The position numbers and the translations under genes were made by a program. Below, piece after piece: positions 1-64,000 of a stretch of DNA of 64,000 nucleotides. The notes below the pieces were generated by a model, which saw only the letters and a program-made list of their open reading frames with translations, had not been told where the DNA came from and ran no database searches. This stretch comes from Neobacillus sp. YX16. Lineage in GTDB: Bacteria; Bacillota; Bacilli; Bacillales; Cytobacillaceae. The stretch covers positions 5,904,001-5,968,000 of the forward strand of contig NZ_CP126115.1 of assembly GCF_030123505.1 (NCBI RefSeq), given 5' to 3'. The stretch's first letter is position 1, and each line of letters opens with the position of its first letter.

Positions 1-18
1 GATCCAGTACTTTTTCAT
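1..18 (-). CDS. 5' end of an unidentified gene cut by the window edge
   Basis: The reverse complement shows ATG at position 18 followed by six codons (MKKYWI) before the window ends. A GGAGGG ribosome binding site lies at 24-29, five bases before the ATG. This is the usual look of a Bacillaceae gene start, and a K-rich start followed by hydrophobic residues would suit a signal or membrane segment. Nothing more can be said about the product. Confidence 0.5.
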
Positions 19-366
19 CTTTTCCCTCCTATGTTTCTATTTCATTAAATGTATGAAAACAAAGTAGTCTTACATCCTATGGGGATTTATGGTCCCTGAT
101 TAAAATAGGAGATTTAGATCATTAAAACATACCTTCTGGGTCAATAGTACTTTTATTATATAGTGGTAGTAACCGAAAAATTACCTCCTTTTGTGCTGTC
201 AAAAGAACACTTTCGTTTTTCAAAAAGTGACAATTTCCTATTAAACTGGGATGATATTACTTTTTTCGCATGAATAAGGCTATGTTTGTAACTTTATATA
301 CCGTTTTAAAGGAAATTCATGGTAGAATATGTGTAATATACCAGATTGATAGAGGTGAGCTGTAAA
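19..366. other. Divergent intergenic region without a recognised gene
   Basis: About 350 bases of AT-rich sequence separate the leftward gene at the edge from the rightward LysM gene, so both promoters should lie here. I see no convincing -35/-10 pair, riboswitch or repeat. An AGAGGTGAG ribosome binding site at 351-359 serves the downstream gene. Confidence 0.5.
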
Positions 367-1599
367 ATGAAGAAAACAATCGTTCGAGCGGTTTCGACTG
401 CTGCCTTTCTTTCGACAGTATATGCTGGCTCCGCATACGCCAGTACGCATACAGTTGAAAAGGGAGATTCCCTATGGAAAATTGCAAATAAATATCAAAC
501 TACTGTTTCAGACTTAAAGAGCTTGAATAACTTAAATTCTGATTTTCTTCAAGTGAATCAAAAGCTGAAGGTTTCTGGTGAAGCTGTTGCAGAACCACTA
601 AAAACAGTTACTAGTACATCCACTACTTCAACTACTACGTATGTAGTCAAAAACGGCGACTATCTCGGTAAAATCGCCAAGCAATTTAGCACGACCGTAT
701 CTGCACTGAAATCACTGAATGGGTTGAATTCAGACAGGATTTATGTGGGACAAACACTAAAGGTTTCAGGAAAAGCGAGTGCAGCTCCAACACCACCGCC
801 AGCCCAGACTCCCGTTACTCCACCTGCTGATTCTTCTGTCTATACCGTTGTAAGTGGTGATACTTTAGGAAAAATCGGCTTACAGTATAAAATGAGTGTG
901 GCAGATTTAAAGAAGCTTAACGGTTTGAATTCGGATAGGATATATGTGGGACAAAAATTGAAGGTTACAGGGAAGGCAGCAGAGGTCACTCCGACTCCGA
1001 CTCCAACTCCAACGCAGCCCGTAGCACCGCCAGTCCAGCTTGAGAAAACGACGGAATATACGGTAAAAAGCGGAGATACATTAGGTAAGATCGGTTTGCA
1101 ATATAAAATGACCGTGCAGAAGTTAAAAGAAATCAACGGTTTGAATTCGGACAGGATTTATGTTGGTCAAAAGCTGAAGGTTTCTGGTGAGGCAGCGGTC
1201 GTTACTCCTACTCAGCCTGTTGAACCAGTCGGAGAATTTGCAACTAACTTTATCAATGTAGCAAAAAGCGTTATGGGTACACCTTATGTTTGGGGTGGAT
1301 CCACTTTAAATGGCTTTGATTGCAGCGGCTTTATCTATTATGCTGCGAATAAGGCCGGCTACAAAATCGGCCGTTATTCTGCTGCGGGATATTATAGCCG
1401 TACATACTATGTCGATCAGCCAAAACCAGGCGACTTGGTCTTTTTCGAAAATACATATAAACAAGGAATCTCTCACCTCGGCATCTATCTTGGCAACAAC
1501 GAATTTCTCCATGCCGATGAGAAAAGGGGAGTCTCGATCGCTAACCTAAGCAACCCTTACTACACCGCTCACTTCGACGGATTTAAACGATTCTATTAA
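367..1599 (+). CDS. Secreted LysM x4 - NlpC/P60 peptidoglycan endopeptidase
   Basis: A 410-residue exported cell-wall hydrolase. I start at ATG 367 rather than the in-frame TTG 21 bases upstream because AGAGGTGAG sits just before it. Residues 1-25 form a signal peptide ending AYA. Four LysM glycan-binding repeats follow (about 27-71, 90-135, 157-202, 228-273), joined by T/P/V-rich linkers, one with a TPTPTPTP run. Residues about 292-410 are an NlpC/P60 domain with the catalytic Cys in DCSGF (about 319) and His in SHLGIYL (about 370); another His is in LHA (about 382). The layout is that of Bacillus LytE/LytF/CwlS-type D,L-endopeptidases, which cut the D-Glu-mDAP stem bond and help cell separation. 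Which paralogue it is cannot be settled here. It is monocistronic, with a terminator right after it. Confidence 0.93.
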   Translation: MKKTIVRAVSTAAFLSTVYAGSAYASTHTVEKGDSLWKIANKYQTTVSDLKSLNNLNSDFLQVNQKLKVSGEAVAEPLKTVTSTSTTSTTTYVVKNGDYLGKIAKQFSTTVSALKSLNGLNSDRIYVGQTLKVSGKASAAPTPPPAQTPVTPPADSSVYTVVSGDTLGKIGLQYKMSVADLKKLNGLNSDRIYVGQKLKVTGKAAEVTPTPTPTPTQPVAPPVQLEKTTEYTVKSGDTLGKIGLQYKMTVQKLKEINGLNSDRIYVGQKLKVSGEAAVVTPTQPVEPVGEFATNFINVAKSVMGTPYVWGGSTLNGFDCSGFIYYAANKAGYKIGRYSAAGYYSRTYYVDQPKPGDLVFFENTYKQGISHLGIYLGNNEFLHADEKRGVSIANLSNPYYTAHFDGFKRFY

Positions 1600-1604
1600 T
1601 ACCT

Positions 1605-1633
1605 TAAGCCAGGCAAATTGCCTGGCTTTTTTA
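1605..1633 (+). terminator. Rho-independent terminator of the LysM-NlpC/P60 gene
   Basis: Inverted repeat AAGCCAGGC / GCCTGGCTT around a short AAATT loop followed by a T run, a few bases after the stop codon. Confidence 0.9.
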
Positions 1634-1652
1634 CGTGCATGGTGTCCATGTT

Positions 1653-1792
1653 GGCACGTAAATTGGAAATTTGGCACGTAAATCTATAATTCGGCACATA
1701 AACTATTAATTTGGCACGTAAACTACTAATGTGGCACGTAAACTACTAATGTGGCACATAAATCTGAAATTTGGCACGTAAGCTATGGTCAA
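1653..1792. repeat. Seven-unit 20-bp phased array, core GGCACGTAA
   Basis: GGCACGTA or GGCACATA begins exactly at 1653, 1673, 1693, 1713, 1733, 1753 and 1773, a perfect 20-bp period with seven units. The first nine bases are conserved and the remaining eleven vary (often CTACTAATGT or a similar AT-rich tail). There is no open reading frame with a ribosome binding site, no CRISPR-like repeat/spacer contrast and no transposase. Function unknown. The GCAGGTAA arrays at 2123 and 62406 look related in design. Confidence 0.85.
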
Positions 1793-1851
1793 ATCTTATA
1801 GGATGCATAAATGCGCTCAAAAATGATGGGAGCTTTTATTCATCCTTGATT

Positions 1852-2097
1852 CTAGAACCACATCTTATGCATTTCCTTTAAGAACTTATCTGTAATCGGA
1901 AAACCAGAGCTCACGCCAATCACCGAATCAATCCAGCAATAAGGGCAGAGCGCTGTGTCATCATCGTCCACCCACTCCGTAATCTCAGCAGGACTAAAAA
2001 TTTTCAAGCAATGGAAGCACCCACATACCTGGTCCCTTTCTAAATCCTTTCGGTGCCTACTGGTAAACTGTTGTGCTTCTCTAAATTGATTTTCCAA
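1852..2097 (-). CDS. Small conserved zinc-ribbon-like cytoplasmic protein
   Basis: 81 residues from a TTG start with AGGGG about eight bases upstream. Two Cys pairs suggest a metal site: CGCFHC near residue 26 and CPYC near residue 51, followed by DSVIGVSSGFPIT. I recognise this as a widespread bacterial family of unknown function in which the CPYCxxDSVIG segment is conserved. No signal peptide or membrane segment. It lies alone between two repeat arrays. Confidence 0.75.
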   Translation of the reverse strand: MENQFREAQQFTSRHRKDLERDQVCGCFHCLKIFSPAEITEWVDDDDTALCPYCWIDSVIGVSSGFPITDKFLKEMHKMWF

Positions 2098-2122
2098 TTT
2101 TGAATTCCCCTTTTTAAACGAT

Positions 2123-2701
2123 GCAGGTTAAGAACTAGTTTGTGCAGGTAGAATGGTTAATTAGGCAGGTAAACTAATCTTCTATGCAGATAGAGCAACA
2201 TTTTTTGCAGGTAAGAAGGTTTTGCTGAAAGATGGTATCTTGAAAACAGACTTCTTCTAAGAATTGAGGCCACATTTCAATCCTTTTTCCCCATTTGATT
2301 ACCTTTGCCAAGCTGCCGCCTGGCTTTTTCAGAATATGACTTGTCTAAGTGACTAGTTCGCAGGTGAAGGACTAGTTTATGCAGGTAGAATAGTTAATTA
2401 GGCAGGTAAACTAACCATTTATGCAGATAGAGCAACATTTTTTGCAGGTATAAAGGTTTTCCTATAAGAAGGTATTATAAAATCCTTCCTCGGCGAAGAA
2501 TTTAGGCTCCACTACAATCCTTTTTCCCCATTTGATTACCTGTGCCAGGCTGCCGCCTGACTTTTTCAGAATACGACTTGTCTAAGTGACTAGTTCGCAG
2601 GTGAAGGACTAGTTTATGCAGGTAGAATAGTTTATTAGGCAGGTAAACTAACCTTCTATGCAGATAGAGAGTCTGTTTTGGCAGGTAAGAAAAAATCATC
2701 T
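2123..2701. repeat. Three blocks of five 21-bp units (core GCAGGTAA), 237-bp higher-order period
   Basis: GCAGGT or GCAGAT cores start at 2123/2144/2165/2186/2207, again at 2360/2381/2402/2423/2444 and again at 2597/2618/2639/2660/2681. Every step within a block is exactly 21 bp and the blocks are exactly 237 bp apart. The fourth unit of each block carries GCAGATA instead of GCAGGTA. Between blocks lies a conserved spacer with a GCCAGGCTGCCGCCTGAC-type hairpin followed by T residues. The last unit overlaps the stop codon of the CBO0543-family gene. Short ORFs across it are by-products of the multiple-of-three period. Confidence 0.88.
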
Positions 2702-3316
2702 AAACTTGCTTCTTCTACCCTTCTTTGCTGGCTCCACCTGATTTGCTATCTCTTGCGCTTTTTTTTGCATGAACATGAAGAAATCGGTAATCACCTTCGA
2801 TAGGACGATAACAATGATATAGGTCAAGAACAGGTGAAAGTAATTTGCCCATGAGTTGAATTTGAACAAATGATGCATGACAAAGATAGGTTTTAGAATA
2901 AATGAGAGAAACAAACTTAATAACAGTGTATAAATGTAATAATTTTTATTATGTTTTGTCGTCCATTGGTACACCAATATGAACAATACCGGGACCAGTG
3001 AGGCGTCCAATCCGACACTGTGGGAGATAAAGGGAATCATTTTATAAGGATATGTCCAAAGCGCTTGAGTTGTACCAAAATCATCAAAGTAGGTAAACCA
3101 AACATGTACATTAAATCCATAAAAGCCTAACTGGAATGCCCTTTTCCAGTCCATTGCACAAAGAAGAATGATTAGCGGGGTCACAAACATAATCACATGA
3201 AACCAAAATTGCCACGTATCAAAGGCAGAAAACTCCTGCCAATAATGCAGCCATTGCTTTGCTCCCTCACGTTGTTCTTTAATTAACTTATTTAAAGCCT
3301 CAGTTTGAGCACTCAT
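2696..3316 (-). CDS. CBO0543-family multi-pass membrane protein
   Basis: 206 residues. I start at the ATG giving MSAQTEALNK because AGGGG lies five bases upstream; an ATG ten codons earlier has no ribosome binding site. A hydrophilic N-terminus with a Trp-rich stretch is followed by about five hydrophobic helices and a basic tail (KKGRRSKFR). The pattern (WxFWFHxxMFVxPL near 35-50, then a YFDDFG turn) is that of the CBO0543 family, common in Bacillaceae and of unknown function. A relative lies at 40992. Confidence 0.75.
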   Translation of the reverse strand: MSAQTEALNKLIKEQREGAKQWLHYWQEFSAFDTWQFWFHVIMFVTPLIILLCAMDWKRAFQLGFYGFNVHVWFTYFDDFGTTQALWTYPYKMIPFISHSVGLDASLVPVLFILVYQWTTKHNKNYYIYTLLLSLFLSFILKPIFVMHHLFKFNSWANYFHLFLTYIIVIVLSKVITDFFMFMQKKAQEIANQVEPAKKGRRSKFR

Positions 3317-3469
3317 AGGAACCCCTGCCTTGATAGTATTTTCCATCTTAAATTGCCCAAAATTTATGGAAAAAAATTGTCAAAAGAAAGATTTTATTTT
3401 GGGACGATGATTATTTGACAGCATTTAGGGTGATTAAAGTAAAATGGAACGTAAAGAGGAGGAATGGAA

Positions 3470-3775
3470 GTGGAGAAATTCGGGATATACGGTAAGTTGA
3501 TTGCAAAAGAGGGCGAACGGGAAAGGCTGACAACTATTCTTTTAGAAGCCGCGGAATCAATGCAGAACCTAGATGAATGTGAGTTATATCTTGTTAGCGT
3601 GGCACCTGAAGATCCTAACTCTGTGTATGTTTATGAGGTGTGGAGCAGCGAGAGCGCCCATCAAGGCTCACTAACACTGGAATCCACACAAACCCTGATT
3701 CAGCGGGCGAAACCGATCCTTGCTGGAATGGAAAGGATATCGACGCTTGTTCCTAGAGGCGGAAAAGGAATGTAA
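3470..3775 (+). CDS. Antibiotic biosynthesis monooxygenase (ABM)-family protein
   Basis: 101 residues from GTG 3470. ATG 3464 is only two bases from AGGAGG, whereas GTG 3470 is at the usual distance, so I prefer GTG. The small ferredoxin-like ABM fold is suggested by KFGIYGKLIAKEGERERL at the start and YVYEVWSSESAHQGSL in the middle. Family members are cytoplasmic dimers acting as cofactor-free oxygenases or heme-degrading enzymes; substrate unknown. It converges on the gene ending at 3794, and a GAACAAT/ATTGTTC palindrome followed by T residues lies at the junction. Confidence 0.82.
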   Translation: MEKFGIYGKLIAKEGERERLTTILLEAAESMQNLDECELYLVSVAPEDPNSVYVYEVWSSESAHQGSLTLESTQTLIQRAKPILAGMERISTLVPRGGKGM

Positions 3776-3793
3776 GCAGGTGTTGCAGAACAA

Positions 3794-4450
3794 TCATTGT
3801 TCCGCGATTTTTTGTAGGTTTAATTGCTTTACCATTGACGAAACTAACGTATTTAATGGATTGATAATCGAGATAGAAGTTTCATGCTCCACCTGCTGTG
3901 CCGCCGCTACCATCGATAATTGAGCAACTGACAGGCCGTGGATGCTATCCAGCTGCTTTATGTAATCGCAAACCGCCTTTTGGTACTCCTTATTTTTCCC
4001 ACTCATAATTAATTCAAAGGTATTTTCTATAATCTTAACCTCGATATCCACCGTTTTCTGATGTTTTTTTGCATATTGTTCTAGCCTGGACATCGTTCCA
4101 TGTACCGTGTCAGGGTTCGTAAATAGAATGGTCTGAGGCTGCTGGGTCTTGCAAAGGGCCTCAAAGTACGGCTCATCAATCTTGATGATAGGTATGTTAA
4201 CCTCAATTTGCTTCAGTAATGCAATATAGTTCGTACATGTGATGAGAATGGCATCCACTCCAGATTGAGCAATCCATTCTATTTGATCCTTCACTTTCTT
4301 CTCCGCCTCAGATATTTGGTCGTTTTTCAGCCGATATATTAACCCCGGGTCAACGTAATGACTTAACTCGAGGTCATAAGGTGAAAACGCGCTTTCGATA
4401 TAGTCGATATTGGAATAATGCGCATGCAGGCAGCCAATTTTCTTTTTCAA
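3794..4450 (-). CDS. Asp/Glu/hydantoin racemase-superfamily protein
   Basis: 218 residues from TTG 4450, which has GGGGGAG at good spacing; the nearby ATG is in another frame. The N-terminus GCLHAHYSNIDYI and the central ITCTNYIALL (Cys near residue 72) match the two-domain Asp/Glu racemase fold. The second catalytic Cys normally expected in the C-terminal half is not obvious; the equivalent stretch reads VAQLSMVAA, with Ser or Met there. It may therefore be a non-racemase relative such as a decarboxylase or isomerase. The substrate is not evident from context. The upstream side is filled by the 52-bp array. Confidence 0.7.
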   Translation of the reverse strand: MKKKIGCLHAHYSNIDYIESAFSPYDLELSHYVDPGLIYRLKNDQISEAEKKVKDQIEWIAQSGVDAILITCTNYIALLKQIEVNIPIIKIDEPYFEALCKTQQPQTILFTNPDTVHGTMSRLEQYAKKHQKTVDIEVKIIENTFELIMSGKNKEYQKAVCDYIKQLDSIHGLSVAQLSMVAAAQQVEHETSISIINPLNTLVSSMVKQLNLQKIAEQ

Positions 4451-4480
4451 ACATTTCTCCCCCTTTTCAAAACCCCATTA

Positions 4481-4844
4481 TTAAGGACTAATCCTTCTAT
4501 TAGCTCGACCGATTTGTCCTCAAGAGCCCGGATTAAGGACTAATCTTTCTAGTAGCTCGTACCATTTGTCCTCAAGATCCTGGATTAAGGACTAATCCTT
4601 CTAGTAGCTCGACCGATTTGTCCCCAAAAGCCTGGATTAAGGACTAATCTTTCTTGCCGCTCGTGCCATTTGTCCTCAAGACCCCGGATTAAGGACTAAT
4701 CTTTCCGGCCGCTCGTGCCATTTGTCCTCAAGACCCCGGATTAAGGACTAATCCTTCTGGCCGCTCGTGCCATTTGTCCTCAAGACCCCGGATTAAGGAC
4801 TAATCCTTCTAGTAGCTCGTGCCATTTGTCCTCAAGAACCAGAT
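4481..4844. repeat. Seven-copy exact 52-bp tandem array
   Basis: Units start at 4481, 4533, 4585, 4637, 4689, 4741 and 4793, always 52 bp apart. Each begins TTAAGGACTAATCCTT (itself a small palindrome, AAGGA/TCCTT) and later carries GCTCGTGCCATTTGTCCTC. Divergence is confined to a few positions, mostly in the AGTAGCTC/GGCCGCTC stretch. On the opposite strand each unit reads GGCACGAGCTACTAG, resembling GGCACGTAAACTACTAA of the array at 1653. No coding potential, transposase or CRISPR organisation. Confidence 0.9.
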
Positions 4845-4986
4845 TCTTATTTTTGATAAGTGGTCTCATGAACCAACACCGAGTCAAAGTTCCATATAGA
4901 TAGGCCTCATGACCCATTTATTCAGACAGGTACATAATTTACTACCTTAAATGCCATGATAACAGAACACCAAAGGGGGATTTTAC

Positions 4987-5322
4987 ATGAAAAAGCTGAT
5001 AATATGCCTATCGATACTTTTTTGTTCAACCCTTACCACCCCATTTCACTTCGACCACTCTGCACATGCGCAACAGAAACCGATACCTCCGTATGCGAAG
5101 TGGAGTGTTTTGGCGATGGATAAAACGAAGGAAAAGTATCCGAATGCCAAGGTTGTCGATTTTCTCTATGTTGGAAGAACTCGTGGACAGCAAACTTCAA
5201 CTGAGCGATTCAAATTTTGGCTAAAAGATAATCAAAAGGAATTCGGTGTTTATGTAAATATTGAATTTAACAATGAAACCCAACAAGTCACGAACGTGAC
5301 TTATCAGGAAACCACTAGATAA
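4987..5322 (+). CDS. Secreted YqzG/YhdC-family (DUF3889) protein
   Basis: 111 residues with AAAGGGGG seven bases before the ATG. Residues 1-28 form a signal peptide ending AHA. The mature part (PPYAKWSVLAMDKTKEKYP, then VVDFLYVGR and FKFWLKDN) fits the small exported YqzG/YhdC family found in Bacillus, whose role is unknown. It is a lone gene, convergent with the reductase gene ending at 5353. Confidence 0.85.
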   Translation: MKKLIICLSILFCSTLTTPFHFDHSAHAQQKPIPPYAKWSVLAMDKTKEKYPNAKVVDFLYVGRTRGQQTSTERFKFWLKDNQKEFGVYVNIEFNNETQQVTNVTYQETTR

Positions 5323-5352
5323 TGGACTACTTGGGACCAAAGAAAGTCAAAC

Positions 5353-5883
5353 TCACTTAACCTGATACTGCAATTCCGCAAATTGCTTGTACCGTCGAAC
5401 ATCAACTAGCGTGAGTTCGTTTTCTCGGTCCCCCTCCACAAACAATGGGATACCCCGGCCGATAATGGTTGGGGCAATTTGAATGATGAACTCATCCACA
5501 ATTTTTGCCTGAAGAAGGTGCTGCAGCACATCTCCCCCGCCCACAATCCAAATCCTTTTTCCCTCCTGCTCCTTCAAGGATTGAGTAAAACCGACTATAT
5601 CCTCATTAATAAACGTTACATGTTCAATCGAGCCAGTCAATGTGCGCGAAAAAACATAACATGGCTTCCCCTCATACGGGAATTTATCTGGTGACAGAAT
5701 GGAGATTTGATCATACGTATTTCTTCCCATTAGAATGATGTCGACACTTTCATAAAATTCCTGATATCCTGTTTCTTCTTCCCCCTCGGTTCCAAATAAC
5801 CAATCCAATTCATGGTTTTCACGTGCTAAGTAGCCATCCAAACTGATTGCCCCGTAAAATACCAACTTGCTTTGATTGCTCAT
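5353..5883 (-). CDS. DHFR-fold reductase (RibD C-terminal family)
   Basis: 176 residues starting at ATG 5883 (MSNQSKLVFYGAISLDGYLA), four bases after the methyltransferase stop; a longer in-frame start would overlap that gene. LDGYLA, ILMGRNTYD, WIVGGGDVLQHLL and IAPTIIGRGIPLF are hallmarks of the RibD-C/YwjB-type dihydrofolate-reductase-like family, NADPH-dependent reductases of unknown substrate. It is probably co-translated with the upstream methyltransferase and ABC1 kinase. Confidence 0.85.
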   Translation of the reverse strand: MSNQSKLVFYGAISLDGYLARENHELDWLFGTEGEEETGYQEFYESVDIILMGRNTYDQISILSPDKFPYEGKPCYVFSRTLTGSIEHVTFINEDIVGFTQSLKEQEGKRIWIVGGGDVLQHLLQAKIVDEFIIQIAPTIIGRGIPLFVEGDRENELTLVDVRRYKQFAELQYQVK

Positions 5884-5887
5884 AATT

Positions 5888-6697
5888 TCACCCTTTCCTT
5901 CCAATGTATAGGATGTGAGAGGAGTTGCCCAGGATGTAAGGATCGTTTGCTTTTTCAATCAGCAAGTCTATGACCTTTTCCCACTCATGTTCTCCTTTTT
6001 CTCTCCAATACTTCCATTGCGCATTTGTTAAAACCGATCCGATATTTGAACCAATTAATTCTACACTTTCAAAACCTTGTGCCTCCATGAATGGTTTGAT
6101 TTCATTAATATTGAAGTAATAAGCACCAGTGAATCGTCCCTCGTCTTGATGGTTAAAACAACCTGATTGCGAAAAATGTTGGATATTGTCCATTTTATCA
6201 TTTGGTTTCCAATTTTCAGGATATAAAAGGGATGTCAGAATATGTTTGATTCTCGGCATAAACGCAACAAAAACCATACCATTTCTTTTCGTCACTCTAT
6301 GTAACTCTTTTACCGCCAGAATACGGTCATTTTCCTCTTGTAAGTGATACATCGGACCTAGCATGATTGAAGCGTCAAACTGCTCATCATGAATCATTGA
6401 TAAATCTCTAGCATCAGCCTTATAAAAGCCTCTAAATTGTCCGCTTATGTTAAGTTCCTGTGCATTGCTTTCTGCAATCTCGACAAGTCTTGGTGTTAAA
6501 TCCGTCAGTGTTACCGTATATCCTTCTCTAGCCAGCTTCATGGAATATTTACCAGGTCCAGCGCCATTATCTAGTATATAACCGGTTTTTGGTAGGTATT
6601 TTTTTATATAGTGCCAATTTACTTGGAATTCAATTGGTTCTCGATCAAGTCGGCCCCATTCATCAAACTGATTGTAATAATTAATAATTCTGCTCAT
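5888..6697 (-). CDS. Class I SAM-dependent methyltransferase
   Basis: 269 residues if started at the ATG giving MSRIINYYNQFDEWGR; an earlier ATG at 6733 would overlap the kinase gene by 20 bases and cannot be excluded. Motif I is ILDNGAGPGKYS (about 42-53), followed by VTLTDLTPRLVEIAE, DARDLS and ASIMLGPMYHLQ, the usual Rossmann SAM-binding set. The acceptor is unknown. The gene is packed between the ABC1 kinase and the reductase. Confidence 0.85.
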   Translation of the reverse strand: MSRIINYYNQFDEWGRLDREPIEFQVNWHYIKKYLPKTGYILDNGAGPGKYSMKLAREGYTVTLTDLTPRLVEIAESNAQELNISGQFRGFYKADARDLSMIHDEQFDASIMLGPMYHLQEENDRILAVKELHRVTKRNGMVFVAFMPRIKHILTSLLYPENWKPNDKMDNIQHFSQSGCFNHQDEGRFTGAYYFNINEIKPFMEAQGFESVELIGSNIGSVLTNAQWKYWREKGEHEWEKVIDLLIEKANDPYILGNSSHILYIGRKG

Positions 6698-6713
6698 TCG
6701 CCCACCAACTTCT

Positions 6714-8336
6714 TTATTCTCTTCTTTTCTCATGCATGTACTTCATCCATTTCTTCTGTTTATGGCCGCACATATAATACCCGACCAAAGCGACAGCGGT
6801 TCCTCCGGCTGACAGGTTCAAAATGAGCGAGTGAGAAGTATAGGTACCCGCTGCCATTCCGATGATTCCAAGTATGAGTAACTGAAAGAAATGCTTTTTA
6901 TTATTTTCATAAATCATAAATTGAAATTGTCTTCTTTGTTCGAGTTCTTTTAAATCTTCCAGCCTTTGGGGGGCATTTAGGAATTCCGTTACCGAATGGA
7001 AAATTTTAAAAACAGGCTGTGACTGAATCCATTGCCAGATTAAGGACCATTTATTATTCCCTTGTTTGTTCAACCACTCGAGAAAAACCGGTTTAGCTAA
7101 GTCCATCAGATCTGCTTCAGGAGCAAGATTACGGATAATCCCTTCGACCGTAACGAATGATCTTCCTAAAAAGACAAATCTTGTTGGAACCTGAATCGGA
7201 AGCGCTTGGATGGTATCGTTCATCTCCTTTTTAAAGGCAAGCAAATCCATTTGCTTTAATTGATCCGGTTCGAAGGAGATCAACTCTGCCAAAAGCTTCT
7301 CCATTGTTCTAGAATCCGCCTCCGGTAGCAAGAATCCTAGTTGGGATAAACAATCCACCGCTTTGGAATAATTTTTTGAAAGAAAGCTTTCAATTAAATT
7401 TTGAAAATGAGCGGCATCTTTTTTGCTAATCTCGCCAATCATTCCAAAGTCGAGTAGAATGATCTTCCCGTCCCTTGAAACTAGAACATTCCCGGGATGT
7501 GGGTCTGCATGGAACTTTCCAGGCTCCAGCCATTGAGGAAGAAAAACCTTAATCAGCCTTTGAGCCAGCTCTTGGCGACTGACTGTAACCTGTTCCAATC
7601 CCTCGATATCGGTGAGCCGAATCCCCTCTACCCACTCCATCACCAGGACATTGGGTGTACTAAGCTCTGAGTAAACAGAAGGGATTTTGACGATATCCAT
7701 ATCCTTCAACCGTTCTCTAAAAAACAAGATGGTATCGAGTTCCATTGTATAGTCAAGTTCTCGTTCAATTACTTGTTTAAGTTCCTGATAGAGGACTTTA
7801 AAGTTTATAAATCCTTTGGGAATCGGCACGAGATGGTCGGCAAACCAAATGATAATCGCTAAAACTCGGAAATCTGTTTGGACAATGCTGTCGATATATG
7901 GCCGTTTAACTTTAATCGCAACCTCTGTCCCATCCTTCAGGACACCTTTATACACTTCTCCAATTGAGGCGGAGGCAATCGCTGTTTTTTCGATGGAAAG
8001 AAAGTTTTCATGAAGAGACTTTCCCCATTGGTTTTCTAGAATTTTCTCAATCTCACTCCAGTCAGACGGCGGAACTTTATCTGTCAGATCTTCAATTTGA
8101 CTGATAAATGCTTTCGGCAGCAAATCAGCCCGTGTGCTCAAAAATTGTCCGACTTTAATCAATAAGCCTTCTAATTCAAATAGGGTATTACGATACCGTT
8201 CACCAATATTTCCCCAAAGTTTTTCCCACTCCGCTTTCGGTTTTCGGCGAAGTTTATACCAGTATATTTGCAGGAAGATCACAAAAGCCATCGAAAGCAC
8301 CTTTGACATTCGGACCAGCTTATTTCTCGTTTTCAA
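6714..8336 (-). CDS. ABC1/AarF/UbiB-family atypical kinase
   Basis: 540 residues from TTG 8336, which has AAGGAAGGGG six bases before it. A longer ATG reading would begin inside the flanking repeat and lacks a ribosome binding site. UbiB landmarks are present: KxGQ-type LLIKVGQFLSTRADLLP, IASASIGEVYKG, VAIKVKRP, FHADPHPGNVL and LLDFGMIGE. Two hydrophobic helices sit at the C-terminus, a membrane anchor typical of the family. ABC1 proteins are ATPases linked to isoprenoid lipid or quinone metabolism. First gene of a three-gene run with the methyltransferase and reductase. Confidence 0.92.
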   Translation of the reverse strand: MKTRNKLVRMSKVLSMAFVIFLQIYWYKLRRKPKAEWEKLWGNIGERYRNTLFELEGLLIKVGQFLSTRADLLPKAFISQIEDLTDKVPPSDWSEIEKILENQWGKSLHENFLSIEKTAIASASIGEVYKGVLKDGTEVAIKVKRPYIDSIVQTDFRVLAIIIWFADHLVPIPKGFINFKVLYQELKQVIERELDYTMELDTILFFRERLKDMDIVKIPSVYSELSTPNVLVMEWVEGIRLTDIEGLEQVTVSRQELAQRLIKVFLPQWLEPGKFHADPHPGNVLVSRDGKIILLDFGMIGEISKKDAAHFQNLIESFLSKNYSKAVDCLSQLGFLLPEADSRTMEKLLAELISFEPDQLKQMDLLAFKKEMNDTIQALPIQVPTRFVFLGRSFVTVEGIIRNLAPEADLMDLAKPVFLEWLNKQGNNKWSLIWQWIQSQPVFKIFHSVTEFLNAPQRLEDLKELEQRRQFQFMIYENNKKHFFQLLILGIIGMAAGTYTSHSLILNLSAGGTAVALVGYYMCGHKQKKWMKYMHEKRRE

Positions 8337-8392
8337 CCTATTCCCCTTCCTTCTTTCAGCGGATGTTGCCACGGGTGCCACGGGGGTGCCAC

Positions 8393-8458
8393 GGGGACGG
8401 TTCTAGTGGTCCGAAAAAATGGATATTCTTTCCATAAAAAACCATTAGAACCGTCCCC
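8393..8458. repeat. REP-like long hairpin, GGGGACGGTTCTA ... TAGAACCGTCCCC
   Basis: Arms GGGGACGGTTCTA and TAGAACCGTCCCC enclose about 35 bases, next to three direct copies of GTGCCACGGG at 8370-8398. The same arms occur at 15184-15240 with a different loop and different short direct repeats (TTGTCCCC). It looks like a mobile REP/MITE-like palindrome; transcribed, it would be a strong hairpin between the serine hydrolase and ABC1 kinase genes. Confidence 0.75.
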
Positions 8459-8474
8459 CCGGTCCTACACCTTA

Positions 8475-9473
8475 CTAAAACCTTCTAAAAGTGTCAGCCA
8501 CTATGTTACTAAATTCCCTTAAGTAATGAAGGTAATTGCTTCCCCCGTAGTTATATCTTTTATTGTACATTTTTGCGACGACGATGTTGTATTCTGGAAT
8601 CACTAATAGCGTTGGCCCGGTAATGCCTAGTATTTGGTACGAACCTTTAGGCACTCTTTCACCCAATTCACTTTTTAGAGCGGGCGTGCCTTGGACATAC
8701 CAAAATAATCCGTTTTGTGGCAAATCTTTATTTTTATAACGTAGACTTTGAACTTGAGTGGCCAATTGAATCACTTCTTCAGGTACAATCTTCATTCCAT
8801 TGTTCAAATGAAGATTTCCCCATCGTGCAAACTCACGGGCAGTGGTGTGCAGGTTTGATTCCATTCCATCCTTCGTACGGCCTACTGTATAGGAAGCGGG
8901 CTCGTTGGGATCATCAATGACCTGGACCATTTTTTCATTAGGTTCCGTTTGCCAAGCCGTCTCCTTCAATCCTAATGGCTTGAACACTCCTTCTTCCAGG
9001 AGTTGAGGAAAACTTTTTCCATAAAGCCTGTTTACTAGTTCTGTCATCATAACAACGTTAATCCCTCTATATGCCCATCCTTCACCAGGCTCAAACTCGC
9101 GAAAAATCGTTCCATCCGCCCTTTGGTGCAAACCGTGACAATGGGTAACCAAATGCCTTATCGTTGTTTTCCCCAGCAGTTCATGATTGAAATTTTCAAA
9201 GTACTCCGCTGCAAGGTCATCCAAGCTATTCATTTTGCCTTCATAAAGAGCATAAGCTATAACTAACCCTAAGTAACTTTTTCTCGCAGAAGCTATATTA
9301 AACTGGGTGTTTTCATCAATGGGACGAGAATGGGCTGTGTTGGAATGATAGCCGCTATAGTGTTCTAAGACAATTTGGTTTTCTTTCATGATCACGAGTG
9401 CTGCTCCACTGCTATGATTACGTTCTTTTATATGCTCTACATACGATATTAATTTTTGAAAAATAGAAGTCAC
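8475..9473 (-). CDS. Serine hydrolase of the class C beta-lactamase-like family
   Basis: 332 residues from GTG 9473 (AAAGG upstream, short spacing). The nucleophile motif SxxK is SARK (about residue 62) in FNIASARKSYLG. The second motif is near WAYRGINVV, where a Tyr is present but the usual YxN is not clean. HLVTHCHGLH corresponds to the LL.HTSG region. No signal peptide, so it is probably an intracellular esterase or peptidase rather than a true beta-lactamase. Confidence 0.83.
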   Translation of the reverse strand: MTSIFQKLISYVEHIKERNHSSGAALVIMKENQIVLEHYSGYHSNTAHSRPIDENTQFNIASARKSYLGLVIAYALYEGKMNSLDDLAAEYFENFNHELLGKTTIRHLVTHCHGLHQRADGTIFREFEPGEGWAYRGINVVMMTELVNRLYGKSFPQLLEEGVFKPLGLKETAWQTEPNEKMVQVIDDPNEPASYTVGRTKDGMESNLHTTAREFARWGNLHLNNGMKIVPEEVIQLATQVQSLRYKNKDLPQNGLFWYVQGTPALKSELGERVPKGSYQILGITGPTLLVIPEYNIVVAKMYNKRYNYGGSNYLHYLREFSNIVADTFRRF

Positions 9474-9545
9474 ACACCTTTCTACTAATCTTTTATTCTA
9501 TATTCAGTTACTTTTATCCTTTATGATTACATTGGGAGGTTTAAC

Positions 9546-10016
9546 ATGGAGAAATTGCTTGAAGAGTATCGTTTTGGATATCAGTTGCTGAGGATGGCCA
9601 TCGATGGATTGTCTGAGGAAGCGCTTCGTTTTAAGCCTGAAGCTAACAAATGGAGCATTCATCAGATTCTCATCCATGTGGCAGATTCCGAATTGGTCTC
9701 AACCCAGAGGATGAAAAAGGTTTTGTCGGAGGAGGCTCCGCTTTTGATGTCATTTGACCAGGATGCATGGGCGGATACGTTGGAGTATGAAAAGCTAGAC
9801 CGCGAACAACATCTTCATCTGTTTAATTTGCTGCGCTCCAGCATGCTGCCTATTCTGGAGCAGCTGCCGGCACAAAAATGGGAACGGGTAGGGATATATG
9901 CTGACGCTGGTCCATTCACTCTTAAACAATTACTAGAATACCGAGTTGAACATGTCTGGGGACATCTCGCCCAGATTGCAAGCGTAAGGGAAGCTTATCA
10001 GCAGAGTAAAATTTAA
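9546..10016 (+). CDS. DinB-family protein
   Basis: 156 residues, GGGAGG six bases before ATG. The four-helix DinB/YfiT fold is suggested by NKWSIHQILIHVADSE (first metal His) and the C-terminal EHVWGHLAQI. In Bacillus this superfamily includes bacillithiol S-transferases (YfiT/BstA type). It is one of four DinB-fold genes in the window (also 34778, 35469, 46584). Monocistronic, followed by the hairpins at 10062-10120. Confidence 0.85.
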   Translation: MEKLLEEYRFGYQLLRMAIDGLSEEALRFKPEANKWSIHQILIHVADSELVSTQRMKKVLSEEAPLLMSFDQDAWADTLEYEKLDREQHLHLFNLLRSSMLPILEQLPAQKWERVGIYADAGPFTLKQLLEYRVEHVWGHLAQIASVREAYQQSKI

Positions 10017-10061
10017 TAGATTCTTGTAACGCATCTCGATACACTTGAATATACTATATTA

Positions 10062-10120
10062 GACGGGAGGCAGCACCTCGCGTCACATGAACTGACTATA
10101 ACATAGTCAGTTATTTTTTT
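10062..10120 (+). ncRNA. Tandem-hairpin structure ending in a terminator, possible sRNA or DinB 3' end
   Basis: Two back-to-back hairpins: GACG/CGTC with inner GAGG/CCTC around CAGCA (about 10063-10085), then AACTGACTAT/ATAGTCAGTT around AAC (10090-10112), followed by seven T residues. TTGTAA and TATACT lie upstream, but their 20-base spacing is poor. It may be a short independent RNA, or simply the terminator of the DinB gene, whose stop is 45 bases earlier. Confidence 0.4.
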
Positions 10121-10322
10121 GGGGAATGCTTATAGCTAATTAAATGTACTTTTTAAGTAGAATCCTTTACGTGCCGAAATCATTATAGAATGAATGATGT
10201 TTCGTTGGAACTATAATTTAATTATATTGTCATAGTTCTTAATTTGTTTGTAATCGTTGTTTAATGTTGATTGTGTATGATTAGCTGTATACCATTCAAA
10301 ACAACTAGAGGAGTTATTCCAT

Positions 10323-10418
10323 ATGAAGAAGTTAAAAGCTATACTTTGTTTTTTTCGCAGGTATCATAAATTCAGCTATTATACGGACGAGTGCGTAGAT
10401 TGCGGACAAAAAAAATAG
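10323..10418 (+). CDS. Small 31-residue Lys/Cys-rich protein with CVDC motif
   Basis: ATG 10323 is preceded by GAGGAG about nine bases upstream and opens a 31-codon frame ending at TAG. The product is very basic at the start (MKKLKAILCFFRRYHK) and ends with DECVDCGQKK, a single CxxC pair that could bind metal or form a disulfide. I do not recognise the family. It is framed by the hairpin region upstream and a strong terminator about 70 bases downstream, so it is plausibly a real gene. Confidence 0.5.
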   Translation: MKKLKAILCFFRRYHKFSYYTDECVDCGQKK

Positions 10419-10485
10419 ATTAAAAATTACCACATAAATTTACAGTGATTTTCATAGGGTTTTCACAATATAATTCACATTAAAA

Positions 10486-10515
10486 AGGCTTAGAGAAATT
10501 TTTCTCTAAGCCTTG
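10486..10515. terminator. Bidirectional terminator
   Basis: Near-perfect palindrome AAGGCTTAGAGAAA / TTTCTCTAAGCCTT. It can serve the small rightward gene at 10323 and the leftward VanY gene ending at 10597. Confidence 0.85.
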
Positions 10516-10596
10516 CTTTTAATTAGTTTTTCTTGAACTAAACCCTTTAGTTTAAGAACAAAATGGCGTATATTACTTAGCGATTGAAAGGACTTT

Positions 10597-11718
10597 TCAT
10601 GATCCTTGTTTGACCAATAGTCCCTTGTGGTACTCTTCTAATGTGATGCCCTGATTCATAATATCTGTTGCGACAACTTGTCCGACATATCGAAGATGCC
10701 ATGGTTCATATTGATACCCAGTTATGGATTCTTTTCCTTTTGGATACCGAATAATAAACCCATATTCCGCTGCATGAAGTTGCAACCATTTCGCTTCTTT
10801 TGTGTCCTGAAAACAAGATGTTGCTGCACATGTTGCACTACTGTTTCCCACGTCAATGGCGAGTCCGGTTTGATGTTCACTTGTGCCAGGGATCGCACTA
10901 TACATACGAGCTTTTTCATACCCATCTTGTTTTACGTATGATTCAAATAACGAAACTTGTGACTTGTGCGAACGGTAACCAGAAACACCAACAATCGTGT
11001 ACCCTGCCTTTTTTGCATCACGCACTAATGTTTGAATGGCAACGGCCGCTTCTTTTCGTAATTTTTGTTTTTCTGTGTTATTCGTAAACGGAAACGAGAT
11101 TCCTGAATCAATTAAGTTTTTCGGCACAAAATTTACCGGCAATTTGTTCTGTTTATTAATTAATACAGCAAGATCATCCGGTTTTGCCACCACAGGAATC
11201 ACTTCTTCTTCCCATTTTTCCTTATTCTTGATTTTCACGTACTGACTGCTTACATACGCTTTTTTCTCTTTATAAAGGATTTGATACCATCCTGTCCCTG
11301 TTGCACTCACTACGTCTACTCGTTCACCTTTTTTGATAGCCCCTAAAATGGTGTATTTCGTGGAAGGTCCTGTTCGTACATTCAAATTAGCGGTTGTTTT
11401 ATAGTTTTTTTCTTCCGATTGTTCGTTTATCATGATTTTCACGTACTGACTGCTTACATACGCTTTTTTCTCTTTATAAAGGATTTGGTACCATCCTGTT
11501 TCTGCTGCACTCACTACGTCTACTCGTTCACCTTTTTTGATAACCCCTAAAATGGCGTATTTCGTGGAAGGTCCTGTTCGTACATTCAAATTAGCGGTTG
11601 TTTCATAGTTGTTTTCTCCTGCGATTGCTTTTTGAATAAAGGACGTTTCACTAAAACCGGCGATTGATAGAATAATAATAATGAACAATAAAGAAATCTT
11701 CTTTTTAAATTGTTGCAT
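10597..11718 (-). CDS. Secreted SH3b x2 - VanY-type D-alanyl-D-alanine carboxypeptidase
   Basis: 373 residues; AGAGGAG eight bases before ATG 11718. A signal peptide covers about residues 1-33. Two bacterial SH3 domains follow (about 38-95 and 106-163), nearly identical to each other in protein and DNA. Residues about 190-365 are a peptidase M15B domain with SGYRSHKSQ, the zinc ligands in SEHQTGLAIDVG (His, Asp) and EPWHLRY (His). M15B enzymes trim the terminal D-Ala of peptidoglycan stems; the SH3 domains should hold it to the wall. It lies directly downstream of a SigV/RsiV-type pair and may belong to that regulon. Confidence 0.93.
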   Translation of the reverse strand: MQQFKKKISLLFIIIILSIAGFSETSFIQKAIAGENNYETTANLNVRTGPSTKYAILGVIKKGERVDVVSAAETGWYQILYKEKKAYVSSQYVKIMINEQSEEKNYKTTANLNVRTGPSTKYTILGAIKKGERVDVVSATGTGWYQILYKEKKAYVSSQYVKIKNKEKWEEEVIPVVAKPDDLAVLINKQNKLPVNFVPKNLIDSGISFPFTNNTEKQKLRKEAAVAIQTLVRDAKKAGYTIVGVSGYRSHKSQVSLFESYVKQDGYEKARMYSAIPGTSEHQTGLAIDVGNSSATCAATSCFQDTKEAKWLQLHAAEYGFIIRYPKGKESITGYQYEPWHLRYVGQVVATDIMNQGITLEEYHKGLLVKQGS

Positions 11719-11764
11719 CCCTGATTCTCCTCTTTTGTCGTCTATATTGTTGTCTCGCCATAAT

Positions 11765-11794
11765 TAGACGTACCAAAGGATGAGAAAAGTTTGC
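11765..11794 (-). promoter_or_regulatory. Candidate ECF-sigma promoter of the VanY gene
   Basis: Reading leftward, GCAAACTTTT (-35-like, with the AAC core) is followed after 18 bases by CGTCTA (-10), about 46 bases before the VanY start. This resembles Bacillus ECF sites (AAC ... CGTC), though the spacing is one or two bases long. The adjacent SigV-type gene makes it the obvious candidate regulator. Confidence 0.4.
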
Positions 11795-11847
11795 AATAAA
11801 TGAGTAATAATTTTCCCTTATTATATTAAATTTAATATCAAATATTT

Positions 11848-12726
11848 TTACTTTATATACTCACTACTTAATAAGTCATCAGAAAGTAATTCAGTAGGAA
11901 TAATAAATTCTACAACCCCCATATACCCCGGTGCCACCTCATATTTATCAAAGGAAATAACTAATTTGTTATCCTGGTTTATATAAAAGTTATGGTTTGC
12001 AGTTATTTTTTCAAACGGGTCAATAGGATTTTCCACTCCTGCATCAAGGATCCAATATACCTTAGTTTTATCTTCCTTCATTTGCTGTTTCATTTGATCT
12101 TTAATATTTTCACTAATCGTTTCAATGTAATTTTGATTTTTAAATAAAATAGGTAATGTTATGATCACTTGTTTTTTCTTATCAATTGTATCGTATTTAA
12201 ATGTGGTTGAAGAAGATCCTACAGTGTTTACGACATATCTTCCTATAGACAATATTTTTTCATTGTCTGTCTTAACTACATAGCCGCTTTCCACGCCAAT
12301 ATGGCCATCCCCTTGTTTCTTCAGGGATTCCACTTCTTGCATAAATTCTTGATAAAGCTGTTTGTTCTCTTTTAAATATTTTTCATTTAGGCTTTTTTCC
12401 AAATCTTGATCCTTCAAATTCGAAATACTGGGCACTTTTATGTTTGCATGATGTTTTTCATCTTCTATCTTAAATTCTACAAATGTCATGACCTTAATTA
12501 CATTCCCAATCACTGGAACATCCGAAAAACTTTTAGCCAGTACTGGATTGGTATTTAATACTACCATTAGTAGTGCCGCAGCAGCTCCTGAGCCGACAAG
12601 TATTCTTAAAGGTGTTCTGTTCTTTTTGCGAGGATTCTTTAAAGCTTTATTAACTACATCATCGAGATCTGAAGGAATTTCTATTTCCATATATTTAGAT
12701 TTTAACCTTTCTAGATTTTTATCCAT
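11848..12726 (-). CDS. rsiV: RsiV-type anti-sigma factor (membrane anchored)
   Basis: 292 residues. A short cytoplasmic N-terminus (1-37) would hold the sigma factor, one membrane helix lies at about 40-62 and the rest is extracellular. The C-terminal half (IITLPILFKNQNYIETISENIKDQM, then FEKITANHNFYINQDNKLVISFDKYEVAPG) matches the DUF3298 domain of RsiV, which in B. subtilis binds lysozyme and is then cleaved to free SigV. It starts one base after the sigma gene stops, so the pair is translationally coupled. Confidence 0.8.
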   Translation of the reverse strand: MDKNLERLKSKYMEIEIPSDLDDVVNKALKNPRKKNRTPLRILVGSGAAAALLMVVLNTNPVLAKSFSDVPVIGNVIKVMTFVEFKIEDEKHHANIKVPSISNLKDQDLEKSLNEKYLKENKQLYQEFMQEVESLKKQGDGHIGVESGYVVKTDNEKILSIGRYVVNTVGSSSTTFKYDTIDKKKQVIITLPILFKNQNYIETISENIKDQMKQQMKEDKTKVYWILDAGVENPIDPFEKITANHNFYINQDNKLVISFDKYEVAPGYMGVVEFIIPTELLSDDLLSSEYIK

Positions 12727-12727
12727 T

Positions 12728-13234
12728 CTATCTCTCCTTCACTAACTTGGTTTGTTCCATCTGAATTCTTAACATAGATAATCCTCTATATAATCGGGTT
12801 TTTATCGTATTTTTATTTTCCTTCAATATCTCAGCAATTTCCTCAATTTTTAAATCCTCAAAATAGCGGAGTACGATCACTGTTCGAAACATCTCTGGTA
12901 AATCGTCTAAACATCTTTCAAGATCAATATCCTGATAGACATCATGATTTCCATAACTATAAAACTCCAGCGTTGCATCTTCCATCACATTGACTCTCCT
13001 GTATTTTCTTAAGAAGTCCAAAGATTTATTAACAACAATCCTATAAAACCAACTTTTTAGTTTCTGTTCTTCTTTTAGATCGCTAAGTGATAAAAGCGCC
13101 TTATGAATAGATTCCTGTACAATATCTAATGCATCCTCTTTATTCTTCACATAACTAAAAGCTAACCTATAAAAATTCTCCTTATTTTCTACGATTAATT
13201 GAACAAGCGCTTGTTCTTTCTTATGATCCTTCAT
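12728..13234 (-). CDS. sigV: ECF RNA polymerase sigma factor, SigV-like
   Basis: 168 residues; AAGGAG nine bases before the ATG. Sigma region 2 is FYRLAFSYVKNKEDALDIVQ (about 17-36) and region 4 is LRYFEDLKIEEIAEILKENK plus the recognition helix (about 116-150). Size and the immediate RsiV-like partner point to the SigV group, which responds to lysozyme and controls wall modification. No OatA acetyltransferase is nearby; a VanY carboxypeptidase follows instead. I could not find a clean autoregulatory ECF promoter upstream. Confidence 0.85.
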   Translation of the reverse strand: MKDHKKEQALVQLIVENKENFYRLAFSYVKNKEDALDIVQESIHKALLSLSDLKEEQKLKSWFYRIVVNKSLDFLRKYRRVNVMEDATLEFYSYGNHDVYQDIDLERCLDDLPEMFRTVIVLRYFEDLKIEEIAEILKENKNTIKTRLYRGLSMLRIQMEQTKLVKER

Positions 13235-13289
13235 AGCTTAGAGCTCCTTTTCTATACGAATCCTTTGTCTTACGATTAGTAAACATATA

Positions 13290-13319
13290 AAAAAAGCCCT
13301 GATGGTCCAGGACTTTTCG
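13290..13319 (-). terminator. Terminator downstream of the VanY fragment
   Basis: Leftward hairpin AAAAGTCCTG / CAGGGCTTTT around GACCAT, followed by T residues, just after the stop codon of the VanY remnant and upstream of the sigma gene. Confidence 0.7.
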
Positions 13320-13580
13320 TTAGTTAGAGACTGGTAGTGTATGAAAATATTCTTCAAGAGTACTCCCTTTCGTTGAAACTTCTACCGCAACATCTTTACC
13401 TACATATCTCAAATGCCAGGGTTCATATTTATACCCTGTAATCGTATCTTTTCCTTTTAGATATCGGATAATAAAGCCGTACTCAGCTGCATTTTGCTCT
13501 AACCAGGCAGCCTCAATCGTACCAGCAAAGCAATCTTCTGCAAGACACTTGCCATTTCCTCCTGTTACAGACGCAACTCT
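13320..13580 (-). pseudogene. C-terminal fragment of a second VanY-type carboxypeptidase
   Basis: An open frame without a start codon encodes the last about 85 residues of an M15B peptidase: GGNGKCLAEDCF, AAWLEQNAAEYGFIIRY, then KYEPWHLRYVG with the last zinc His, and it ends at TAA 13320-13322. It parallels the end of the intact VanY at 10597 (TCAATSCFQD..., AAEYGFIIRY). The SxHxxGxAxD zinc motif and everything before it are missing, replaced by the upstream region of the LysR gene. The sigma/anti-sigma pair thus sits between one intact and one decayed carboxypeptidase. Confidence 0.85.
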
Positions 13581-13664
13581 TAATATTTTATTATTGATTT
13601 TTAGGCATGTAAAATATCAATTAGTCATGTATACTTGATTAATACTCATACAAAGGAGTTTACT

Positions 13665-14579
13665 ATGAATATTGAGCAATTAGAGTATGTTGTCGAAGTT
13701 GCGAAAACAAAATCGATCTCCATTGCTTCTGAAAATCTAAAGATATCCCAGTCTGGAATTAGCCGATCCATTAGTAATTTAGAAAATGAATTAGGTATGA
13801 AACTATTTATAAGATCAAAGTCAGGAACCCTGCTCACAGATGATGGTGAAAAAATTGTAAAAATAGCTTATGAAATTGTATCCAAGCTTCAACTGTTAAA
13901 AGAAGAGGCTCAAGTCATAACGACCAGTATCGATGGGAAATTAAAAATCTCATCAAGTCCGAGTGTCATGACCCTATTATTAAAAGTAATTCCGCTTTTT
14001 AAAAAAGATTATCCCGGGGTTAAACTGGAAATAACGGAACAAGCAGAAAATGAAATTATTGATGATATTAGAAATAATCGGATCGATATTGGTTTAGTCT
14101 ACATTAATGAAACTATTCAAAACTCGACTGATTTAAAATATGGGACCTTAGTTTCCGGAACATTAAATGTCTGTGTCAATAAAAACTCCCCTTTATCTTT
14201 ACATCACACGTTATCTCCAAAGGAAATCTTAGATCAGCCCCTTGCCATGTTTAATGGGGTTAATATGAAAAAATTTATTGAACAGTTTTTCAATGATCAT
14301 GGGGAAATGGAAATTCTGTTTACGTCGAATAATTCGGAGACCGTAAAAAGAGCGGTGGTTGATGGAATAGCGATTACCTTTATTATTGATTTGGCATTAA
14401 ATGATGATATCTATGTAAAGAATGGAAGCATTGTTCTTATTCCATTAATAGATTGTGGAATTACAACCATTCCATATGGATGGATTCGATTAAATAATCA
14501 ATATTTCAGCTATATAGAAAGGGAATTTATTAAATATCTGCAAATCGTCTCTACAGGTTACTTAAAGAAAGACTCTTAA
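13665..14579 (+). CDS. LysR-family transcriptional regulator
   Basis: 304 residues from ATG 13665, chosen because AAAGGAG lies six bases upstream. The N-terminal winged helix is MNIEQLEYVVEVAKTKSI through ELGMKLFIRSKSGTLLT (1-60), followed by a substrate-binding domain (about 90-295). The effector is unknown. No gene diverges from it except the truncated VanY remnant, so its usual target may have been lost. Confidence 0.9.
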   Translation: MNIEQLEYVVEVAKTKSISIASENLKISQSGISRSISNLENELGMKLFIRSKSGTLLTDDGEKIVKIAYEIVSKLQLLKEEAQVITTSIDGKLKISSSPSVMTLLLKVIPLFKKDYPGVKLEITEQAENEIIDDIRNNRIDIGLVYINETIQNSTDLKYGTLVSGTLNVCVNKNSPLSLHHTLSPKEILDQPLAMFNGVNMKKFIEQFFNDHGEMEILFTSNNSETVKRAVVDGIAITFIIDLALNDDIYVKNGSIVLIPLIDCGITTIPYGWIRLNNQYFSYIEREFIKYLQIVSTGYLKKDS

Positions 14580-14585
14580 CAAAAA

Positions 14586-14613
14586 GTGCCCTAATCCTTC
14601 TGGATTAAGGCAC
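14586..14613. terminator. Terminator between lysR and fosB
   Basis: Inverted repeat GTGCCCTAATCC / GGATTAAGGCAC around TTCT. The right arm runs into CACCCATTA, as in many hairpins of this window that abut the CACCCGTTAG repeat. Confidence 0.8.
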
Positions 14614-14634
14614 CCATTATAAACGAAGAATCAA

Positions 14635-15057
14635 TTAATCGTGAAACTCCATATGTGTTTTTTCCTTTTTGTAATAATCCAGTCTATCTTGTAACGTACC
14701 TGAATGAAATTCAAACTTATGTCCATCAGGGTCAGTAAAGTAGATAGACTTTTTATCCTTTTCGTCTCTTTGGCGGCCATTCAAGATGTTTACATTCATT
14801 TCCTTTAGTTTATGATAGACATTATCAAATTCTGCTTCATCTATTGAAAAAGCAATGTGTGTGTATGATTGTTTTATCTCATTTCGGGGAATATCTTTTT
14901 CTTCATTAAGGGCAAGCCACAATCCATTTAAATCAAAATAGGCTGTTTGTCGCCCCTTCACTAACAACTTTGCATCAAACACGTTTTGATAAAACTCAAT
15001 TGAATCTTCTAAATTAGACACTGAAAATAGAAAATGGTTCAGACCTTTCATTTGCAT
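14635..15057 (-). CDS. fosB: FosB-type bacillithiol transferase (fosfomycin resistance)
   Basis: 140 residues, the normal FosB length; GAGGTG precedes the ATG. The sequence follows FosB closely: [20 protein letters not shown] at the start, [15 protein letters not shown] in the middle and [20 protein letters not shown] at the end. The metal ligands of the vicinal oxygen chelate fold are visible as His 8, the His in SYTHIAF and the Glu in KFEFHSG. FosB opens the fosfomycin epoxide using bacillithiol or cysteine. A lone gene with its own terminator. Confidence 0.93.
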
Positions 15058-15183
15058 AGTATCACCTCAGATTTAGACTTCGCAATATCTCCAGCATTCA
15101 AAGGATTCAAGCTCATTTGAGAGTTTGTGCCTTAGGGATGTTATCCTTTTTCACCCTAGTTAACTGTAAATAAAAAACCGTAG

Positions 15184-15255
15184 GGACGGTTCTCATGGTT
15201 TTTTTTAAATGCCGGTACCAGTAGAACCGTCCCCTTGTCCCCCTTGTCCCCTTGA
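15184..15255. repeat. REP-like hairpin GGGACGGTTCT ... AGAACCGTCCC, second copy
   Basis: Arms GGGACGGTTCT (15184) and AGAACCGTCCCC flank a loop of about 33 bases, followed by direct repeats of TTGTCCCC. Same arms as the element at 8393. Its right part supplies the stop codon and last about 15 codons of the P-loop gene at 15205. Confidence 0.75.
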
Positions 15256-15801
15256 ATTACTTTGAGCAATCGTAACAAGTCTATGAATCACTGACTCCAC
15301 TTCATCACTGCTTTTTATTTTAAATAAATAATCCGCCTCATCTTCTGTTGGTTCTACGATCCCGCCTGCGATTTGCCTCATCAGCACTTCCTCGAAGGTA
15401 GAAGCAGTCCTAAATATCGTTTTACTACGGCGACTTACTGCCACCCGTTCTCGAAGGATAGGTTCAGGAATATCAAAATGGACGAGAATGCAGATAAATC
15501 CCATTTCACGAAAATGTTTAAGTCGTTCTACTCGCCCTTTGCGATCCATATTTGAATTGCAAAGAATGAGATGAAAATCCGTCTGCTCTACCGCGTAATC
15601 TACAATTGTTTGAGTGATGGCATACTTAAACGTATTAGGTCCTTGCTTTGGCCTTAGGTTTTTATAATTGGCGTTGATAAATTCGGCATGGTTATCCTGG
15701 TCAATCACAAGTGAGTTGGTTAACTCTTGTTCAAGAGCCCTCGCAAATGTTGTTTTTCCACTATGGGTTTTACCTATGGTCATAATCACGAATCTGTTCA
15801 T
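15205..15801 (-). CDS. P-loop ATP-binding protein / small kinase with a repeat-derived C-terminus
   Basis: 198 residues. The Walker A motif is GKTHSGKTT (residues 10-18) and the fold resembles small P-loop kinases (VIDQDNHAEF, FHLILCNSNMDRKGRVERLK, FDIPEPILRERVAVSRRSK as lid region). Substrate unknown. The last residues (SRGQGGQGDGSTGTGI) are encoded by the GGGACGGTTCT repeat and are not expected in the family, so insertion of the repeat has probably replaced the original end of the protein. Confidence 0.8.
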   Translation of the reverse strand: MNRFVIMTIGKTHSGKTTFARALEQELTNSLVIDQDNHAEFINANYKNLRPKQGPNTFKYAITQTIVDYAVEQTDFHLILCNSNMDRKGRVERLKHFREMGFICILVHFDIPEPILRERVAVSRRSKTIFRTASTFEEVLMRQIAGGIVEPTEDEADYLFKIKSSDEVESVIHRLVTIAQSNSRGQGGQGDGSTGTGI

Positions 15802-15888
15802 TCCATTATCCCTACTTGGGCAAACTGCACTTTAGGTGTTGTAGTTACTCTACCCTGACAATCTCCTGCTATTTCAATTCGAAACTGA

Positions 15889-16575
15889 TTATATATCATA
15901 CTTTTCACCAGCCAATTTTCGCGAATTTTTGATGAGGAGCGGAATTTCAGACAAATCATTAATAATGAATTCCACCTCGGCTTGCCAATGAGGGTCTTTT
16001 ATCCAAACCCCTATCATCCCTGCATTCTGAGCCGCTTTTACATCATTTTCAGGATGGTCCCCGACATATATACTTTGCTGGGGTGGAACATTAAGCTGTT
16101 TTAGTGCCCTCTTAAAAATTTCGGGGTCTGGCTTTTTTATTCCTTCCCATTCTGATATTAAAATACGGTCAAAATACTTTTCAATCCCTAATGCTTTTAT
16201 ATTATCCTGCTGAAACTGACCCCACCCATTTGTAATCATGCCTAATCGAAGATCCCTGCTCTTCAACTCTTCCAGCATAGGGACGAGATTCGGAAAAGCT
16301 ACGCAATGATTTTTGAAGTCAGTGATATAATCTTGAAGCAGCTCTTCCCATGAGAGCTCTTTTATATGAAATTCTTTGACCAACTGCTGATACACCTTAT
16401 CCTTCCACACATAGCCGCGCTGGTCTAATTCAATAAATCTAGTAACATATTCCTCTCTCGGAATATGACCTACAATTCTAGCTAACCTATCATATTGACT
16501 ATGTATAAACCTTTTTACCGAAGCATCTCTATCTAGCAACGTTCCGTCTAAATCAAATAACACCGCTTTAATCAT
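15889..16575 (-). CDS. HAD-superfamily hydrolase
   Basis: 228 residues from ATG 16575 with GGGAG upstream; a longer reading to 16704 would add 43 unlikely residues. Motif I is FDLDGTLLD (7-15), motif II lies in GMITNGWG, the conserved Lys in IKKPDPEIF and motif III in YVGDHPENDVKAA. The helical cap places it in HAD subfamily IA (YjjG/phosphoglycolate-phosphatase like). Substrate not deducible. Confidence 0.9.
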   Translation of the reverse strand: MIKAVLFDLDGTLLDRDASVKRFIHSQYDRLARIVGHIPREEYVTRFIELDQRGYVWKDKVYQQLVKEFHIKELSWEELLQDYITDFKNHCVAFPNLVPMLEELKSRDLRLGMITNGWGQFQQDNIKALGIEKYFDRILISEWEGIKKPDPEIFKRALKQLNVPPQQSIYVGDHPENDVKAAQNAGMIGVWIKDPHWQAEVEFIINDLSEIPLLIKNSRKLAGEKYDI

Positions 16576-16745
16576 ATTGAGCACACTCCCTATACTTATG
16601 TTCTTCTTTTTAGAGGGGTCAAAGTCCTGCTTTGCTATTAGATCACGAGAACATAAACTCTGTTCCTCCATCACCAAATAAAGTTTGAGGTGACATAGAA
16701 TCAATTTTTACCAATTGATAAAACATTCAGTGTAAAATATAGGTA

Positions 16746-17003
16746 ATGGAAGATTTATTCGGTGAAATTTGTCGAGGCAAAAAATCATGGAGGAGGAATA
16801 CGTTTATTTTAATTAAAGTGAAATCATTACCGCATAAAATAATATTTGCAATCGGATTATCTTTAAATTTAGCGGGAGTAACATTGGCAAATATATTGCG
16901 ATTTAGTGTTTGGTCCATATTATTTGAAGGTATCCTTTTATTCGTTGGAATTATATTAATAGTGATGGCTTCTGATAAAAAACATTCAAATAAGGATGTA
17001 TGA
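16746..17003 (+). CDS. Possible small two-helix membrane protein
   Basis: 85 codons from ATG 16746. Residues about 29-52 and 54-73 are strongly hydrophobic (FAIGLSLNLAGVTLANIL and ILFEGILLFVGIILIVMA) and the tail is charged (SDKKHSNKDV), a sensible membrane topology. The start is uncertain: no good ribosome binding site precedes the ATG, and a strong GGAGGAGG at 16790-16797 lies inside the frame without a matching start. Family not recognised. Confidence 0.4.
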   Translation: MEDLFGEICRGKKSWRRNTFILIKVKSLPHKIIFAIGLSLNLAGVTLANILRFSVWSILFEGILLFVGIILIVMASDKKHSNKDV

Positions 17004-17093
17004 ACACACCGACTGAATAGTAGAAAAAATCGCTGCAACGATTATTTCACAAAATATCTGGGAGGAAGTTGCTTAAGTCCTAATGTAATAAAA

Positions 17094-17126
17094 TAAGCCC
17101 TTTCTGTTTTTATGCAGAAGGACTTG
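17094..17126 (-). terminator. Terminator of the DUF3231 gene
   Basis: Leftward hairpin AAGTCCTTCTG / CAGAAAGGGCTT followed by a T-rich stretch, shortly after the stop codon at 17147. Confidence 0.7.
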
Positions 17127-17146
17127 AATATGGATTATAATTGATT

Positions 17147-18154
17147 CTATTTTTTTATTAATTCATCCCTATCAGGAGCCATAGGAGGCTGTTCTAGCCA
17201 CCCATTTTTAATCATTATATTAGCTCCATCCTCAGCATACAGAGCTATTTCAGCAGTAAGCCTTATATAATGCAGACCTATATCCCTTCTAGGACTCATT
17301 GCCATACTAGTACCATAAAATCCAATACTTAGGGCAATAAGGGATGTAGTATAGAACATCATAATTTTATCTGAAAAAGTATAAGCTGTAGACTCAGTTA
17401 CATCTGAATCCCATGACATAGGTACTGGAAGGTAATCCTCTCTTAGGATAGCTCCAAAAACATCACAATGCTTTTTTGCAATTTCTACACCTCTAAATAA
17501 AAACTTAGCTACCTCTTTTGACTGTGCAACTTGACTAAATCCTATTAAGGTTGCAACTCCAAAAGCATTTCTTTGAAAGTTAACATAGAGGTTTGATATT
17601 TCTGTACCTACTAATGGTCTCTTTTCTCCAAAAAAGCCTTTAAGGAAATTTTGTTTTTTAACAAAATCAATATCATCTGGTATAGGTAAATAAGGAGACC
17701 TGATATAAAGACCTTTAGATAATAAAAGCTCTTTTACCTCCCTAAGAAAATTTATTAATTGTGAAATACACTCACTAAAATGACTGTAAACATCTGCTCT
17801 AACCGATACTGACAGATTCATACTGTATCCTTGCAGAGCAATTTGTGATGCTTGATGGAGGTAATTCAAAAAATATGTGTCTGAATACAACCTAGGAGCA
17901 TTTTCATTTACATCCTCATTAAGTTTAAATCCATAAGGTATTGGATACTTTTCTTTGTTGAAAATCTCAGTTAGTGTTTTAAGATTTCCTTGAGCAATTT
18001 CAAAAGCATGTTTGACTAATGCTTTAATCTTTTCATCCTCAACTATGGTTAAAAAATATTTAAAATGACAAGCAATGGCAGTATCATTAATATAGGATGC
18101 CCAAAGAGCTGTTATCTCTGCTGATGTAAGCTGTACATGATTGCCTTCCTCCAT
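17147..18154 (-). CDS. DUF3231-family protein
   Basis: 335 residues from ATG 18154 (MEEGNHVQLTSAEITALW), with GATGGAGG seven bases upstream; a longer ORF to 18286 lacks such a site. The protein consists of two similar halves of about 165 residues (ALWASYINDTAIACHFKYFL... and ISNLYVNFQRNAFGVATLIG...), each helical and ferritin-like, which is the DUF3231 layout common in spore-formers. Function unknown. Confidence 0.85.
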   Translation of the reverse strand: MEEGNHVQLTSAEITALWASYINDTAIACHFKYFLTIVEDEKIKALVKHAFEIAQGNLKTLTEIFNKEKYPIPYGFKLNEDVNENAPRLYSDTYFLNYLHQASQIALQGYSMNLSVSVRADVYSHFSECISQLINFLREVKELLLSKGLYIRSPYLPIPDDIDFVKKQNFLKGFFGEKRPLVGTEISNLYVNFQRNAFGVATLIGFSQVAQSKEVAKFLFRGVEIAKKHCDVFGAILREDYLPVPMSWDSDVTESTAYTFSDKIMMFYTTSLIALSIGFYGTSMAMSPRRDIGLHYIRLTAEIALYAEDGANIMIKNGWLEQPPMAPDRDELIKK

Positions 18155-18336
18155 AAATAAACCTCCATCTAACCAAACAATCCTTTTTTGTACAATATTC
18201 CCTAATTTTTCTAACAATATGTAAATAAAAAAGCCAACTGCTTTATACAGTGTTAAATATGTACTAGGGTGTTCTTTCTTTTTCAACTAAACTGCTTCGT
18301 TAGCACAATAAGAAAAGCTGCATCGAAAGCAGTTGG

Positions 18337-18385
18337 TTCTTCAATATAAGCACCCTTTACTTTAAGTACAATCCTTCACAAAGTT
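18337..18385. repeat. Copy of the dispersed CACCCGTTAGTTTAAGTACA repeat
   Basis: Reads TTCTTCAATATAAGCACCC then TTTACTTTAAGTACAATCC and TTCACAAAG. It sits between the stop codon of the DUF1835 gene and the DUF3231 start region, next to a GCTGC/GCAGTT hairpin. Confidence 0.75.
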
Positions 18386-19422
18386 TAGTGGAGTAACTCT
18401 TCTTTCAATTTAACTTCATATAGTCGCATTGCACTTAATTCCCCTCGATATGTAAATATTTCTTTCCCAATTAAATCACGTAGTCGATATTCTATCCATT
18501 GATCTCCAGTGTATTGATGCATATGACCAATAACCTCACCAATCAACCGTGCCGCCTTCATATAATCATGCTTACCTCGTTCTTTATGTAATTTCTTTGC
18601 ACAATGTATGATAAAATCATCATCTCGTTCAACATCTGAATGCCAAAGCTCATCATTATCCCAGGTTCTCAAAAGACTTTCACTCAACAGTAATTTACGC
18701 CCTTCGTCAAGAAGAGCATGACGTTTTGCACAATCCATCGATCTAAACTCAAATTGCTCATAAAATTGAAGCAGTTTTTCTGGAGCTAGTTCTCCAGATG
18801 TACGAGGATACTGCTCCTCTTCTAGCATAGGATATGTATAAAGCTCATGAAATACCTTAAATGTGTTGAGTTCGAACACTTCATTTACTTTATTTTGCAA
18901 TAAATAAAGGACAACGCGCAGTCCTATTTGCTCAGCGGCGTTCTCACATGTCCAAATAAGTATCTGTTGATAAGGTGGTATTTCTTTTATTTTCTCTATT
19001 GCCTTTAACATACCCTGTTTATATTCTTCAAGATCATTGAAGTCATCGCGATAGTGCTCCTTAAACCATTGAAAACGATTTTCTATCCCCTTTTTTGTAT
19101 GTAGTGATTCTATTGGACCAACTGATAAAATATGAGGCAATACAATGATTTCTTCTGTTTTTGCATATGGATTATTGCGAAATGCAGCTTTTAAGCTACC
19201 TGCGGGCGAATCGCCAAATAAAATATGTACCGTTTGTCGATGTTCTATTTTCTCTTCATTTCTCGAAACTTGAAGCAATGATTTCTTTATTGATTGTAGA
19301 ATTCTAGTCATTTCATCTTCTTCATATTGTTCAGCACGTATAAATATTAAATTTAGAAGAGCCTTTGCCTCACGTTCATCAAGTTTTGAAATAGCTTGTT
19401 TTAACTGATTTATATTCTCCAT
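18385..19422 (-). CDS. DUF1835/DUF3658-family protein
   Basis: 345 residues; AAGGAG seven bases before the ATG. An N-terminal helical segment (1-55) is followed by VHILFGDSPAGSLKAAF (about 65-81), the start of the DUF1835 domain, and by a C-terminal DUF3658-like part (LLSESLLRTWDNDELWHSD...). The family is frequent in Bacillaceae with no assigned biochemical role. A 36-residue membrane peptide gene lies just upstream and may be co-transcribed. Confidence 0.82.
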   Translation of the reverse strand: MENINQLKQAISKLDEREAKALLNLIFIRAEQYEEDEMTRILQSIKKSLLQVSRNEEKIEHRQTVHILFGDSPAGSLKAAFRNNPYAKTEEIIVLPHILSVGPIESLHTKKGIENRFQWFKEHYRDDFNDLEEYKQGMLKAIEKIKEIPPYQQILIWTCENAAEQIGLRVVLYLLQNKVNEVFELNTFKVFHELYTYPMLEEEQYPRTSGELAPEKLLQFYEQFEFRSMDCAKRHALLDEGRKLLLSESLLRTWDNDELWHSDVERDDDFIIHCAKKLHKERGKHDYMKAARLIGEVIGHMHQYTGDQWIEYRLRDLIGKEIFTYRGELSAMRLYEVKLKEELLH

Positions 19423-19453
19423 TATCCCTCTCCTTTTTTATCTTAAACTTAAA

Positions 19454-19564
19454 TTATTTTATATTTTTTATTAATTTTGCCAATCCCTTTATTCCCCAAG
19501 TAGCCAAAAGTAAAGACACTGCCACTATTGCCAATACCATTAAAATACCAATTATATTGCCCAT
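19454..19564 (-). CDS. 36-residue single-helix membrane peptide
   Basis: ATG 19564 with AAAGGAG about eleven bases upstream opens a 36-codon frame: MGNIIGILMVLAIVAVSLLL, then ATWGIKGLAKLIKNIK. The first 22 residues form one hydrophobic helix and the tail is positively charged and amphipathic. It could be a membrane-associated small protein or a type I toxin-like peptide. No antitoxin RNA was identified. It sits 30 bases upstream of the DUF1835 gene in the same direction. Confidence 0.5.
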   Translation of the reverse strand: MGNIIGILMVLAIVAVSLLLATWGIKGLAKLIKNIK

Positions 19565-19828
19565 TCCTATTATCTCTCCTTTTATTTCTATTAACGATGG
19601 TAATAATCAGCCAATATAAATTTCATTTCCTTTTCCTGTTAATATGAGTACGGTCGATTATACAAAAGGTTTCGATATAAATTCTTATATCGCTAACCTG
19701 CAATTAAATCAGTATTGTCAAACGGATCTAAATGACAAATTTATGAATCTGGCGAAAAACTCTTTTCAATTTCAGTTTTAATTGATATTATTCCTATTAG
19801 AACAGTAGGAATAGTGGGTGTATTAAAA

Positions 19829-20041
19829 ATGTCTTTGTATGAAAAATTACCAAGTGATTTTTTGATTCAATATTATTATGAAGTGAAGAAAATGATTTCA
19901 AAGGGATTAGTTTCTAAAAATATGTATTATGAATTAGGACTAATAATTGCAGCTGCTTCAAGAAGAGGGATACTATTGGATAAGCCAAAGGATTTTAAAC
20001 AACACACTGTCCACGAATTATTAATGGAATTAAGTAACTAG
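19829..20041 (+). CDS. Small conserved 71-residue protein, paralogue of 44497
   Basis: The start is ATG 19829 (MSLYEKLPSDFLIQ). Comparison with the second copy decides this: the two leaders differ by one base just upstream, which would break any longer common frame. The protein is largely helical (YYEVKKMISKGLVSKNMYYE, then LGLIIAAASRRG) with an acidic tail. Family and function not recognised. It has its own terminator. Confidence 0.75.
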   Translation: MSLYEKLPSDFLIQYYYEVKKMISKGLVSKNMYYELGLIIAAASRRGILLDKPKDFKQHTVHELLMELSN

Positions 20042-20101
20042 AATTCCGCCGTGATTGAATAAATAGTTCATCGTAAAGGTCTTCCATTAAACAACCAAAA
20101 A

Positions 20102-20125
20102 AGCCACTGATAAAAATCAGTGGCT
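20102..20125 (+). terminator. Terminator of the 71-residue gene
   Basis: GCCACTGAT / ATCAGTGGC around TAAA, followed by a T-containing stretch; identical in the duplicate at 44771-44793. Confidence 0.85.
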
Positions 20126-20149
20126 TACTTCAACTAAAGCACCCGTTCG

Positions 20150-20394
20150 TAATATAAGGTTAGCCAGATTTTTCTGGTTGACCTTTTTTCATATGGTCTT
20201 ATGATTACGGTAGTCGGGGTAGAACGTCGCACCCGTGGGATTCAATCCCGTTAGCTAAACTGTTCACCCCCTACTTGTATAAACATGTTTCAGGCTGGTT
20301 GGGACATAGATCCCGTTTAACAAGCGAACCTATGACATTACAAGAAGCCTTAGGGGATACCGACTAATATTGCATTTCAGGGAGGAGATAAAGT
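20150..20394 (+). ncRNA. Candidate bridge RNA region of the IS110 element
   Basis: Non-coding leader with two clear hairpins: GGTTAGCCAG/CTGGTTGACC (20158-20183) and GGGATTCAATCCC (20237-20249). The second is flanked on the left by GCACCCGT, identical to the left half of the target repeat, and on the right by GTTAGCTAAACTG, which contains TAAACT, complementary to AGTTTA of the right half. IS110 elements are known to encode a bridge RNA here whose loop pairs with target and donor. The RNA itself is inferred. Confidence 0.5.
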
Positions 20395-21597
20395 ATGAAT
20401 CCAGTCATTGGTCTGGATGTATCAAAAGGGGAAAGTCAGGTACAAGCTTTTTTAGATAAAGGTAAGCCATACCGTAAGAGCTTTAGTATTAATCATGATC
20501 TTGAGGGTTTGGGGAATTTATTAGATTTCCTTCAAGAAGTTGAGAAATCAGCAGGTGGTCATCAACCTTCGGTCGTTTTAGAATCAACTGGGCACTATCA
20601 TATTCCCGTTATTCAGTTTTTAGAGGAACAAAAATATGTTTATATTATCGTCAATCCTCTTATCTCACACAGAGCCAAGAGCTCAAGCCTAAGAAAGGTA
20701 AAAACAGATGCAATCGATGCTTATCACCTTTGTGAATTGTATTATAAAGAAGAATTAGAGCCTTACAAGAAGCGTGGAGTTCAACTCTTAAACCTTCGTA
20801 ATCTAACAAGACAACAAGAGAGTATTGCAGAAATATCAGCGAAAACAAAGTTACAGCTTCATTCTTTAATCGATCAGGTATTTCCAGAGTATCGAGGTGT
20901 ATTTGGAAGCCTATATTCGAAAGTATCATTGCTTACTTTACTAGAGTTCCCTACTTCTAAGGCTGTATTAAGTGTGAGTGAAAAAGAGTTAACGGATACA
21001 ATAGCTTCATTATGTATGAGTCGTTCGGAGTCATGGGCAAAGGAAAAAGCACAGAAGTTAAGAGAAGCAGCCCTTCGTGATCCTTTTCAAAACAATCTCT
21101 ATGATAGTCATATTTTCAACCTTGAAATTTTGGTTAAGATTGTTCTTCAATACCAAGAGCATCTATCCAATATTGCGGATGAAATAGATGCCCTCGCTAG
21201 CGAAATTGAAGAATATGAAATCCTTCAATCTATCCCTGGAATCGGAGAAAAAATCGCTGCAACGATTATTTCTGAAATCGGAGAGATAGATCGGTTTAAT
21301 GGTGCCAAGAGGTTGGTTGCATTCGCTGGAATAGATCCTAGTGTGTACTCTTCAGGAAAGTTTACTGCATCGGTAAACCGAATAACCAAACGTGGCTCGT
21401 GTAGGCTTCGCCACGCCTTGTATATGGCTGTTCAAAGTGGTATTCGGGATTCCCGTAAAAAGAAAACGACTGATGAGATTATTCCACGCAATAGAAGACT
21501 ACGAGAGTTTTACGATAAGAAACGAGAAGAAGGAAAACCCTTTAGAGTAGCGATCATTGCCTGTACAAATAAGCTCTTTTTCCAAGATATAGCTTAA
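20395..21597 (+). CDS. IS110-family transposase (DEDD recombinase)
   Basis: 400 residues; AGGGAGGAG seven bases before ATG. The N-terminal DEDD RuvC-like domain begins MNPVIGLDVSKGESQ and includes LESTGHYH and KTDAIDAYHLCEL. The C-terminal transposase_20 domain has LQSIPGIGEKIAATIISEIG, LVAFAGIDPS and the serine-bearing ITKRGSCRLRHALYMA. The frame is intact, so the element may be active. A hairpin AACCTTCC/GGAAGGTT follows at 21624-21652. Confidence 0.95.
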   Translation: MNPVIGLDVSKGESQVQAFLDKGKPYRKSFSINHDLEGLGNLLDFLQEVEKSAGGHQPSVVLESTGHYHIPVIQFLEEQKYVYIIVNPLISHRAKSSSLRKVKTDAIDAYHLCELYYKEELEPYKKRGVQLLNLRNLTRQQESIAEISAKTKLQLHSLIDQVFPEYRGVFGSLYSKVSLLTLLEFPTSKAVLSVSEKELTDTIASLCMSRSESWAKEKAQKLREAALRDPFQNNLYDSHIFNLEILVKIVLQYQEHLSNIADEIDALASEIEEYEILQSIPGIGEKIAATIISEIGEIDRFNGAKRLVAFAGIDPSVYSSGKFTASVNRITKRGSCRLRHALYMAVQSGIRDSRKKKTTDEIIPRNRRLREFYDKKREEGKPFRVAIIACTNKLFFQDIA

Positions 21598-21623
21598 AAT
21601 CTATATCTAACTAAATACAACAA

Positions 21624-21652
21624 AACCTTCCAAAAAGAGCATAACGGAAGGT
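21624..21652 (+). terminator. Hairpin after the IS110 transposase
   Basis: AACCTTCC / GGAAGGTT around a 13-base loop, 25 bases after the transposase stop and inside the IS right end. The T run is weak. Confidence 0.5.
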
Positions 21653-21730
21653 TATTTGGCATGAATATTTTTAGTATAACATGAGGTTATTAAACTTTTA
21701 ATTGAAAAATGTTGACAAACTATTAGCTGG

Positions 21731-21977
21731 TTTACTTTAAGTACATATTTCCAAAAAATACCCGTTATTATGGCGTTTATCTGGTAAACCACCAAATTAT
21801 AAACAAGGAAACTGCTATTATTGCACTTCCTTAAACCATTGTCAAAAACTCACTAAATTTTATTAAAGCACCACAGAAGCACATACTAAGACTTTATAAT
21901 ACGTGTATATGGTGACTGAATGATAAGCCTGTTCACTGTTGCAATTGAGAATTGTGTGAGTAGATTTATTTATCTTT
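21731..21977. other. AT-rich spacer between the IS110 right end and the beta-lactamase gene
   Basis: It begins with the right half of the dispersed repeat (TTTACTTTAAGTACA). The rest is about 220 bases of unremarkable sequence with no hairpin or reading frame I can support. Confidence 0.5.
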
Positions 21978-22910
21978 TCACTTTAGAACGTTCAGTGCAA
22001 CCTTGGCAGCTTCTGCGACAAGCGCATTGTCATAGGCGGCATTCTGTGTAGATCTGCTGGATAGGACTGCGATGACAATGGGAGCTCTATTCGGCGGCCA
22101 CACAATCGCAATGTCATTCCGCGTTCCATAGCTTCCTGCCCCACTCTTATCATCTACTTCCCAACCTGTTGGTGCGCCAGCACGGATCAATGCATCTCCA
22201 GTGGTATTTCCCCGCATCCAATCTGTCAGGATCTTACGTTTTTCAGTAGGGAGAAAGTCGCTGACTGCGAAAGCCTGGAGGCTCGTAGCAAGTGATTTTG
22301 GTGTGCTTGTGTCACGCTTATCTCCAGGAACAGCTGAGTTCAAATCCGGCTCGTAGCGATCAACCTGAGTAACGTTATCGCCAATCTGCCTCAGTGTTGT
22401 TTCAAATCCCTCAGGGCCTCCCAGTTTCTCTAATAAAAGGTTCCCAGCGGTGTTGTCGCTATATCTGACAGCAGCCTCGATAACTTCCCAAAGAGTCATC
22501 CCGGTATCTACGTGAAGCTCTGTCACGGGTGAATACGAAACTATGTCCTCGCTCTTATATGTGACTAACTCGTCGAGTTGATCAATTGAGTAATGCTGCA
22601 GTAATGCACCTGCGGCTAGAGCTTTGTAAGTAGATGCGTAAGCGAAACGCTCATTTGGCCGATAGGAGACGGTCCGATTTGTACTTGTATCGATAGCGTA
22701 GACTCCGAGCCTGGCGTCAAATTTGCTCTCGAGTTCTGCAAACTCACGGTGAATATGGGGTGCAGGTGTTTTCGTGACTACCTTTTCGGGTTTGTCAGAA
22801 AGGTTTTTAGTGTTCATCGACCAGCCGGCGAGGGGTACAATTGCAACCACTAGCGCAAGCAGGGCATTTATAAAATTATTCATACTGAAAATATCATGTG
22901 TTTTCCTCAA
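21978..22910 (-). CDS. bla: Class A beta-lactamase
   Basis: 310 residues from TTG 22910, which has AGAGG eight bases upstream; the later ATG (MNNFINALL) lacks a site. A hydrophobic export signal covers about residues 10-32. Catalytic motifs are complete: STYK (S70xxK), YSDN (S130DN), EPDLN (E166) and DKSGAG (K234SG, with Ser instead of Thr). It hydrolyses penicillins outside the membrane. Its base composition is clearly richer in GC than its neighbours, suggesting acquisition. It lies at the distal end of a BlaI-BlaR1-PBP run, but the nearest BlaI-type operator is about 285 bases upstream of the start. Confidence 0.95.
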
Positions 22911-23193
22911 GATCTTAACCTCTTTCTATTAATAATAGGTGTTAATAATAATAAGCGGGTTTAATCATAATGTTTTGATTAACACCGTCGGCTATTAACC
23001 AGCAAATTCTAAGAATTGTGTATTACTTTCGGATTCAATTCCATTCGTTATGCAACGAAAAATTTATTCCGCTTGCAGCTTATTTAATCATTTTCAAAAT
23101 CATTTTTATAACCTTACGGTGCCCCGAAATGCTAGGGGAGAATTTCCTCCTTTCTCCAATTTGATTACATGCGAAATAGTAGATTACGCATGT
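22911..23193 (-). other. Long leader between the BlaI operators and the beta-lactamase gene
   Basis: About 280 bases. Reading leftward from the operators there is GGAGAAAGGAGG (a strong ribosome binding site with no start codon behind it), then AAGG plus ATG opening a seven-codon frame MILKMIK and a stop. These may be remains of an older operator-controlled gene start. Nothing else is recognised. Confidence 0.4.
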
Positions 23194-23229
23194 AATACTA
23201 CATATGTAGTATTTACTATACATGTAATA
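23194..23229. promoter_or_regulatory. BlaI operator(s), beta-lactamase side
   Basis: AATACTACATATGTAGTATT (23194-23213) is a perfect palindrome of the BlaI/MecI type. A second degenerate copy, TACTATACATGTAATA, follows directly. Together they could bind two BlaI dimers between the PBP stop and the beta-lactamase gene. Confidence 0.8.
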
Positions 23230-23257
23230 CTACACTCGTAATAAAAAGATGTCAATA

Positions 23258-25306
23258 TCATCTTGTAGTTTGCTGCCCTTTTTCATTAAGGTCAAAATAT
23301 GCCCTAAAAACCCGCTGGCTGATGATATTAGCTGCACTGTGCGGCTGAGCATAACCATCTCGGTAGGCATTGGGTACAATAACGGCTATGGCAATCTCGG
23401 GATCATTGAATGGAGCATATCCAGCAAAAGAAAGATTCCAAGTCTTCACACCATTTTTATAGGATTCCGAGGTCCCGGTTTTACCCGCGGCATTGTACGG
23501 TTCGTCTTTAAAATATCCTCTTGCTGTTCCTTTAGAACCATGGGTAACAAGCCAAAAACCTTGTTGAACCCGCTTAATCATCTCCTCACTCATATCCACC
23601 TGATTCAGCACCACTGGTTCGATTTCATCGACCACGTTACCCGGTTCATTGCCATTCTGATTGGGTTCACGAATCTCCTTCACCAATTGAGGCTTCATCC
23701 GGTATCCTCCATTGGCAATCGTTGTAATATACTGGGCAATTTGCATCGGTGTATAGGTATCTAATTGTCCGATGGCAATTTGAAAGTAGGTACTTGTATT
23801 GGCTCCTTTAATTCCCGCCGTTTCATTATCAAAACCAATACCGGTCGGGATGCCTAAACCAAATTGGTTGAAATAATAGCGGATGGTTTCAATTTTTTTC
23901 GGATTGATATTTAATGTGCCATCGGGGACATACTTACCGCCCATAATTTCAATCGCGGTTTTCCACATATAAACGTTTGATGACCGCTCTATTGCCTCTA
24001 ATTCGTTAATTCTGTTCATGACTTCGTAAGAGGAAAAGGTTCCCGATCCCTTAAATCGCATAACCTCATCCAGCTCGATTTCCCCGAAATCCCTGACACC
24101 CGTTTGGTATCCAGTTAATACGGTAGCCCCTTTTACAACGGACCCCTGTTCAAACGCATAAGTGAAGGCTCCCGGTGTAAAATCGGTAAACTTCCGAGAC
24201 TGCCTGTTATACACTTTTCCTGACATCGCCAGAATGCGGCCTGTTTTCGGTTCCATTGCCACAACAAAGGCAGTGTCAAGGGTATCCGTATGCGGCTTTT
24301 GGATTGCACTAACTAACTCTTCCTGCATAATTTTTTCCACTTGGGCTTGGAACTCCATATCAATGGTCAGAACAATATCGTTGCCGCTCTTCCCTTTCGA
24401 TACAGTGTCTGTACTCACCACATTTCCATTTTGATCTGTTACCGTTTTTACTTTTTCCTTTTGGCCTTGCAACACGCCATCATAAAGTTCTTCAATATAG
24501 CTTTTCCCGACCCGGTCATTCAGGTTGTACCCTCTAGCTGTATAGTAATCTACCTTTTCAGCAGGTAGGCCTTCATCTTCACTCGTTACTTCCCCAAGCA
24601 TATTCCAAAACGTTTCCCCATAGGTGTTGCCCCTTTTCCAATCGGTTGTGCCATCCACACCCGGCAGGTTTTCCAGATTTTCATTGACCTTTGCATATTC
24701 TTCCTCTGTTACATTTTCATTTTTGATCATCGTCGGGGTTAAAGCGATGGCGGACGACAGTTTCCGATAAATGGCCGCCAGGTTTTTGTCCATTGCCTGG
24801 AGATCGCTTTCTGTAATGCGGTTCAATTTTAATTGATACAAATCCTTGTCATTCAGCTTTTCCTGTTGGTATAATTTCTCCTCCTTCTTTGTGATTAAAT
24901 CCGTGCCATTGTTATGTACAATCAGCCATATATCCTTCAAATCCCGGTCAGTCACTTTATTAATTTCTTTATCTGTCATGTCCAGAAAGGTATTTAACTT
25001 ATTGGCCAATTCAAGCAATTCGTTTGGCTGCGGATTTTTCGGCGGTGTATAGATAATCGCCTTTTCCGGAATATTGTAGACTACTAACTTATGATTCGTA
25101 TCGTATATTTTCCCACGCGGAACGGAATAGCTGACGGGCGTCACATCTGTCCTCTTTGCCTGAGCCGCAAAGACTTCCCCTTTGATAATTTGAGTGACGC
25201 CCAGGCGGAGAATTAGGATAGAAAAAAGAACAAAGACTATGAAAAAGAGAGCATTCAGTCTCGAGCGGATTATTACTATATTTTCTTTCTGCTTTTTCTT
25301 CTTCAA
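23258..25306 (-). CDS. Class B penicillin-binding protein (transpeptidase), BlaI-controlled
   Basis: 682 residues from TTG 25306 (AAAGGG upstream). One N-terminal membrane helix (about 18-37), a dimerisation domain beginning PRGKIYDTNHK, and a transpeptidase domain with SVVK (SxxK), SSN (SxN) and KTGTSE. It resembles the PbpA/PbpH (PBP2) group of elongation transpeptidases. It sits between blaR1 and bla with a perfect BlaI-type palindrome 45 bases upstream, so expression should be induced by beta-lactams. This is the same logic as mecA in staphylococci. Low affinity for drugs is inferred, not shown. Confidence 0.92.
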   Translation of the reverse strand: MKKKKQKENIVIIRSRLNALFFIVFVLFSILILRLGVTQIIKGEVFAAQAKRTDVTPVSYSVPRGKIYDTNHKLVVYNIPEKAIIYTPPKNPQPNELLELANKLNTFLDMTDKEINKVTDRDLKDIWLIVHNNGTDLITKKEEKLYQQEKLNDKDLYQLKLNRITESDLQAMDKNLAAIYRKLSSAIALTPTMIKNENVTEEEYAKVNENLENLPGVDGTTDWKRGNTYGETFWNMLGEVTSEDEGLPAEKVDYYTARGYNLNDRVGKSYIEELYDGVLQGQKEKVKTVTDQNGNVVSTDTVSKGKSGNDIVLTIDMEFQAQVEKIMQEELVSAIQKPHTDTLDTAFVVAMEPKTGRILAMSGKVYNRQSRKFTDFTPGAFTYAFEQGSVVKGATVLTGYQTGVRDFGEIELDEVMRFKGSGTFSSYEVMNRINELEAIERSSNVYMWKTAIEIMGGKYVPDGTLNINPKKIETIRYYFNQFGLGIPTGIGFDNETAGIKGANTSTYFQIAIGQLDTYTPMQIAQYITTIANGGYRMKPQLVKEIREPNQNGNEPGNVVDEIEPVVLNQVDMSEEMIKRVQQGFWLVTHGSKGTARGYFKDEPYNAAGKTGTSESYKNGVKTWNLSFAGYAPFNDPEIAIAVIVPNAYRDGYAQPHSAANIISQRVFRAYFDLNEKGQQTTR

Positions 25307-25350
25307 AACACATCAGCCCTTTCATACTGGAAGTTTGTAAGGTCGTTATA

Positions 25351-25370
25351 AATACTACAATTGTAGTATT
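25351..25370. promoter_or_regulatory. BlaI operator upstream of the PBP gene
   Basis: AATACTACAATTGTAGTATT is a perfect 20-bp palindrome matching the BlaI/MecI consensus (TACTAC..GTAGTA), located 45 bases before the PBP start and downstream of blaR1. Confidence 0.85.
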
Positions 25371-25421
25371 AAAATCCTAAAAGTCCCAAAAAGGAAGAGT
25401 AATCCTTTCTGGGGTTAATGA

Positions 25422-27218
25422 TTAATATATCTTTTTATGATCCAGAATCTGCTTGGCAATTTCCGCTGCCTTGCTTCCTTGGGCATGCCCATCCTTATTT
25501 TGAATATTTATGGCAAAATAAAAACGATCTTCACCTTTTTCGACAAAGCCAATAAACCAGCCATTTACATTCTTTCCATTAATCATGCCGGTTCCTGTTT
25601 TACCATACAGCCGTCCATTCTTTTGCTCATCTATTAAAATTGCCTTATTTACCGCTTTGATATTTTCCGCTTTAAAACCCCATTGATTTTCTTCTAATTG
25701 GACTAATAATTGAACTTGTTCAATGGGTGATATTTTTAAAGAAGATTCCATCCAGTAACTATCCAAATTCCCTGAAAGATCCTCATTCCCGTATTTTATC
25801 TTGTGAAAATAATCTTGCAGCTGCTTTCTTCCTACCTCACGATCGGTATTCTGGAAATACCAATTCACGGAACGGCCCAAGGCAGTCGCTAAATTTTGAT
25901 TTTGGTTCCATTCTTCATAGGGATAAATTTTCCCATCCCAAACCTGATTATTGTTATTCGTGGAAATCACATTGGATTCCAATGCAAATAAGGCAGAATA
26001 TATTTTATAGGTGCTATTAGGAGAAATTCTCTGTTCACTCATCTCTCGGTTATAAATTTGATATTGATTTTTAGAGGGATCATATAAAACAAAGCTGCCC
26101 TTGTAGCCCTTAAAATAGGAGCTTAGATCTTCATAGACAGCCTTCTTCCCGCTAAACTGATACACATCATCTGGGCTGGCAATAACGGTGGTGATTGGAG
26201 CAAGGAATAGCACAACAATTCCTAAAACTGAGCAGATGACCTTGCTTTTCCATTTCAATAATAGAGAATCACTAGAGAAGTTTGCAATGCGCTGGATTCT
26301 TTGTTTGATTTGTTTTTTTGTCCCCCCTATACCTGGAGCAAACTGTTCAAGGGTACGATCATATTTTTTATCTGCAAACCGAATGATGGTATGCCCATAT
26401 TCGATATGTCCACTCTCATCCAAGAGATTTAAAACGGAGGCATCACAGGCCAATTCCCGATCGATTCGAATCCTTTTTATGGCATACCAGACGACCGGGT
26501 TAAACCAATAAATGATACTAAACATCCACATAATGTAATTCACGACCAGATCTTTGCTTTTATGATGATGCAGCTCGTGCAAAAACACGTACTTTAATTC
26601 ATTTATCGAAAATGCTTCTAGCGTTTTGCTTGGTAAAAAAATATAGGGTTGAAAAATCCCTACCGTGATAGGCGAGGTAATAGAAGAGGTCTCCCGCAGC
26701 CTTACGTTGCTTTTCACCCCAACCAACTCTTTGCACACTTCTAATAGTTCATTTAACTTTTGGTTATGAAGAGCCACAGATGACTTTTTCATTTGATAGA
26801 TTTGGTAGTTTGAATAAACAGCTGCCACCACAAAAAGAACCACTCCAATGACCCAAACCGTAAAAAATGTATGGTAGACGAAATCGGGCGTTGACTTGTT
26901 TACCGATACCGTGAAATCAAGTAATAAATCGCTGTTTGGCTCCTGAAAGGCATCCACTCCATTCATCCCTTTACTCATCGAAGGTGCGTCTCTATGAAAA
27001 AATAGTAAGCTTTTCAAATACTGAGTTCCTTCTACAAAGTGAAAATTATTCCAAGGTAAAATGGTAGCAAGGATTGGAATGCCAAGAAAATACCATATAT
27101 GATATTGTGCTTTCACCGTCATATGATTGTTTAATAGCTTTTTGATTAATAGAATGATGAAAATAAGGAGGGATACCACGATTGTACTAACCAAAATCCG
27201 CATGAGCATGGTATCCAT
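25422..27218 (-). CDS. blaR1: BlaR1 beta-lactam sensor/signal transducer
   Basis: 598 residues. The N-terminal half is a multi-span membrane M56 metallopeptidase domain with the zinc motif HELHHH (about residue 213). The C-terminal extracellular domain is a penicillin sensor with STYK (SxxK) and KTGTGMINGKN. Acylation by a beta-lactam triggers the protease and removes BlaI. The ATG overlaps the blaI stop (TAATG), so the two are translationally coupled. All key residues are present. Confidence 0.96.
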   Translation of the reverse strand: MDTMLMRILVSTIVVSLLIFIILLIKKLLNNHMTVKAQYHIWYFLGIPILATILPWNNFHFVEGTQYLKSLLFFHRDAPSMSKGMNGVDAFQEPNSDLLLDFTVSVNKSTPDFVYHTFFTVWVIGVVLFVVAAVYSNYQIYQMKKSSVALHNQKLNELLEVCKELVGVKSNVRLRETSSITSPITVGIFQPYIFLPSKTLEAFSINELKYVFLHELHHHKSKDLVVNYIMWMFSIIYWFNPVVWYAIKRIRIDRELACDASVLNLLDESGHIEYGHTIIRFADKKYDRTLEQFAPGIGGTKKQIKQRIQRIANFSSDSLLLKWKSKVICSVLGIVVLFLAPITTVIASPDDVYQFSGKKAVYEDLSSYFKGYKGSFVLYDPSKNQYQIYNREMSEQRISPNSTYKIYSALFALESNVISTNNNNQVWDGKIYPYEEWNQNQNLATALGRSVNWYFQNTDREVGRKQLQDYFHKIKYGNEDLSGNLDSYWMESSLKISPIEQVQLLVQLEENQWGFKAENIKAVNKAILIDEQKNGRLYGKTGTGMINGKNVNGWFIGFVEKGEDRFYFAINIQNKDGHAQGSKAAEIAKQILDHKKIY

Positions 27219-27604
27219 TACTTTTTCCCCTTCTTGTCTCTCATGGATAATATTTTCTTTAATTCCGAAATATCTTCATTTGATAACTTATCATTTTCAA
27301 TAAAATTTAATATCATTGAATTTACCGTTCCGCCGAAAAACTGCTGCAGAAAAGATTTACTTTTTTGCTCTACATATTCGTGCTTTTCAACCAGTGAAGT
27401 ATAAACAAACACTCGGCCATCTTTTCTTGCGTGCAAAGCCTTTTTCTTAACTAGACGCGCCAGCATGGTGTGAATGGTATTTGGCTTCCAATCACTCTTA
27501 TTCGATAATTTATCCACTACCTCAGGAGTCGAAATCGGCTCAAAGTTCCATATAACCTGCATCACTTCATATTCTGCTTCTGATATTTGTGGAATCTCCT
27601 TCAT
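27218..27604 (-). CDS. blaI: BlaI/MecI-family repressor
   Basis: 128 residues from ATG 27604 with GGAGGG upstream; a longer frame has no such site. The winged-helix start (IPQISEAEYEVMQVIWNFEP) and the NTIHTMLARLVKKKAL recognition helix are typical, followed by the C-terminal dimerisation helices. It represses the locus until BlaR1 signalling. It lies directly downstream of an operator, so it is self-regulated. Confidence 0.96.
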   Translation of the reverse strand: MKEIPQISEAEYEVMQVIWNFEPISTPEVVDKLSNKSDWKPNTIHTMLARLVKKKALHARKDGRVFVYTSLVEKHEYVEQKSKSFLQQFFGGTVNSMILNFIENDKLSNEDISELKKILSMRDKKGKK

Positions 27605-27617
27605 GATGACCCTCCTA

Positions 27618-27637
27618 CTTTTACAACTGTAGTATTT
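27618..27637. promoter_or_regulatory. BlaI operator upstream of blaI
   Basis: Reading leftward, AATACTACAGTTGTAAAA is an imperfect BlaI palindrome, 14 bases before the blaI start codon and overlapping its promoter. Confidence 0.75.
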
Positions 27638-27801
27638 ATTATAGCAAGATGGTCCAAAAACATAAAGAAATTTTCGTGACCTTAGCTTTTGGTAATTAAT
27701 CCCCCTGTGTTGACGATTTATTCTACTATCATTCACTTCATTTAGATATCACTTATTCGCAGGATTTCATAACCCTTATAATTGGATTTACGGGTAATTG
27801 A

Positions 27802-27939
27802 AATGAGATCAGATCATCTTGGCTTCGTGAAGGCATAGTTGAATATATAACAGCAACTTTAGTTGAGCACGCAAAGAAAGCTGCCGAAGCAGCCACGGTT
27901 GCTGAACTCTTGCCCCCTTTAGTGCAACAAGCCTTCTAG
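27802..27939 (+). pseudogene. Unidentified gene remnant (C-terminal coding fragment)
   Basis: A 45-codon open frame between two stops, without a start codon or ribosome binding site, has convincing protein-like composition (EYITATLVEHAKKAAEAATV, then AELLPPLVQQAF). It is more GC-rich and Ala-rich than the surrounding spacer. I read it as the tail of a lost helical protein, family unknown. The rest of 27740-28045 shows nothing recognisable. Confidence 0.35.
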
Positions 27940-28045
27940 TAACTTCCACTTTTCACAAAAAAGTATACTTCTCCCTATTGAAGTAAAGCACGTTTGCTAA
28001 ACACATTTTTTTACAAACTTTGATGTTCAATGATTACAAAATTAA

Positions 28046-28432
28046 TTACCCTTCAACAATGGCAAGGTATTTCAAGATTTCTCCTTCTACTTCAACGATT
28101 AAAATATCTCCTCTTTCCTTGGCTGAAAAAATCTTTGCACCCACTGGAAGTTTATTCGCCATCTCATCTTTGAAATTTGTATCAGTATCATTTTTTGTTT
28201 TTATCTCACCAATTTGAACGTCTTTTGTTAAAGACAATTCCTCCACCCAATCGATATTCGTTTTGTAGATTACTCCCTCATATTGAAAAACATCAGCATC
28301 AGGGTCCAAGCTTAAAACTTCTTCAGCATTAATACGATCAATGGATACTTTGGTTGTTTCCCCGCCATTAGAGCACCCAGTAATCGAAAATAACGTTAAT
28401 GCAATCAAGACAAAAAATAACCTTTGGACCAA
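28046..28432 (-). CDS. Putative lipoprotein
   Basis: 128 residues from TTG 28432 with AAGGGGG seven bases upstream. The signal ends in a lipobox, ITGCSN, giving a lipidated Cys near residue 20. The mature part has no recognised domain; it carries NAEEVLSLDPDADVFQYEGVIYKTN and ends in a beta-rich segment (ILIVEVEGEILKYLAIVEG). Similar small lipoproteins of unknown function are common in Bacillaceae. Monocistronic. Confidence 0.75.
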   Translation of the reverse strand: MVQRLFFVLIALTLFSITGCSNGGETTKVSIDRINAEEVLSLDPDADVFQYEGVIYKTNIDWVEELSLTKDVQIGEIKTKNDTDTNFKDEMANKLPVGAKIFSAKERGDILIVEVEGEILKYLAIVEG

Positions 28433-28549
28433 CGTTTTTCCCCCTTTTTAATATAGACGAATATTCTTTATCTAAAGTTCCATATAACTGACTGACCATT
28501 TTTATTTTCAGAGTAAAAGTTGGACATATTATCCGTAGGAGGTGATGAG

Positions 28550-28693
28550 GTGGCTGACGAAAAGAAAACTCCCAAAAACATAGAAAGAGACAGTAAATTG
28601 GAAAGATACGAAAACGATCGACATAATGTTAATGCTAGGGAAGCAGCGGCTCTTGAACCAGATATTCCAAGAATTAATACAGACAATCTTTAA
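28550..28693 (+). CDS. 47-residue hydrophilic small protein
   Basis: GTG 28550 preceded by TAGGAGGTGATGAG, one of the strongest ribosome binding sites in the window. The product is highly charged with no hydrophobic segment (MADEKKTPKNIERDSKLERY, then NDRHNVNAREAAALEPDIPR). It looks intrinsically disordered; perhaps a small stress or spore-related protein, but no family is recognised. Confidence 0.6.
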   Translation: MADEKKTPKNIERDSKLERYENDRHNVNAREAAALEPDIPRINTDNL

Positions 28694-28812
28694 CAATAAG
28701 TTAATTTTTTAAACTTCTAAAATAACATACCGAATAACAAATTAATACTACACCTATCAACGTTTTGGTCTAGATCCAAGCGTTATTCATCCTTAACTGC
28801 TTTTATTTCATT

Positions 28813-28845
28813 CTAGCGCCGGTTTGTTTAAGTACATTTTTTCAC
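28813..28845. repeat. Copy of the dispersed repeat
   Basis: AGCGCCGGTTTGTTTAAGTAC followed by ATTTTTTCAC, adjacent to the terminator of the YhgE-type gene. Confidence 0.65.
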
Positions 28846-28854
28846 TACTTAATA

Positions 28855-28893
28855 AAAAGAGTCATTTTCCCTATAAGGAAATGACTCTTTTGG
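28855..28893 (-). terminator. Terminator of the YhgE-type gene
   Basis: Perfect palindrome AAAAGAGTCATTTTCC / GGAAATGACTCTTTT around a short loop, downstream of the leftward gene ending at 28942. Confidence 0.9.
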
Positions 28894-28941
28894 TTAAACC
28901 TGACAACAGATAGTTCAACGTGGTATTCATGCCATTACTTT

Positions 28942-30132
28942 TTACATTTTTCGAGAATCAGTTACTACTTCCCTCATACTATTACGTTTTAAAGCAGTAC
29001 CTAGTATGGCAATCATGCTTACGAATCCAATCCAGAAAAGGACAGAAACTGAAGTGTCCCAGTTTAATCCTTCACCAAAGAAGAATAATTTACGAAGACC
29101 TTCTATCATAAATCGCATTGGCAGCCAAGAGTAAATCCAATCCCGATAAAATGGAGACATCATTTCAGGTGCCATTGCCAGTAAAGGTGCTCCAAAGAAT
29201 AGCAATAAGGCAAAGACTGGAATACCCTTAATCCCAACTAACGAAAGTACAGCTAAAATCATTAAGATGAAGCTAAATGAGGTAATGGTTAGAAATAAGG
29301 CTGTATCAAGGAAATCTGGAATATTCAGTCCTACCATTCCCTCTGCTATCCAAGTAATGCCAAATCCAATTTCTAGTGATACAATCGCACTCATCAAAAT
29401 TTGCCCTACCTTTGTGACAAGACTTTCTTTTCGAGTGCCGATCGGCAATTTACTAACGGCAAGAAAGAGAATCGCTGCACTAGCCAAACTTGCAATCCAT
29501 AAAGGCTGGAATAAAGAAATAGGAGAATTTCCGTTAGCACTATTGGTTCCGATTTCATTCACATTTGTGACTTTCTTAGCGATTGGAGCGGCAAGGCTTG
29601 CCGCCTGTTTTGCTGTCAAAGTTTCGCCTTGCTTTTCAAAACCATCAAGCAGTTGTTGGCGGACAGTGTTGTTCATGTTGTCAACCACTCCATTTAGGAT
29701 CTGTCCTGCCATCGTTGAAGCAGCTGTATTCATTCCCTGATTGATCAATATTTGTACTTCTGGGTTTGAAGGTGCTGGTGTCCGTAATGATGCTTGCTTC
29801 GCACTAAAGTCTTTCGGAATCACCAGTGCTGCATAATATTTTTGATTATCCAATCCTTTTTGTACTTCCTTCTCTGACTTTACTTCAACCCATTTCACAG
29901 CAGGGTCTTCGTCCTTTGTAGTTGCTGAAGACTTTTGCATCATTTCAACAATCGATTGCCCCATATTCATCTTTGGTTGATTCGGAATATTCACTCCCTC
30001 ATCCTCATTTACGATTGCAATAGGCAGATTTTTTGGCTGCGGTTGAACCGACGGAAATAAGGTCAGTGAAAAAATAAAAATAACTGCCAATGCAATAATC
30101 GGTGACACCAATACCAGTTTATTTTTGAACAT
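28942..30132 (-). CDS. YhgE/SNG1-type (DUF3533) ABC-2-like membrane protein
   Basis: 396 residues. One N-terminal helix (about 8-28), a long extracellular domain (30-210, with NLPIAIVNEDEGVN and YYAALVIPKDFS) and about five C-terminal helices. This is the topology of the YhgE/Pip and DUF3533 ABC-2 permease relatives, linked to export or phage/protein translocation. A TetR regulator is divergent, with a palindrome overlapping the promoter, as in the B. subtilis yhgE/yhgD pair. A second YhgE-type gene closes the window. Confidence 0.85.
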   Translation of the reverse strand: MFKNKLVLVSPIIALAVIFIFSLTLFPSVQPQPKNLPIAIVNEDEGVNIPNQPKMNMGQSIVEMMQKSSATTKDEDPAVKWVEVKSEKEVQKGLDNQKYYAALVIPKDFSAKQASLRTPAPSNPEVQILINQGMNTAASTMAGQILNGVVDNMNNTVRQQLLDGFEKQGETLTAKQAASLAAPIAKKVTNVNEIGTNSANGNSPISLFQPLWIASLASAAILFLAVSKLPIGTRKESLVTKVGQILMSAIVSLEIGFGITWIAEGMVGLNIPDFLDTALFLTITSFSFILMILAVLSLVGIKGIPVFALLLFFGAPLLAMAPEMMSPFYRDWIYSWLPMRFMIEGLRKLFFFGEGLNWDTSVSVLFWIGFVSMIAILGTALKRNSMREVVTDSRKM

Positions 30133-30160
30133 ATTTACCCCTCCTTAGTTTAGGTTTATA

Positions 30161-30183
30161 ATAAACAACAACCTGTTGTTTAT
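30161..30183. promoter_or_regulatory. TetR-type operator
   Basis: ATAAACAACA ACC TGTTGTTTAT is a perfect 10-bp inverted repeat with a three-base centre. It lies 29 bases before the YhgE-type start and upstream of the divergent TetR gene, so it is the likely binding site of that regulator. Confidence 0.8.
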
Positions 30184-30304
30184 TTACTACATTCCACATT
30201 ATAATTTGAGGACTAACAGTGTTTCAATCATCAAAAATGTCAGATGTGTTGGTTACGGAACACTTTTTATAAATGTGTTGGATAAAAGTTAGGGAGGTAG
30301 TACC

Positions 30305-30919
30305 TTGCGAGAAAGTAATACCGATTTACGGGTCATTCGGACAAAAGAATCCATCCGAGATGCACTAGTAGAATTAATCGATGAAAAAGGCTTCGAAGCC
30401 ATTACAGTTAAAGACATAACAACTAGAGCAAAAATTAATAGGGGTACATTTTATGCACACTATCAAGACAAATATGATTTAATGACTCAATGCGAAGAAG
30501 AGATTATGTTTGAAATGTCCAGAATGGCAAAACAGAACTTTCCAAGTGTAGTTGCCGAACTTGAATCTAACTCACCTTTAGCACCCTTTTCTCTTGCCGT
30601 TTCAATCTTTGAGTATCTTAATAAAAATAGTGGTTTTATGAAAGCTGTTTTAGGTCCAAAAGGAGATTTATCCTTCCAAACAAGACTGAAAGATTTTATG
30701 TGGAAAACAATATCTGGAAATGATGCAAACGCAATGATCAAGGAGGAAAATTTACTTGTTCCAGGACCATATTTAGTTTCTTATATTGCGTCTGCACATA
30801 TAGGGGTAATTCAACAATGGTTGAATAGTGGCATGAAAGAATCCCCTCAAGAAATGGCTCGTATTCTATCGACCATTACAGTTAATGGTCCCTTCTTTGC
30901 TGCTGGGTTAAAAAAATAA
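30305..30919 (+). CDS. TetR/AcrR-family repressor
   Basis: 204 residues from TTG 30305 with AGGGAGG seven bases upstream. The N-terminal HTH is RTKESIRDALVELIDEKGFE then ITVKDITTRAKINRGTFYAHYQDKYDL (residues about 10-55). The C-terminal ligand domain is of the TetR_C_33 or YhgD-like type. It probably represses the divergent YhgE-type gene through the palindrome at 30161. Confidence 0.92.
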   Translation: MRESNTDLRVIRTKESIRDALVELIDEKGFEAITVKDITTRAKINRGTFYAHYQDKYDLMTQCEEEIMFEMSRMAKQNFPSVVAELESNSPLAPFSLAVSIFEYLNKNSGFMKAVLGPKGDLSFQTRLKDFMWKTISGNDANAMIKEENLLVPGPYLVSYIASAHIGVIQQWLNSGMKESPQEMARILSTITVNGPFFAAGLKK

Positions 30920-30993
30920 ATTGGTAAAAGGGATATTACCTAAAAAACAGGTACTGTCCCTTTATTATTATTATTATTATGCTGCTTCAACAA
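30920..30993. other. TetR 3' region: hairpin, (ATT)n run and intron flank
   Basis: AAAAGGGA...TCCCTTT with inner TTACCT/AGGTA forms a hairpin serving as a likely tetR terminator; its ACAGGTACTGTCCC arm resembles the GGGACGGTTCT repeats. A short ATT microsatellite and CTGCTTCAACAAG, the left half of the dispersed repeat, follow up to the intron. Confidence 0.5.
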
Positions 30994-31096
30994 GTCGAGT
31001 AGAAAGGAACCTCTCTACCTTACGGTAGATTGTGTTCCTCCCCCTCACAGAACCGTGCTTGCGCTATTAACGCACACGGCTCCTCCAAATTATCAT

Positions 31097-32425
31097 TCAC
31101 AGAATATAGCTAATTTCTTTTCTTAAATCATAAATATTCACTTTGATTCTTGGTGAAGGTAGTGGATATTTATTAAGAAAGAGCCTGAATTTGTCCCAAG
31201 TAAAGGATTTCCTTTGGCTTCTTCTGTTTAGCCATTTGTATAGTAAGCATTCGATTTTCTCTTTAAAGTTGTTAACAGTTTGGGTATTATCTGTGATGCA
31301 ATAATAGTTGTAGTAACCTATTAGTGAGCGTTTAAATCTATCCATAATCATATGAATATCTTTATTCCTATTATTCTTCAGCCATTCTTTAGTTCCTTTT
31401 AGTTTGCCTTGGACTTTCTTCCTGCTCGTTTTCCGCTTTACTCGGAATTTCCCGTGCTTACTTATCCCACAATAGTGAGTAAATCCAAGGAAGTCGAAGG
31501 TACCCGGTTTGCCAATTCCGTCACGTTTTGCATTCTTCTCCGCAAACCGTCCGAAGGGAATTATTTTAGTTTTATCCTCGGCTATTTCTAGGTTAAATTT
31601 CTTTAATCTCGCTTTTAATGAATGAAAGAATTGCTCGGCTTCACTTTTATTCTGAAAACAACAAACAAAATCATCTGCGTATCTTACTATATACGCCTGG
31701 CCTTTACATTGTTTCTTAACCACTTTTTCAAACCATAGATCAAGAACGTAATGGAGATAGACATTGGCTAATATCGGAGATATCACTCCACCTTGCGGTG
31801 TACCATTGTCTGTCTTGTATTTCTTACCTTCCTCCATGTATCCACCTTTAAGAAACCTGCTGATTAGTCTCAGTAGGTTAGTGTCAGTGATTCGGAGTTT
31901 CAAGAATTCCATCATCCATTTGTGGTCAACGTTATCAAAGAAGCCTTTAATATCTACATCTACTACATAGCTTATTGCTCTCTTCTCAATATAATGATTC
32001 AGTATTTTCAGTGCATCGTGGCAGTTTCTATTTGGACGGAACCCAAATGAGCAGTCTAGAAAGTCATTTTCATAGATGGCATTTAGTATTTTCGTAATGC
32101 CTTTTTGAACAATTTTATCTTCTTGTTCCGGTATTCCCAATGGTCTCATCTTGTTTGAGTTGAGCTTTGGGATATACATTCGTCTTACTGGAACAGGACG
32201 ATAACTTTTGCTTTTGAGCCTACTTACTAAGTCCTCTATGTTTTCTTCTAAACTTTCATCGTATTGCTCTTTAGTAGTACCGTTAATCCCAGTTGCCTTC
32301 TTATTGGGTAGTTCAAGATGGCATTGAATTAATGCTTCCTTATCTAAAAGATGTGCAAGAGATGTAAATTTCATTTTAGGATTAGATTTTGCTAATTCTG
32401 CTATCCTTAGTAGTTTTGTTTCCAT
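31097..32425 (-). CDS. ltrA: Group II intron reverse transcriptase/maturase
   Basis: 442 residues. RT blocks are clear: RPLGIPEQEDKIVQKG (block 1-2), VDVDIKGFFDNVDH, GTPQGGVISPILANVYLHYV and the catalytic YADD in IVRYADDFVCCF. A maturase (domain X) region with KRSLIGYYNYY follows. It ends at about 440 residues without the H-N-H endonuclease domain, as in many bacterial introns. It is fully intact and lies inside the intron RNA. Confidence 0.95.
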   Translation of the reverse strand: METKLLRIAELAKSNPKMKFTSLAHLLDKEALIQCHLELPNKKATGINGTTKEQYDESLEENIEDLVSRLKSKSYRPVPVRRMYIPKLNSNKMRPLGIPEQEDKIVQKGITKILNAIYENDFLDCSFGFRPNRNCHDALKILNHYIEKRAISYVVDVDIKGFFDNVDHKWMMEFLKLRITDTNLLRLISRFLKGGYMEEGKKYKTDNGTPQGGVISPILANVYLHYVLDLWFEKVVKKQCKGQAYIVRYADDFVCCFQNKSEAEQFFHSLKARLKKFNLEIAEDKTKIIPFGRFAEKNAKRDGIGKPGTFDFLGFTHYCGISKHGKFRVKRKTSRKKVQGKLKGTKEWLKNNRNKDIHMIMDRFKRSLIGYYNYYCITDNTQTVNNFKEKIECLLYKWLNRRSQRKSFTWDKFRLFLNKYPLPSPRIKVNIYDLRKEISYIL

Positions 32426-32945
32426 TTATTTATACCTACCTCTGTGTGTAGTAAATGTGTCCCTAGTAAGGGTGATAACTGGTAGCTAGCCTTTCCTCCA
32501 TCGGCATTACCCAACTTCATTGGTACTACGCTGCTATCCGACTCCCTACACGGCATTTGGTTTCCTCGCTTTTTATCACTTGTAGACCATACTCTTCTAT
32601 TAAAATAAGAAAAGACCGGTAGGGTCTCCCGAGTTGCCGTATCATATCAATGTGTAACGTGCCAAGGTCTCTGACCCCAGAGAGGTTTTACCCTTCTTGC
32701 CATTAACGAAAGATAAAATGTAGCTTTCTGAACGCAGGTATGTCATCAGCCCTCTCGATTTTCTAACATTATGGAGCTCAATCCCTTCAACCCTTGGGCT
32801 TTCGGCCCGCCACCTAACTGTCTACGCTTAAAGACTAAAGTTACCTTTAGTCCTTCAAGACTCGCTACGAGCGAATGGCTAGTTCTTACTCGACGGGAAT
32901 CCCACCCGCTATATGATACGACCTATGCTCGGCCGCACACCTGCA
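32426..32945 (-). ncRNA. Group II intron 5' ribozyme domains
   Basis: About 520 non-coding bases upstream of the maturase gene, GC-richer than the surroundings and full of short inverted repeats, corresponding to domains I-III of the ribozyme. The start GTGTGCGGCC follows the GTGYG rule loosely. Confidence 0.7.
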
Positions 32946-33127
32946 CGTTACTTTAAGTATAATATTTCACATAAATCTAGTCGTATTCTTCCTGGTCTAC
33001 TTAATATCCTCTAAATCTGAAAAAAAGAGACACATTCCTTATTAGGAAATGCGCCTGATTGCAGAAGATTGTTATTAAGGAAAAGCACCCCGATAGAACA
33101 TTATATAGTTAATAGTTAGTATTAAAG

Positions 33128-34459
33128 CTACTTTACTCTTCTAGCTGCTTGCTGAATAGGATCCCATACACCATTATATGGAGGTGCGTACGCAAGATCT
33201 AAATCAAGCAGCTCATCGGTTGTCATCGAATGGAATATTGCAGTTGCTAGAACATCGATTCGTTTGTCGATCCCATTTTCCCCAATAATTTGCCCACCAA
33301 GAACTTTATATGTTTCTTTATGATAGACAAGTTTCAATTTCATTTTTTTATTATTGGGATAATATCCAGCGATATCTGTTGATGTAATTGTTACAGCACC
33401 ACATGGGATGTTCAGCATTTTTGCCTCTGTTTCTGTTATTCCTGTTCTCCCTAAAGTTAAACCGAAAAATTTTATGATTGAAGTGCCTACAACACCTTTA
33501 AATGTTTTATGTATATTAACGATGTTTAATCCGGCGATTTGACCTTGCTTATTGGCATGTGTTCCCAATGGGACATGATCATCCATTTCTTTTACTCGAT
33601 GATATTGTGTTGCACAATCTCCTGCAGCATAGATATCTTTAATACTTGTTTGCATATACGCATTTACTTGAATAGAACCATTAACACTTGTTTTGATTCC
33701 AGTCCCTTCTAAAAATAAAATATTTGGCTTCACACCTATAGCGACTACTACTAAATCTGTTTCATACTTCCCTTTATCGGTTTTCACATATTCAACATGC
33801 TCACTACCACGGAATGCTTCAACAGATTCACCCATTTTTAACACAATGTTTTGCTTCACTGCTTCTTCATGGATAAGTTCTGCCATTTCTTTATCAAATA
33901 TTTTTGCTAATTGCTCATTTCTTTCAATGATCGTTACCTTCTTGCCGAGCTCCGCAAAACTTTCAGCCATTTCGAGTCCAATGTATCCGCCACCAATAAC
34001 TGTCACATTTTTTATATCTTTCTCAAGATAATCCATGATTGTCTTTGCATCAGGAATTGCCTTTAATGTGAAAACACCTGGAAGTTTAACACCCTCCCAC
34101 TTTGGAATGACCGGGCCTACGCCGGTTGCAATAAGAAGGCGGTCATACGGAAAGCTAAACGTTTCACCATTACTATGGTTTATTCCAATTACCATTTTAT
34201 TTTCCGTGTCTACCTTTTGGACTTCATGATATACTCGTGCATCAATGCCATATTTCACTTTAAAAGTAGACTGTGTACGTGCTATTAACTTATCTGTTGA
34301 CTCAATCTTCCCACTGATCACATAAGGTAGGCCACATTGTCCGTACGAATACACTCCACCCTTTTCTAAAACAGTGATTTCATGTCCAGTACTGTTTCGT
34401 ACAATTTGCATTGCAGCACTCATCCCTGCTGCATCTCCACCAATAATAAGTACTTTCAT
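33128..34459 (-). CDS. FAD-dependent CoA-disulfide reductase / NADH oxidase-family protein
   Basis: 443 residues from ATG 34459 with AGGAGG seven bases upstream. FAD motif [16 protein letters not shown] at the N-terminus, redox-active single Cys in [14 protein letters not shown] (about residue 43), second nucleotide motif [17 protein letters not shown], then AAGDCATQ and a C-terminal dimerisation domain. This is the pattern of CoADR and related NADH oxidases that reduce CoA disulfides or polysulfides with NAD(P)H. No rhodanese domain is fused. Monocistronic. Confidence 0.92.
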
Positions 34460-34528
34460 ATTCATCCCTCCTTTCTTTATTTTCCATTTATTACTGATTT
34501 TTAAACATGAAGAAAGATTTATCCCCAT

Positions 34529-34777
34529 ATAGGGGTAGCGTCAGGAAGATTCGGATTTACAACGCTGAGTAATTTGAATATATAAAAGTAGAATTCCTGT
34601 AAAGGAACCGACTTTTAGTATTTTCTTTGTTAAACTAATGCACCAGTTAGCGTACATTCTTCACAAACTCATAATGTTCCATAAAACCGAATTCGCAGCA
34701 GAATAAGGAAAAGCTGATTCATTAAATTTTCACTTCCATGAATATACAGAAACCGAATAAATTGCTTTCAATTTGAA
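34529..34777. repeat. Spacer with a dispersed-repeat copy
   Basis: AACTAATGCACCAGTTAGCG then TACATTCTTCACAAAC at 34632-34668 is a recognisable copy of the CACCCGTTAG repeat. The hairpin-forming part upstream is weak. Confidence 0.6.
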
Positions 34778-35263
34778 TTATTTTTTGGAATAAGAAGAAA
34801 GACCCCTACCAATTAGGTTTGCAGAAATAGGCGTTTTTCCGATTTCCCTTGCCCAAATTGATAATTGTCCGATATGATGAATTTCATGAGCAATCGTATG
34901 TCCCACGATTTCCCCCCAAGTATCCGTCACTATTTTTCCATCAGGTAAGGTATCGTAAAACAAACGATTTTCCATACTTGCGTCCCAGTTGTTCACAAAA
35001 CTTTCCACTTCTAAATGAAATTCAGCGTCCAATTTCCGAACCTTTTCCAAGCTTTTATAACCATCGAAACTCTCTTGAAAATCGGTTTTACCTTCTAAAA
35101 GACGTATCCAGCTCCATTCGACATCGACTATATGGAAAAGTGTATGCAATATACTACCCATTCCACCCGTTCTGTTTTGTAGAAGTTCTACTTCACTTAC
35201 CTCTTCACACCAACGATACCAGTCTTCTCTTACCATCCAGTTATATCTAAAAAAAATTTGCAA
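34778..35263 (-). CDS. DinB-family protein
   Basis: 161 residues from TTG 35263, which has GGGGAGGGG upstream. Metal-binding His residues are visible in LHTLFHIVDVEWSW and in HTIAHEIHHIGQL, giving the DinB triad. No signal peptide. In Bacillaceae such proteins are candidates for bacillithiol S-transferases. Monocistronic. Confidence 0.85.
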   Translation of the reverse strand: MQIFFRYNWMVREDWYRWCEEVSEVELLQNRTGGMGSILHTLFHIVDVEWSWIRLLEGKTDFQESFDGYKSLEKVRKLDAEFHLEVESFVNNWDASMENRLFYDTLPDGKIVTDTWGEIVGHTIAHEIHHIGQLSIWAREIGKTPISANLIGRGLSSYSKK

Positions 35264-35412
35264 AAAAGCCCCTCCCCATTTAAAAAATAATTGAATTATA
35301 TAAATACATTAAGAGCAGAACTAAACATTGTTAATTATTACAATTTCTACAATTATAGTTAGAATTCCTTGTTCAACCGGAAAAACAAGAAAGGACCGCC
35401 GCAGCGCAGCGA

Positions 35413-35462
35413 TCCCATCTTAGACGTAAGGAATCTCCTTCCCCTCAACCAAGGCTTTCAAG
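35413..35462 (-). pseudogene. Duplicated 3' tip of an SRPBCC gene
   Basis: About 45 bases (ACGTAAGGAATCTCCTTCCC, then CTCAACCAAGGCTTTCAAG) are identical to 38301-38345, the last codons of the SRPBCC gene (LKALVEGKEIPYV). Here no gene body precedes them. It is either a deleted paralogue or a recombination scar at the 3' end of the DUF1572 gene. Confidence 0.75.
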
Positions 35463-35468
35463 ACATAT

Positions 35469-35963
35469 TTACTTTTTTCGAGGAATCGTTAGGGATTTCC
35501 AATCACCAGATTTTAAATGTTTCGCGATATATATGATTTGGCCAACATGATAGGAATAATGGTACATTTGGCGTTCAATAGCTTCTATTACGGAATGCGG
35601 TTCATTTCGGATCGTAATTGTTTTTAAGAGGTGTTCTTCGTCAATATCCTTCAATGCAGATAAAAAGGTCTCCCAGCCAAGTTCCCACAGTTCCATAACC
35701 TGTTCTTTCGTTTTCATATCTCCCACAAATTCATGATCACGATTACGGAACGGTTTTTCCCCATCCGTGTGTAAGAAATCAGTCCAGCGAGATACCATAT
35801 TCCCACTCATGTGTTTGATAATAATCGCGATACTATTGGACTCTTCATTTGGAGACCAAAATAATTCGCTTTCGGTTAATTGCGCTATTGCTTTTTCAGC
35901 GGTTATTTTTGCCTCTGAAAAGCGTTGAGTAACTGTTTTCAAATACTCTCCACCTATGCTCAT
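35469..35963 (-). CDS. DUF1572 DinB-like protein
   Basis: 164 residues from ATG 35963 (MSIGGEYLKTVTQRF), with AGGAGGTG upstream; longer starts lack a site. The helical bundle has ESNSIAIIIKHMSGNMVSRW (first metal His) and QMYHYSYHVGQIIYIAKHL (His pair). This is the DUF1572 branch of the DinB superfamily, unknown substrate. The 45-base SRPBCC scar lies immediately downstream. Confidence 0.85.
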   Translation of the reverse strand: MSIGGEYLKTVTQRFSEAKITAEKAIAQLTESELFWSPNEESNSIAIIIKHMSGNMVSRWTDFLHTDGEKPFRNRDHEFVGDMKTKEQVMELWELGWETFLSALKDIDEEHLLKTITIRNEPHSVIEAIERQMYHYSYHVGQIIYIAKHLKSGDWKSLTIPRKK

Positions 35964-36044
35964 ATCATCACCTCCTATTAACGTATTTATATATATATTC
36001 CTTAAATAGTAGTAGAACCCTTTATCCAAAACAGCTATAAGCAT

Positions 36045-36585
36045 CTTATTCCATTTACCTTTCCCCTTAATTCAAAAAAAGGGCTGCCGTAAAAGCAGCT
36101 GAATTTTCAAGGAAAACACCCATTATCGTAAAGTTATTGCGATTCAACAGCCGAAGAAAATGTATTAAAGCTGTAATATGCAAAGTTAAAAAATTAATTA
36201 CCGCTAAGTAAAAATAGAAATTCTTGCCCAATCAGAAGAATTCCTTCCAAAATCATCCTGCCCGTTAGTCGAATTAGAAAAGCGATCCTTCGTTATTGAA
36301 GAATCGCCTCTGTTTCCTATGCAGTTGCCTAACCATCGTCATATATGCCCCAGACCAAAAAAGAGACTCCCGTAAAACCTTGGGAGTCCAAACAGTAATC
36401 TATTTAATAGGGGTCAAATAGTGATTCCAATTATATTCCGTTTACGAAATATAAAATAGAGAAAATACTACTAAAATTATCCAATCATTATAGGGAAATT
36501 TGGACTAGGATTCCTATATCAAGAAAGTGAGTAGATCATGAGCATGATTAATTTGAATTTCTATAAAGCGGGAATCGAATGAATT
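36045..36585. other. 540-bp gene-free spacer with three hairpins and a dispersed repeat
   Basis: Hairpins GGGCTGC/GCAGCT (about 36068), GCGATCCTTC/GAAGAATCGC (about 36282-36307) and GACTCCC/GGGAGTC (about 36366-36391) are terminator-like. Partial repeat copies CACCCATTATCGT (36117) and CCTGCCCGTTAGTCGAATTAG (36259) accompany them. I find no reading frame with a ribosome binding site. Confidence 0.5.
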
Positions 36586-37053
36586 TTACTTAACTTTTTT
36601 CTGATCATAGATATCTTCCTGCCATAACTGATAAAGATATAGAATGACGGCTAGTATGGTCATGATCAAAAGATTATTGAGTGGAGAGAAACTACCCGTT
36701 TCTCTTATCTCTAGCTTGTTTAACATTTTCGTAAGACCCACCCCGTAAATGAGATCGATGATTAAATTAACAATAATATATATCCAAAATTTACGAAATG
36801 TAAAATGAAATATCCATATTGTCCCAACTAAAAATATGCTATATACCGTAAATAATGGTGCTATTTTGTCCCAGCTAAATAGAGTCTCTTTAAATTCCCA
36901 CCAGTTATATGTCCAAGCCATTTGTGCCAATATGGTGTTGAGCACTGTGGCAAATAGAGCTACAGGCATATATCTTCGAATTGCTGAATGGTCTAAAAAG
37001 ATCAAAGAAATCCAAGGAATAATAAATATAGACCAAATAACCAATTTAACCAT
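36586..37053 (-). CDS. Multi-pass membrane protein, CBO0543-like size
   Basis: 155 residues; GAGAGG nine bases before ATG. About five hydrophobic helices (residues 3-20, 30-50, 66-84, 88-105, 126-142) and a charged C-terminus (QEDIYDQKKVK). The Trp-rich WTYNWWEFKETLFSW loop and length resemble the CBO0543-type small membrane proteins, but the family call is uncertain. Function unknown. Confidence 0.65.
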   Translation of the reverse strand: MVKLVIWSIFIIPWISLIFLDHSAIRRYMPVALFATVLNTILAQMAWTYNWWEFKETLFSWDKIAPLFTVYSIFLVGTIWIFHFTFRKFWIYIIVNLIIDLIYGVGLTKMLNKLEIRETGSFSPLNNLLIMTILAVILYLYQLWQEDIYDQKKVK

Positions 37054-37318
37054 TTTTTTAGTCCTCTCAGTATGAATTCTATATATAACGTGTCCACTTT
37101 TGCTAAATAAAATGCATCTTGTTTATTCAACTAGCCTGTATCTATAGTTCAAAAAAAGCCAACTAGATTGCAGCCAGATATTTAAGGTAAGCAACCAGTA
37201 GTTTTTCAAATTATTGCTACAAAAGGATTCTTTTGAGAATTGAGGGGATTAAAAGTACAGCTGTCATTACATATAATAGAGAGTTTAATTCATAATGATA
37301 GTAAGGAGGTTTAAATTT

Positions 37319-38215
37319 ATGAATTTCAGCTGGCTGCTAGGGCTAATAATTTTATCTCAACAAGTGAATATGCCAGGAAGTTTATTCATTACGAACAACG
37401 GTCATCATATTTCAGTTGTTAACCGTTCTGACTTTTCGATGCACCCTGTATTACCCATTATGAATACAGAAAAGTTGAATGATTTTATGGACAAAATCGA
37501 CCAGCAATTAACTAAAAATCCTAAAAATGCAATTATAGATCAGTATGGGGAAATTATACCCGAACAAGTCGGTTACCGTTTAGATCGCCAAGTTTTCACA
37601 GAAAAAATTTTTTCCTTTTATTTTAGTCATCATTCAACTAAATTAGAAGTCCCCTTACTAGCCATTTATCCAAGGGTCGACAGTGAATTACTTGGAAATA
37701 TTAGAGCAGAAAAAATTGGGGAATATATGACATTCTTCAATTCAAATAACAAGGAAAGAAACAATAATATTTTTCTTGCTGCAAAAGCCATTAATAATTA
37801 TGTTCTTTTTCCAGGTGAAATATTTTCTTTTAATAAAGTGGTTGGAAAAAGAACAGCAGGAAAAGGATATATGCCTGCTACCGTAATCGTTAATGGGGAA
37901 CTTTCAGAAGACTTTGGCGGAGGAATTTGTCAAGTATCATCTACCCTTTTTAATGCAATTGATAATGCAGGTTTAAAAGTTGTTCAGCGTTATTCACACA
38001 GTAGAGAGGTTTCCTACGTTCCATCAAAGAGGGATGCCACCGTTAGTTGGGATGGACCTGATTTAATCTTTAAAAATGAATACAATCAACCTATACTCAT
38101 TCTTGCAGAACCATTAGAACACAAAATAAAAATTGAAATCTATTCTTCTGATGTACTCACCTATACACCTAAGGAAGTTCCATACCTTCCTTATGAACAA
38201 CATCCCCCCAAGTAA
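37319..38215 (+). CDS. Secreted VanW-family protein
   Basis: 298 residues from ATG 37319, chosen because AGGAGG lies nine bases upstream. A signal-like hydrophobic stretch (1-20) is followed by an accessory region (about 50-140) and the VanW domain (about 155-275): GEIFSFNKVVGKRTAGKGY, GGGICQVSSTLFNA and YSHSREVSYVPSKRDATVSW. VanW proteins occur in vancomycin clusters and as YoaR-type single genes; their chemistry is unknown. Unlinked to other van genes here. Confidence 0.9.
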   Translation: MNFSWLLGLIILSQQVNMPGSLFITNNGHHISVVNRSDFSMHPVLPIMNTEKLNDFMDKIDQQLTKNPKNAIIDQYGEIIPEQVGYRLDRQVFTEKIFSFYFSHHSTKLEVPLLAIYPRVDSELLGNIRAEKIGEYMTFFNSNNKERNNNIFLAAKAINNYVLFPGEIFSFNKVVGKRTAGKGYMPATVIVNGELSEDFGGGICQVSSTLFNAIDNAGLKVVQRYSHSREVSYVPSKRDATVSWDGPDLIFKNEYNQPILILAEPLEHKIKIEIYSSDVLTYTPKEVPYLPYEQHPPK

Positions 38216-38302
38216 AGATATACTTTGGGGACTTTTTGTTTCCATAATGAAGGGGATAGGGTTTTTTCTTTCACTTTTACACCCGAAAGTTGACGACTCT
38301 TC

Positions 38303-38698
38303 TTAAACGTAAGGAATCTCCTTCCCCTCAACCAAGGCTTTCAAGTTTGCTAAAGACTGATTGAAGCCTTCTGAATTTATAGTAACTCTTATTCCGTTGG
38401 CTTCTTCCTCTAAAGTAAAAGATAGAAGCATTTGTTGTGCTTCTAAATATAGAGAAAACTCCTGATAAGGGATTATCTTTTCAATCGTTAAAGACATCGG
38501 ATATTCCTCTATCAGATTATTATGAACGCTGGGCATTAACGTAAAGGTTACTTTCTCCCCATCTTTTAGATTCGGTATTTTCCAAGGAGATCCTGGTGCA
38601 TACCATTGTAAGAGCTTCTCTTCATTTGTAATAGCACTCCAAACTGCTTTTTTTTCTCCATTTATCAAAACAGAACTTATTTCTGGAGTATGATCCAT
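38303..38698 (-). CDS. SRPBCC (AHSA1-type) protein
   Basis: 131 residues. SSVLINGEKKAVWSAITNEEKLLQWY is the typical opening of Aha1/START-like SRPBCC proteins, followed by a beta-sheet body and the C-terminal helix GFNQSLANLKALVEGK. These bind hydrophobic ligands in a deep cavity; ligand unknown. The last about 15 codons are repeated as a scar at 35413. Confidence 0.85.
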   Translation of the reverse strand: MDHTPEISSVLINGEKKAVWSAITNEEKLLQWYAPGSPWKIPNLKDGEKVTFTLMPSVHNNLIEEYPMSLTIEKIIPYQEFSLYLEAQQMLLSFTLEEEANGIRVTINSEGFNQSLANLKALVEGKEIPYV

Positions 38699-38730
38699 AC
38701 CAATTCCCCCTGAGATTTATTTATAAGTAA

Positions 38731-39012
38731 CTATTCTTTATCACGATTCGTGGTTTTGTATTTTTTACCTTTGCTATCATAGGTGACCCATTCACCAACA
38801 GGCTCTCCTATTTCAAAATATCCTGAACGCTTTATGGTTCCATCGGCACGATACCATTCCCAATACCCGTCTGGCCTATCTTCAATCATTTCTCCTTTTG
38901 ACCATATTGTTTTTCCATTTGCATGGTACTTTATCGTGTATCCCTCAATCACTTCCAGCTTCTTTTCCTTGACGCCGTTTGGGTGGATCAAGTCACATTT
39001 TTCATTCTCCAT
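38731..39012 (-). CDS. MORN-like repeat protein (YwqK type)
   Basis: 93 residues with CGGAGG six bases before the ATG. Three MORN-variant repeats are visible: YTIKYHANGKTIWSKGEM, DGYWEWYRADGTIKRSGYF and GEWVTYDSKGKKYKT. Such proteins are annotated as YwqK antitoxin-like, but no toxin partner is adjacent. Confidence 0.8.
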   Translation of the reverse strand: MENEKCDLIHPNGVKEKKLEVIEGYTIKYHANGKTIWSKGEMIEDRPDGYWEWYRADGTIKRSGYFEIGEPVGEWVTYDSKGKKYKTTNRDKE

Positions 39013-39205
39013 GACTTACCTCCGATAACTATTTTTTTAAATATGGTCATAGTTGCCCTCCCAAGGTTTGTCATTCGTTACTCCTATACTCAGTCAATTC
39101 TAAATTCAACAAAAATCATAACGATTCCTTTTGATCTGCATAGGTTGCCATCTTTGCCATACCTTAATAGTTGGCCTCCGTTAGTTGAATAAGGTTTGTT
39201 GCTTA

Positions 39206-39631
39206 TTATTCTTCAGTCTCATCATAAGGATTAGCGTAAATATCTACATCAAATTCAGCTTCAATGCTTGAAGCAAACTTTAGGATGTCTTTATCAAGAA
39301 ATAATGAAGGGCTATTTCCCCTTTCTATAATAATGACAATATAGAATTTGCACTCCAAAGAAAATGCATCTTTTAGTTCGTTAATCATGATTGATTTATT
39401 TTGTAGATTACCTACAATTTGTTGTAGTTGATCATTTACATCAAGTGAATCTTTGTAGCCTGTCCCTATTTCCCAACATGTTTCTTTTCTATTAATTTTT
39501 GAACGATTTGCTATTAAATCGCCTTTTTTATAACTTTTAGTAGGTGTTAATTCTAATTTCCCCGTTACTTTATGTAGTGGAAATTCATCTCCAAACAAGC
39601 TGAAAAAAACCTTGACTTGGGTCTTATTCAA
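39206..39631 (-). CDS. DUF4279-family protein
   Basis: 141 residues from TTG 39631 (GGGAGG about eleven bases upstream). VKVFFSLFGDEFPLHKVTGKL, then ETCWEIGTGYKDSLDVNDQLQ and FYIVIIIERGNSPSLFLDKDIL are typical of DUF4279, small cytoplasmic proteins sometimes linked to contact-dependent immunity. No toxin gene is nearby. Function unknown. Confidence 0.8.
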   Translation of the reverse strand: MNKTQVKVFFSLFGDEFPLHKVTGKLELTPTKSYKKGDLIANRSKINRKETCWEIGTGYKDSLDVNDQLQQIVGNLQNKSIMINELKDAFSLECKFYIVIIIERGNSPSLFLDKDILKFASSIEAEFDVDIYANPYDETEE

Positions 39632-39841
39632 GTGTTAAAATACCTCCCATTAAACCTCATACACACCGTTTGAATACAATTATTATGTTTTGGCATCATC
39701 TAAGGCACCCATTATTGAAATAGATAAAACAACCTTTGTTCTGACAAAATAATATCCTTTTCTTCTGGTCGTATTTCCTATTTTTGTAATTTAAACATTA
39801 TCTTAGTTATAATGTTGGTAAAAAGTAAAGGAATGCATACA

Positions 39842-40081
39842 ATGAAGGATCAGATTGATGAATTAACGTTACTATTATTGCATTTAACATCTTTTACAGA
39901 AGATCATGGATTAGGTGATGCCGAGAGAAGTTGGAAGGGTTATCCTTTTGAGTCACTGAATGAATTAACAGAGAATGATTACATTTATGGCAGCAAGCAA
40001 TCAAAATCAGTGTATCTAACAGAAAAAGGAATCAAACAAGCCAAGAAACTGATGAAGAAATATAATATAGTAGAACAATAA
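39842..40081 (+). CDS. DUF6429-family protein
   Basis: 79 residues from ATG 39842 (MKDQIDELTLLLLHLTSF), with AAAGGA about nine bases upstream. RSWKGYPFESLNELTENDYI and SKSVYLTEKGIKQAKKLM give a compact winged-helix-like domain. The family is widespread in Firmicutes and uncharacterised. Lone gene. Confidence 0.8.
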   Translation: MKDQIDELTLLLLHLTSFTEDHGLGDAERSWKGYPFESLNELTENDYIYGSKQSKSVYLTEKGIKQAKKLMKKYNIVEQ

Positions 40082-40521
40082 GAATTTCTATCCAATTAGA
40101 AAGAAAGCCGATATGAGCAAAATCAATATTTTCCACATATTCAGATATAGGAAACTCCCACTATCACCTCTGCAAATTATAAAACACACCTTAATCGTTG
40201 GTATAAGTTCCCTAGTTATGGTAGAAAAGCACCCATGAGTGCAATAATTATCTGTTATTTAATATGAACGCACATAAATTCAAAAATATGAATAAATATT
40301 AGCATTTAATGTTCGTTTCCTTTAGCCGCTATTTGTACGTGTGTAAATAAACAAAGCAGCAAAAGACATACATAGTAGAGTGAACTGGGTAAGCTGATTT
40401 TCATAATACATTCCATTTTTCGTCTTTTATTATGAATATTTCACCTGATTACATTCCTTGCAAAAACAAGAATAAGAAGAGGGGCAGGACACAAACTATG
40501 CTAAAAAGGAGGGTTTATATC
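40082..40521. other. 440-bp AT-rich gene-free spacer
   Basis: Contains AAAAGCACCCATGAGTGCAA (about 40223), a weak dispersed-repeat trace. No hairpin of note, promoter pair or reading frame that I can support. Confidence 0.45.
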
Positions 40522-40659
40522 ATGGATGAAAAGGATTTAAAACAGAACGCTAATAATACTTTACCTACACATAAAAAGAAAACGGTAGATACAATAGCAA
40601 GCATTGATGAGTTGAAAAAAGAGCATGAACCAGAGTATGTCTTTTTATATTGGGATTAA
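40522..40659 (+). CDS. 45-residue hydrophilic small protein
   Basis: ATG 40522 with AAAAGGAGGG eight bases upstream. Highly charged product (MDEKDLKQNANNTLPTHKKK, then SIDELKKEHEPEYVFLYWD). The aromatic C-terminus YVFLYWD is distinctive, but I do not recognise the family. Confidence 0.6.
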   Translation: MDEKDLKQNANNTLPTHKKKTVDTIASIDELKKEHEPEYVFLYWD

Positions 40660-40717
40660 TTGAGATAAGTATCTTAAGAAGAGGAAATGAAATGGATATT
40701 GGATAAAATAATCCCAA

Positions 40718-40960
40718 TCGAGTAGGAGTGGGTGATTAACCCCCTCCTCTCACACCACCGTACGTACCTTTCGGTATATAGCGGTTCAATTAAGTCTGAC
40801 ATAAAGATTCATATCTTTGATATAGACTTTTCTAACTTTCGGCTGTTCTAGTAAGAGTTGTCGAGGGTTTTGTGTAGAATTGGGCTGCTGGATATTCTCT
40901 AGTATTTCTTCCTAGAGTGTCCCCATTCGAGTAACCACCCCTGCTAGCCTAGAATTATTA
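40718..40960 (-). mobile_element. Decayed group II intron: maturase tail plus domains V-VI
   Basis: On the minus strand, an open frame without a start (about 40911-40786) encodes the maturase-like tail RQLLLEQPKVRKVYIKDMNL and stops. It is followed by a domain V hairpin (GAACCGCTATATACC/GGTACGTACGGTGG) and GGGGGTTAATCACCCACTCC, ending CTACTCGAT. The 5' ribozyme and most of the maturase are gone. It differs from the intact intron at 31 kb, so it is a separate lineage. Confidence 0.8.
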
Positions 40961-40991
40961 ACAAATTAAATTGAAACACTAGTAAGAAAAA

Positions 40992-41537
40992 ATGGGGATG
41001 GCGGATATGGATGGGACTGTTAGGGAGTTAATGATATTACAACAAAGATACGCCACTTTGGCTATTGAAAATTGGTTAACGCATTCTGTATTTACTTGGG
41101 GATGGTGGTTTCTTGTCTTCACTTTTGTAGGACCTTGGTTGATATTTATTAAACTTCTTGATCGAGACCGTATCCTTCAAATCTGGAGTTTTGGACTCAT
41201 TGTCATCCTTATTACCACTTTTACGGATGATCTGGGCAGTGAATTGTGTGCTTGGATTTATCCAATTAGTTTTGTACCTGTTGGTCTTCTTGCACTTCCA
41301 TTTGACTTCTCCATGATTCCAGTGGCGTGTATGCTGATATTTCAATATTTTCCTACATGGAAAAAATTCACCATTGCCCTTGTTGCCCAAGCTGCCATTT
41401 TTGCATTTGTGGGTGAGCCTATTTCCGTTATGCTTGGCACGGTTACCTATTTAAAATGGAATTACATCTATTCATTTGTTTTTTATATCGTTACAGGGCT
41501 TTTTGCTAGGTTTATTATACAGAGATGGACAGTTTGA
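40992..41537 (+). CDS. CBO0543-family membrane protein
   Basis: 181 residues if started at ATG 40992; ATG 41001 and 41007 are alternatives and none has a strong ribosome binding site. After a short polar start, five helices follow with the family hallmarks WGWWFLVFTFVGPWLIF, FTDDLGSELCAWIYP and PVGLLALPFDFSMIPV. Relative of the gene at 2696. Function unknown. Confidence 0.8.
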   Translation: MGMADMDGTVRELMILQQRYATLAIENWLTHSVFTWGWWFLVFTFVGPWLIFIKLLDRDRILQIWSFGLIVILITTFTDDLGSELCAWIYPISFVPVGLLALPFDFSMIPVACMLIFQYFPTWKKFTIALVAQAAIFAFVGEPISVMLGTVTYLKWNYIYSFVFYIVTGLFARFIIQRWTV

Positions 41538-41585
41538 ACCAAATTGCTCGACTTACACATCACTATAATAATCAATTGTTTACTA

Positions 41586-42143
41586 TTAATCCTGAGAACT
41601 ATCTATTCGAGCTTGCATAAGTTCATATATCTTACGAGTAGTGTTGACATTTCTTATCGTAACTTGTTTATATATCTTTGAACCAACAATCTTTGACTTT
41701 CCACTCTTGGTTACATTTTTCTTGCCAACCGACCATAGGATCGCACCGGGGGCATATTTTACCGTGTCAATATTTGGTTTAATGACCAAATTCTCAAGTA
41801 CAGATTCATCATCAATTTCATCCCATAAAAACAAGACATCACTTGTCATTTCATTATCATTTTTCCATGTGTCAGGAATAGCGTTTATGATTTCTCTGAC
41901 ATCCTCGACACTACGAATTACTACTTTAATTTGTAATCCAAAATCATGATGTATCGCTTCTTCCAAGTTACGCGATAGTTCACTTTTTGATATGCCGCTG
42001 TATGAAAAAATAATATTACCTGTATTGATATATGTCACCACATTGTTCATCCCGACTCGTTCAAACGTTTGTTTAAGCAACTTCATGTCAATCTTATTTT
42101 TCCCACCCACATTAATCCCCCGAAGAAGTGCAATATAAACCAT
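41586..42143 (-). CDS. DUF1697-family protein
   Basis: 185 residues from ATG 42143, with AAAGGAGG six bases upstream. The start MVYIALLRGINVGGKNKIDM and VVTYINTGNIIFSY are diagnostic of DUF1697, small ferredoxin-like cytoplasmic proteins of unknown role. Monocistronic. Confidence 0.9.
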   Translation of the reverse strand: MVYIALLRGINVGGKNKIDMKLLKQTFERVGMNNVVTYINTGNIIFSYSGISKSELSRNLEEAIHHDFGLQIKVVIRSVEDVREIINAIPDTWKNDNEMTSDVLFLWDEIDDESVLENLVIKPNIDTVKYAPGAILWSVGKKNVTKSGKSKIVGSKIYKQVTIRNVNTTRKIYELMQARIDSSQD

Positions 42144-42199
42144 AACCATCCTCCTTTCAACTTACTCGTAATAGATGAAGATTTTGAATTACTGATCAT

Positions 42200-42649
42200 T
42201 TAATTTTTATAAATCTTCCTTTTAAACCCAAGCATAATACGATCAAGTGATACCCATCCAATGAACTTTGGTTTTTCCCAACCTGGAGCAGAAGTTAACT
42301 TTTCTACATCAAGGTAATGATTAATTCTTACCATATCCCAAGCATGAATTACCTCTCCATTACCAATAGATAGGCCTACATGCCCCCAATTTTTACGCTT
42401 ACCATTAATTACTCCTAAGCAATCATAAAAAACAAAGGTTCCTTTTGGAGGCATACCTATTTGCTTATTTGCTTCATATAAATCCGCAGATTCTTTTGCA
42501 GTATTTCCACCAAAGATTTCAATGTTATTACTTCTCTCTAATGCATCCTCTACAAAAGCTAAACAAATATAACAATATTCTTTAGAATTCAGATGACCTT
42601 TAGCCCAATCAATTGCATTATTAATATAATCATCATAATTTTTATCCAT
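42200..42649 (-). CDS. NlpC/P60-like cysteine peptidase-fold protein, cytoplasmic
   Basis: 149 residues; GAGGAG seven bases before ATG. The Cys nucleophile is likely in EYCYICLAFVEDA and the His in WGHVGLSIGNGEVIHAW, the CHAP/NlpC arrangement. No signal peptide or wall-binding domain, unlike the gene at 367, so it may act inside the cell or as a released immunity/lysis factor. Substrate unknown. Confidence 0.75.
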   Translation of the reverse strand: MDKNYDDYINNAIDWAKGHLNSKEYCYICLAFVEDALERSNNIEIFGGNTAKESADLYEANKQIGMPPKGTFVFYDCLGVINGKRKNWGHVGLSIGNGEVIHAWDMVRINHYLDVEKLTSAPGWEKPKFIGWVSLDRIMLGFKRKIYKN

Positions 42650-42936
42650 TTATTGTCTCCTCTTCACATTCATAATAAATATTCCTTTCCCTATAACCCA
42701 TAATATTCAACAAAAAGAGCTTTACTCCCTGCCAAGGAAACTCTTGCCCCTGTTAGATATTCGTATCTAACTGAGGGAGCTCAATAAGTTCTACAAAAAA
42801 GAGCGTTAATCCTTCTTGGATCAACGCAAACGTTAGCTCAAGAACAATTCAGTGAAATTATTCTTATTTAAGATATGGTATTTGTACAAGCACAAAAATG
42901 TATTCTTCATAACTTGTGGATAAAGGGGGTGATATT

Positions 42937-43368
42937 TTGGGTATTCGACTTTGTGATTGTCGAGCAACTGCGGCAACTTTTCCAACTCCTGCTGAAAACA
43001 CGAGTGTAATTATTGACGGACAATCTTCTATTGGAACATTAGGTTTTTCAGCAGGATTATGTCCCGATTGTATGACTATTGGAAGTTTTGTAACCATAGA
43101 ATATGTAGACAACAACGTTGCTGCTAATTCTTTTACTTTTGCTTCAAATATTGATGGAGTTGGGCTTCCTGTTTGTTCACTTACATCTTTCTCTGTTACT
43201 CTAACTGGAGTTGCAACTGGTGCAAATTTTAGTGGACCCGCCACTATTGAAACTTTTACTGTCTCAGAATCAGGATCTTTTGAAATTAATAATCTTATGG
43301 CTAATGGGCATACATTTAGTACAGATGGATTGGTCAATGGAGCATTAGCAGGAATCGTGCAATGCTAG
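42937..43368 (+). CDS. Unrecognised Thr/Ser-rich beta-strand protein with Cys motifs
   Basis: 143 residues from TTG 42937; AAGGGGGTGAT precedes it at the right distance, better than GTG 42916. Starts GIRLCDCRATAATFP, contains GLCPDCMTIGSF and PVCSLTSF and ends GIVQC. The body alternates short hydrophobic and T/S/N-rich strands with no Lys, unlike a normal cytoplasmic protein. This composition recalls spore-surface or exosporium proteins, but I cannot place it in a family. Confidence 0.6.
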   Translation: MGIRLCDCRATAATFPTPAENTSVIIDGQSSIGTLGFSAGLCPDCMTIGSFVTIEYVDNNVAANSFTFASNIDGVGLPVCSLTSFSVTLTGVATGANFSGPATIETFTVSESGSFEINNLMANGHTFSTDGLVNGALAGIVQC

Positions 43369-43429
43369 ACCAACACTATAAAGGTGGTTCAGTAATTCAT
43401 CTTAAAATACACGGAAAAAATTCCTTCTT

Positions 43430-43620
43430 AAAGTAACCTAACCCGTTCGTTTATAAGGTCAACCAGATATTTCTGGTTGACCATTATTTAAATGGTTTTA
43501 TGATAACATTAGCCAGAGTAGAACATATCTGACAGTTGGGCTATGCCCCCGTGAGCTAAACTGTAATATTTCTGCTCTTCAAGTATGTTTTCATATTGTG
43601 CTTAATTTATCACTTTATTC
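43430..43620 (+). repeat. IS110 leader relic without transposase
   Basis: Starts AACCCGTTCGTTTATAAGG then the GGTCAACCAG/CTGGTTGACC hairpin, TGGTTTTATGATAACATTAG and AGAGTAGAACATATC. It closely follows the leader of the IS110 element (20146-20262) including GAGCTAAACTG. The second hairpin is GGGCTATGCCC, and the bases to its left differ from those in the IS copy. No transposase follows. Possibly the remains of a related IS with another target. Confidence 0.65.
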
Positions 43621-43683
43621 GAATAACTCATAATGGTTTCTTCTCAAGCCTGCTTCGTTAGTTCAATTAATTCTACAAAAAGA

Positions 43684-43709
43684 GCGTTAATCCCTTGCTG
43701 GTTTAACGC
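43684..43709. terminator. Hairpin joined to the dispersed repeat
   Basis: GCGTTAATCC / GGTTTAACGC followed by ACCCATTAGTTG. The same type of hairpin (GCGTTAATCCTTCTTGGATC) occurs at 42804 and 47224. Confidence 0.65.
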
Positions 43710-43776
43710 ACCCATTAGTTGCATAACAAAACTTAATTACTATAATTGAATTTTCCCAAAAAGCATGGCAATAGCA

Positions 43777-44274
43777 TTATTCTTTAAGAATTTGCTTAAT
43801 CGTTTCTTCTACATAAGTAAGAAAATTACTGTATGGGGAGTTTCCTTTCAAGAATTGCGATACCATATTCAAGGGTAGGATAACTATATCCCTTTTTTTA
43901 GAATAAAGAACACTTTGTGTTTGGGTATTACTGTACATTCCATCAAGATTGGGAGAATAATTGTGTACGGAATCGGACTCATACCAGTAAAAGTCTTGCT
44001 TGATATTATTTTTGATAACCTCACCAATATACGCACCTATACGAACTACTAAATTATCAAAATGCTTATTCAATAATTCAGCACCAAACTCCGTATTCAT
44101 TAATCTTTTTGTATATTTATCAATATAACGAACACTTTCAATAGTGAAATCTAAATTTCTTTTAGTGAGGTTCTCTTTATCCCAGGAATCTTCTGATACA
44201 TCCTGATACATTAATTTTGCAATGCCTTTTAAATCATCTTTTTTTTATTTTGCTCTATTTAAGAAACCAAACAT
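43777..44274 (-). pseudogene. Hypothetical protein gene with an in-frame stop near its 5' end
   Basis: The natural start looks like ATG 44274 with AAAGGAG upstream (MFGFLNRAK), but codon 10 is TAA (44245-44247) inside an A-rich run. The frame then continues KKDDLKGIAKLMYQDVSEDS and stays open for 144 more residues from the internal ATG at 44211. The protein is acidic and helical with FYWYESDSVHNYSPNLDG in the middle; no family recognised. Either a recent nonsense mutation (AAA to TAA) or translation from the internal ATG, which lacks a ribosome binding site. Confidence 0.6.
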
Positions 44275-44370
44275 AAGAGAATTTCTCCTTTATCAATTGT
44301 CTCCTAGTGCAGCTACCCTAATTATAACTCTTATTGGATTAACCTGCCCGTTAGTTCACCAAGATTAAAG

Positions 44371-44818
44371 CAGTATTGTCAAACCTATCTGCAATAAAAT
44401 GACAAATTCATGAATCTTACGAAAAACTCTTTTCAATTTCAGTTTTAATTGATATTATTCCTATTAGAACAGTAGGAATAGTGGGTGTTTCCAAAAATGT
44501 CTTTGTATGAAAAATTACCAAGTGATTTTTTAATTCAATTTTATTATGAAGTGAGGAAAATGATTTCAAAAGGATTAGTTTCTAAAAAGATGTACTATGA
44601 ATTAGGACTAATAATTGCAGCTGCGTCAAGAAGAGGGATACTACTGGATATGCCAAAAGATTTTGAACAACACATTGTCCACGAATTATTAATGGAATTA
44701 AGTAACTAGAACTCCGCAGTTATTGAATAAATAGTTCATCGTAAAGGTCTTCCATTAAACAAACAAAAACGCCACTGATAAAAATCAGTGGCTTTCTTCA
44801 ACTAAAGCACCCGTTCGT
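44371..44818. repeat. Duplicated segment, copy 2 (intact repeat, no IS)
   Basis: About 448 bases nearly identical to 19710-20149: same leader, paralogous 71-residue gene, same GCCACTGA terminator and same repeat start. This copy continues straight into GTTTAAGTACAATTTTTTC, showing the site before IS110 insertion. Confidence 0.9.
44497..44709 (+). CDS. Small conserved 71-residue protein, paralogue of 19829
   Basis: Starts at ATG 44497 (MSLYEKLPSDFLIQFYYEVR). It differs from the paralogue at a handful of positions (QYYYEVKK/QFYYEVRK, SKNMYYE/SKKMYYE, LDKPKDFKQH/LDMPKDFEQH), all conservative or surface-type, suggesting both are maintained. Function unknown. Confidence 0.75.
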   Translation: MSLYEKLPSDFLIQFYYEVRKMISKGLVSKKMYYELGLIIAAASRRGILLDMPKDFEQHIVHELLMELSN

Positions 44819-44841
44819 TTAAGTACAATTTTTTCACAAAC
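44794..44841. repeat. Best intact copy of the dispersed intergenic repeat
   Basis: TTCTTCAACTAAAGCACCCG, TTCGTTTAAGTACA and TTTTTTCACAAAC in order, right after the terminator of the 71-residue gene. It serves as the empty-site reference for the IS110 insertion. Confidence 0.85.
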
Positions 44842-44888
44842 AATAAATTTTACCTTGTGACAGCAAGTAATAATGTAAGAGAATATTA

Positions 44889-45509
44889 TTAGTAGGCGAT
44901 TCCTACACGTGATTGGACATAATCGCTACTTTCTATCTGACGATAAGTAAATTCTGCTGTATCAGGAACTGATATTTTCATACCACCTTCTGGCAAAAAA
45001 TTACGTTCAATTCGATATTGACCTTCTCTTTCTCCATCTGGCAAATATGTAGGACATACAATCGTCCAATCGAGTGTTGATTGTTTCAGCATATCGTAAA
45101 CTTTATGATGTTCTTCTGCTGCACGGGTTGATTTACGTTTTGATTCACTTGACTGATAACGGATTACGGTTGGCGTAGTTCTACTTTGTAAGATCCCTGC
45201 GGTTCCTATCGTGATAATTCGTTGTATACCTTCGTTTTCCATTGCTTCGATAATTAGTGTCATACTTTCTGATAGAGTGGTTGTGCCATCAGTATTTAGT
45301 GCACTAATAACTACATCAATCCCATGCATTGCACGTACTATATCATTTTTATTTAAAACATTCCCTTGAATAATGGTTAAATTTCCACTATTTATTTGAA
45401 TCTTCTCTGGAGTGCGAACTAATACAGTAACATGATGTCTATCATGAAGGGCAAAAGTTACTATTTGACTTCCAACTCGTCCAGTTGCACCTAAAATTAA
45501 AATATTCAA
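44889..45509 (-). CDS. NAD(P)-binding oxidoreductase of the NmrA/atypical SDR type
   Basis: 206 residues from TTG 45509, with AAGGAGG nine bases upstream. The Rossmann motif is NILILGATGRVGSQIV at the N-terminus, then VTVLVRTPEKI, GNVLNKNDIVRAMHGIDVVISAL and WTIVCPTYLPDG. Such proteins act as NAD(P)H-dependent reductases or redox sensors. Probably co-transcribed with the GNAT gene upstream. Confidence 0.88.
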   Translation of the reverse strand: MNILILGATGRVGSQIVTFALHDRHHVTVLVRTPEKIQINSGNLTIIQGNVLNKNDIVRAMHGIDVVISALNTDGTTTLSESMTLIIEAMENEGIQRIITIGTAGILQSRTTPTVIRYQSSESKRKSTRAAEEHHKVYDMLKQSTLDWTIVCPTYLPDGEREGQYRIERNFLPEGGMKISVPDTAEFTYRQIESSDYVQSRVGIAY

Positions 45510-45571
45510 AAGTATAATCCTCCTTTTTACGAATACAAATATTACAATACAGCAAAACAAACCTTTGTTAT

Positions 45572-46078
45572 CTAAAGATCACGCATGTTCCAAACAACTT
45601 CTTCTCCATTCTCTTTCCAGGTACTATGGTCGCGAATGAAACCAATCTTTTCAAGAACTCGAAAGGAAGCAATATTCCAAGAACCCACAGTAGCCCACAG
45701 ACGTCGCCGTCCAGTGGCGACCGCAGCTTCTATAATTGCCGATGCAGCTTCAGTTGCATAGCCATTTCCGTGGACTCTTTGGAACAGTTCATAAGCAATT
45801 TCCGGCTCTTCTATAGTAGAACGACCGATAATTAACCCGCAATATCCAATAATATCTCCTTCATCTTTGCGTCGGATTGTGAGTAGACTTATACCACTTT
45901 CCAGTGCTCTTTCTCGTAAACTGATAACATTTTTGAGAGCAGCTTCAATAGTTGGCTTAGCAACGCCCCGTTCCCCAACAAGTTCCCTATACCAGGATGC
46001 ATCTGATTCCTCCCACATACTCAAGTAAAGCCGTTCAGTTATTATTTCAAAATTCATTGCCGAGAATCTATTTGTCAT
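45572..46078 (-). CDS. GNAT-family N-acetyltransferase
   Basis: 168 residues; AAGGAGG before ATG. ITERLYLSMWEESDASWY opens the RimJ/RimL-type fold, EIAYELFQRVHGNGYATEAA carries the acetyl-CoA binding motif, and VGSWNIASFRVLEKIGF is the typical C-terminal strand/helix. Acceptor unknown. Directly upstream of the NmrA-type reductase in the same direction. Confidence 0.92.
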   Translation of the reverse strand: MTNRFSAMNFEIITERLYLSMWEESDASWYRELVGERGVAKPTIEAALKNVISLRERALESGISLLTIRRKDEGDIIGYCGLIIGRSTIEEPEIAYELFQRVHGNGYATEAASAIIEAAVATGRRRLWATVGSWNIASFRVLEKIGFIRDHSTWKENGEEVVWNMRDL

Positions 46079-46583
46079 TTTATAACCTCCTTTTCAAGTA
46101 GTCGAACAGGAAAAAGGCTGCTGTTTTTGCAGCCGGTTCTTTAAGGAAGCACCTGTTAGTTAAAATACATTATTTCACATTCTATTTTGAATCAACTAAA
46201 AAAAGCGATGCTTAAGATCATCGCTGTATAAAAAATATTAGTGACCTGGTTTAATAATTCCATTTTTATTGAACTTTCCCAATGCATTGGTAATGCAATC
46301 TGGCTGCTTATCCTAGACAGCCTATGCCAAAAATGGTTAATACTTGTCATAGACGCACCACAGCTCCTAAATATCAGACATTAGTGAATCATTCCAATGT
46401 TGAATCGCAAATTAAGCATCTTGACGAAAAATTCAGGCGAGTTTTCATAGAAAAATGTAAGGTAATTAATAAATCAACTGGCCAGTTACTACAATAGAAA
46501 AAAGGCTACCGCAGCAACCTAAACTTGAAGTAGAGCACACCCTTAGTTGAAGAAGCTCACCCATATAATGATGTGATTTTCAA
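46079..46583. other. 500-bp gene-free spacer with hairpins and repeat copies
   Basis: Contains GGCTGC/GCAGCC hairpin (about 46113-46135), a repeat copy AAGCACCTGTTAGTTAAAAT plus TATTTCAC (46148-46178) and AGCACACCCTTAGTTGAAGAAG (about 46534-46556). The stretch 46240-46500 between them shows nothing I recognise. Confidence 0.5.
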
Positions 46584-47081
46584 CTATAATATGTACCTTT
46601 CTAATTCATCTTTTTGACGCAAATGATGACGAAAATGCATTCCGACCAAATCATACCATTCCCTTGCATTCAGCCAGCCAAATCCTCCATGATTCACTTT
46701 ATTATTTGGGTTAATAGAATCCACTTTCGATTCCCAACGACGCAATCTTTGAATTAACTGATCCATCCTGATAATTAGGTCTTCCATGCTGTCTGAATTA
46801 TTTGGTGGAGAATTTAACTCATCTGGTAATCTTATTTTAATAGGTGGAAAACCTCGATTCCTAAATAATTGCTCACCAAACTGGGTTTTCCCAAGGGGAT
46901 GTTCCTCAATTAATGTAGCACATGTTTCCATATTATCAAGATACTCATGGGCCACAACAATTAAATGGTCATACATTTGTCCAATGGACCAAACCCCTTC
47001 TTCCGAGATATATCTAAGCTGTTCCAATGAATAATTGTAAAGATCACTCTTGAAAGTAATAAGCAGTTTATTGTCACTCAA
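46584..47081 (-). CDS. DinB-superfamily protein
   Basis: 165 residues from TTG 47081 with AAAGGAG seven bases upstream. GVWSIGQMYDHLIVVAHEYL holds the first His and MHFRHHLRQKDELERY the C-terminal His set. A conserved WLNAREWYDLVG segment links them. Fourth DinB-fold gene of the window; unknown substrate. Confidence 0.82.
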   Translation of the reverse strand: MSDNKLLITFKSDLYNYSLEQLRYISEEGVWSIGQMYDHLIVVAHEYLDNMETCATLIEEHPLGKTQFGEQLFRNRGFPPIKIRLPDELNSPPNNSDSMEDLIIRMDQLIQRLRRWESKVDSINPNNKVNHGGFGWLNAREWYDLVGMHFRHHLRQKDELERYIL

Positions 47082-47330
47082 TTAAATACTCCTTTGTAAT
47101 AGTCAGATGAAATCTGAAATTTTCGCTGTTTTTGAAATTTATAAATAATCATACCATGAATGATGACAATAACCTTCCACCAATTACCTTCCCCATTAGT
47201 ACAACAAGTTCAACAAAAATAAGCGTTAATCCTTCTTGGATCAACGCCTATTTTTGTTGAATTAGGTAAATGCGACTAATAGCCACTGCGCTTCACACCT
47301 GATACTAGAAGAAAAATGAAACTTGACCAT

Positions 47331-47705
47331 TTATTCTCTCTTCTCGAAGTAGTGGATAGGGCGGATTTCAATCCTCCAGTCAAACTGCTCACCTGCATCC
47401 AATTGAGTGGTCGGATGTAAGGAGGCCACCCTAATTGCTTCGTTAATATCAAGTGCCTCTATGATGAATACACTGCCTATCATCTCATTAGTTTTGGCAA
47501 AAGGACCTTCAGTAACCTCAACTTTCCCGTTCATCCGCTTCAAGCATTTTACTTCCAAGTCAACACCAACATCCATAATTACTTGACCGCTCTTGTAAAG
47601 TTCCTTTAGGTGGGGCTGACATTCGCTCAGGACAGTTTCGATCTCCGCCTTGGGGCTGGCATCCATTTTCTCTGGGTTGAAGTAACCCAAACACAAGTAT
47701 TTCAT
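47331..47705 (-). CDS. YciI/DGPF-family protein
   Basis: 124 residues; AAAGGAG before ATG. MKYLCLGYFNPEKMDAS, then EVTEGPFAKTNEMIGSVFII and EAIRVASLHPTT are the conserved segments of the YCII-related (DGPF) family, small ferredoxin-like proteins often next to sigma-70 genes. No sigma gene is adjacent here. Function unknown. Confidence 0.9.
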   Translation of the reverse strand: MKYLCLGYFNPEKMDASPKAEIETVLSECQPHLKELYKSGQVIMDVGVDLEVKCLKRMNGKVEVTEGPFAKTNEMIGSVFIIEALDINEAIRVASLHPTTQLDAGEQFDWRIEIRPIHYFEKRE

Positions 47706-48345
47706 ATTAACGTCTCCTTTTTATGAAAGCAGTTTTTGATTCTAACGGTATTTTTTACCATTAAGTAAATTCGACTAGTCTTTATAAAATCCCTTTCTTC
47801 AACTAAAGAAGCAATTATATACAGTATCGGCAACAAAACCTTCGAATGGTGCACCTTTTATCTTTGTTTATATGTATCCATAGATAGATGTATTTGGAAA
47901 TAAAAAATGCTGTGTATATTGGAGTATGTTTTTTGAATGTAAAAAAAGCTAAAATATGCAAGTCGTGCATAAAAACTTGCATATTTTAGGCTTATTAATT
48001 TTATCTGTTACTGTGTTAAGGCTACCCGTTAGTTTAAGTTCACTCTTTCACAAAGTCACATATAATTCGTTGGGACCTGAAGAAGAAAAATAGTTGCAGC
48101 TATAACTTAAAAGACATATTGTTACAGAAATACTCATCATTTTTAGTTGGCTTGGATATTATTGTTGATGTCTTTTAGATTTTTTTCTTTGATTCAAATA
48201 ATTTGTATAACTAATTATTGATTTTAGATACTTGTCCGTTCAATATTTCTCTTACCATCATATTGTATTACAAGATGTGAAAGATTCTCTTAATAATATG
48301 ATTATTATTTTAGACTTAATATTTAACCAAAAGGGAGTGTACGGA
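47706..48345. other. 640-bp gene-free spacer with a strong hairpin and a repeat copy
   Basis: AGCTAAAATATGCAAG / CTTGCATATTTTAGGCT (47948-47992) is a near-perfect stem; no gene precedes it, so it may end an unseen short RNA. A dispersed-repeat copy, GGCTACCCGTTAGTTTAAG with CTTTCACAAAG, lies at 48020-48055. The remainder is AT-rich and unassigned. Confidence 0.5.
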
Positions 48346-48846
48346 ATGGCAGATGAAATTTATGAATTAAACGAAGCCGGAGGTGATAATAATCAAGACT
48401 TTTCAGAACTTGAAGCCCTTACGACTCGTATTAATATGTTAGTGGCTAACATGTTAAAACAAGAAACATATTTAAAAGGCGAATTGGCAACAAAAAAAGA
48501 ATATCTAGCTTCATTTACTGTAAGCCTTGAAAACAGCGATAAAGAAATGCCAGAATTTCAAAGACAAATAGCCGAAATGAGAGAAACCAATGAAAAATAT
48601 CAATCATTGATTGGGGCGTTAAGCAGTCTAGCAGCTGGGCAAGAAATGCAGCTAAAAGATCTAAAAGAAGTAATTGTCACCAAAGAAAAAGTAATTACCT
48701 CATTTGCTATAAGTCTTGAAAACAGCAAAACAGAGCAGAAATCTGATGAAGAAAATTCGGGGCTGCAAAAAGAGCAGAAAGATCAAAAGAAAATGCTTAA
48801 ACGATTGCAGAAAGCAGAACGGAAAAGCTCAAAAGATAATGATTAA
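48346..48846 (+). CDS. Coiled-coil hydrophilic protein
   Basis: 166 residues from ATG 48346 (MADEIYELNEAGGDNNQDFS), with AAAGGGAG upstream. An acidic start is followed by heptad-rich helices. A segment is repeated internally: TKKEYLASFTVSLENSDKE and TKEKVITSFAISLENSKTE. The C-terminus is basic (KKMLKRLQKAERKSSKDND). Cytoplasmic and probably structural; no family recognised. Confidence 0.65.
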   Translation: MADEIYELNEAGGDNNQDFSELEALTTRINMLVANMLKQETYLKGELATKKEYLASFTVSLENSDKEMPEFQRQIAEMRETNEKYQSLIGALSSLAAGQEMQLKDLKEVIVTKEKVITSFAISLENSKTEQKSDEENSGLQKEQKDQKKMLKRLQKAERKSSKDND

Positions 48847-49095
48847 ACGATTGCAATAAAAGAACCCAAAAGCGAAAGAAAAGAAATCATCGGAAATACG
48901 GAAGGACCTTGGAACCGATTTTAGATGCAATGCATGAGTGGGGAACGAAGCACACGCTTCACAAAATGCAAAAAATTTAACAGAAAACCTTAAAACTTTA
49001 GTGGCTGTCTTTTTGAAGGCAGCCTTCTAAATGTTAAATTCCGTTATCAGATATCGATAATACCTTGTTGAACTAAACTCACCCGTAAGTTGAAC

Positions 49096-49232
49096 AAGTT
49101 CGTCGGTGCACCAGTCGTCGGCGCTTCTCTAGCCAGAACCGTCGTCGCACTAGCCACAACCGTCGATGTTGTCGGAACTGGGATGATTTAATGTTTGGAA
49201 ATAGACGAAGATGTGGCTTTAGGAGATTTTAA
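49096..49232 (+). pseudogene. Arg/Cys-rich coding remnant
   Basis: One frame with no start codon reads RRCTSRRRFSSQNRRRTSHN, then RRCCRNWDDLMFGNRRRCGFRRF, and stops at TAA just before a strong terminator. The region is unusually GC-rich for this spacer and has internal repeats (CTAGCCAGAACCGTCGTC / CTAGCCACAACCGTCGAT). Such Arg/Cys-rich tails are seen in spore-coat-type proteins. It begins at a dispersed-repeat copy (CACCCGTAAGTTGAACAAG), which may have truncated the gene. Confidence 0.4.
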
Positions 49233-49242
49233 ACTCTAGCTC

Positions 49243-49275
49243 AAAGACATGGAATGATTATCATTCCATGTCTTT
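49243..49275 (+). terminator. Strong terminator
   Basis: Perfect stem AAAGACATGGAATGA / TCATTCCATGTCTTT with a three-base loop, after the Arg/Cys-rich remnant. Confidence 0.85.
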
Positions 49276-49610
49276 ATTTGACTAGATCCTTTTGATCTGT
49301 CCAAAATGAAGTCGAATTTCATTTAGTTTAGTAACCGAATCTTTTAATTGTCCTTATTACTGAAGTTATGAAACTGTTTATTTAGCGAAATCAATAAAAA
49401 CCGATTTCTAAGTTATTTCTCAATATAAAAAGGATTCTGAAGGAAACTAGGATTCCATCAGAATTGATCCTAACAAATGTCTGAAAAACTAAGCGTGATA
49501 TTAAAGAATCTCGAGCCTGAAAGATACATCTCCACATATAGAGAAACGCACCGATTCCCCATCCATGAAACACAGAAAAATGTGAAAGAACATCCCCCAA
49601 TAAAAAATAC

Positions 49611-49635
49611 CCTTCAGACTTTCGCTCTGAAGGGA
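49611..49635 (-). terminator. Terminator of the DUF421 gene
   Basis: CCCTTCAGA / TCTGAAGGG with a seven-base loop, followed leftward by a T-rich run; 34 bases after the stop at 49669. Confidence 0.85.
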
Positions 49636-49668
49636 TTTCTTGTTCACTTAATCAGTGTTACAGGAAGT

Positions 49669-50259
49669 TTAAGGATTGATATCTTTTTTAGAAGCAACCT
49701 CAGTAACTATATTGTTTCCCACAACATGCAAATCTTTATGAAAAGAAATGGAATCGGTGTACTTGGATTCAACTAATTGGATTAATTTCTGAATGTCCTC
49801 CCTGGTGGCTGGTTGTTTATTAGCGTTCAACTTATAACCAAGTTTTCCACTAACCTCAATTGTTGCCCACTCTAAATCACTGATGGCGTAACTTCCAGCT
49901 TGGCGTAATCGAATATCAAGATCGTCAGTAGTAAGTCTCATTTTTTTCATGTTTTCTTCATTTATTTTTCCATTTTCTATGACAAATACGGGTTTCCCGC
50001 TAAAAAATGTTTCTATCTTATCAAACTTCATTTTAAGATACTGGATACCATACACAGTAATAATAAGAACAAACACAACACCAAATGTGGTCAAAAGTCC
50101 TTTGTTCTCTATGGGACGACTAAGTATAGGTCCAAGCGTAATCATAATAACAAGTTGGGAGACCGTCATTTGAGAAATTGAATTTCTACCAGCAAATCTT
50201 AATAAGAGCGTTCCCACTAAAACAATTAGAACCGCATTCCAAATCCAATTTAGTTGCAT
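49669..50259 (-). CDS. DUF421 (YetF/YdfS-type) membrane protein
   Basis: 196 residues; AAGGGTGG before ATG. Three N-terminal helices (about 5-22, 30-48, 56-75) precede a cytoplasmic domain with KPVFVIENGKINEENMKKMR and LRQAGSYAISDLEWATIEVSG, the hallmark of the YetF-like family. Members are linked to membrane stress and spore germination, but the activity is unknown. Confidence 0.9.
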   Translation of the reverse strand: MQLNWIWNAVLIVLVGTLLLRFAGRNSISQMTVSQLVIMITLGPILSRPIENKGLLTTFGVVFVLIITVYGIQYLKMKFDKIETFFSGKPVFVIENGKINEENMKKMRLTTDDLDIRLRQAGSYAISDLEWATIEVSGKLGYKLNANKQPATREDIQKLIQLVESKYTDSISFHKDLHVVGNNIVTEVASKKDINP

Positions 50260-50426
50260 ATTACCACCCTTTTTCCGTTAGTTTCTAAAAAGACATATAT
50301 AATATACATGAGCTGAGTATTTTATTTAGAAACGGATTGCTGGCTAAATGGGAAAGATTTTTATATAACAATGTCTTTTTCCCTCATAAAAAAGAAAAAG
50401 CTTCCATTATGACAGCCCTAATCTTT

Positions 50427-50468
50427 AACTCAAGCACCCCATTACTTTAAGTACAATTATTCACAAAC
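50427..50468. repeat. Copy of the dispersed repeat
   Basis: AACTCAAGCACCCCATTACT then TTAAGTACAATTATTCACAAAC, just downstream of the leftward gene ending at 50497. Confidence 0.75.
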
Positions 50469-50496
50469 TACCTACGGAATGACTAAAGATAGTTGC

Positions 50497-51000
50497 TTAA
50501 GAGTATATTTTGTTAAATTCCTTCTCTAAATTGATTAATTTCATCCTGTATTCTGTAATCTTAAGGAAAAAATCACGGAAGTCATAAGCTATAAAATTCA
50601 TGTTAAATAATTGAATCGTGGTTTTCTTTACTGCATGTTCTAATACGAATATTGAATCCAGACAAGTCTTTCTTATTTCAGGTTCAACACTATTTCCATT
50701 TATAATGTTCAAATGGTTAATACAATAATTTAGAGTTTTTACGTGCTTTTCCAATAAATTCACACGCTCCGAAATACCTCCTATATGGACTTCGGTTTCT
50801 ACTACCGACAGAATATCATAGAGAGTCTGTGTGGCAGTTTTTAATGAGTCATTCAACTGGTGAAAGGCTTGCAAAAAGTCATTAAATTTCTTGACCCTCT
50901 CTTTTCGTAATTCCTGGAGTTTCATGCAAAATGAAATGGTTACAATTAGGAACAGTAATAAATACACCAAATAAATATTCCCCCATTCGAAATTCACCAC
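50497..51000 (-). CDS. Membrane-anchored helical protein of unknown function
   Basis: 167 residues from GTG 51000 (GGGGGG upstream). One N-terminal helix (about 8-26), then long amphipathic helices with coiled-coil character (QELRKERVKKFNDFLQAFHQ and SERVNLLEKHVKTL). No motif recognised. It is divergent from the potassium channel gene, sharing its promoter region, but a functional link is not shown. Confidence 0.65.
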   Translation of the reverse strand: MVNFEWGNIYLVYLLLFLIVTISFCMKLQELRKERVKKFNDFLQAFHQLNDSLKTATQTLYDILSVVETEVHIGGISERVNLLEKHVKTLNYCINHLNIINGNSVEPEIRKTCLDSIFVLEHAVKKTTIQLFNMNFIAYDFRDFFLKITEYRMKLINLEKEFNKIYS

Positions 51001-51181
51001 ACTAGTTACCCCCCAGTTGCTAATTCACACCATATATTTTGCCAAATATAAATCATTTCATTACCATATCAACAAATTAGATTAGAATTACTAAACCTTT
51101 AATGAGCTTGTCAAAATCTTAATCCAAAATCTCAACATTTCTATTATGCATAAAGTGAAATTTGGAAATAATGGAGTGTGA

Positions 51182-52198
51182 ATGAATTTAATGAGGTGGG
51201 AAAAGATGTTCCAGCATTGGTTGGCTAAGTTTTTACAACTACCCGTTGTTGTAAGAATTTTTTTGTTAGCTTCATTCATTATGATAATCTTTGGATACAT
51301 CATTCATTTAATAGAACCAAAGAATTTCCCAACTGTTTTTGAAGGAATTTGGTGGGCAGTTGTTACAGCTGCTACTATTGGATATGGGGACTACGCTCCA
51401 GAAACATTTGCAGGAAGAATAACAGGAATTATACTTATGATAGTAGGGATTGCTATTGTCTCCTCTTATTTTGTCAGCTTGGCTACTATAGCAGTAACAA
51501 TGCAAGCAGCCTACATTGAAGGGAAACTCTTTTTTAAGGGGAATCAACACATGATAATAATCGGATGGAATGAACGATCTAGAGAATTGATTTCTTCTAT
51601 GTCTAAAAAGCATCCATCAAAGAAAGTGGTTCTTATTGATGAAACATTGGAAACTATGCCAACTGAACTCAAAAACGTGCACTTTATTAAGGGACGTGCC
51701 AACCTAGACGAAATTTTATTAAAGGCAAACATTCATGAAGCACAATGTGTAGTGATAACTGCTGACCAAAATAGGAACGAGTTGTATGCAGACATGAATA
51801 CGATCATTACCTTGTTAGCGATTAAAGGAACACACCCAACAATTCGGTGCATCGCAGAAATTCTTACTTCTGAACAAGTGGATAATGCAAGGAGAGCAGG
51901 AGCTGATGAGATTATCCAATCCAATATCCTTACAAGCTCTCTTATACTTAACAGTCTAGAATCTCATTCAACAATGGAATCTATAATGAATTTAATCCGT
52001 AATTCTGATAACCACAACCTCTTAACCTGTGAACCTGTTGAAGGGATAGTGGGAAAACCATTTTATGAGGCATGTAATCTTTTTTTCAAAAGAAATAAAA
52101 TGTTGGTTGGAATAAAAAGAGGAGAGAAAACTCATGTTAACCCTCCGCAAGAATTTGTTATTCAAAAGGATGACCTTGCTGTTGTAATTACAGAATAG
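51182..52198 (+). CDS. Two-helix potassium channel with RCK (TrkA-N) domain
   Basis: 338 residues from ATG 51182 (GGAGTG upstream); ATG 51206, with AGGTGG, is an alternative start. Helix 1 at about 25-42, pore loop with the filter TIGYGDY (about 64-70), helix 2 at about 83-103. Then an RCK domain (HMIIIGWNERSRELI, VVLIDETLETMP, VVITADQNRNELYAD) and a C-terminal TrkA-C-like domain. Resembles B. subtilis YugO, which carries biofilm potassium signals. Convergent with kimA, so potassium efflux and uptake genes are neighbours. Confidence 0.92.
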   Translation: MNLMRWEKMFQHWLAKFLQLPVVVRIFLLASFIMIIFGYIIHLIEPKNFPTVFEGIWWAVVTAATIGYGDYAPETFAGRITGIILMIVGIAIVSSYFVSLATIAVTMQAAYIEGKLFFKGNQHMIIIGWNERSRELISSMSKKHPSKKVVLIDETLETMPTELKNVHFIKGRANLDEILLKANIHEAQCVVITADQNRNELYADMNTIITLLAIKGTHPTIRCIAEILTSEQVDNARRAGADEIIQSNILTSSLILNSLESHSTMESIMNLIRNSDNHNLLTCEPVEGIVGKPFYEACNLFFKRNKMLVGIKRGEKTHVNPPQEFVIQKDDLAVVITE

Positions 52199-52203
52199 TT
52201 CAA

Positions 52204-52253
52204 AAAAAGCCTACTTTATTCATCAAAAGGATGTTAATAAAGTGGGCTTCTGT
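52204..52253. terminator. Bidirectional terminator between the K+ channel and kimA
   Basis: AAGCCTACTTTATT / AATAAAGTGGGCTT with A and T runs on either side; serves both convergent genes. Confidence 0.85.
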
Positions 52254-52255
52254 TT

Positions 52256-54082
52256 TTATTTTTTTAAATGGAAAGGTACAGTGGTAACAATCACGTTTCT
52301 CCGATATAGCAAGAAAGACTTAATCAATAAGCTTGATTGATTATGGAGAATATTGTGCCAGCCTTTCTTAGTGATAAATTGTGGGATGACCACTGTTACT
52401 TGATAGTTAGATTCGCTCGCTTTATGTTCAACTGTATCAACAAACTTAGTTAATGGAGTTATGATACTTCTGTAATGAGAGTGCAGCGTTACCAGTCTTA
52501 CGTCAGGTTGCCACTTTTTCCACTTTTCTTCAAACTTATGCTCGTCATCTCTTTCAAAAGCCACATAAACGGCAATAATTTGATCTGGCTTAAGTGATTT
52601 GGCATAGTTTATTGAGTTTTCTACCACATGAGTAATGCCAGCCACTGGAACAATGAGTACATTCCCCTCAATCTGTAAAGCGGGCTCACATGTAGTAATC
52701 CTCAATTGATCCCCTACTGCATCATAATGTTTTTTAATTCGGTGGAAAATAAAAATAATAATCGGTAGAAAAACTAAAATTGACCAGACTTGATTGAATT
52801 TAGTTAAGAAGAACATTAATGTGACAATGAAACTAATTAATGCACCCGTTGTATTAATAATAAATTTCGGCACCCAGCCTTGAGGCTTTTCTCGAATCCA
52901 TTTAACCATCATTCCTGTTTGAGACAATGTAAATGGAACAAACACTCCGACTGCGTAAAGTGGGATAAGATGCTCGGTTTCTGCATGAAAAGCAAGGATT
53001 AATATAATCGAAGCTAGACCAAGTATGAGGATACCGTTTGAATATCCTAATCGGTCACCTCTCATCAGAAACATCCTTGGAATAAACTTATCTTTAGCAA
53101 GATTAACCGCTAGCAATGGGAATGCAGAATATCCAGTGTTGGCAGCAAGGATTAATATTAAGGCTGTAGTTCCTTGAATAAAGAAATACATATAATTCCG
53201 TCCAAAGACATCCTCTGCAATTTGTGAAACAACCGTTACCTCAGCTCTTGGAGCAGTTCCATAATAATAGGCTAAAGTTATGATTCCTGAAAACAAGATA
53301 GCAAGCAAAATCCCCATCATTATTAGCGTTTTAGCAGCATTGTTTGGTGCTGGATCTTTAAAGTTTGGTATGGCATTAGATATGGCTTCAACACCTGTTA
53401 ATGCTGAACTTCCTGAAGCAAACGCCCTTAATAAAATAAATAAACTGATCCCCGCCACAGGTGTACCTAAAGGGGTGTGTAATTCAGGAGTAACACCGCC
53501 TGTTAAAATGTTGTATATACCCACACCAATTAAAATGAACAAGGCTAGAACGAATAAGTACACGGGGTAGGCTAATATTGAAGCGGACTCCGTTACTCCT
53601 CTTAAATTCAAAAGTGTAATAAAAATTACAAATACAATGGCAATTTCCACATTATAATTATGTAAGGTGGGAAAGGCAGAAGTTAAAGCATCAGTCCCAG
53701 CAGACACACTTACAGCAACCGTAAGAATATAGTCTACTAAAAGAGAACCACCAGCAATTAAGCCTGGATTTACTCCTAAATTATTTTTCGAAACAACATA
53801 TGCTCCTCCTCCATGAGGATAAGCAAATATGATTTGCCGATAGGACAGTATGAGAGCTGTTAAAAGAATTAACACACCCACTGCTATAGGAATGGAGTAC
53901 CAAAATGCTGCTGCTCCTATTGTTGCCAACACGATTAGTATTTGTTCAGGACCATATGCCACCGATGACAGTGCATCGGAGGATAGAATTGCTAATGCTT
54001 TTGTTTTGTTTATTTTTTGTTCCCCTAATTCATGTGATTTCAGAGGTCTTCCAATTAAAAACCTTTTTATTGATGAAAACAT
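52256..54082 (-). CDS. kimA: High-affinity potassium importer KimA
   Basis: 608 residues, the KimA (YdaO) length. The opening FSSIKRFLIGRPLKSHELGE and ALAILSSDALSSVAYGPEQI match B. subtilis KimA closely, as do SYRQIIFAYPHGGGAYVVS and FITKKGWHNILHNQSSLL near the end. Twelve membrane helices of the APC fold are followed by a cytoplasmic domain (about 460-608). KimA takes up K+ with H+ and is controlled by c-di-AMP both as protein and through a ydaO riboswitch. A riboswitch-like leader lies upstream. Confidence 0.95.
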   Translation of the reverse strand: MFSSIKRFLIGRPLKSHELGEQKINKTKALAILSSDALSSVAYGPEQILIVLATIGAAAFWYSIPIAVGVLILLTALILSYRQIIFAYPHGGGAYVVSKNNLGVNPGLIAGGSLLVDYILTVAVSVSAGTDALTSAFPTLHNYNVEIAIVFVIFITLLNLRGVTESASILAYPVYLFVLALFILIGVGIYNILTGGVTPELHTPLGTPVAGISLFILLRAFASGSSALTGVEAISNAIPNFKDPAPNNAAKTLIMMGILLAILFSGIITLAYYYGTAPRAEVTVVSQIAEDVFGRNYMYFFIQGTTALILILAANTGYSAFPLLAVNLAKDKFIPRMFLMRGDRLGYSNGILILGLASIILILAFHAETEHLIPLYAVGVFVPFTLSQTGMMVKWIREKPQGWVPKFIINTTGALISFIVTLMFFLTKFNQVWSILVFLPIIIFIFHRIKKHYDAVGDQLRITTCEPALQIEGNVLIVPVAGITHVVENSINYAKSLKPDQIIAVYVAFERDDEHKFEEKWKKWQPDVRLVTLHSHYRSIITPLTKFVDTVEHKASESNYQVTVVIPQFITKKGWHNILHNQSSLLIKSFLLYRRNVIVTTVPFHLKK

Positions 54083-54245
54083 TCATTACTCACCGCCCAA
54101 TTATGTAATAAGTTATGTCACTATATTGCCCCATAAAAAAATTTTTTCTCAAACTGCAGTAAAAAAGGCCTACAAGACATAGTTAATAGACCTGTAGACA
54201 CGTCATTTTTCGTGTATCACAAGCTCCACCTTTCTTCTCATGTAA

Positions 54246-54316
54246 CGCTTCCGAGGTTAGCTGTCGGATTCGGGCCATTGAGTAGCCCTACCTTTAAAAA
54301 AAAGCATTAAAACCCA
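54246..54316 (-). promoter_or_regulatory. Degenerate/partial c-di-AMP (ydaO) riboswitch in the kimA leader
   Basis: Reading leftward, GGGCTACTC, CCCGAATCCGACAGCTAACC and TCGGAAGCGTTA match the 3' half of the ydaO aptamer. TAATGC upstream could pair with GCGTTA as P1. The usual 5' half with GGAACC...GGGGTGAAT is not recognisable. A CTACA/TGTAG hairpin plus T run (54160-54195) follows, an expected terminator, then kimA. Binding ability is doubtful. Confidence 0.6.
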
Positions 54317-54394
54317 ATAAAACGGAAAGATTATATAACAGATAGAAAAAATACCCATAAAAAATATAAGAACCTATTTCAAAGGAGGATTAAC

Positions 54395-54523
54395 ATGTTC
54401 AAAGAAAATAGACCATTATTAACTGATGAATTTTTAGATGAGTTAGCTAATGAAATTAACCAGCAATATGGAGGTCCCATAAAAGAACAAAATGAGGAAC
54501 CCATAAATAATGATCAAAAATAA
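54395..54523 (+). CDS. 42-residue acidic small protein
   Basis: ATG 54395 with AAAGGAGG six bases upstream. Product begins MFKENRPLLTDEFLDELANE then INQQYGGPIKEQNEEP. A tiny hydrophilic protein of a type I have seen in Bacillaceae without function. It is divergent from kimA, within the region between the two riboswitch-like leaders. Confidence 0.6.
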   Translation: MFKENRPLLTDEFLDELANEINQQYGGPIKEQNEEPINNDQK

Positions 54524-54618
54524 GATGAATTCCTTTAAAAGCCATCCCCAATTTTGATCGTCAACCTCATGGTGTGTGCAGTTTTTCCCCCTGGACTTAA
54601 CTTGAGAAAAATAAAAAA

Positions 54619-54637
54619 AGCTGCAACAAAGGCAGCT
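54619..54637 (-). terminator. Terminator of the zinc-ribbon/gp49-like gene
   Basis: AGCTGC / GCAGCT with a seven-base loop and a seven-T run on the minus strand. Confidence 0.75.
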
Positions 54638-54664
54638 CCAACCTTTACTTTTATCGATGGACAA

Positions 54665-55033
54665 TTATTTTAAATATGCTCCTAACGCTACCATAGCATT
54701 CTTTAATGCTTGTTCATATGCTTTATCTTTCCCAATCACTAAACGGAAGTCAGACTTATCTCGCACTGTTGACCGCCCTTCTACTTCATAACCATTTTCA
54801 AAGATAAGGAGACAAATGGTTGTTTTATCGCTCATACGGTGAAATTTTTTCTCAACTATCATTTCTTCTAACTTAATTCGTTTATCATTTTTAAGCTCAG
54901 CTGTTCTTGAATAAGGGGTTACCACATGGTCGTAAAAATGTTTATTCTTACATGTAACTAAAAGAATTTTTTCTCCACTATGTTCTACGTTGTTAATTTC
55001 TCCACATTTTGGACATATACTTTCGATAAACAT
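54665..55033 (-). CDS. Zinc-ribbon plus phage gp49-like domain protein
   Basis: 122 residues from ATG 55033 with GGGAGAG upstream. N-terminal zinc ribbon CPKCGEI ... LVTCKNKHFY (about 7-33), then a C-terminal segment ENGYEVEGRSTVRDKSDFRL and IGKDKAYEQALKNAMVALGAYL, resembling the phage gp49-type domain. Otherwise not recognised. No other phage genes are near. Confidence 0.6.
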   Translation of the reverse strand: MFIESICPKCGEINNVEHSGEKILLVTCKNKHFYDHVVTPYSRTAELKNDKRIKLEEMIVEKKFHRMSDKTTICLLIFENGYEVEGRSTVRDKSDFRLVIGKDKAYEQALKNAMVALGAYLK

Positions 55034-55494
55034 TTTCCTCTCTCCCTTTAAATTAATTTCTTTAACTGTATATATAATCAAGTAAATTTCTTATACAGAA
55101 ATATAAATCAATGCACCTACAAATAATGATTTCTTGAAAATTTAATTCCTTCTTCCACCCCTATCTTTCAATGAAACTGCCCTCACCTCCTAAATAACAA
55201 ATTCTACGGATACTATAAAGAAGGGTAAAAAAATAGACCAATGAATACTCGTTCCCCAATTGAATCAATTGCAAACAATTACCAAAATAAAATATCAAAT
55301 AAAGATATCTCACTTAGGATATTGTTGATTGAATTGATCAACATATTGGAGAAAAAGTAACATTGGTCTACTTAACGCCTAGTTAGCATTACTGCTCTCT
55401 TTGCGTTCTGTCTTCCATATTCCTTTTTCCTAAAATAGGCATAATAAAAAGACCTACTTACTTCTCAAGCTGCCCTTTTGCTAATAAACAAAAA
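55034..55494. other. 460-bp region between the orphan riboswitch terminator and the next gene
   Basis: AT-rich, with an ordinary mix of short stop-ridden frames in all directions. If a gene was once controlled by the riboswitch at 55523, it should have begun here on the minus strand; none is recognisable. Confidence 0.5.
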
Positions 55495-55522
55495 AGCCCC
55501 CTGAATTAGGCGGTCTTTTAGA
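55495..55522 (-). terminator. Expression-platform terminator of the orphan c-di-AMP riboswitch
   Basis: Reading leftward, GGTC/GACC then CCGCCT/AGGGGGC followed by TTTTTT, directly after the aptamer. c-di-AMP riboswitches are OFF switches that favour such a terminator. Confidence 0.7.
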
Positions 55523-55656
55523 CCTCCCTCGCTTTAGCCGACGAAGTTAGCTGACGGGTAGGATGGCGAAAGAGTATCTCATCCCTTCTGGTTACACAGA
55601 ATTAACCCCAAAAAATTGGTTCCTCCGTTCCTGAGTTCAATCAGGATTAAGCCGGT
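55523..55656 (-). promoter_or_regulatory. c-di-AMP (ydaO/yuaA) riboswitch, apparently intact
   Basis: Leftward: CCGGCTTAATCC (P1), GGAACGGAGGAACCA, TTTTGGGGTTAATTC, AGGGATGAGATACTC, then TACCCGTCAGCTAACTTCGT and CGGCTAAAGCGAGGGAGG. These segments in this order are the ydaO consensus, including both halves of the pseudo-symmetric aptamer. Its terminator follows, but no gene does for 460 bases, and the next minus-strand gene (54665) is an unlikely target. kimA is 1.4 kb further on. Confidence 0.8.
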
Positions 55657-55814
55657 TTATTAATTTGAATACTATAATTGTATGCCTCAGAAACACTGCT
55701 TGTAAATCGCTATATTTGACTGAATATTTCTACTTTACACGATTTTTTTGAAAAAACATTAGAATTCCTTTATTTTTCTCACCATATCTCATTTTTTTAT
55801 TTTCATTTTTCTTA
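55657..55814. other. Upstream region of the riboswitch and DUF2294 gene
   Basis: Divergent promoter region. A leftward TATAGT (about 55672) could be the -10 of the riboswitch. Nothing else recognised. Confidence 0.35.
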
Positions 55815-55844
55815 TTGACATGACTTTAATTCTGAAAGTAGTAT
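55815..55844 (+). promoter_or_regulatory. Sigma-A promoter of the DUF2294 gene
   Basis: TTGACA (55815-55820), 18-base spacer, TAGTAT (55839-55844), 45 bases before the gene start. The -35 is a perfect match. Confidence 0.7.
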
Positions 55845-55888
55845 TATGTTCATAATAAAGTTGTTTAAATCATCCGGGGGTTTAAAAG

Positions 55889-56257
55889 ATGCCTATTTCA
55901 AAAAAGAAACTAGAAGCTGAGATTAGCTCAGCCTTTATAAAATTTCAAAGGGAATTACTTGGTCGGGGTCCACAAGAGGCGAAAACATACATTGTTCAAG
56001 ATATGGTTATAACTCGCTTCAAAGGAGTATTGACTACAGAAGAAAAGCATCTTGTAAACGATGATACTGGAAGAAGACTGGTAAAAAAAATGAGACAAGT
56101 CCTCCGCGAAATGTACAGCAATGAGTATGAAAACATAGTAGAAAACCTTACTCATTGCAAAGTTCTTTCCAGTCACAGTGATATTAGCACAAAGTTGGGA
56201 GAGAGAATTGAGGTATTTATTGTTGATAAGGACTTAGAAAAATTATTAATAGAGTAA
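55889..56257 (+). CDS. DUF2294-family protein
   Basis: 122 residues; GGGGG upstream of the ATG. SAFIKFQRELLGRGPQEAKT, then VTRFKGVLTTEEKHL-like ITRFKGVLTTEEKHLVNDD and VLREMYSNEYENIVENLT are the conserved blocks of DUF2294, small cytoplasmic proteins found with Na+/stress genes in Firmicutes and cyanobacteria. Role unknown. Confidence 0.88.
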   Translation: MPISKKKLEAEISSAFIKFQRELLGRGPQEAKTYIVQDMVITRFKGVLTTEEKHLVNDDTGRRLVKKMRQVLREMYSNEYENIVENLTHCKVLSSHSDISTKLGERIEVFIVDKDLEKLLIE

Positions 56258-56307
56258 TATTACTATCTTATTTTTCGCATTGTGGGTGATTTCCTTCTTC
56301 AACTGAT

Positions 56308-56430
56308 ATGGTTCTTCTTTATAATATTGATGAATTACGTATAAATGGAATCCCCAATAAGGGCAATTTACTCGCGTTCCTAGATGAAATGAATATGTTG
56401 GATGTGCATCGGCGAATCAGTTTAAACTAG
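56308..56430 (+). CDS. Doubtful 40-residue ORF
   Basis: ATG 56308 opens MVLLYNIDELRINGIPNKGN then LLAFLDEMNMLDVHRRISLN. Composition is protein-like but there is no ribosome binding site, and it begins at a dispersed-repeat trace (CCTTCTTCAACTGATATGG). Possibly a gene remnant. Confidence 0.2.
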   Translation: MVLLYNIDELRINGIPNKGNLLAFLDEMNMLDVHRRISLN

Positions 56431-56480
56431 TAAATGTGAATGATGCAAATTCAGAACTTAACAAAATCGGAGGAATAAAA

Positions 56481-56750
56481 ATGGCAAAAACAAACCTGTG
56501 TCAAAGCTGTGGCATGCCCATGAAAGTGTCAAGTGACTTTGGAACTAAAAAGGATGGGACACCGTCAGAAAAATACTGTCACTATTGTTACGAAAATGGT
56601 GAATGGATACAGCCTGATGTAACATTCGATGAATTTTATGCATTCAGTTTAAAAAGGTTTCAGGAGTCAGATATGAATCGGGTTGAAAAATTTTTTCTCA
56701 ATAAAATGTATACAAAAAAATTCTTAAAAAAATTAGAGCGCTGGCGCTAA
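56481..56750 (+). CDS. Putative zinc-ribbon domain protein
   Basis: 89 residues from ATG 56481 with CGGAGG upstream. NLCQSCGMPMKVSSDFGTKK then YCHYCYENGEW is the Zn_ribbon_2 (PF12674-type) signature: CxxC near residues 7-10 and CxxC near 33-36. The helical tail is basic (KKFLKKLERWR). Function unknown. Confidence 0.88.
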   Translation: MAKTNLCQSCGMPMKVSSDFGTKKDGTPSEKYCHYCYENGEWIQPDVTFDEFYAFSLKRFQESDMNRVEKFFLNKMYTKKFLKKLERWR

Positions 56751-56890
56751 AACAAACCTCCAAATCATGTTGAATGTACATAATCCCTAGGTTGTTCCCC
56801 AAGGCTTCAACCCACTCCTTTAACACTTAATAGCATAAAAAAAGACCGTCTATTGACAGTCCAGTTCTTATACTAAAGCACCCATTCGTA

Positions 56891-56990
56891 ATATAAGGTT
56901 AGCCAGTTTTTTCTGGTTGGCCTTTTTGTTTATGGTCTTATTATTACGGTAGTCGGGGTAGAACGTCGCACCCGTGGGAATCAATCCCCT
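56891..56990 (+). repeat. Solo copy of the IS110 leader, 100 bp, in a dispersed repeat
   Basis: From ATTCGTAATATAAGG through the GGTTAGCCAG/CTGGTTGGCC hairpin to GTAGAACGTCGCACCCGTGG and AATCAATCCC it is almost identical to 20146-20249 of the IS110 element. It then jumps directly into CTAAGTTTAAGTACATTTC, the right half of the repeat. The transposase and second half of the leader are absent, as if deleted between the CCC(G)TTAG of the leader and that of the flank. Confidence 0.85.
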
Positions 56991-57175
56991 AAGTTTAAGT
57001 ACATTTCTTCGCAAGCTATTCAACGGTCCATTCGAATAAAGTTGAAGTCTTACAGACCCAGGTTCAATTATGTTTGTTTTGTTAGCCCAAAAAAAGCACC
57101 CTAAGGATGCTTATTTTGTCATTTTAATCTTTCCTCCATTTCCAGTGTCGGGAAGTAATCACCAAACTCAAATAT

Positions 57176-58489
57176 TTAGTTACTAGTTAGTGTATTCTGG
57201 AGGCGATTTGCTTCTGCGATCACTTTTTCTTCATCGATCGTTAAACATCTGCCGTCCTTTACAATTGCCTTCCCATCAATATAGACATCGCATACATCGC
57301 TTCCGCGTGCCGCATAAAGTAAATGTGAATATGCTGTACTAATTGGTTGTAGATGCTCCTTATCATAAGGATAAATGGTTATATAATCTGCCTTCTTATT
57401 TGCTTCAAGAGAGCCCGTATGTTCCATACCAATGACTTCAGCCCCACCCCGAGTAGCCAAGGTTAACGCAGTTTGTGCAGAGAATTTAGTAGCATCTTTA
57501 TAAATCCCTTTTTGTAGTAATGCAGCAGTTCTAACTTCTTCAAACATATCCAGATTGTTATTCGAAGCTGTGCTATCTGTTGCAATACCTACTTTAACCC
57601 CAGCTTGTAAAAGACTAACAACATCCGCAATACCTGAACCTAGCTTCAAATTACTAATTGGATTGTGAGCAACTCGTACATCATGTTGCTTTAAAATTGC
57701 TCTCTCTTCATCGTTAAGTATTACACCATGAGCCATTACTGTTAGTTGATCAAAGATACCTAATTTGCGAAGATGCTCGACAGGTCGATTTCCATAACGA
57801 GTTTCGATGTCTAAGATTTCGAAATCAGTTTCTGATACATGGATGTGTATCATTAACTCATTTTCCTTTGCAATTCGAGCGGTTTCTATAAGTGTTTCCG
57901 GGGTACAAGCATAAGGGCTATGAGGTGCAACCATCGTTGTTAGACGCCCATTAGCAACCATTTTATAGTTTTTAGAAAACTGCTCTGCCCTCATAAGATT
58001 CATTTTCTGCTCTTTTTCTGTGCCGAAGCTAAAAATCGAATAAGAAAAGGCTCCACGAATTCCTGTTTCACTAATTGTTTCCATTACAGCGCTCGGTTCA
58101 ATACCGGTAGGATTAAACATATCTGAGAATGTAGTGGTTCCCGACTTTACCATCTCCAAAATGCCAAGTTGTGCACTCACTGAGGCAATCTCCGTTGTAA
58201 ATTGCTTTTCAATTGGCCATATTTTAGTTTCAAGCCAAGGCTTTAGCAGCATATCATCTCCAATACCACGTAAAAGAGTCATTAAAATATGAGAATGGGT
58301 ATTCACGAGACCAGGCATAACCCATTTACCTGCAAGATCCACTACTTGGTCTACATCCGTCAGTAGCTCTTCAGAACGTTCGCCTATATAGGAAATAAGT
58401 TCATCTTGTACAACCATCATACCGTTTTTAAAGATTCGATTCTCCTTATCCATAGTAAAAAAAGTAGCATTAACATAAATTGTTTTCAA
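57176..58489 (-). CDS. mtaD: Amidohydrolase, MTA/SAH/adenosine deaminase type (TrzA/AtzA/MtaD family)
   Basis: 437 residues from TTG 58489 (AGGAGG eight bases upstream). Metal-site motifs: GLVNTHSHILMTLLRG (HxH, about 64-66), MIHIHVSETDFE, VMAHGVILNDEE and GIATDSTASNNNLDMFEE (Asp). This is the 5-methylthioadenosine/S-adenosylhomocysteine deaminase branch, converting an adenine-bearing nucleoside to its inosine form. The adenine riboswitch upstream strongly supports a purine substrate. The exact substrate (adenosine, MTA, SAH or adenine) is unproven. Monocistronic. Confidence 0.88.
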   Translation of the reverse strand: MKTIYVNATFFTMDKENRIFKNGMMVVQDELISYIGERSEELLTDVDQVVDLAGKWVMPGLVNTHSHILMTLLRGIGDDMLLKPWLETKIWPIEKQFTTEIASVSAQLGILEMVKSGTTTFSDMFNPTGIEPSAVMETISETGIRGAFSYSIFSFGTEKEQKMNLMRAEQFSKNYKMVANGRLTTMVAPHSPYACTPETLIETARIAKENELMIHIHVSETDFEILDIETRYGNRPVEHLRKLGIFDQLTVMAHGVILNDEERAILKQHDVRVAHNPISNLKLGSGIADVVSLLQAGVKVGIATDSTASNNNLDMFEEVRTAALLQKGIYKDATKFSAQTALTLATRGGAEVIGMEHTGSLEANKKADYITIYPYDKEHLQPISTAYSHLLYAARGSDVCDVYIDGKAIVKDGRCLTIDEEKVIAEANRLQNTLTSN

Positions 58490-58541
58490 TTTAATTTCCT
58501 CCTAAATCGTTTTTGAACATTAAAATAAGTTGATTTTTCAA

Positions 58542-58604
58542 AAAAAAATCCTGATTACGAAGAAAAATGTAAAAAATACATTTTTTTTCGTAATCAGGAT
58601 TTTA
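58542..58604 (-). terminator. Expression-platform terminator of the adenine riboswitch
   Basis: Very long stem: AATCCTGATTACGAA and TTCGTAATCAGGATT with further A/T pairing, then TTTTTTTT. Its 5' arm is the 3' strand of the aptamer (P3/P1), so ligand binding and terminator formation exclude each other. This predicts an ON switch. Confidence 0.85.
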
Positions 58605-58648
58605 CGGTTCCTGGTAGAGACCCTCATACCATATCAATGAGGTTATAC
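58589..58648 (-). promoter_or_regulatory. Adenine-type purine riboswitch
   Basis: Reading leftward: TATAACCTCATTGATATGG, TATGAGGGTCTCTACCAGG, AACCGTAAAATCCTGATTAC. These match the purine aptamer core (TATAA, GATATGG, GTnTCTACC, CCGTAAA). The specificity base in CCTGAT(T)AC is T, which selects adenine over guanine. Located about 100 bases before the amidohydrolase gene. Confidence 0.9.
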
Positions 58649-58908
58649 AATCGATTTATGCTTTTATATAACCAAATGATAAGTGATAAATAAGCAAAGT
58701 TCAACATTTTCTATAATTTGGCATCCTTATTAGGCTGAACCACTTTGTTAATCTACCTTGAAAAATAAACTTCTGTGACTCAAACTAGTATATGAGATTA
58801 ACTTCTAAATATAGAAATGGTTATCAAATAACTCCTATTGAACTAGCGCACCCGATAGTTTAAGAAGAAATCTTTAAAGTTGGAGATCTAAATCATTTAA
58901 AGTCCCAT
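58649..58908. repeat. Promoter region of the riboswitch and a dispersed-repeat copy
   Basis: Upstream of the riboswitch is AT-rich sequence. At 58838-58872, TTGAACTAGCGCACCCGATA then GTTTAAGAAG is a dispersed-repeat copy close to the VOC gene end. Confidence 0.55.
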
Positions 58909-59352
58909 TCAATATTTATCTATTTTCTCCGCCAACTCTAAAATAATTCCCTCTGGACCACGAACGTAACATAACTTATAACTTTCTTCATATTGCTGTA
59001 TCTCACTAAAGATTTCCGTGCCTTTCTTTTTCAATTTTGCAACAATAGCTTCAATATCTTCAACAGCAAAGCAAATATGTCGGATACCCAGCGTATTTGC
59101 AAAAGGTTGCTGAATATCTTTTTCATCTAACGGCGTATAAAATTTGACTAGCTCTATCCATGCCTGACCATCCGGCATCCCCAATCCTACACATGCTGTT
59201 TTAACATCTTTAAGCCCAACTATTCTGTCTAACTGTTCTCCGTCCAATTCCCACTCCGCTTGCACTTCAAGTCCTAAATCAAGAAAAAATGCTTTAGCCT
59301 CTGAAAGATCATTTACGTTTATACTCACATGATCTATTCTATTGATCTTCAT
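58909..59352 (-). CDS. VOC-family (glyoxalase-like) protein
   Basis: 147 residues; GGAGGT before ATG. INRIDHVSINVNDLSEAKAFF with the first metal His, LGIRHICFAVEDIEAIVAKL with the second, and GIILELAEKI with the Glu give the vicinal oxygen chelate fold (glyoxalase I or methylmalonyl-CoA epimerase like). Substrate unknown. Confidence 0.88.
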   Translation of the reverse strand: MKINRIDHVSINVNDLSEAKAFFLDLGLEVQAEWELDGEQLDRIVGLKDVKTACVGLGMPDGQAWIELVKFYTPLDEKDIQQPFANTLGIRHICFAVEDIEAIVAKLKKKGTEIFSEIQQYEESYKLCYVRGPEGIILELAEKIDKY

Positions 59353-59477
59353 ATCTCATACCTCCTATGTTCCTGTTATTTTCAATACCTGTATTCGTGT
59401 AAGGTTTGTTTGAAATTATAATTCGCTTAAAATAGAAAATATCCTTCTTCAACAAACCTGCCACGTTAGCACAAAAA

Positions 59478-59502
59478 GCGATTGCTCTTGTTCAGCAATC
59501 GC
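59478..59502. terminator. Hairpin with CACCC tail
   Basis: GCGATTGCT / AGCAATCGC with a seven-base loop, running into ACCC, just after TGCCACGTTAGC. Another hairpin-plus-dispersed-repeat unit. Confidence 0.7.
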
Positions 59503-59568
59503 ACCCAAATCGCGAGTAAATGACCAAAATGGCTTAAAGTTCACGTATCGAAATCAAATGACAAAAGC

Positions 59569-61020
59569 TTAATGAATAGAAAAATAGGGTCTTTCCACTT
59601 TGCCCGTTTCGGCATTGATATAAATCCGGTTTTCTTTCCCTTCAAAAACATAGACAAGGACATAGTCGGCCGAAACGGTTGAGTAAATGATGCCAGTTCC
59701 AATGGCTTTCACTTTTTCACCTGAAATTTGCTCTGCCTTGGTTTCGAGTGAAGCCTGACTTAGCTTTTCCTGATAACTTTTCGAGAATAACTCTCTGGAT
59801 TGAAGTGCTGGCTGGGCCGATAACATGAAAAATTCACCGGATCCTGCATCAAGTTCAATGACAAACGGCTCACCCAGTGGGAAGTGCAGCTTGTATTCTC
59901 CTGCAAGGGGAGTGAACCTAAAACGATACAGATTAGGCTGTCCTTCTATCTCTTCCATGTTTTGTTCAACCTTTATTTCAAAGGTCGCGGTTTTCCCGTA
60001 AATCCACTTAAGCATTTGTTCTGCTTTTTTCATGACCTCCCTCTGTTCTAGAGGCTTTTGATCATTTAATTGATGTCCATAATTTATTGCAAATACAATA
60101 ATTCCGGAATAGCCGTCAATTTCACCATCGATTTTGGTTTTTCCTTGTTGAAGGTCAAACCTATACATTCCATATTGATCATTCACTTTTTCAAATTTGA
60201 CCTTTCCATTCTTTGCATTGAAGGCCGTTCTAATAATCTCTTTGAGATCTTCCTCTTTTAACAGCTTCATCTCGGAAGGAAGCTTGTGGTACCTGTTATA
60301 AAAAAAGGTGAGTTCATCTATCTTGCCAATTGGATTACCGATTCCTTCTGTATCTAAAAACTCAAAATAAGAACTATAGCCATGATGGAATTCATTATAT
60401 TCCTTCCCGACATGCTTAAAAAGAGTGCTGGCATAATTTTGTAAAAGTTCTATCGCCATAAGGTCCGTTACATCCTCAAGACCCTGGTTTTTTCGCTCTC
60501 TAAGGGTTGCAGCCATTTCATCCAGCTCCTGGCTATTAACAAGTAGAGGGGCATTTTTACGTTCAAACCAATTCAGTTTCTGGTCTAAATCCATAACATC
60601 CTCCGCTGCATAGGATAGAAGCTGGTCGTTATTATCTAATTCATATGCATTTTGGACTAGTTCATTCAGTGACTCCGCGTATAGATAAACACCATCCAAA
60701 AGAGTAGCAACTTTTTCACGGTTCGCAACATACTGATTGATTCCAGTTACAATAATGACTGCTGCAAGAAGGGCCGCTATCATTTTCATTCTTCTCAGTT
60801 TGAAGCGGATCCGGATCCTGTCATCGACTTCCTTCGTTAGTGTCTCTTTAGAGGAAAAGGATAACTCTGAAAATCCAGTTCCATTTTGATACAATCCCCT
60901 ACACTCCCTGCAGTGCTGTAAATGCTCTTCCACTGCCCTCCGATTTTCTGGCCTTAATTCATTTTCTTCATACAAAGGATATAAATCTTCGACTAGTCTG
61001 CAATTCAGCTTCATTTTCAT
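59569..61020 (-). CDS. Membrane anti-sigma factor with zinc-finger (ZAS) domain
   Basis: 483 residues. The N-terminal anti-sigma zinc domain has LYEENELRPENRRAVEEHLQ then HCRECRGLY (HxxxCxxC, about residues 33-40). One membrane helix at about 79-97 follows, then a large extracellular domain with PepSY/YpeB-like repeats (DELTFFYNRYHKLPSEM, GYSGIIVFAINYG). It overlaps the sigma gene stop by four bases (ATGA), so the pair is co-translated. It should hold the sigma factor at the membrane until an envelope signal arrives. Confidence 0.88.
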   Translation of the reverse strand: MKMKLNCRLVEDLYPLYEENELRPENRRAVEEHLQHCRECRGLYQNGTGFSELSFSSKETLTKEVDDRIRIRFKLRRMKMIAALLAAVIIVTGINQYVANREKVATLLDGVYLYAESLNELVQNAYELDNNDQLLSYAAEDVMDLDQKLNWFERKNAPLLVNSQELDEMAATLRERKNQGLEDVTDLMAIELLQNYASTLFKHVGKEYNEFHHGYSSYFEFLDTEGIGNPIGKIDELTFFYNRYHKLPSEMKLLKEEDLKEIIRTAFNAKNGKVKFEKVNDQYGMYRFDLQQGKTKIDGEIDGYSGIIVFAINYGHQLNDQKPLEQREVMKKAEQMLKWIYGKTATFEIKVEQNMEEIEGQPNLYRFRFTPLAGEYKLHFPLGEPFVIELDAGSGEFFMLSAQPALQSRELFSKSYQEKLSQASLETKAEQISGEKVKAIGTGIIYSTVSADYVLVYVFEGKENRIYINAETGKVERPYFSIH

Positions 61021-61499
61021 TCCCCCTCTCCTTCGAGATAATATTTCTTGAATTTCTTCTTCGCACGATGAATTCCAACCTTAATGCTGCCTTCCGACTG
61101 ACCTAAGATATCTCCTATCTCACTAAGCGAAAAACCTTGTTCCCGTAAAACCAAAAGCGTCTTTTCTTGTTCCGTCAGCTTTTGAAAAGTTTGTCTTATC
61201 ATCATTTCTGTTTCGATGTTCCGGATTGTTCCGCCGGACTGTAGCTCCGGCTCCGCATAAGGAAGCTCGTTCTTTTGTGAAAATTTATTTACCTCGTTCA
61301 AGTAGGTATTGCGCGCAATTTTAAAAAGCCACGTTTTAAGGGAAGAATCAGCGCGAAACCGACCAAATCCCTTGAAGGCCTTAATAAACGTATCATGCGT
61401 TAATTCTTCGGCAATCGTGCGGTTGTGGCACATGTTGCGAAGATAACGGAAAACCGGATCTTTGTATGCCTGATACATTTCTTCAAGCGGATCTGTCAT
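61017..61499 (-). CDS. ECF RNA polymerase sigma factor
   Basis: 160 residues from ATG 61499 with GGGGGAGGAG upstream; a longer frame lacks a site. Region 2 is DPVFRYLRNMCHNRTIAEEL plus THDTFIKAFKGF; region 4 is LREQGFSLSEIGDILGQSEG plus SIKVGIHRAKKKFKKYY. Not the SigV type at 12728; closer in look to SigX/YlaC-like factors, but the subgroup is not certain. Paired with the ZAS anti-sigma gene. Confidence 0.92.
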   Translation of the reverse strand: MTDPLEEMYQAYKDPVFRYLRNMCHNRTIAEELTHDTFIKAFKGFGRFRADSSLKTWLFKIARNTYLNEVNKFSQKNELPYAEPELQSGGTIRNIETEMMIRQTFQKLTEQEKTLLVLREQGFSLSEIGDILGQSEGSIKVGIHRAKKKFKKYYLEGEGE

Positions 61500-61524
61500 G
61501 TCTCTCTCTCCTCCCCCTACTAAT

Positions 61525-61550
61525 GACAAACGAAATGAAAAAAGGTTACA
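61525..61550 (-). promoter_or_regulatory. Candidate autoregulatory ECF promoter
   Basis: Reading leftward, TGTAAC followed by a T-rich stretch and, 17 bases later, GTCATT, ending about 25 bases before the sigma start. TGTAAC plus T run is a typical ECF -35; the -10 is weaker. Confidence 0.4.
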
Positions 61551-61634
61551 AACTTTTTTAAAAAGTGAAACATAATTCAATATATTTATGATAAATTTAG
61601 TTTAACAATTTTCACTCGGAAGGTGATGGTAAAC

Positions 61635-62261
61635 TTGGAGAACTTCTATTTGTTTGTGATTATGTGTATTTTACTGATTCTTTTACCTGGTCCTGATACG
61701 GCCATCGCGACAAAAAACACGCTGACAGTGGGAAGAACCGGTGGGTTTAGAACGATGTTTGGTACCTGCTGCGCCTTACTCATCCATACTTTGGCTGCGG
61801 TGGTCGGACTTTCAGCGATTATTGTGAAGTCAGCTTTTCTATTTTCCATCTTCAAATACTTCGGTGCGGCCTACTTAGTTTTTTTAGGCATCAAAACATT
61901 ATGGGCATTAAGACACAATAAAACAGCAGCCACCGAAATGACTGCCGAGAGCAAGTATGATAACAAATCTTGTTTTAAGCAGGGGTTCCTTACCAACCTC
62001 TTAAATCCAAAAGTAGCTGTATTTTTCCTAACCTTCCTGCCTCAGTTCGTAGATTCAGGCAGCGATTCTTTTATTCCGTTTCTCATCATGGGAATCACGT
62101 ATACGCTGTTAACTGCACTCTGGTTTTTGTTCTATATCTACCTGCTTAACCAGATTCGTATTTTTATGAATAAGCCTAAGACTCAAGTGTTGATGGAAGG
62201 AATAACTGGAACCATTCTGATTAGTTTTGGAATCAAACTGGCACTTGAAAAGGCACATTAA
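61635..62261 (+). CDS. LysE/RhtB-family amino acid exporter
   Basis: 208 residues from TTG 61635, with GGAAGGTGATG upstream at good distance; GTG/ATG starts four codons earlier lie inside that site. Six helices; LLILLPGPDTAIATKNTLTVGRTGG near the N-terminus and FLTNLLNPKVAVFFLTFLPQF in the middle are the LysE signature segments. Exports amino acids or related metabolites; substrate unknown. Confidence 0.93.
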   Translation: MENFYLFVIMCILLILLPGPDTAIATKNTLTVGRTGGFRTMFGTCCALLIHTLAAVVGLSAIIVKSAFLFSIFKYFGAAYLVFLGIKTLWALRHNKTAATEMTAESKYDNKSCFKQGFLTNLLNPKVAVFFLTFLPQFVDSGSDSFIPFLIMGITYTLLTALWFLFYIYLLNQIRIFMNKPKTQVLMEGITGTILISFGIKLALEKAH

Positions 62262-62280
62262 TAGATTGGTACCTCAAAAA

Positions 62281-62302
62281 GCAGTGGAATACATTCCACT
62301 GC
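62281..62302 (+). terminator. Terminator of the LysE gene
   Basis: GCAGTGGAAT / ATTCCACTGC with a two-base loop, flanked by A and T runs. Confidence 0.9.
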
Positions 62303-62405
62303 TTTTCTATATATTAACACTTACAAATCATCAATCTATTTCCCCTATAAACTTTCAATATCAAGATACGGGTTTTAAATTACCTTTTTTATCCAATTAT
62401 TTCTT

Positions 62406-62991
62406 ACCTGCCAAAATGATTTCCTCACCTGCGGATTTTAGCCTCTAATCTGCATATTTTCCGTCTTACCTGCATATATCCTTTGTTTATCTGCCTAACA
62501 AAATCCAAACCTAAACTTTGATGCTTAACATGTCAGGCTGCTGCATGGTTTAGGTATCCAAACTCCCTAAAAACTGGTATTACGCTCGGTGTTTTTCGTT
62601 TATTATAGAACAAGTTATGATTTATTAATTTCCTTTTTTATCCAAAAACTTCTTACCTGCCAAAATGATTCCTTCACCTGCGGATTTTAGCCTCTAACCT
62701 GCATATTTTCCGTCTTACCTGCATATTTCCTTTGTTTATCTGCCTAACTAAATCCCAACCTAAACTTGATGCTTAATATGAAAGGCTTCCGCATGGTTTA
62801 GGTATCTAAACTCCCTAAAAACTGGTATTACGCTCGTATTTTTCTTTCATTATAGAACAAGTTACTATTTTTCAATTACCTTTTTTATCCAAAGGCTTCT
62901 TACCTGCCAAAATGATTCCTTCACCTGCGGATTTTATCTTCTTACCTGCATAATGCTCCCTCTTACCTGCATATAACCTTTGTTTATCTAC
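62406..62991. repeat. Inverted relative of the 21-bp array: three blocks of five units, about 248-bp period
   Basis: ACCTGC or ATCTGC (reverse of GCAGGT/GCAGAT) starts at 62406/62427/62448/62468/62489, 62655/62676/62697/62717/62738 and 62902/62923/62944/62965/62986. Steps are 21 (twice 20) bp and block spacing is 249 and 247 bp. The spacer between blocks is conserved within this array but differs from that at 2123-2701. Opposite orientation, 60 kb away, same three-by-five architecture and same core. Confidence 0.88.
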
Positions 62992-63012
62992 CTAACAAAT
63001 CACGGACAAAAA

Positions 63013-63044
63013 AACACCAGGTTCGCCTCGACGAACCCAGTGTT
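63013..63044 (-). terminator. Terminator of the YhgE/Pip gene
   Basis: Leftward AACACTGGGTTCG / CGAACCTGGTGTT around a short loop, followed by a seven-T run. Confidence 0.9.
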
Positions 63045-63053
63045 CCTTCACTA

Positions 63054-64000
63054 TTATGCTGCTTGTTCTAGCATTGCTTCACTGCCCTGTTTCCTTTTGA
63101 ACGCAAATGCCATGTAGGTAAATGTCACAACCATGAAGCCAGCACTGTAAGCTAGCAGGATCAAATTATTTTGCCACATGTAAGCAAAATCACCGCTTGA
63201 TATGACAGCTTTAAACGCTTGGACACTGTACGTCATTGGGAAGAATGCGTTAAATGGCTGCAGCGCCTCTGGAATCAACGCAAGTGGGAAGGTTCCCGCG
63301 CTTGTCGTTAATTGCATGATCAGGATGAGAATCGCAATGAATCGACCCACATCCGCCATGGAAGTGACGAGCATTTGTATTAATGTAACAAATACCATAC
63401 TTGTCAGAATCGTCGTCACGATAAACAACGGCAAGCTTTGTACCTCAATTCCCAATCCTACGAGTAACACAAAATCAACTAATAATGCTTGAAGCACGCC
63501 AATAATCGTGATAACTCCTAATTTACCGATAAACCATTGTGTAGCTGAAGCTGGTTTGACGGCTGGTTCTCTCAGACCGAACACAATCGAGATGATCAGT
63601 GCACCTACGAAAAGTCCGAGTGAGACGAAGTAAGGAGCAAAGCCGGTACCGTAGTTTGGCACGGTGTTAATCTCATTTTTATCCACCTTCACTGGCTCGC
63701 CCATCATATCATACGTATCATCATCTGCTTTTACGCTATTTGCCGTTTCAGCCCCGGCCGCTAGCTTCTCGTTTAATTCTGAGCTGCCATCCTGCAATTT
63801 TTCTGTACCTTCTTGTAATTCCGTAGAACCCTCCGCAAGCTTACCAGTACCCTCGGTTATTTTGCCGGCACCCGCCGTTAATTCCCCCATACCAGATGTC
63901 AGTTGATTGGCACCTGCATTTAGTGCGGCTGAACCTGTATAAAGCTGGTGGATTCCTTGCTGTAATTTCACTTGGTTGGCGTTGATTTCGCTGATTCCGC
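63054..64000 (-). CDS. YhgE/Pip-family membrane protein, C-terminal part (cut by window edge)
   Basis: The frame is open to the right edge, so the true start lies outside. The visible part begins with a heptad-like repeat region (LNAGANQLTSGMGELTAGAG, KLAEGSTELQEGTEKLQDGS), typical of the YhgE/Pip coiled stalk. About six membrane helices follow (FVSLGLFVGALIISIVFGL, LGVITIIGVLQALLVDFVLL and others). Such proteins are ABC-2-like exporters or phage-infection proteins (Pip, EsaA relatives). Second YhgE-type gene here besides 28942. Confidence 0.9.
   Translation of the reverse strand, partial: GISEINANQVKLQQGIHQLYTGSAALNAGANQLTSGMGELTAGAGKITEGTGKLAEGSTELQEGTEKLQDGSSELNEKLAAGAETANSVKADDDTYDMMGEPVKVDKNEINTVPNYGTGFAPYFVSLGLFVGALIISIVFGLREPAVKPASATQWFIGKLGVITIIGVLQALLVDFVLLVGLGIEVQSLPLFIVTTILTSMVFVTLIQMLVTSMADVGRFIAILILIMQLTTSAGTFPLALIPEALQPFNAFFPMTYSVQAFKAVISSGDFAYMWQNNLILLAYSAGFMVVTFTYMAFAFKRKQGSEAMLEQAA

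What the first reader, a model, noticed from the sequence alone, without database searches (positions are those of the whole stretch)
20102..21752. IS110 element inserted in a genome-dispersed repeat, with the empty site preserved in a duplicated locus
Seen: the left flank (ACTAAAGCACCCGTT) and right flank (TTTACTTTAAGTACA) are halves of the dispersed repeat. A 440-bp segment ending at the left junction is duplicated at 44371-44818, and there the repeat is uninterrupted (CACCCGTTCGTTTAAGTACA). Known: IS110 elements choose targets by a bridge RNA and often hit repeats. Inferred: this IS targets the repeat family, so every copy in the genome is a potential site.
Basis: partly seen in the sequence, partly recalled or inferred. 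Interest (0 to 1): 0.72.

Follow-up and report, generated by a model that had tools for sequence, protein, structure and literature searches.

The report
IS110 parasite of shuffling gene array
A jumping element steered by its own guide RNA sits in one of many short repeated joints between small swappable gene units on a soil-type Bacillus relative's chromosome, and those joints look like the recombination sites of a gene-cassette system with its own recombinase.

Summary
The IS110 element is real and open (20148-21733). All ten full-length matches found in this genome end in the same repeat (40 of 58 candidates scored). Upstream of the transposase lies a predicted bridge RNA whose target guide matches the repeat; across relatives guide and target change together.

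The "empty site" is not a pre-insertion allele. The duplicated 440-bp segment is itself a unit bounded by two versions of the repeat (box B, box A); right of the repeat the two loci share nothing.

The repeat is the larger finding. 131 boxes lie in 463 kb of chosen stretches, 6 in 395 kb elsewhere; 126 of 131 are co-oriented with the replichore. Segments between boxes recur at unrelated places in other genomes: 27 of 59 edges have a box, against 0 of 84 and 2 of 180 control windows. A Xer-like tyrosine recombinase, often framed by boxes, sits in the arrays and co-occurs with boxes across the order. Seven of seven copies of one group II intron end abut a box.

Best reading: an integron-like cassette system, not an integron by the tests done, parasitised by IS110 and group II introns. 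No activity was tested; the recombinase's role is inferred.

The parts
20148..21733 (+). Complete IS110 element (1586 bp counting the right-hand core TT)
   Evidence: Ends defined by ten own-genome matches and relatives' junctions
20395..21597 (+). IS110 RNA-guided recombinase, 400 aa
   Evidence: PF01548 1.6e-30, PF02371 2.9e-24; NF033542 243 bits, cutoff 140
20148..20394 (+). Left non-coding end carrying the predicted bridge RNA
   Evidence: 19-sequence alignment and consensus fold, 9 of 50 pairs with a change on both sides in at least one sequence; single-sequence fold no better than shuffles (z 0.32)
20229..20236 (+). Left target guide GCACCCGT, identical to the left target
20253..20258 (+). 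Right target guide AGCTAA, pairs with TTAG(C/T)T; one mismatch and one G-U with this copy's TTACTT
20294..20300 (+). Left donor guide GCTGGTT, identical to the IS right end
   Evidence: Sequence
20324..20328 (+). Right donor guide GCGAA, pairs with TTCGT at the IS left end (one G-U)
   Evidence: Sequence
20128..20147 (+). Left half of the interrupted box A (core TT 20146-20147)
   Evidence: Junction comparison; profile hit alone is weak (E 0.15)
21734..21746 (+). Right half of the interrupted box A
   Evidence: Junction comparison; profile hit alone is not significant (E 3.7)
19690..20147 (+). Box-B-to-box-A unit left of the IS (ORF 19829-20041, terminator-like hairpin); left box B degenerate
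44332..44828 (+). Second copy of that unit, box B at 44350, box A core at 44814
   Evidence: recurs in other genomes with unrelated flanks (L159, L161, L266)
18279..18371 (+). Composite site: box B, hairpin, box A, cores 58 bp apart
43637..43720 (+). Composite site: box B, hairpin, box A, cores 58 bp apart
43716..44350 (-). Mobile gene unit (144-aa ORF) between box A 43715 and box B 44350; in L162 it runs on into a different B-A unit, at G000 2.986 Mb into the recombinase unit
36264..37143 (-). Gene unit whose left edge in a same-species genome falls exactly at CCCG|TTAG; its right edge there is 23 bp short of the box
   Evidence: (L232)
32948..34647 (-). Gene unit (Pyr_redox oxidoreductase) with edges at boxes, 98% identical in same-species genome G233 (its left edge there is at a contig end)
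   Evidence: L233
30994..32938 (-). Group II intron with reverse transcriptase (31097-32425), 5' end against a box; both ends approximate
   Evidence: Rfam RF00029 and RF02005, PF00078
56866..56999 (+). Remnant of an IS110 left end (117 bp at 93%) in a box, rest of the element absent
   Evidence: L011
43441..43564 (+). Second IS110 left-end remnant, 75% identical
   Evidence: L014

Best explanation
The repeat is the recombination site of a gene-cassette system. Two site versions, box A (..AACTAAAGCACCCG-TT-AGTTTAAG..) and box B (..AACTAACCTGCCCCG-TT-AGTTCAATAAG..), each a short dyad with an asymmetric centre, stand in direct orientation between small accessory genes. A Xer-like tyrosine recombinase, encoded in the arrays and often itself framed by boxes, most likely exchanges DNA inside the centre of two boxes and so excises, inserts and shuffles the units (inferred). 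The IS110 element exploits the system: its bridge RNA pairs one loop with the box centre and one arm, the other loop with the joined IS ends, and its DEDD recombinase inserts the IS at the TT core. Different IS copies carry different guides and so choose box A, box B, or the opposite strand of box A. Shown by sequence: ends, guides, guide-target covariation, box clusters, units in unrelated contexts with edges at boxes, recombinase beside boxes. Inferred: chemistry, direction, activity today, that this recombinase does the shuffling.
For: IS: ten of ten full-length own-genome matches at boxes. Left guide matches the flank 8/8 in 32 and 7/8 in 20 of 72 loci (73 of 90 loci gave a loop, 17 did not). 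For 34 distinct pairs the mean match is 5.59 of 8, above all 5000 shuffles (highest 5.41). Right guide, 27 distinct pairs: 3.04 of 4 against 2.67, reached by 9 of 5000 shuffles. Own-genome copy L008, guide CTGCTCGT, sits in a box-B-type CTGCTCCGTT. Array: 131 boxes at profile score 12 or more in 463 kb, 6 in the reversed sequences, 6 in 395 kb of 20 stretches elsewhere; 126 of 131 co-oriented with the replichore, 89 of the 94 not used as training seeds. 27 of 59 edges of units shared with other genomes have a box in the relative, 12 of 59 in both, against 0 of 84 interior and 2 of 180 non-array windows. Edges at or inside the box in a same-species genome: L232, L233, L238, L262, L266, L267. 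One gene unit continues after box B into three different B-to-A units. Recombinase: 41 of 199 order-level genomes at E 1e-60. Box A pattern in 37 of these 41 against 69 of 158 others (Fisher p 4e-8, kinship not corrected; reversed-pattern control in 10 of 199). A box upstream or downstream of the gene (p 0.05 on either side) in 15 of 19 subfamily-1 loci, 12 of them at score 15 or more; also on a Sporosarcina plasmid with an IS110 at a nearby box. Group II intron end: 7 of 7 copies against a box.
Against: No excision, circle or strand exchange was observed. 69 of 158 genomes without a close recombinase relative still hold at least one box-like match, so arrays exist without it or another enzyme serves. 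4 of 19 subfamily-1 recombinase loci show no box on either side; in subfamily 2, 8 of 12 pass p 0.05 on one side, but with low scores (-1.3 to 6.4), which I do not count. 32 of 59 unit edges lack a detectable box in the relative; many of these hits look like gene-only homology. Many of the recombinase copies listed are short or have stops inside. The fixed composite with cores 49-62 bp apart (22 of 35 B-A pairs) is unexplained. Low guide matches (20 of 72 loci at 6/8 or less) are mostly box B, where the target has one extra base; that reading of them is mine. One locus (L053, guide GCGCCCGT) has another IS end instead of a box at its left flank.
Confidence: 0.68

Rival explanations
1. Ordinary case: an IS110 that targets a dispersed palindromic, terminator-linked repeat (REP- or MITE-like); variation around the repeats is ordinary accessory-gene turnover.
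For: IS110 targeting of REP elements is established (PMC11208160, passages). Boxes often flank terminator-like hairpins.
Against: Edges of shared units fall at boxes far above controls, several inside the ~8-bp centre. Boxes are clustered and co-oriented. A recombinase family stands beside boxes in several genera.
Confidence: 0.17
2. The mobile thing is only the box-B-to-box-A element: a recombinase-bearing insertion element with short non-autonomous copies (hairpin units, the 440-bp unit). The genes between are just chromosomal DNA between insertions.
For: The recombinase (in several loci) and the 440-bp ORF are both B-to-A units; 22 of 35 B-A pairs are a near-uniform minimal form with cores 49-62 bp apart.
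Against: A-to-B gene units also recur with unrelated flanks and edges at boxes on both sides (L154; L233, left edge at a contig end).
Confidence: 0.2
3. Box-to-box exchange is a by-product of the IS110 recombinase acting in trans, or of homologous recombination between boxes.
For: IS110 guides match boxes.
Against: The bridge RNA pairs one loop with IS ends, which are absent from box-box junctions. Boxes share only about 30 bp, short for homologous recombination (general knowledge).
Confidence: 0.08

Closest known systems
IS110 group elements with bridge RNA (IS621); IS1111/IS110 seekRNA elements, incl. IS1111-attC
   Same: DEDD plus Transposase_20 protein, long non-coding end upstream of the gene, two guide loops, insertion into repeats; IS1111 members ISKpn4 and ISPst6 target attC sites of integron cassettes (PMC11187229, passages)
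   Different: Target is not REP or attC but the two boxes of a Bacillaceae array; core TT or AT at the left junction, whereas the IS621 analysis used CT-core guides (PMC11208160, passages); guides differ between copies to address box A, box B or the reverse strand
Integrons (sedentary chromosomal)
   Same: Arrays of small, independently shared accessory genes in mostly one orientation; tyrosine recombinase gene next to a site; sites parasitised by ISs and group II introns
   Different: Recombinase scores far below the integron-integrase cutoff (80-98 against 265 bits). Sites are short dyads that do not fold as attC. IntegronFinder 2.0 reports one complete integron in Firmicutes (Limnochorda) and a few attC clusters without integrase (PMC9024848, passages)
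dif (pdif) modules of Acinetobacter plasmids
   Same: Genes between short Xer-type sites shuffle; ISs of another family target the sites (PMC10132070, abstract start in listing)
   Different: Here the sites are co-oriented, found on the chromosome as well as on plasmids, and come with a recombinase of their own rather than XerC/XerD (dif side recalled)
XerA/XerD-type tyrosine recombinases
   Same: Best family matches; catalytic domain PF00589
   Different: Below the XerA (220), XerC (335) and XerD (330) cutoffs; multicopy and accessory

Membership tests
IS110 family, IS110 group | DEDD N-terminal and Transposase_20 C-terminal domains | tested here: met
   NF033542 above cutoff
IS110 family, IS110 group | Long non-coding end upstream of the gene | tested here: met
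   247 bp upstream against 136 bp downstream
IS110 family, IS110 group | RNA loops matching target and donor | tested here: met
   Sequence matches and covariation; the RNA itself was not observed and the single sequence folds no better than shuffles
IS110 family, IS110 group | Insertion without target-site duplication, shown against a true empty allele | tested here: inconclusive
   No allelic empty site found; 44814 is not one
IS110 family, IS110 group | Circular double-stranded intermediate | not testable with these tools
   Needs cells or reads
Integron | IntI-type integrase | tested here: not met
   TIGR02249 79.6 and 98.1 bits, cutoff 265
Integron | attC sites that fold as long single-strand hairpins | tested here: not met
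   22 composites folded with DNA energies: mean z -0.9 top, -1.4 bottom; no consistent attC-like outer-arm pairing seen (by eye; a few, such as c2.94 30399 and c3.16 33607, pair more extensively)
Integron | Array of mobile single-gene cassettes | tested here: met
   mobility inferred from contexts, not observed
Integron | Integrase-adjacent insertion site (attI) | tested here: inconclusive
   Box A follows the recombinase in several subfamily-1 loci and sequence diverges after it; use as an entry site is untested
dif modules | Neighbouring Xer sites in opposite orientation | tested here: not met
   126 of 131 boxes co-oriented; that dif modules have opposed sites is recalled
REP elements | Scattered intergenic palindromes without exchange at the repeat | tested here: not met
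   Clusters and unit edges at boxes; the definition is recalled

The most novel reading that the evidence does not exclude
Bacillaceae carry a gene-cassette system of their own, independent of integrons: short dyad sites in co-oriented arrays, a dedicated Xer-like recombinase that travels as one of the units and also on plasmids, and a following of parasites (IS110 guided by bridge RNA, group II introns) that have independently converged on the same recombination site.
Probability: 0.6. Interest if true: 0.88.

Novelty: new variant of a known kind. Interest (0 to 1): 0.76.

Why it matters
Integrons are reported as extremely rare in Firmicutes (PMC9024848, passages), so how Bacillaceae assemble variable accessory regions is open. 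A cassette system with its own recombinase and sites would be a testable answer. It would also give natural bridge-RNA elements whose guides have been retuned between two versions of one site, useful for studying how IS110 specificity evolves. Any claim of novelty rests only on the ten literature searches: the titles and abstract starts shown (lists were capped) describe no such arrays in Bacillaceae; most subscription papers are not held.

Tried and rejected
Empty site as a before/after pair: rejected, the right sides do not correspond. Rfam for the bridge RNA: no family matched there. Single-sequence folding of the bridge RNA: no better than shuffles, so weight rests on alignment and covariation. 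attC-like folding of the box B-hairpin-box A composite: not supported. A link to B. cereus bcr repeats: only literature listings looked at, sequences not compared. A same-species genome as a source of a true empty allele: units lie on ten contigs of a 400-contig draft (my count), with contig ends inside IS-like sequence, so IS presence there cannot be read. Phages: only distant recombinase relatives, under 60% identity in 7 of 7 records. Subfamily-2 recombinases: sites beside them look different or reversed, not resolved. No structure prediction was run.

Full report
WHAT WAS ASKED. I checked the element, the repeat, the duplicate and the surroundings.

THE ELEMENT. The window is bases 5904001-5968000 of a 6.23-Mb single-contig chromosome. 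The closest named relatives of the transposase include Neobacillus (up to 95%) but also Mesobacillus and Alkalihalobacillus, so Neobacillus-like is an inference. The IS runs from 20148 to 21733. Its 400-aa protein has both IS110 domains and passes NCBI's IS110 RNA-guided transposase model. One search (40 of 58 candidates scored) found six full-length copies at 96-100% and four at 70-73%, besides fragments. All ten full-length matches have CGTA at the left end and ...TTAGCTGGTTT at the right, with repeat halves outside. Of 157 relatives in named genomes the best 80 were kept; the right-end motif was found in 79 of 80 (up to 2 mismatches) and the left-end motif in 75 of 80 (up to 3 mismatches), a few of the left hits evidently spurious.

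HOW IT CHOOSES ITS SITE. The 247-bp left end holds a predicted bridge RNA. It carries GCACCCGT (identical to the left target), AGCTAA (pairs with the right target TTAGCT/TTAGTT), GCTGGTT (identical to the IS right end) and GCGAA (pairs with the IS left end). A 19-sequence alignment gives a consensus fold with 9 of 50 pairs changed on both sides in at least one sequence; the single sequence alone folds no better than shuffles. Of 90 loci, 73 gave a readable target loop. In 72 with an unmasked flank, the left guide matches the flank at 8 of 8 positions in 32 loci, 7 in 20, and 6 or fewer in 20. Most of the low ones carry a CTGCCCGT-type guide on a CTGCCCCGTT-type target, one base longer. For 34 distinct guide-target pairs the match (5.59 of 8) exceeds all 5000 shuffles; for the right guide 9 of 5000 shuffles reach the observed pairing. 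Shuffles do not correct for kinship. Guides TGGCCCGT (4 of 4 loci), GCGCCCGT (5 of 6; the sixth, L053, lies beside another IS end), GCCTCCGT (1 of 1), GCACCTGT (1 of 1) and GCACCCGT (26 of 34 exact) meet the corresponding target. Own-genome copy L008 (guide CTGCTCGT) sits in a box-B-type site. Copy L010, which gave no readable loop, sits on the opposite strand of a box A, by my reading of its flanks. The left junction keeps the target's core (TT, in some AT); the right keeps the IS's TT.

THE 'EMPTY SITE'. The 440-bp duplicate is real, but homology stops at the repeat on the right, and on the left it starts at another version of the repeat. The same segment recurs in other genomes (L159, L161, L266; right part in L172, L174) with unrelated flanks each time; in the first three it lies between box B and box A. 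It is a unit, not a preserved target locus.

THE REPEAT. Two versions exist. Box A: TTCTTCAACTAAAGCACCCG-TT-AGTTTAAGTACA. Box B: TTCTTCAACTAACCTGCCCCG-TT-AGTTCAATAAGAA. Both are dyads around an asymmetric centre. With up to 2 mismatches, box A occurs 31 times in the genome, 13 forward and 18 reverse, with 3 control matches. By profile score 12, 131 boxes lie in 463 kb (window plus 20 stretches chosen around those hits, IS copies and their surroundings), against 6 in the reversed sequences and 6 in 395 kb of 20 stretches elsewhere. 126 of 131 have the orientation expected from their replichore; of the 94 that were not training seeds, 89 do. The first frame of the contig reads as DnaA by eye, and GC skew changes sign between 3.30 and 3.40 Mb. 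Among 106 neighbouring pairs up to 6 kb apart, 35 are B-A, 35 A-B, 17 A-A and 19 B-B; in 22 of the 35 B-A pairs the cores are 49-62 bp apart around a terminator-like hairpin, while A-B distances are 189-5839 bp.

UNITS MOVE BETWEEN BOXES. Of 59 unit edges in the 29 loci fetched, 27 have a box in the relative within the tested stretch, 28 in the window and 12 in both, against 0 of 84 windows inside units and 2 of 180 windows outside arrays. In a same-species draft genome the window's units lie on ten contigs (my count of matches of 200 bp or more and 84% or more), and edges fall at or in the box in L232, L233, L238, L262, L266 and L267; L233's left edge is at a contig end, and the draft's fragmentation itself adds to the scatter. 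One gene unit (43716-44350) continues after box B into the 440-bp unit here, into the recombinase unit at 2.986 Mb, and into a hairpin unit in L162. Gene content is typical of accessory cassettes: DinB-like, GNAT, NmrA-like, YCII, AHSA1, DUF1697, DUF4279; 4 of 20 window proteins scanned had no Pfam match.

A CANDIDATE RECOMBINASE. Of 14 phage-integrase-domain matches in the genome, four belong to one family located in or by the arrays: two intact (279 and 281 aa), two broken. It is Xer-like, below every equivalog cutoff listed, and far below the integron-integrase cutoff; the nearest solved structure by sequence is XerD, 1a0p. It occurs in 41 of 199 order-level genomes at E 1e-60. In the genus 38 of 60 genomes match at E 1e-40, two of them (G011, G250) only at 38-39% identity, and many copies are short or have stops inside. 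The box A pattern (up to 3 mismatches) occurs in 37 of the 41 and in 69 of the 158 others, mean 4.7 against 0.9 per genome; the reversed pattern occurs in 10 of 199 by my count (kinship not corrected). In 15 of 19 subfamily-1 loci, three of them own-genome, a box stands upstream (11) or downstream (10) of the gene at p 0.05 or better, 12 of them at score 15 or more. Subfamily 2 has 5 of 12 downstream and 3 of 12 upstream, all at low scores. Of 23 plasmid records with relatives, 7 are at 60-80% identity. On a Sporosarcina plasmid the gene (12007-12846 of L230) lies between box B (11925) and box A (12901), with an IS110 transposase gene 2 kb away beside another box A (15 box hits at score 8 in 24.8 kb, 2 in the reversed sequence). 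A Cytobacillus plasmid stretch gave 6 hits against 3 in its reversed sequence.

OTHER PARASITES. One group II intron 5' end (15-base pattern, up to 1 mismatch) occurs seven times in the genome, and seven of seven abut a box. Group IIC introns are reported with integrons (PMC7923331, abstract start in listing) and IS1111 elements at attC sites (PMC11187229, passages). Two IS110 remnants also sit in boxes in this window.

MEMBERSHIP. The IS is a member of the IS110 family, IS110 group. The array works like an integron or a dif-module array but is not filed as either: the integrase test and the attC fold test fail, and the sites are co-oriented. Whether the recombinase acts on boxes is not shown.

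VERDICT. The element alone is a new member of a known kind. The site it targets, read as a joint of a cassette system, is a new variant of a known kind and the reason for the score.

Noticed in passing
window 21978-27736: Beta-lactamase, penicillin-binding-protein-like, BlaR1-type and BlaI-type genes in a row lie between the IS and box A at 27919 (the 682-aa ORF at 23258-25306 was not scanned, its label is by eye); described only.
   Followed up: partly
window 44497-44709 and 19829-20041: The 70-aa ORF of the 440-bp unit has the same box-B-ORF-hairpin-box-A layout and direction as the recombinase; it could be an accessory factor. No Pfam match to the copy at 19829.
   Followed up: partly
window 4428-4895: Seven-fold 52-bp tandem direct repeat, with further tandem families at 1651-1790, 2123-2691 and 62362-63014.
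   Followed up: no
L031, L053: IS110 copies whose left flank contains part of another IS110 end, suggesting tandem or nested insertion.
   Followed up: no
all array loci: 22 of 35 B-A pairs have cores 49-62 bp apart around a hairpin; too short to be an ordinary excisable circle, function unexplained.
   Followed up: partly
L267: In the same-species genome a sequence like the group II intron end stands directly before a box A rather than a box B.
   Followed up: no
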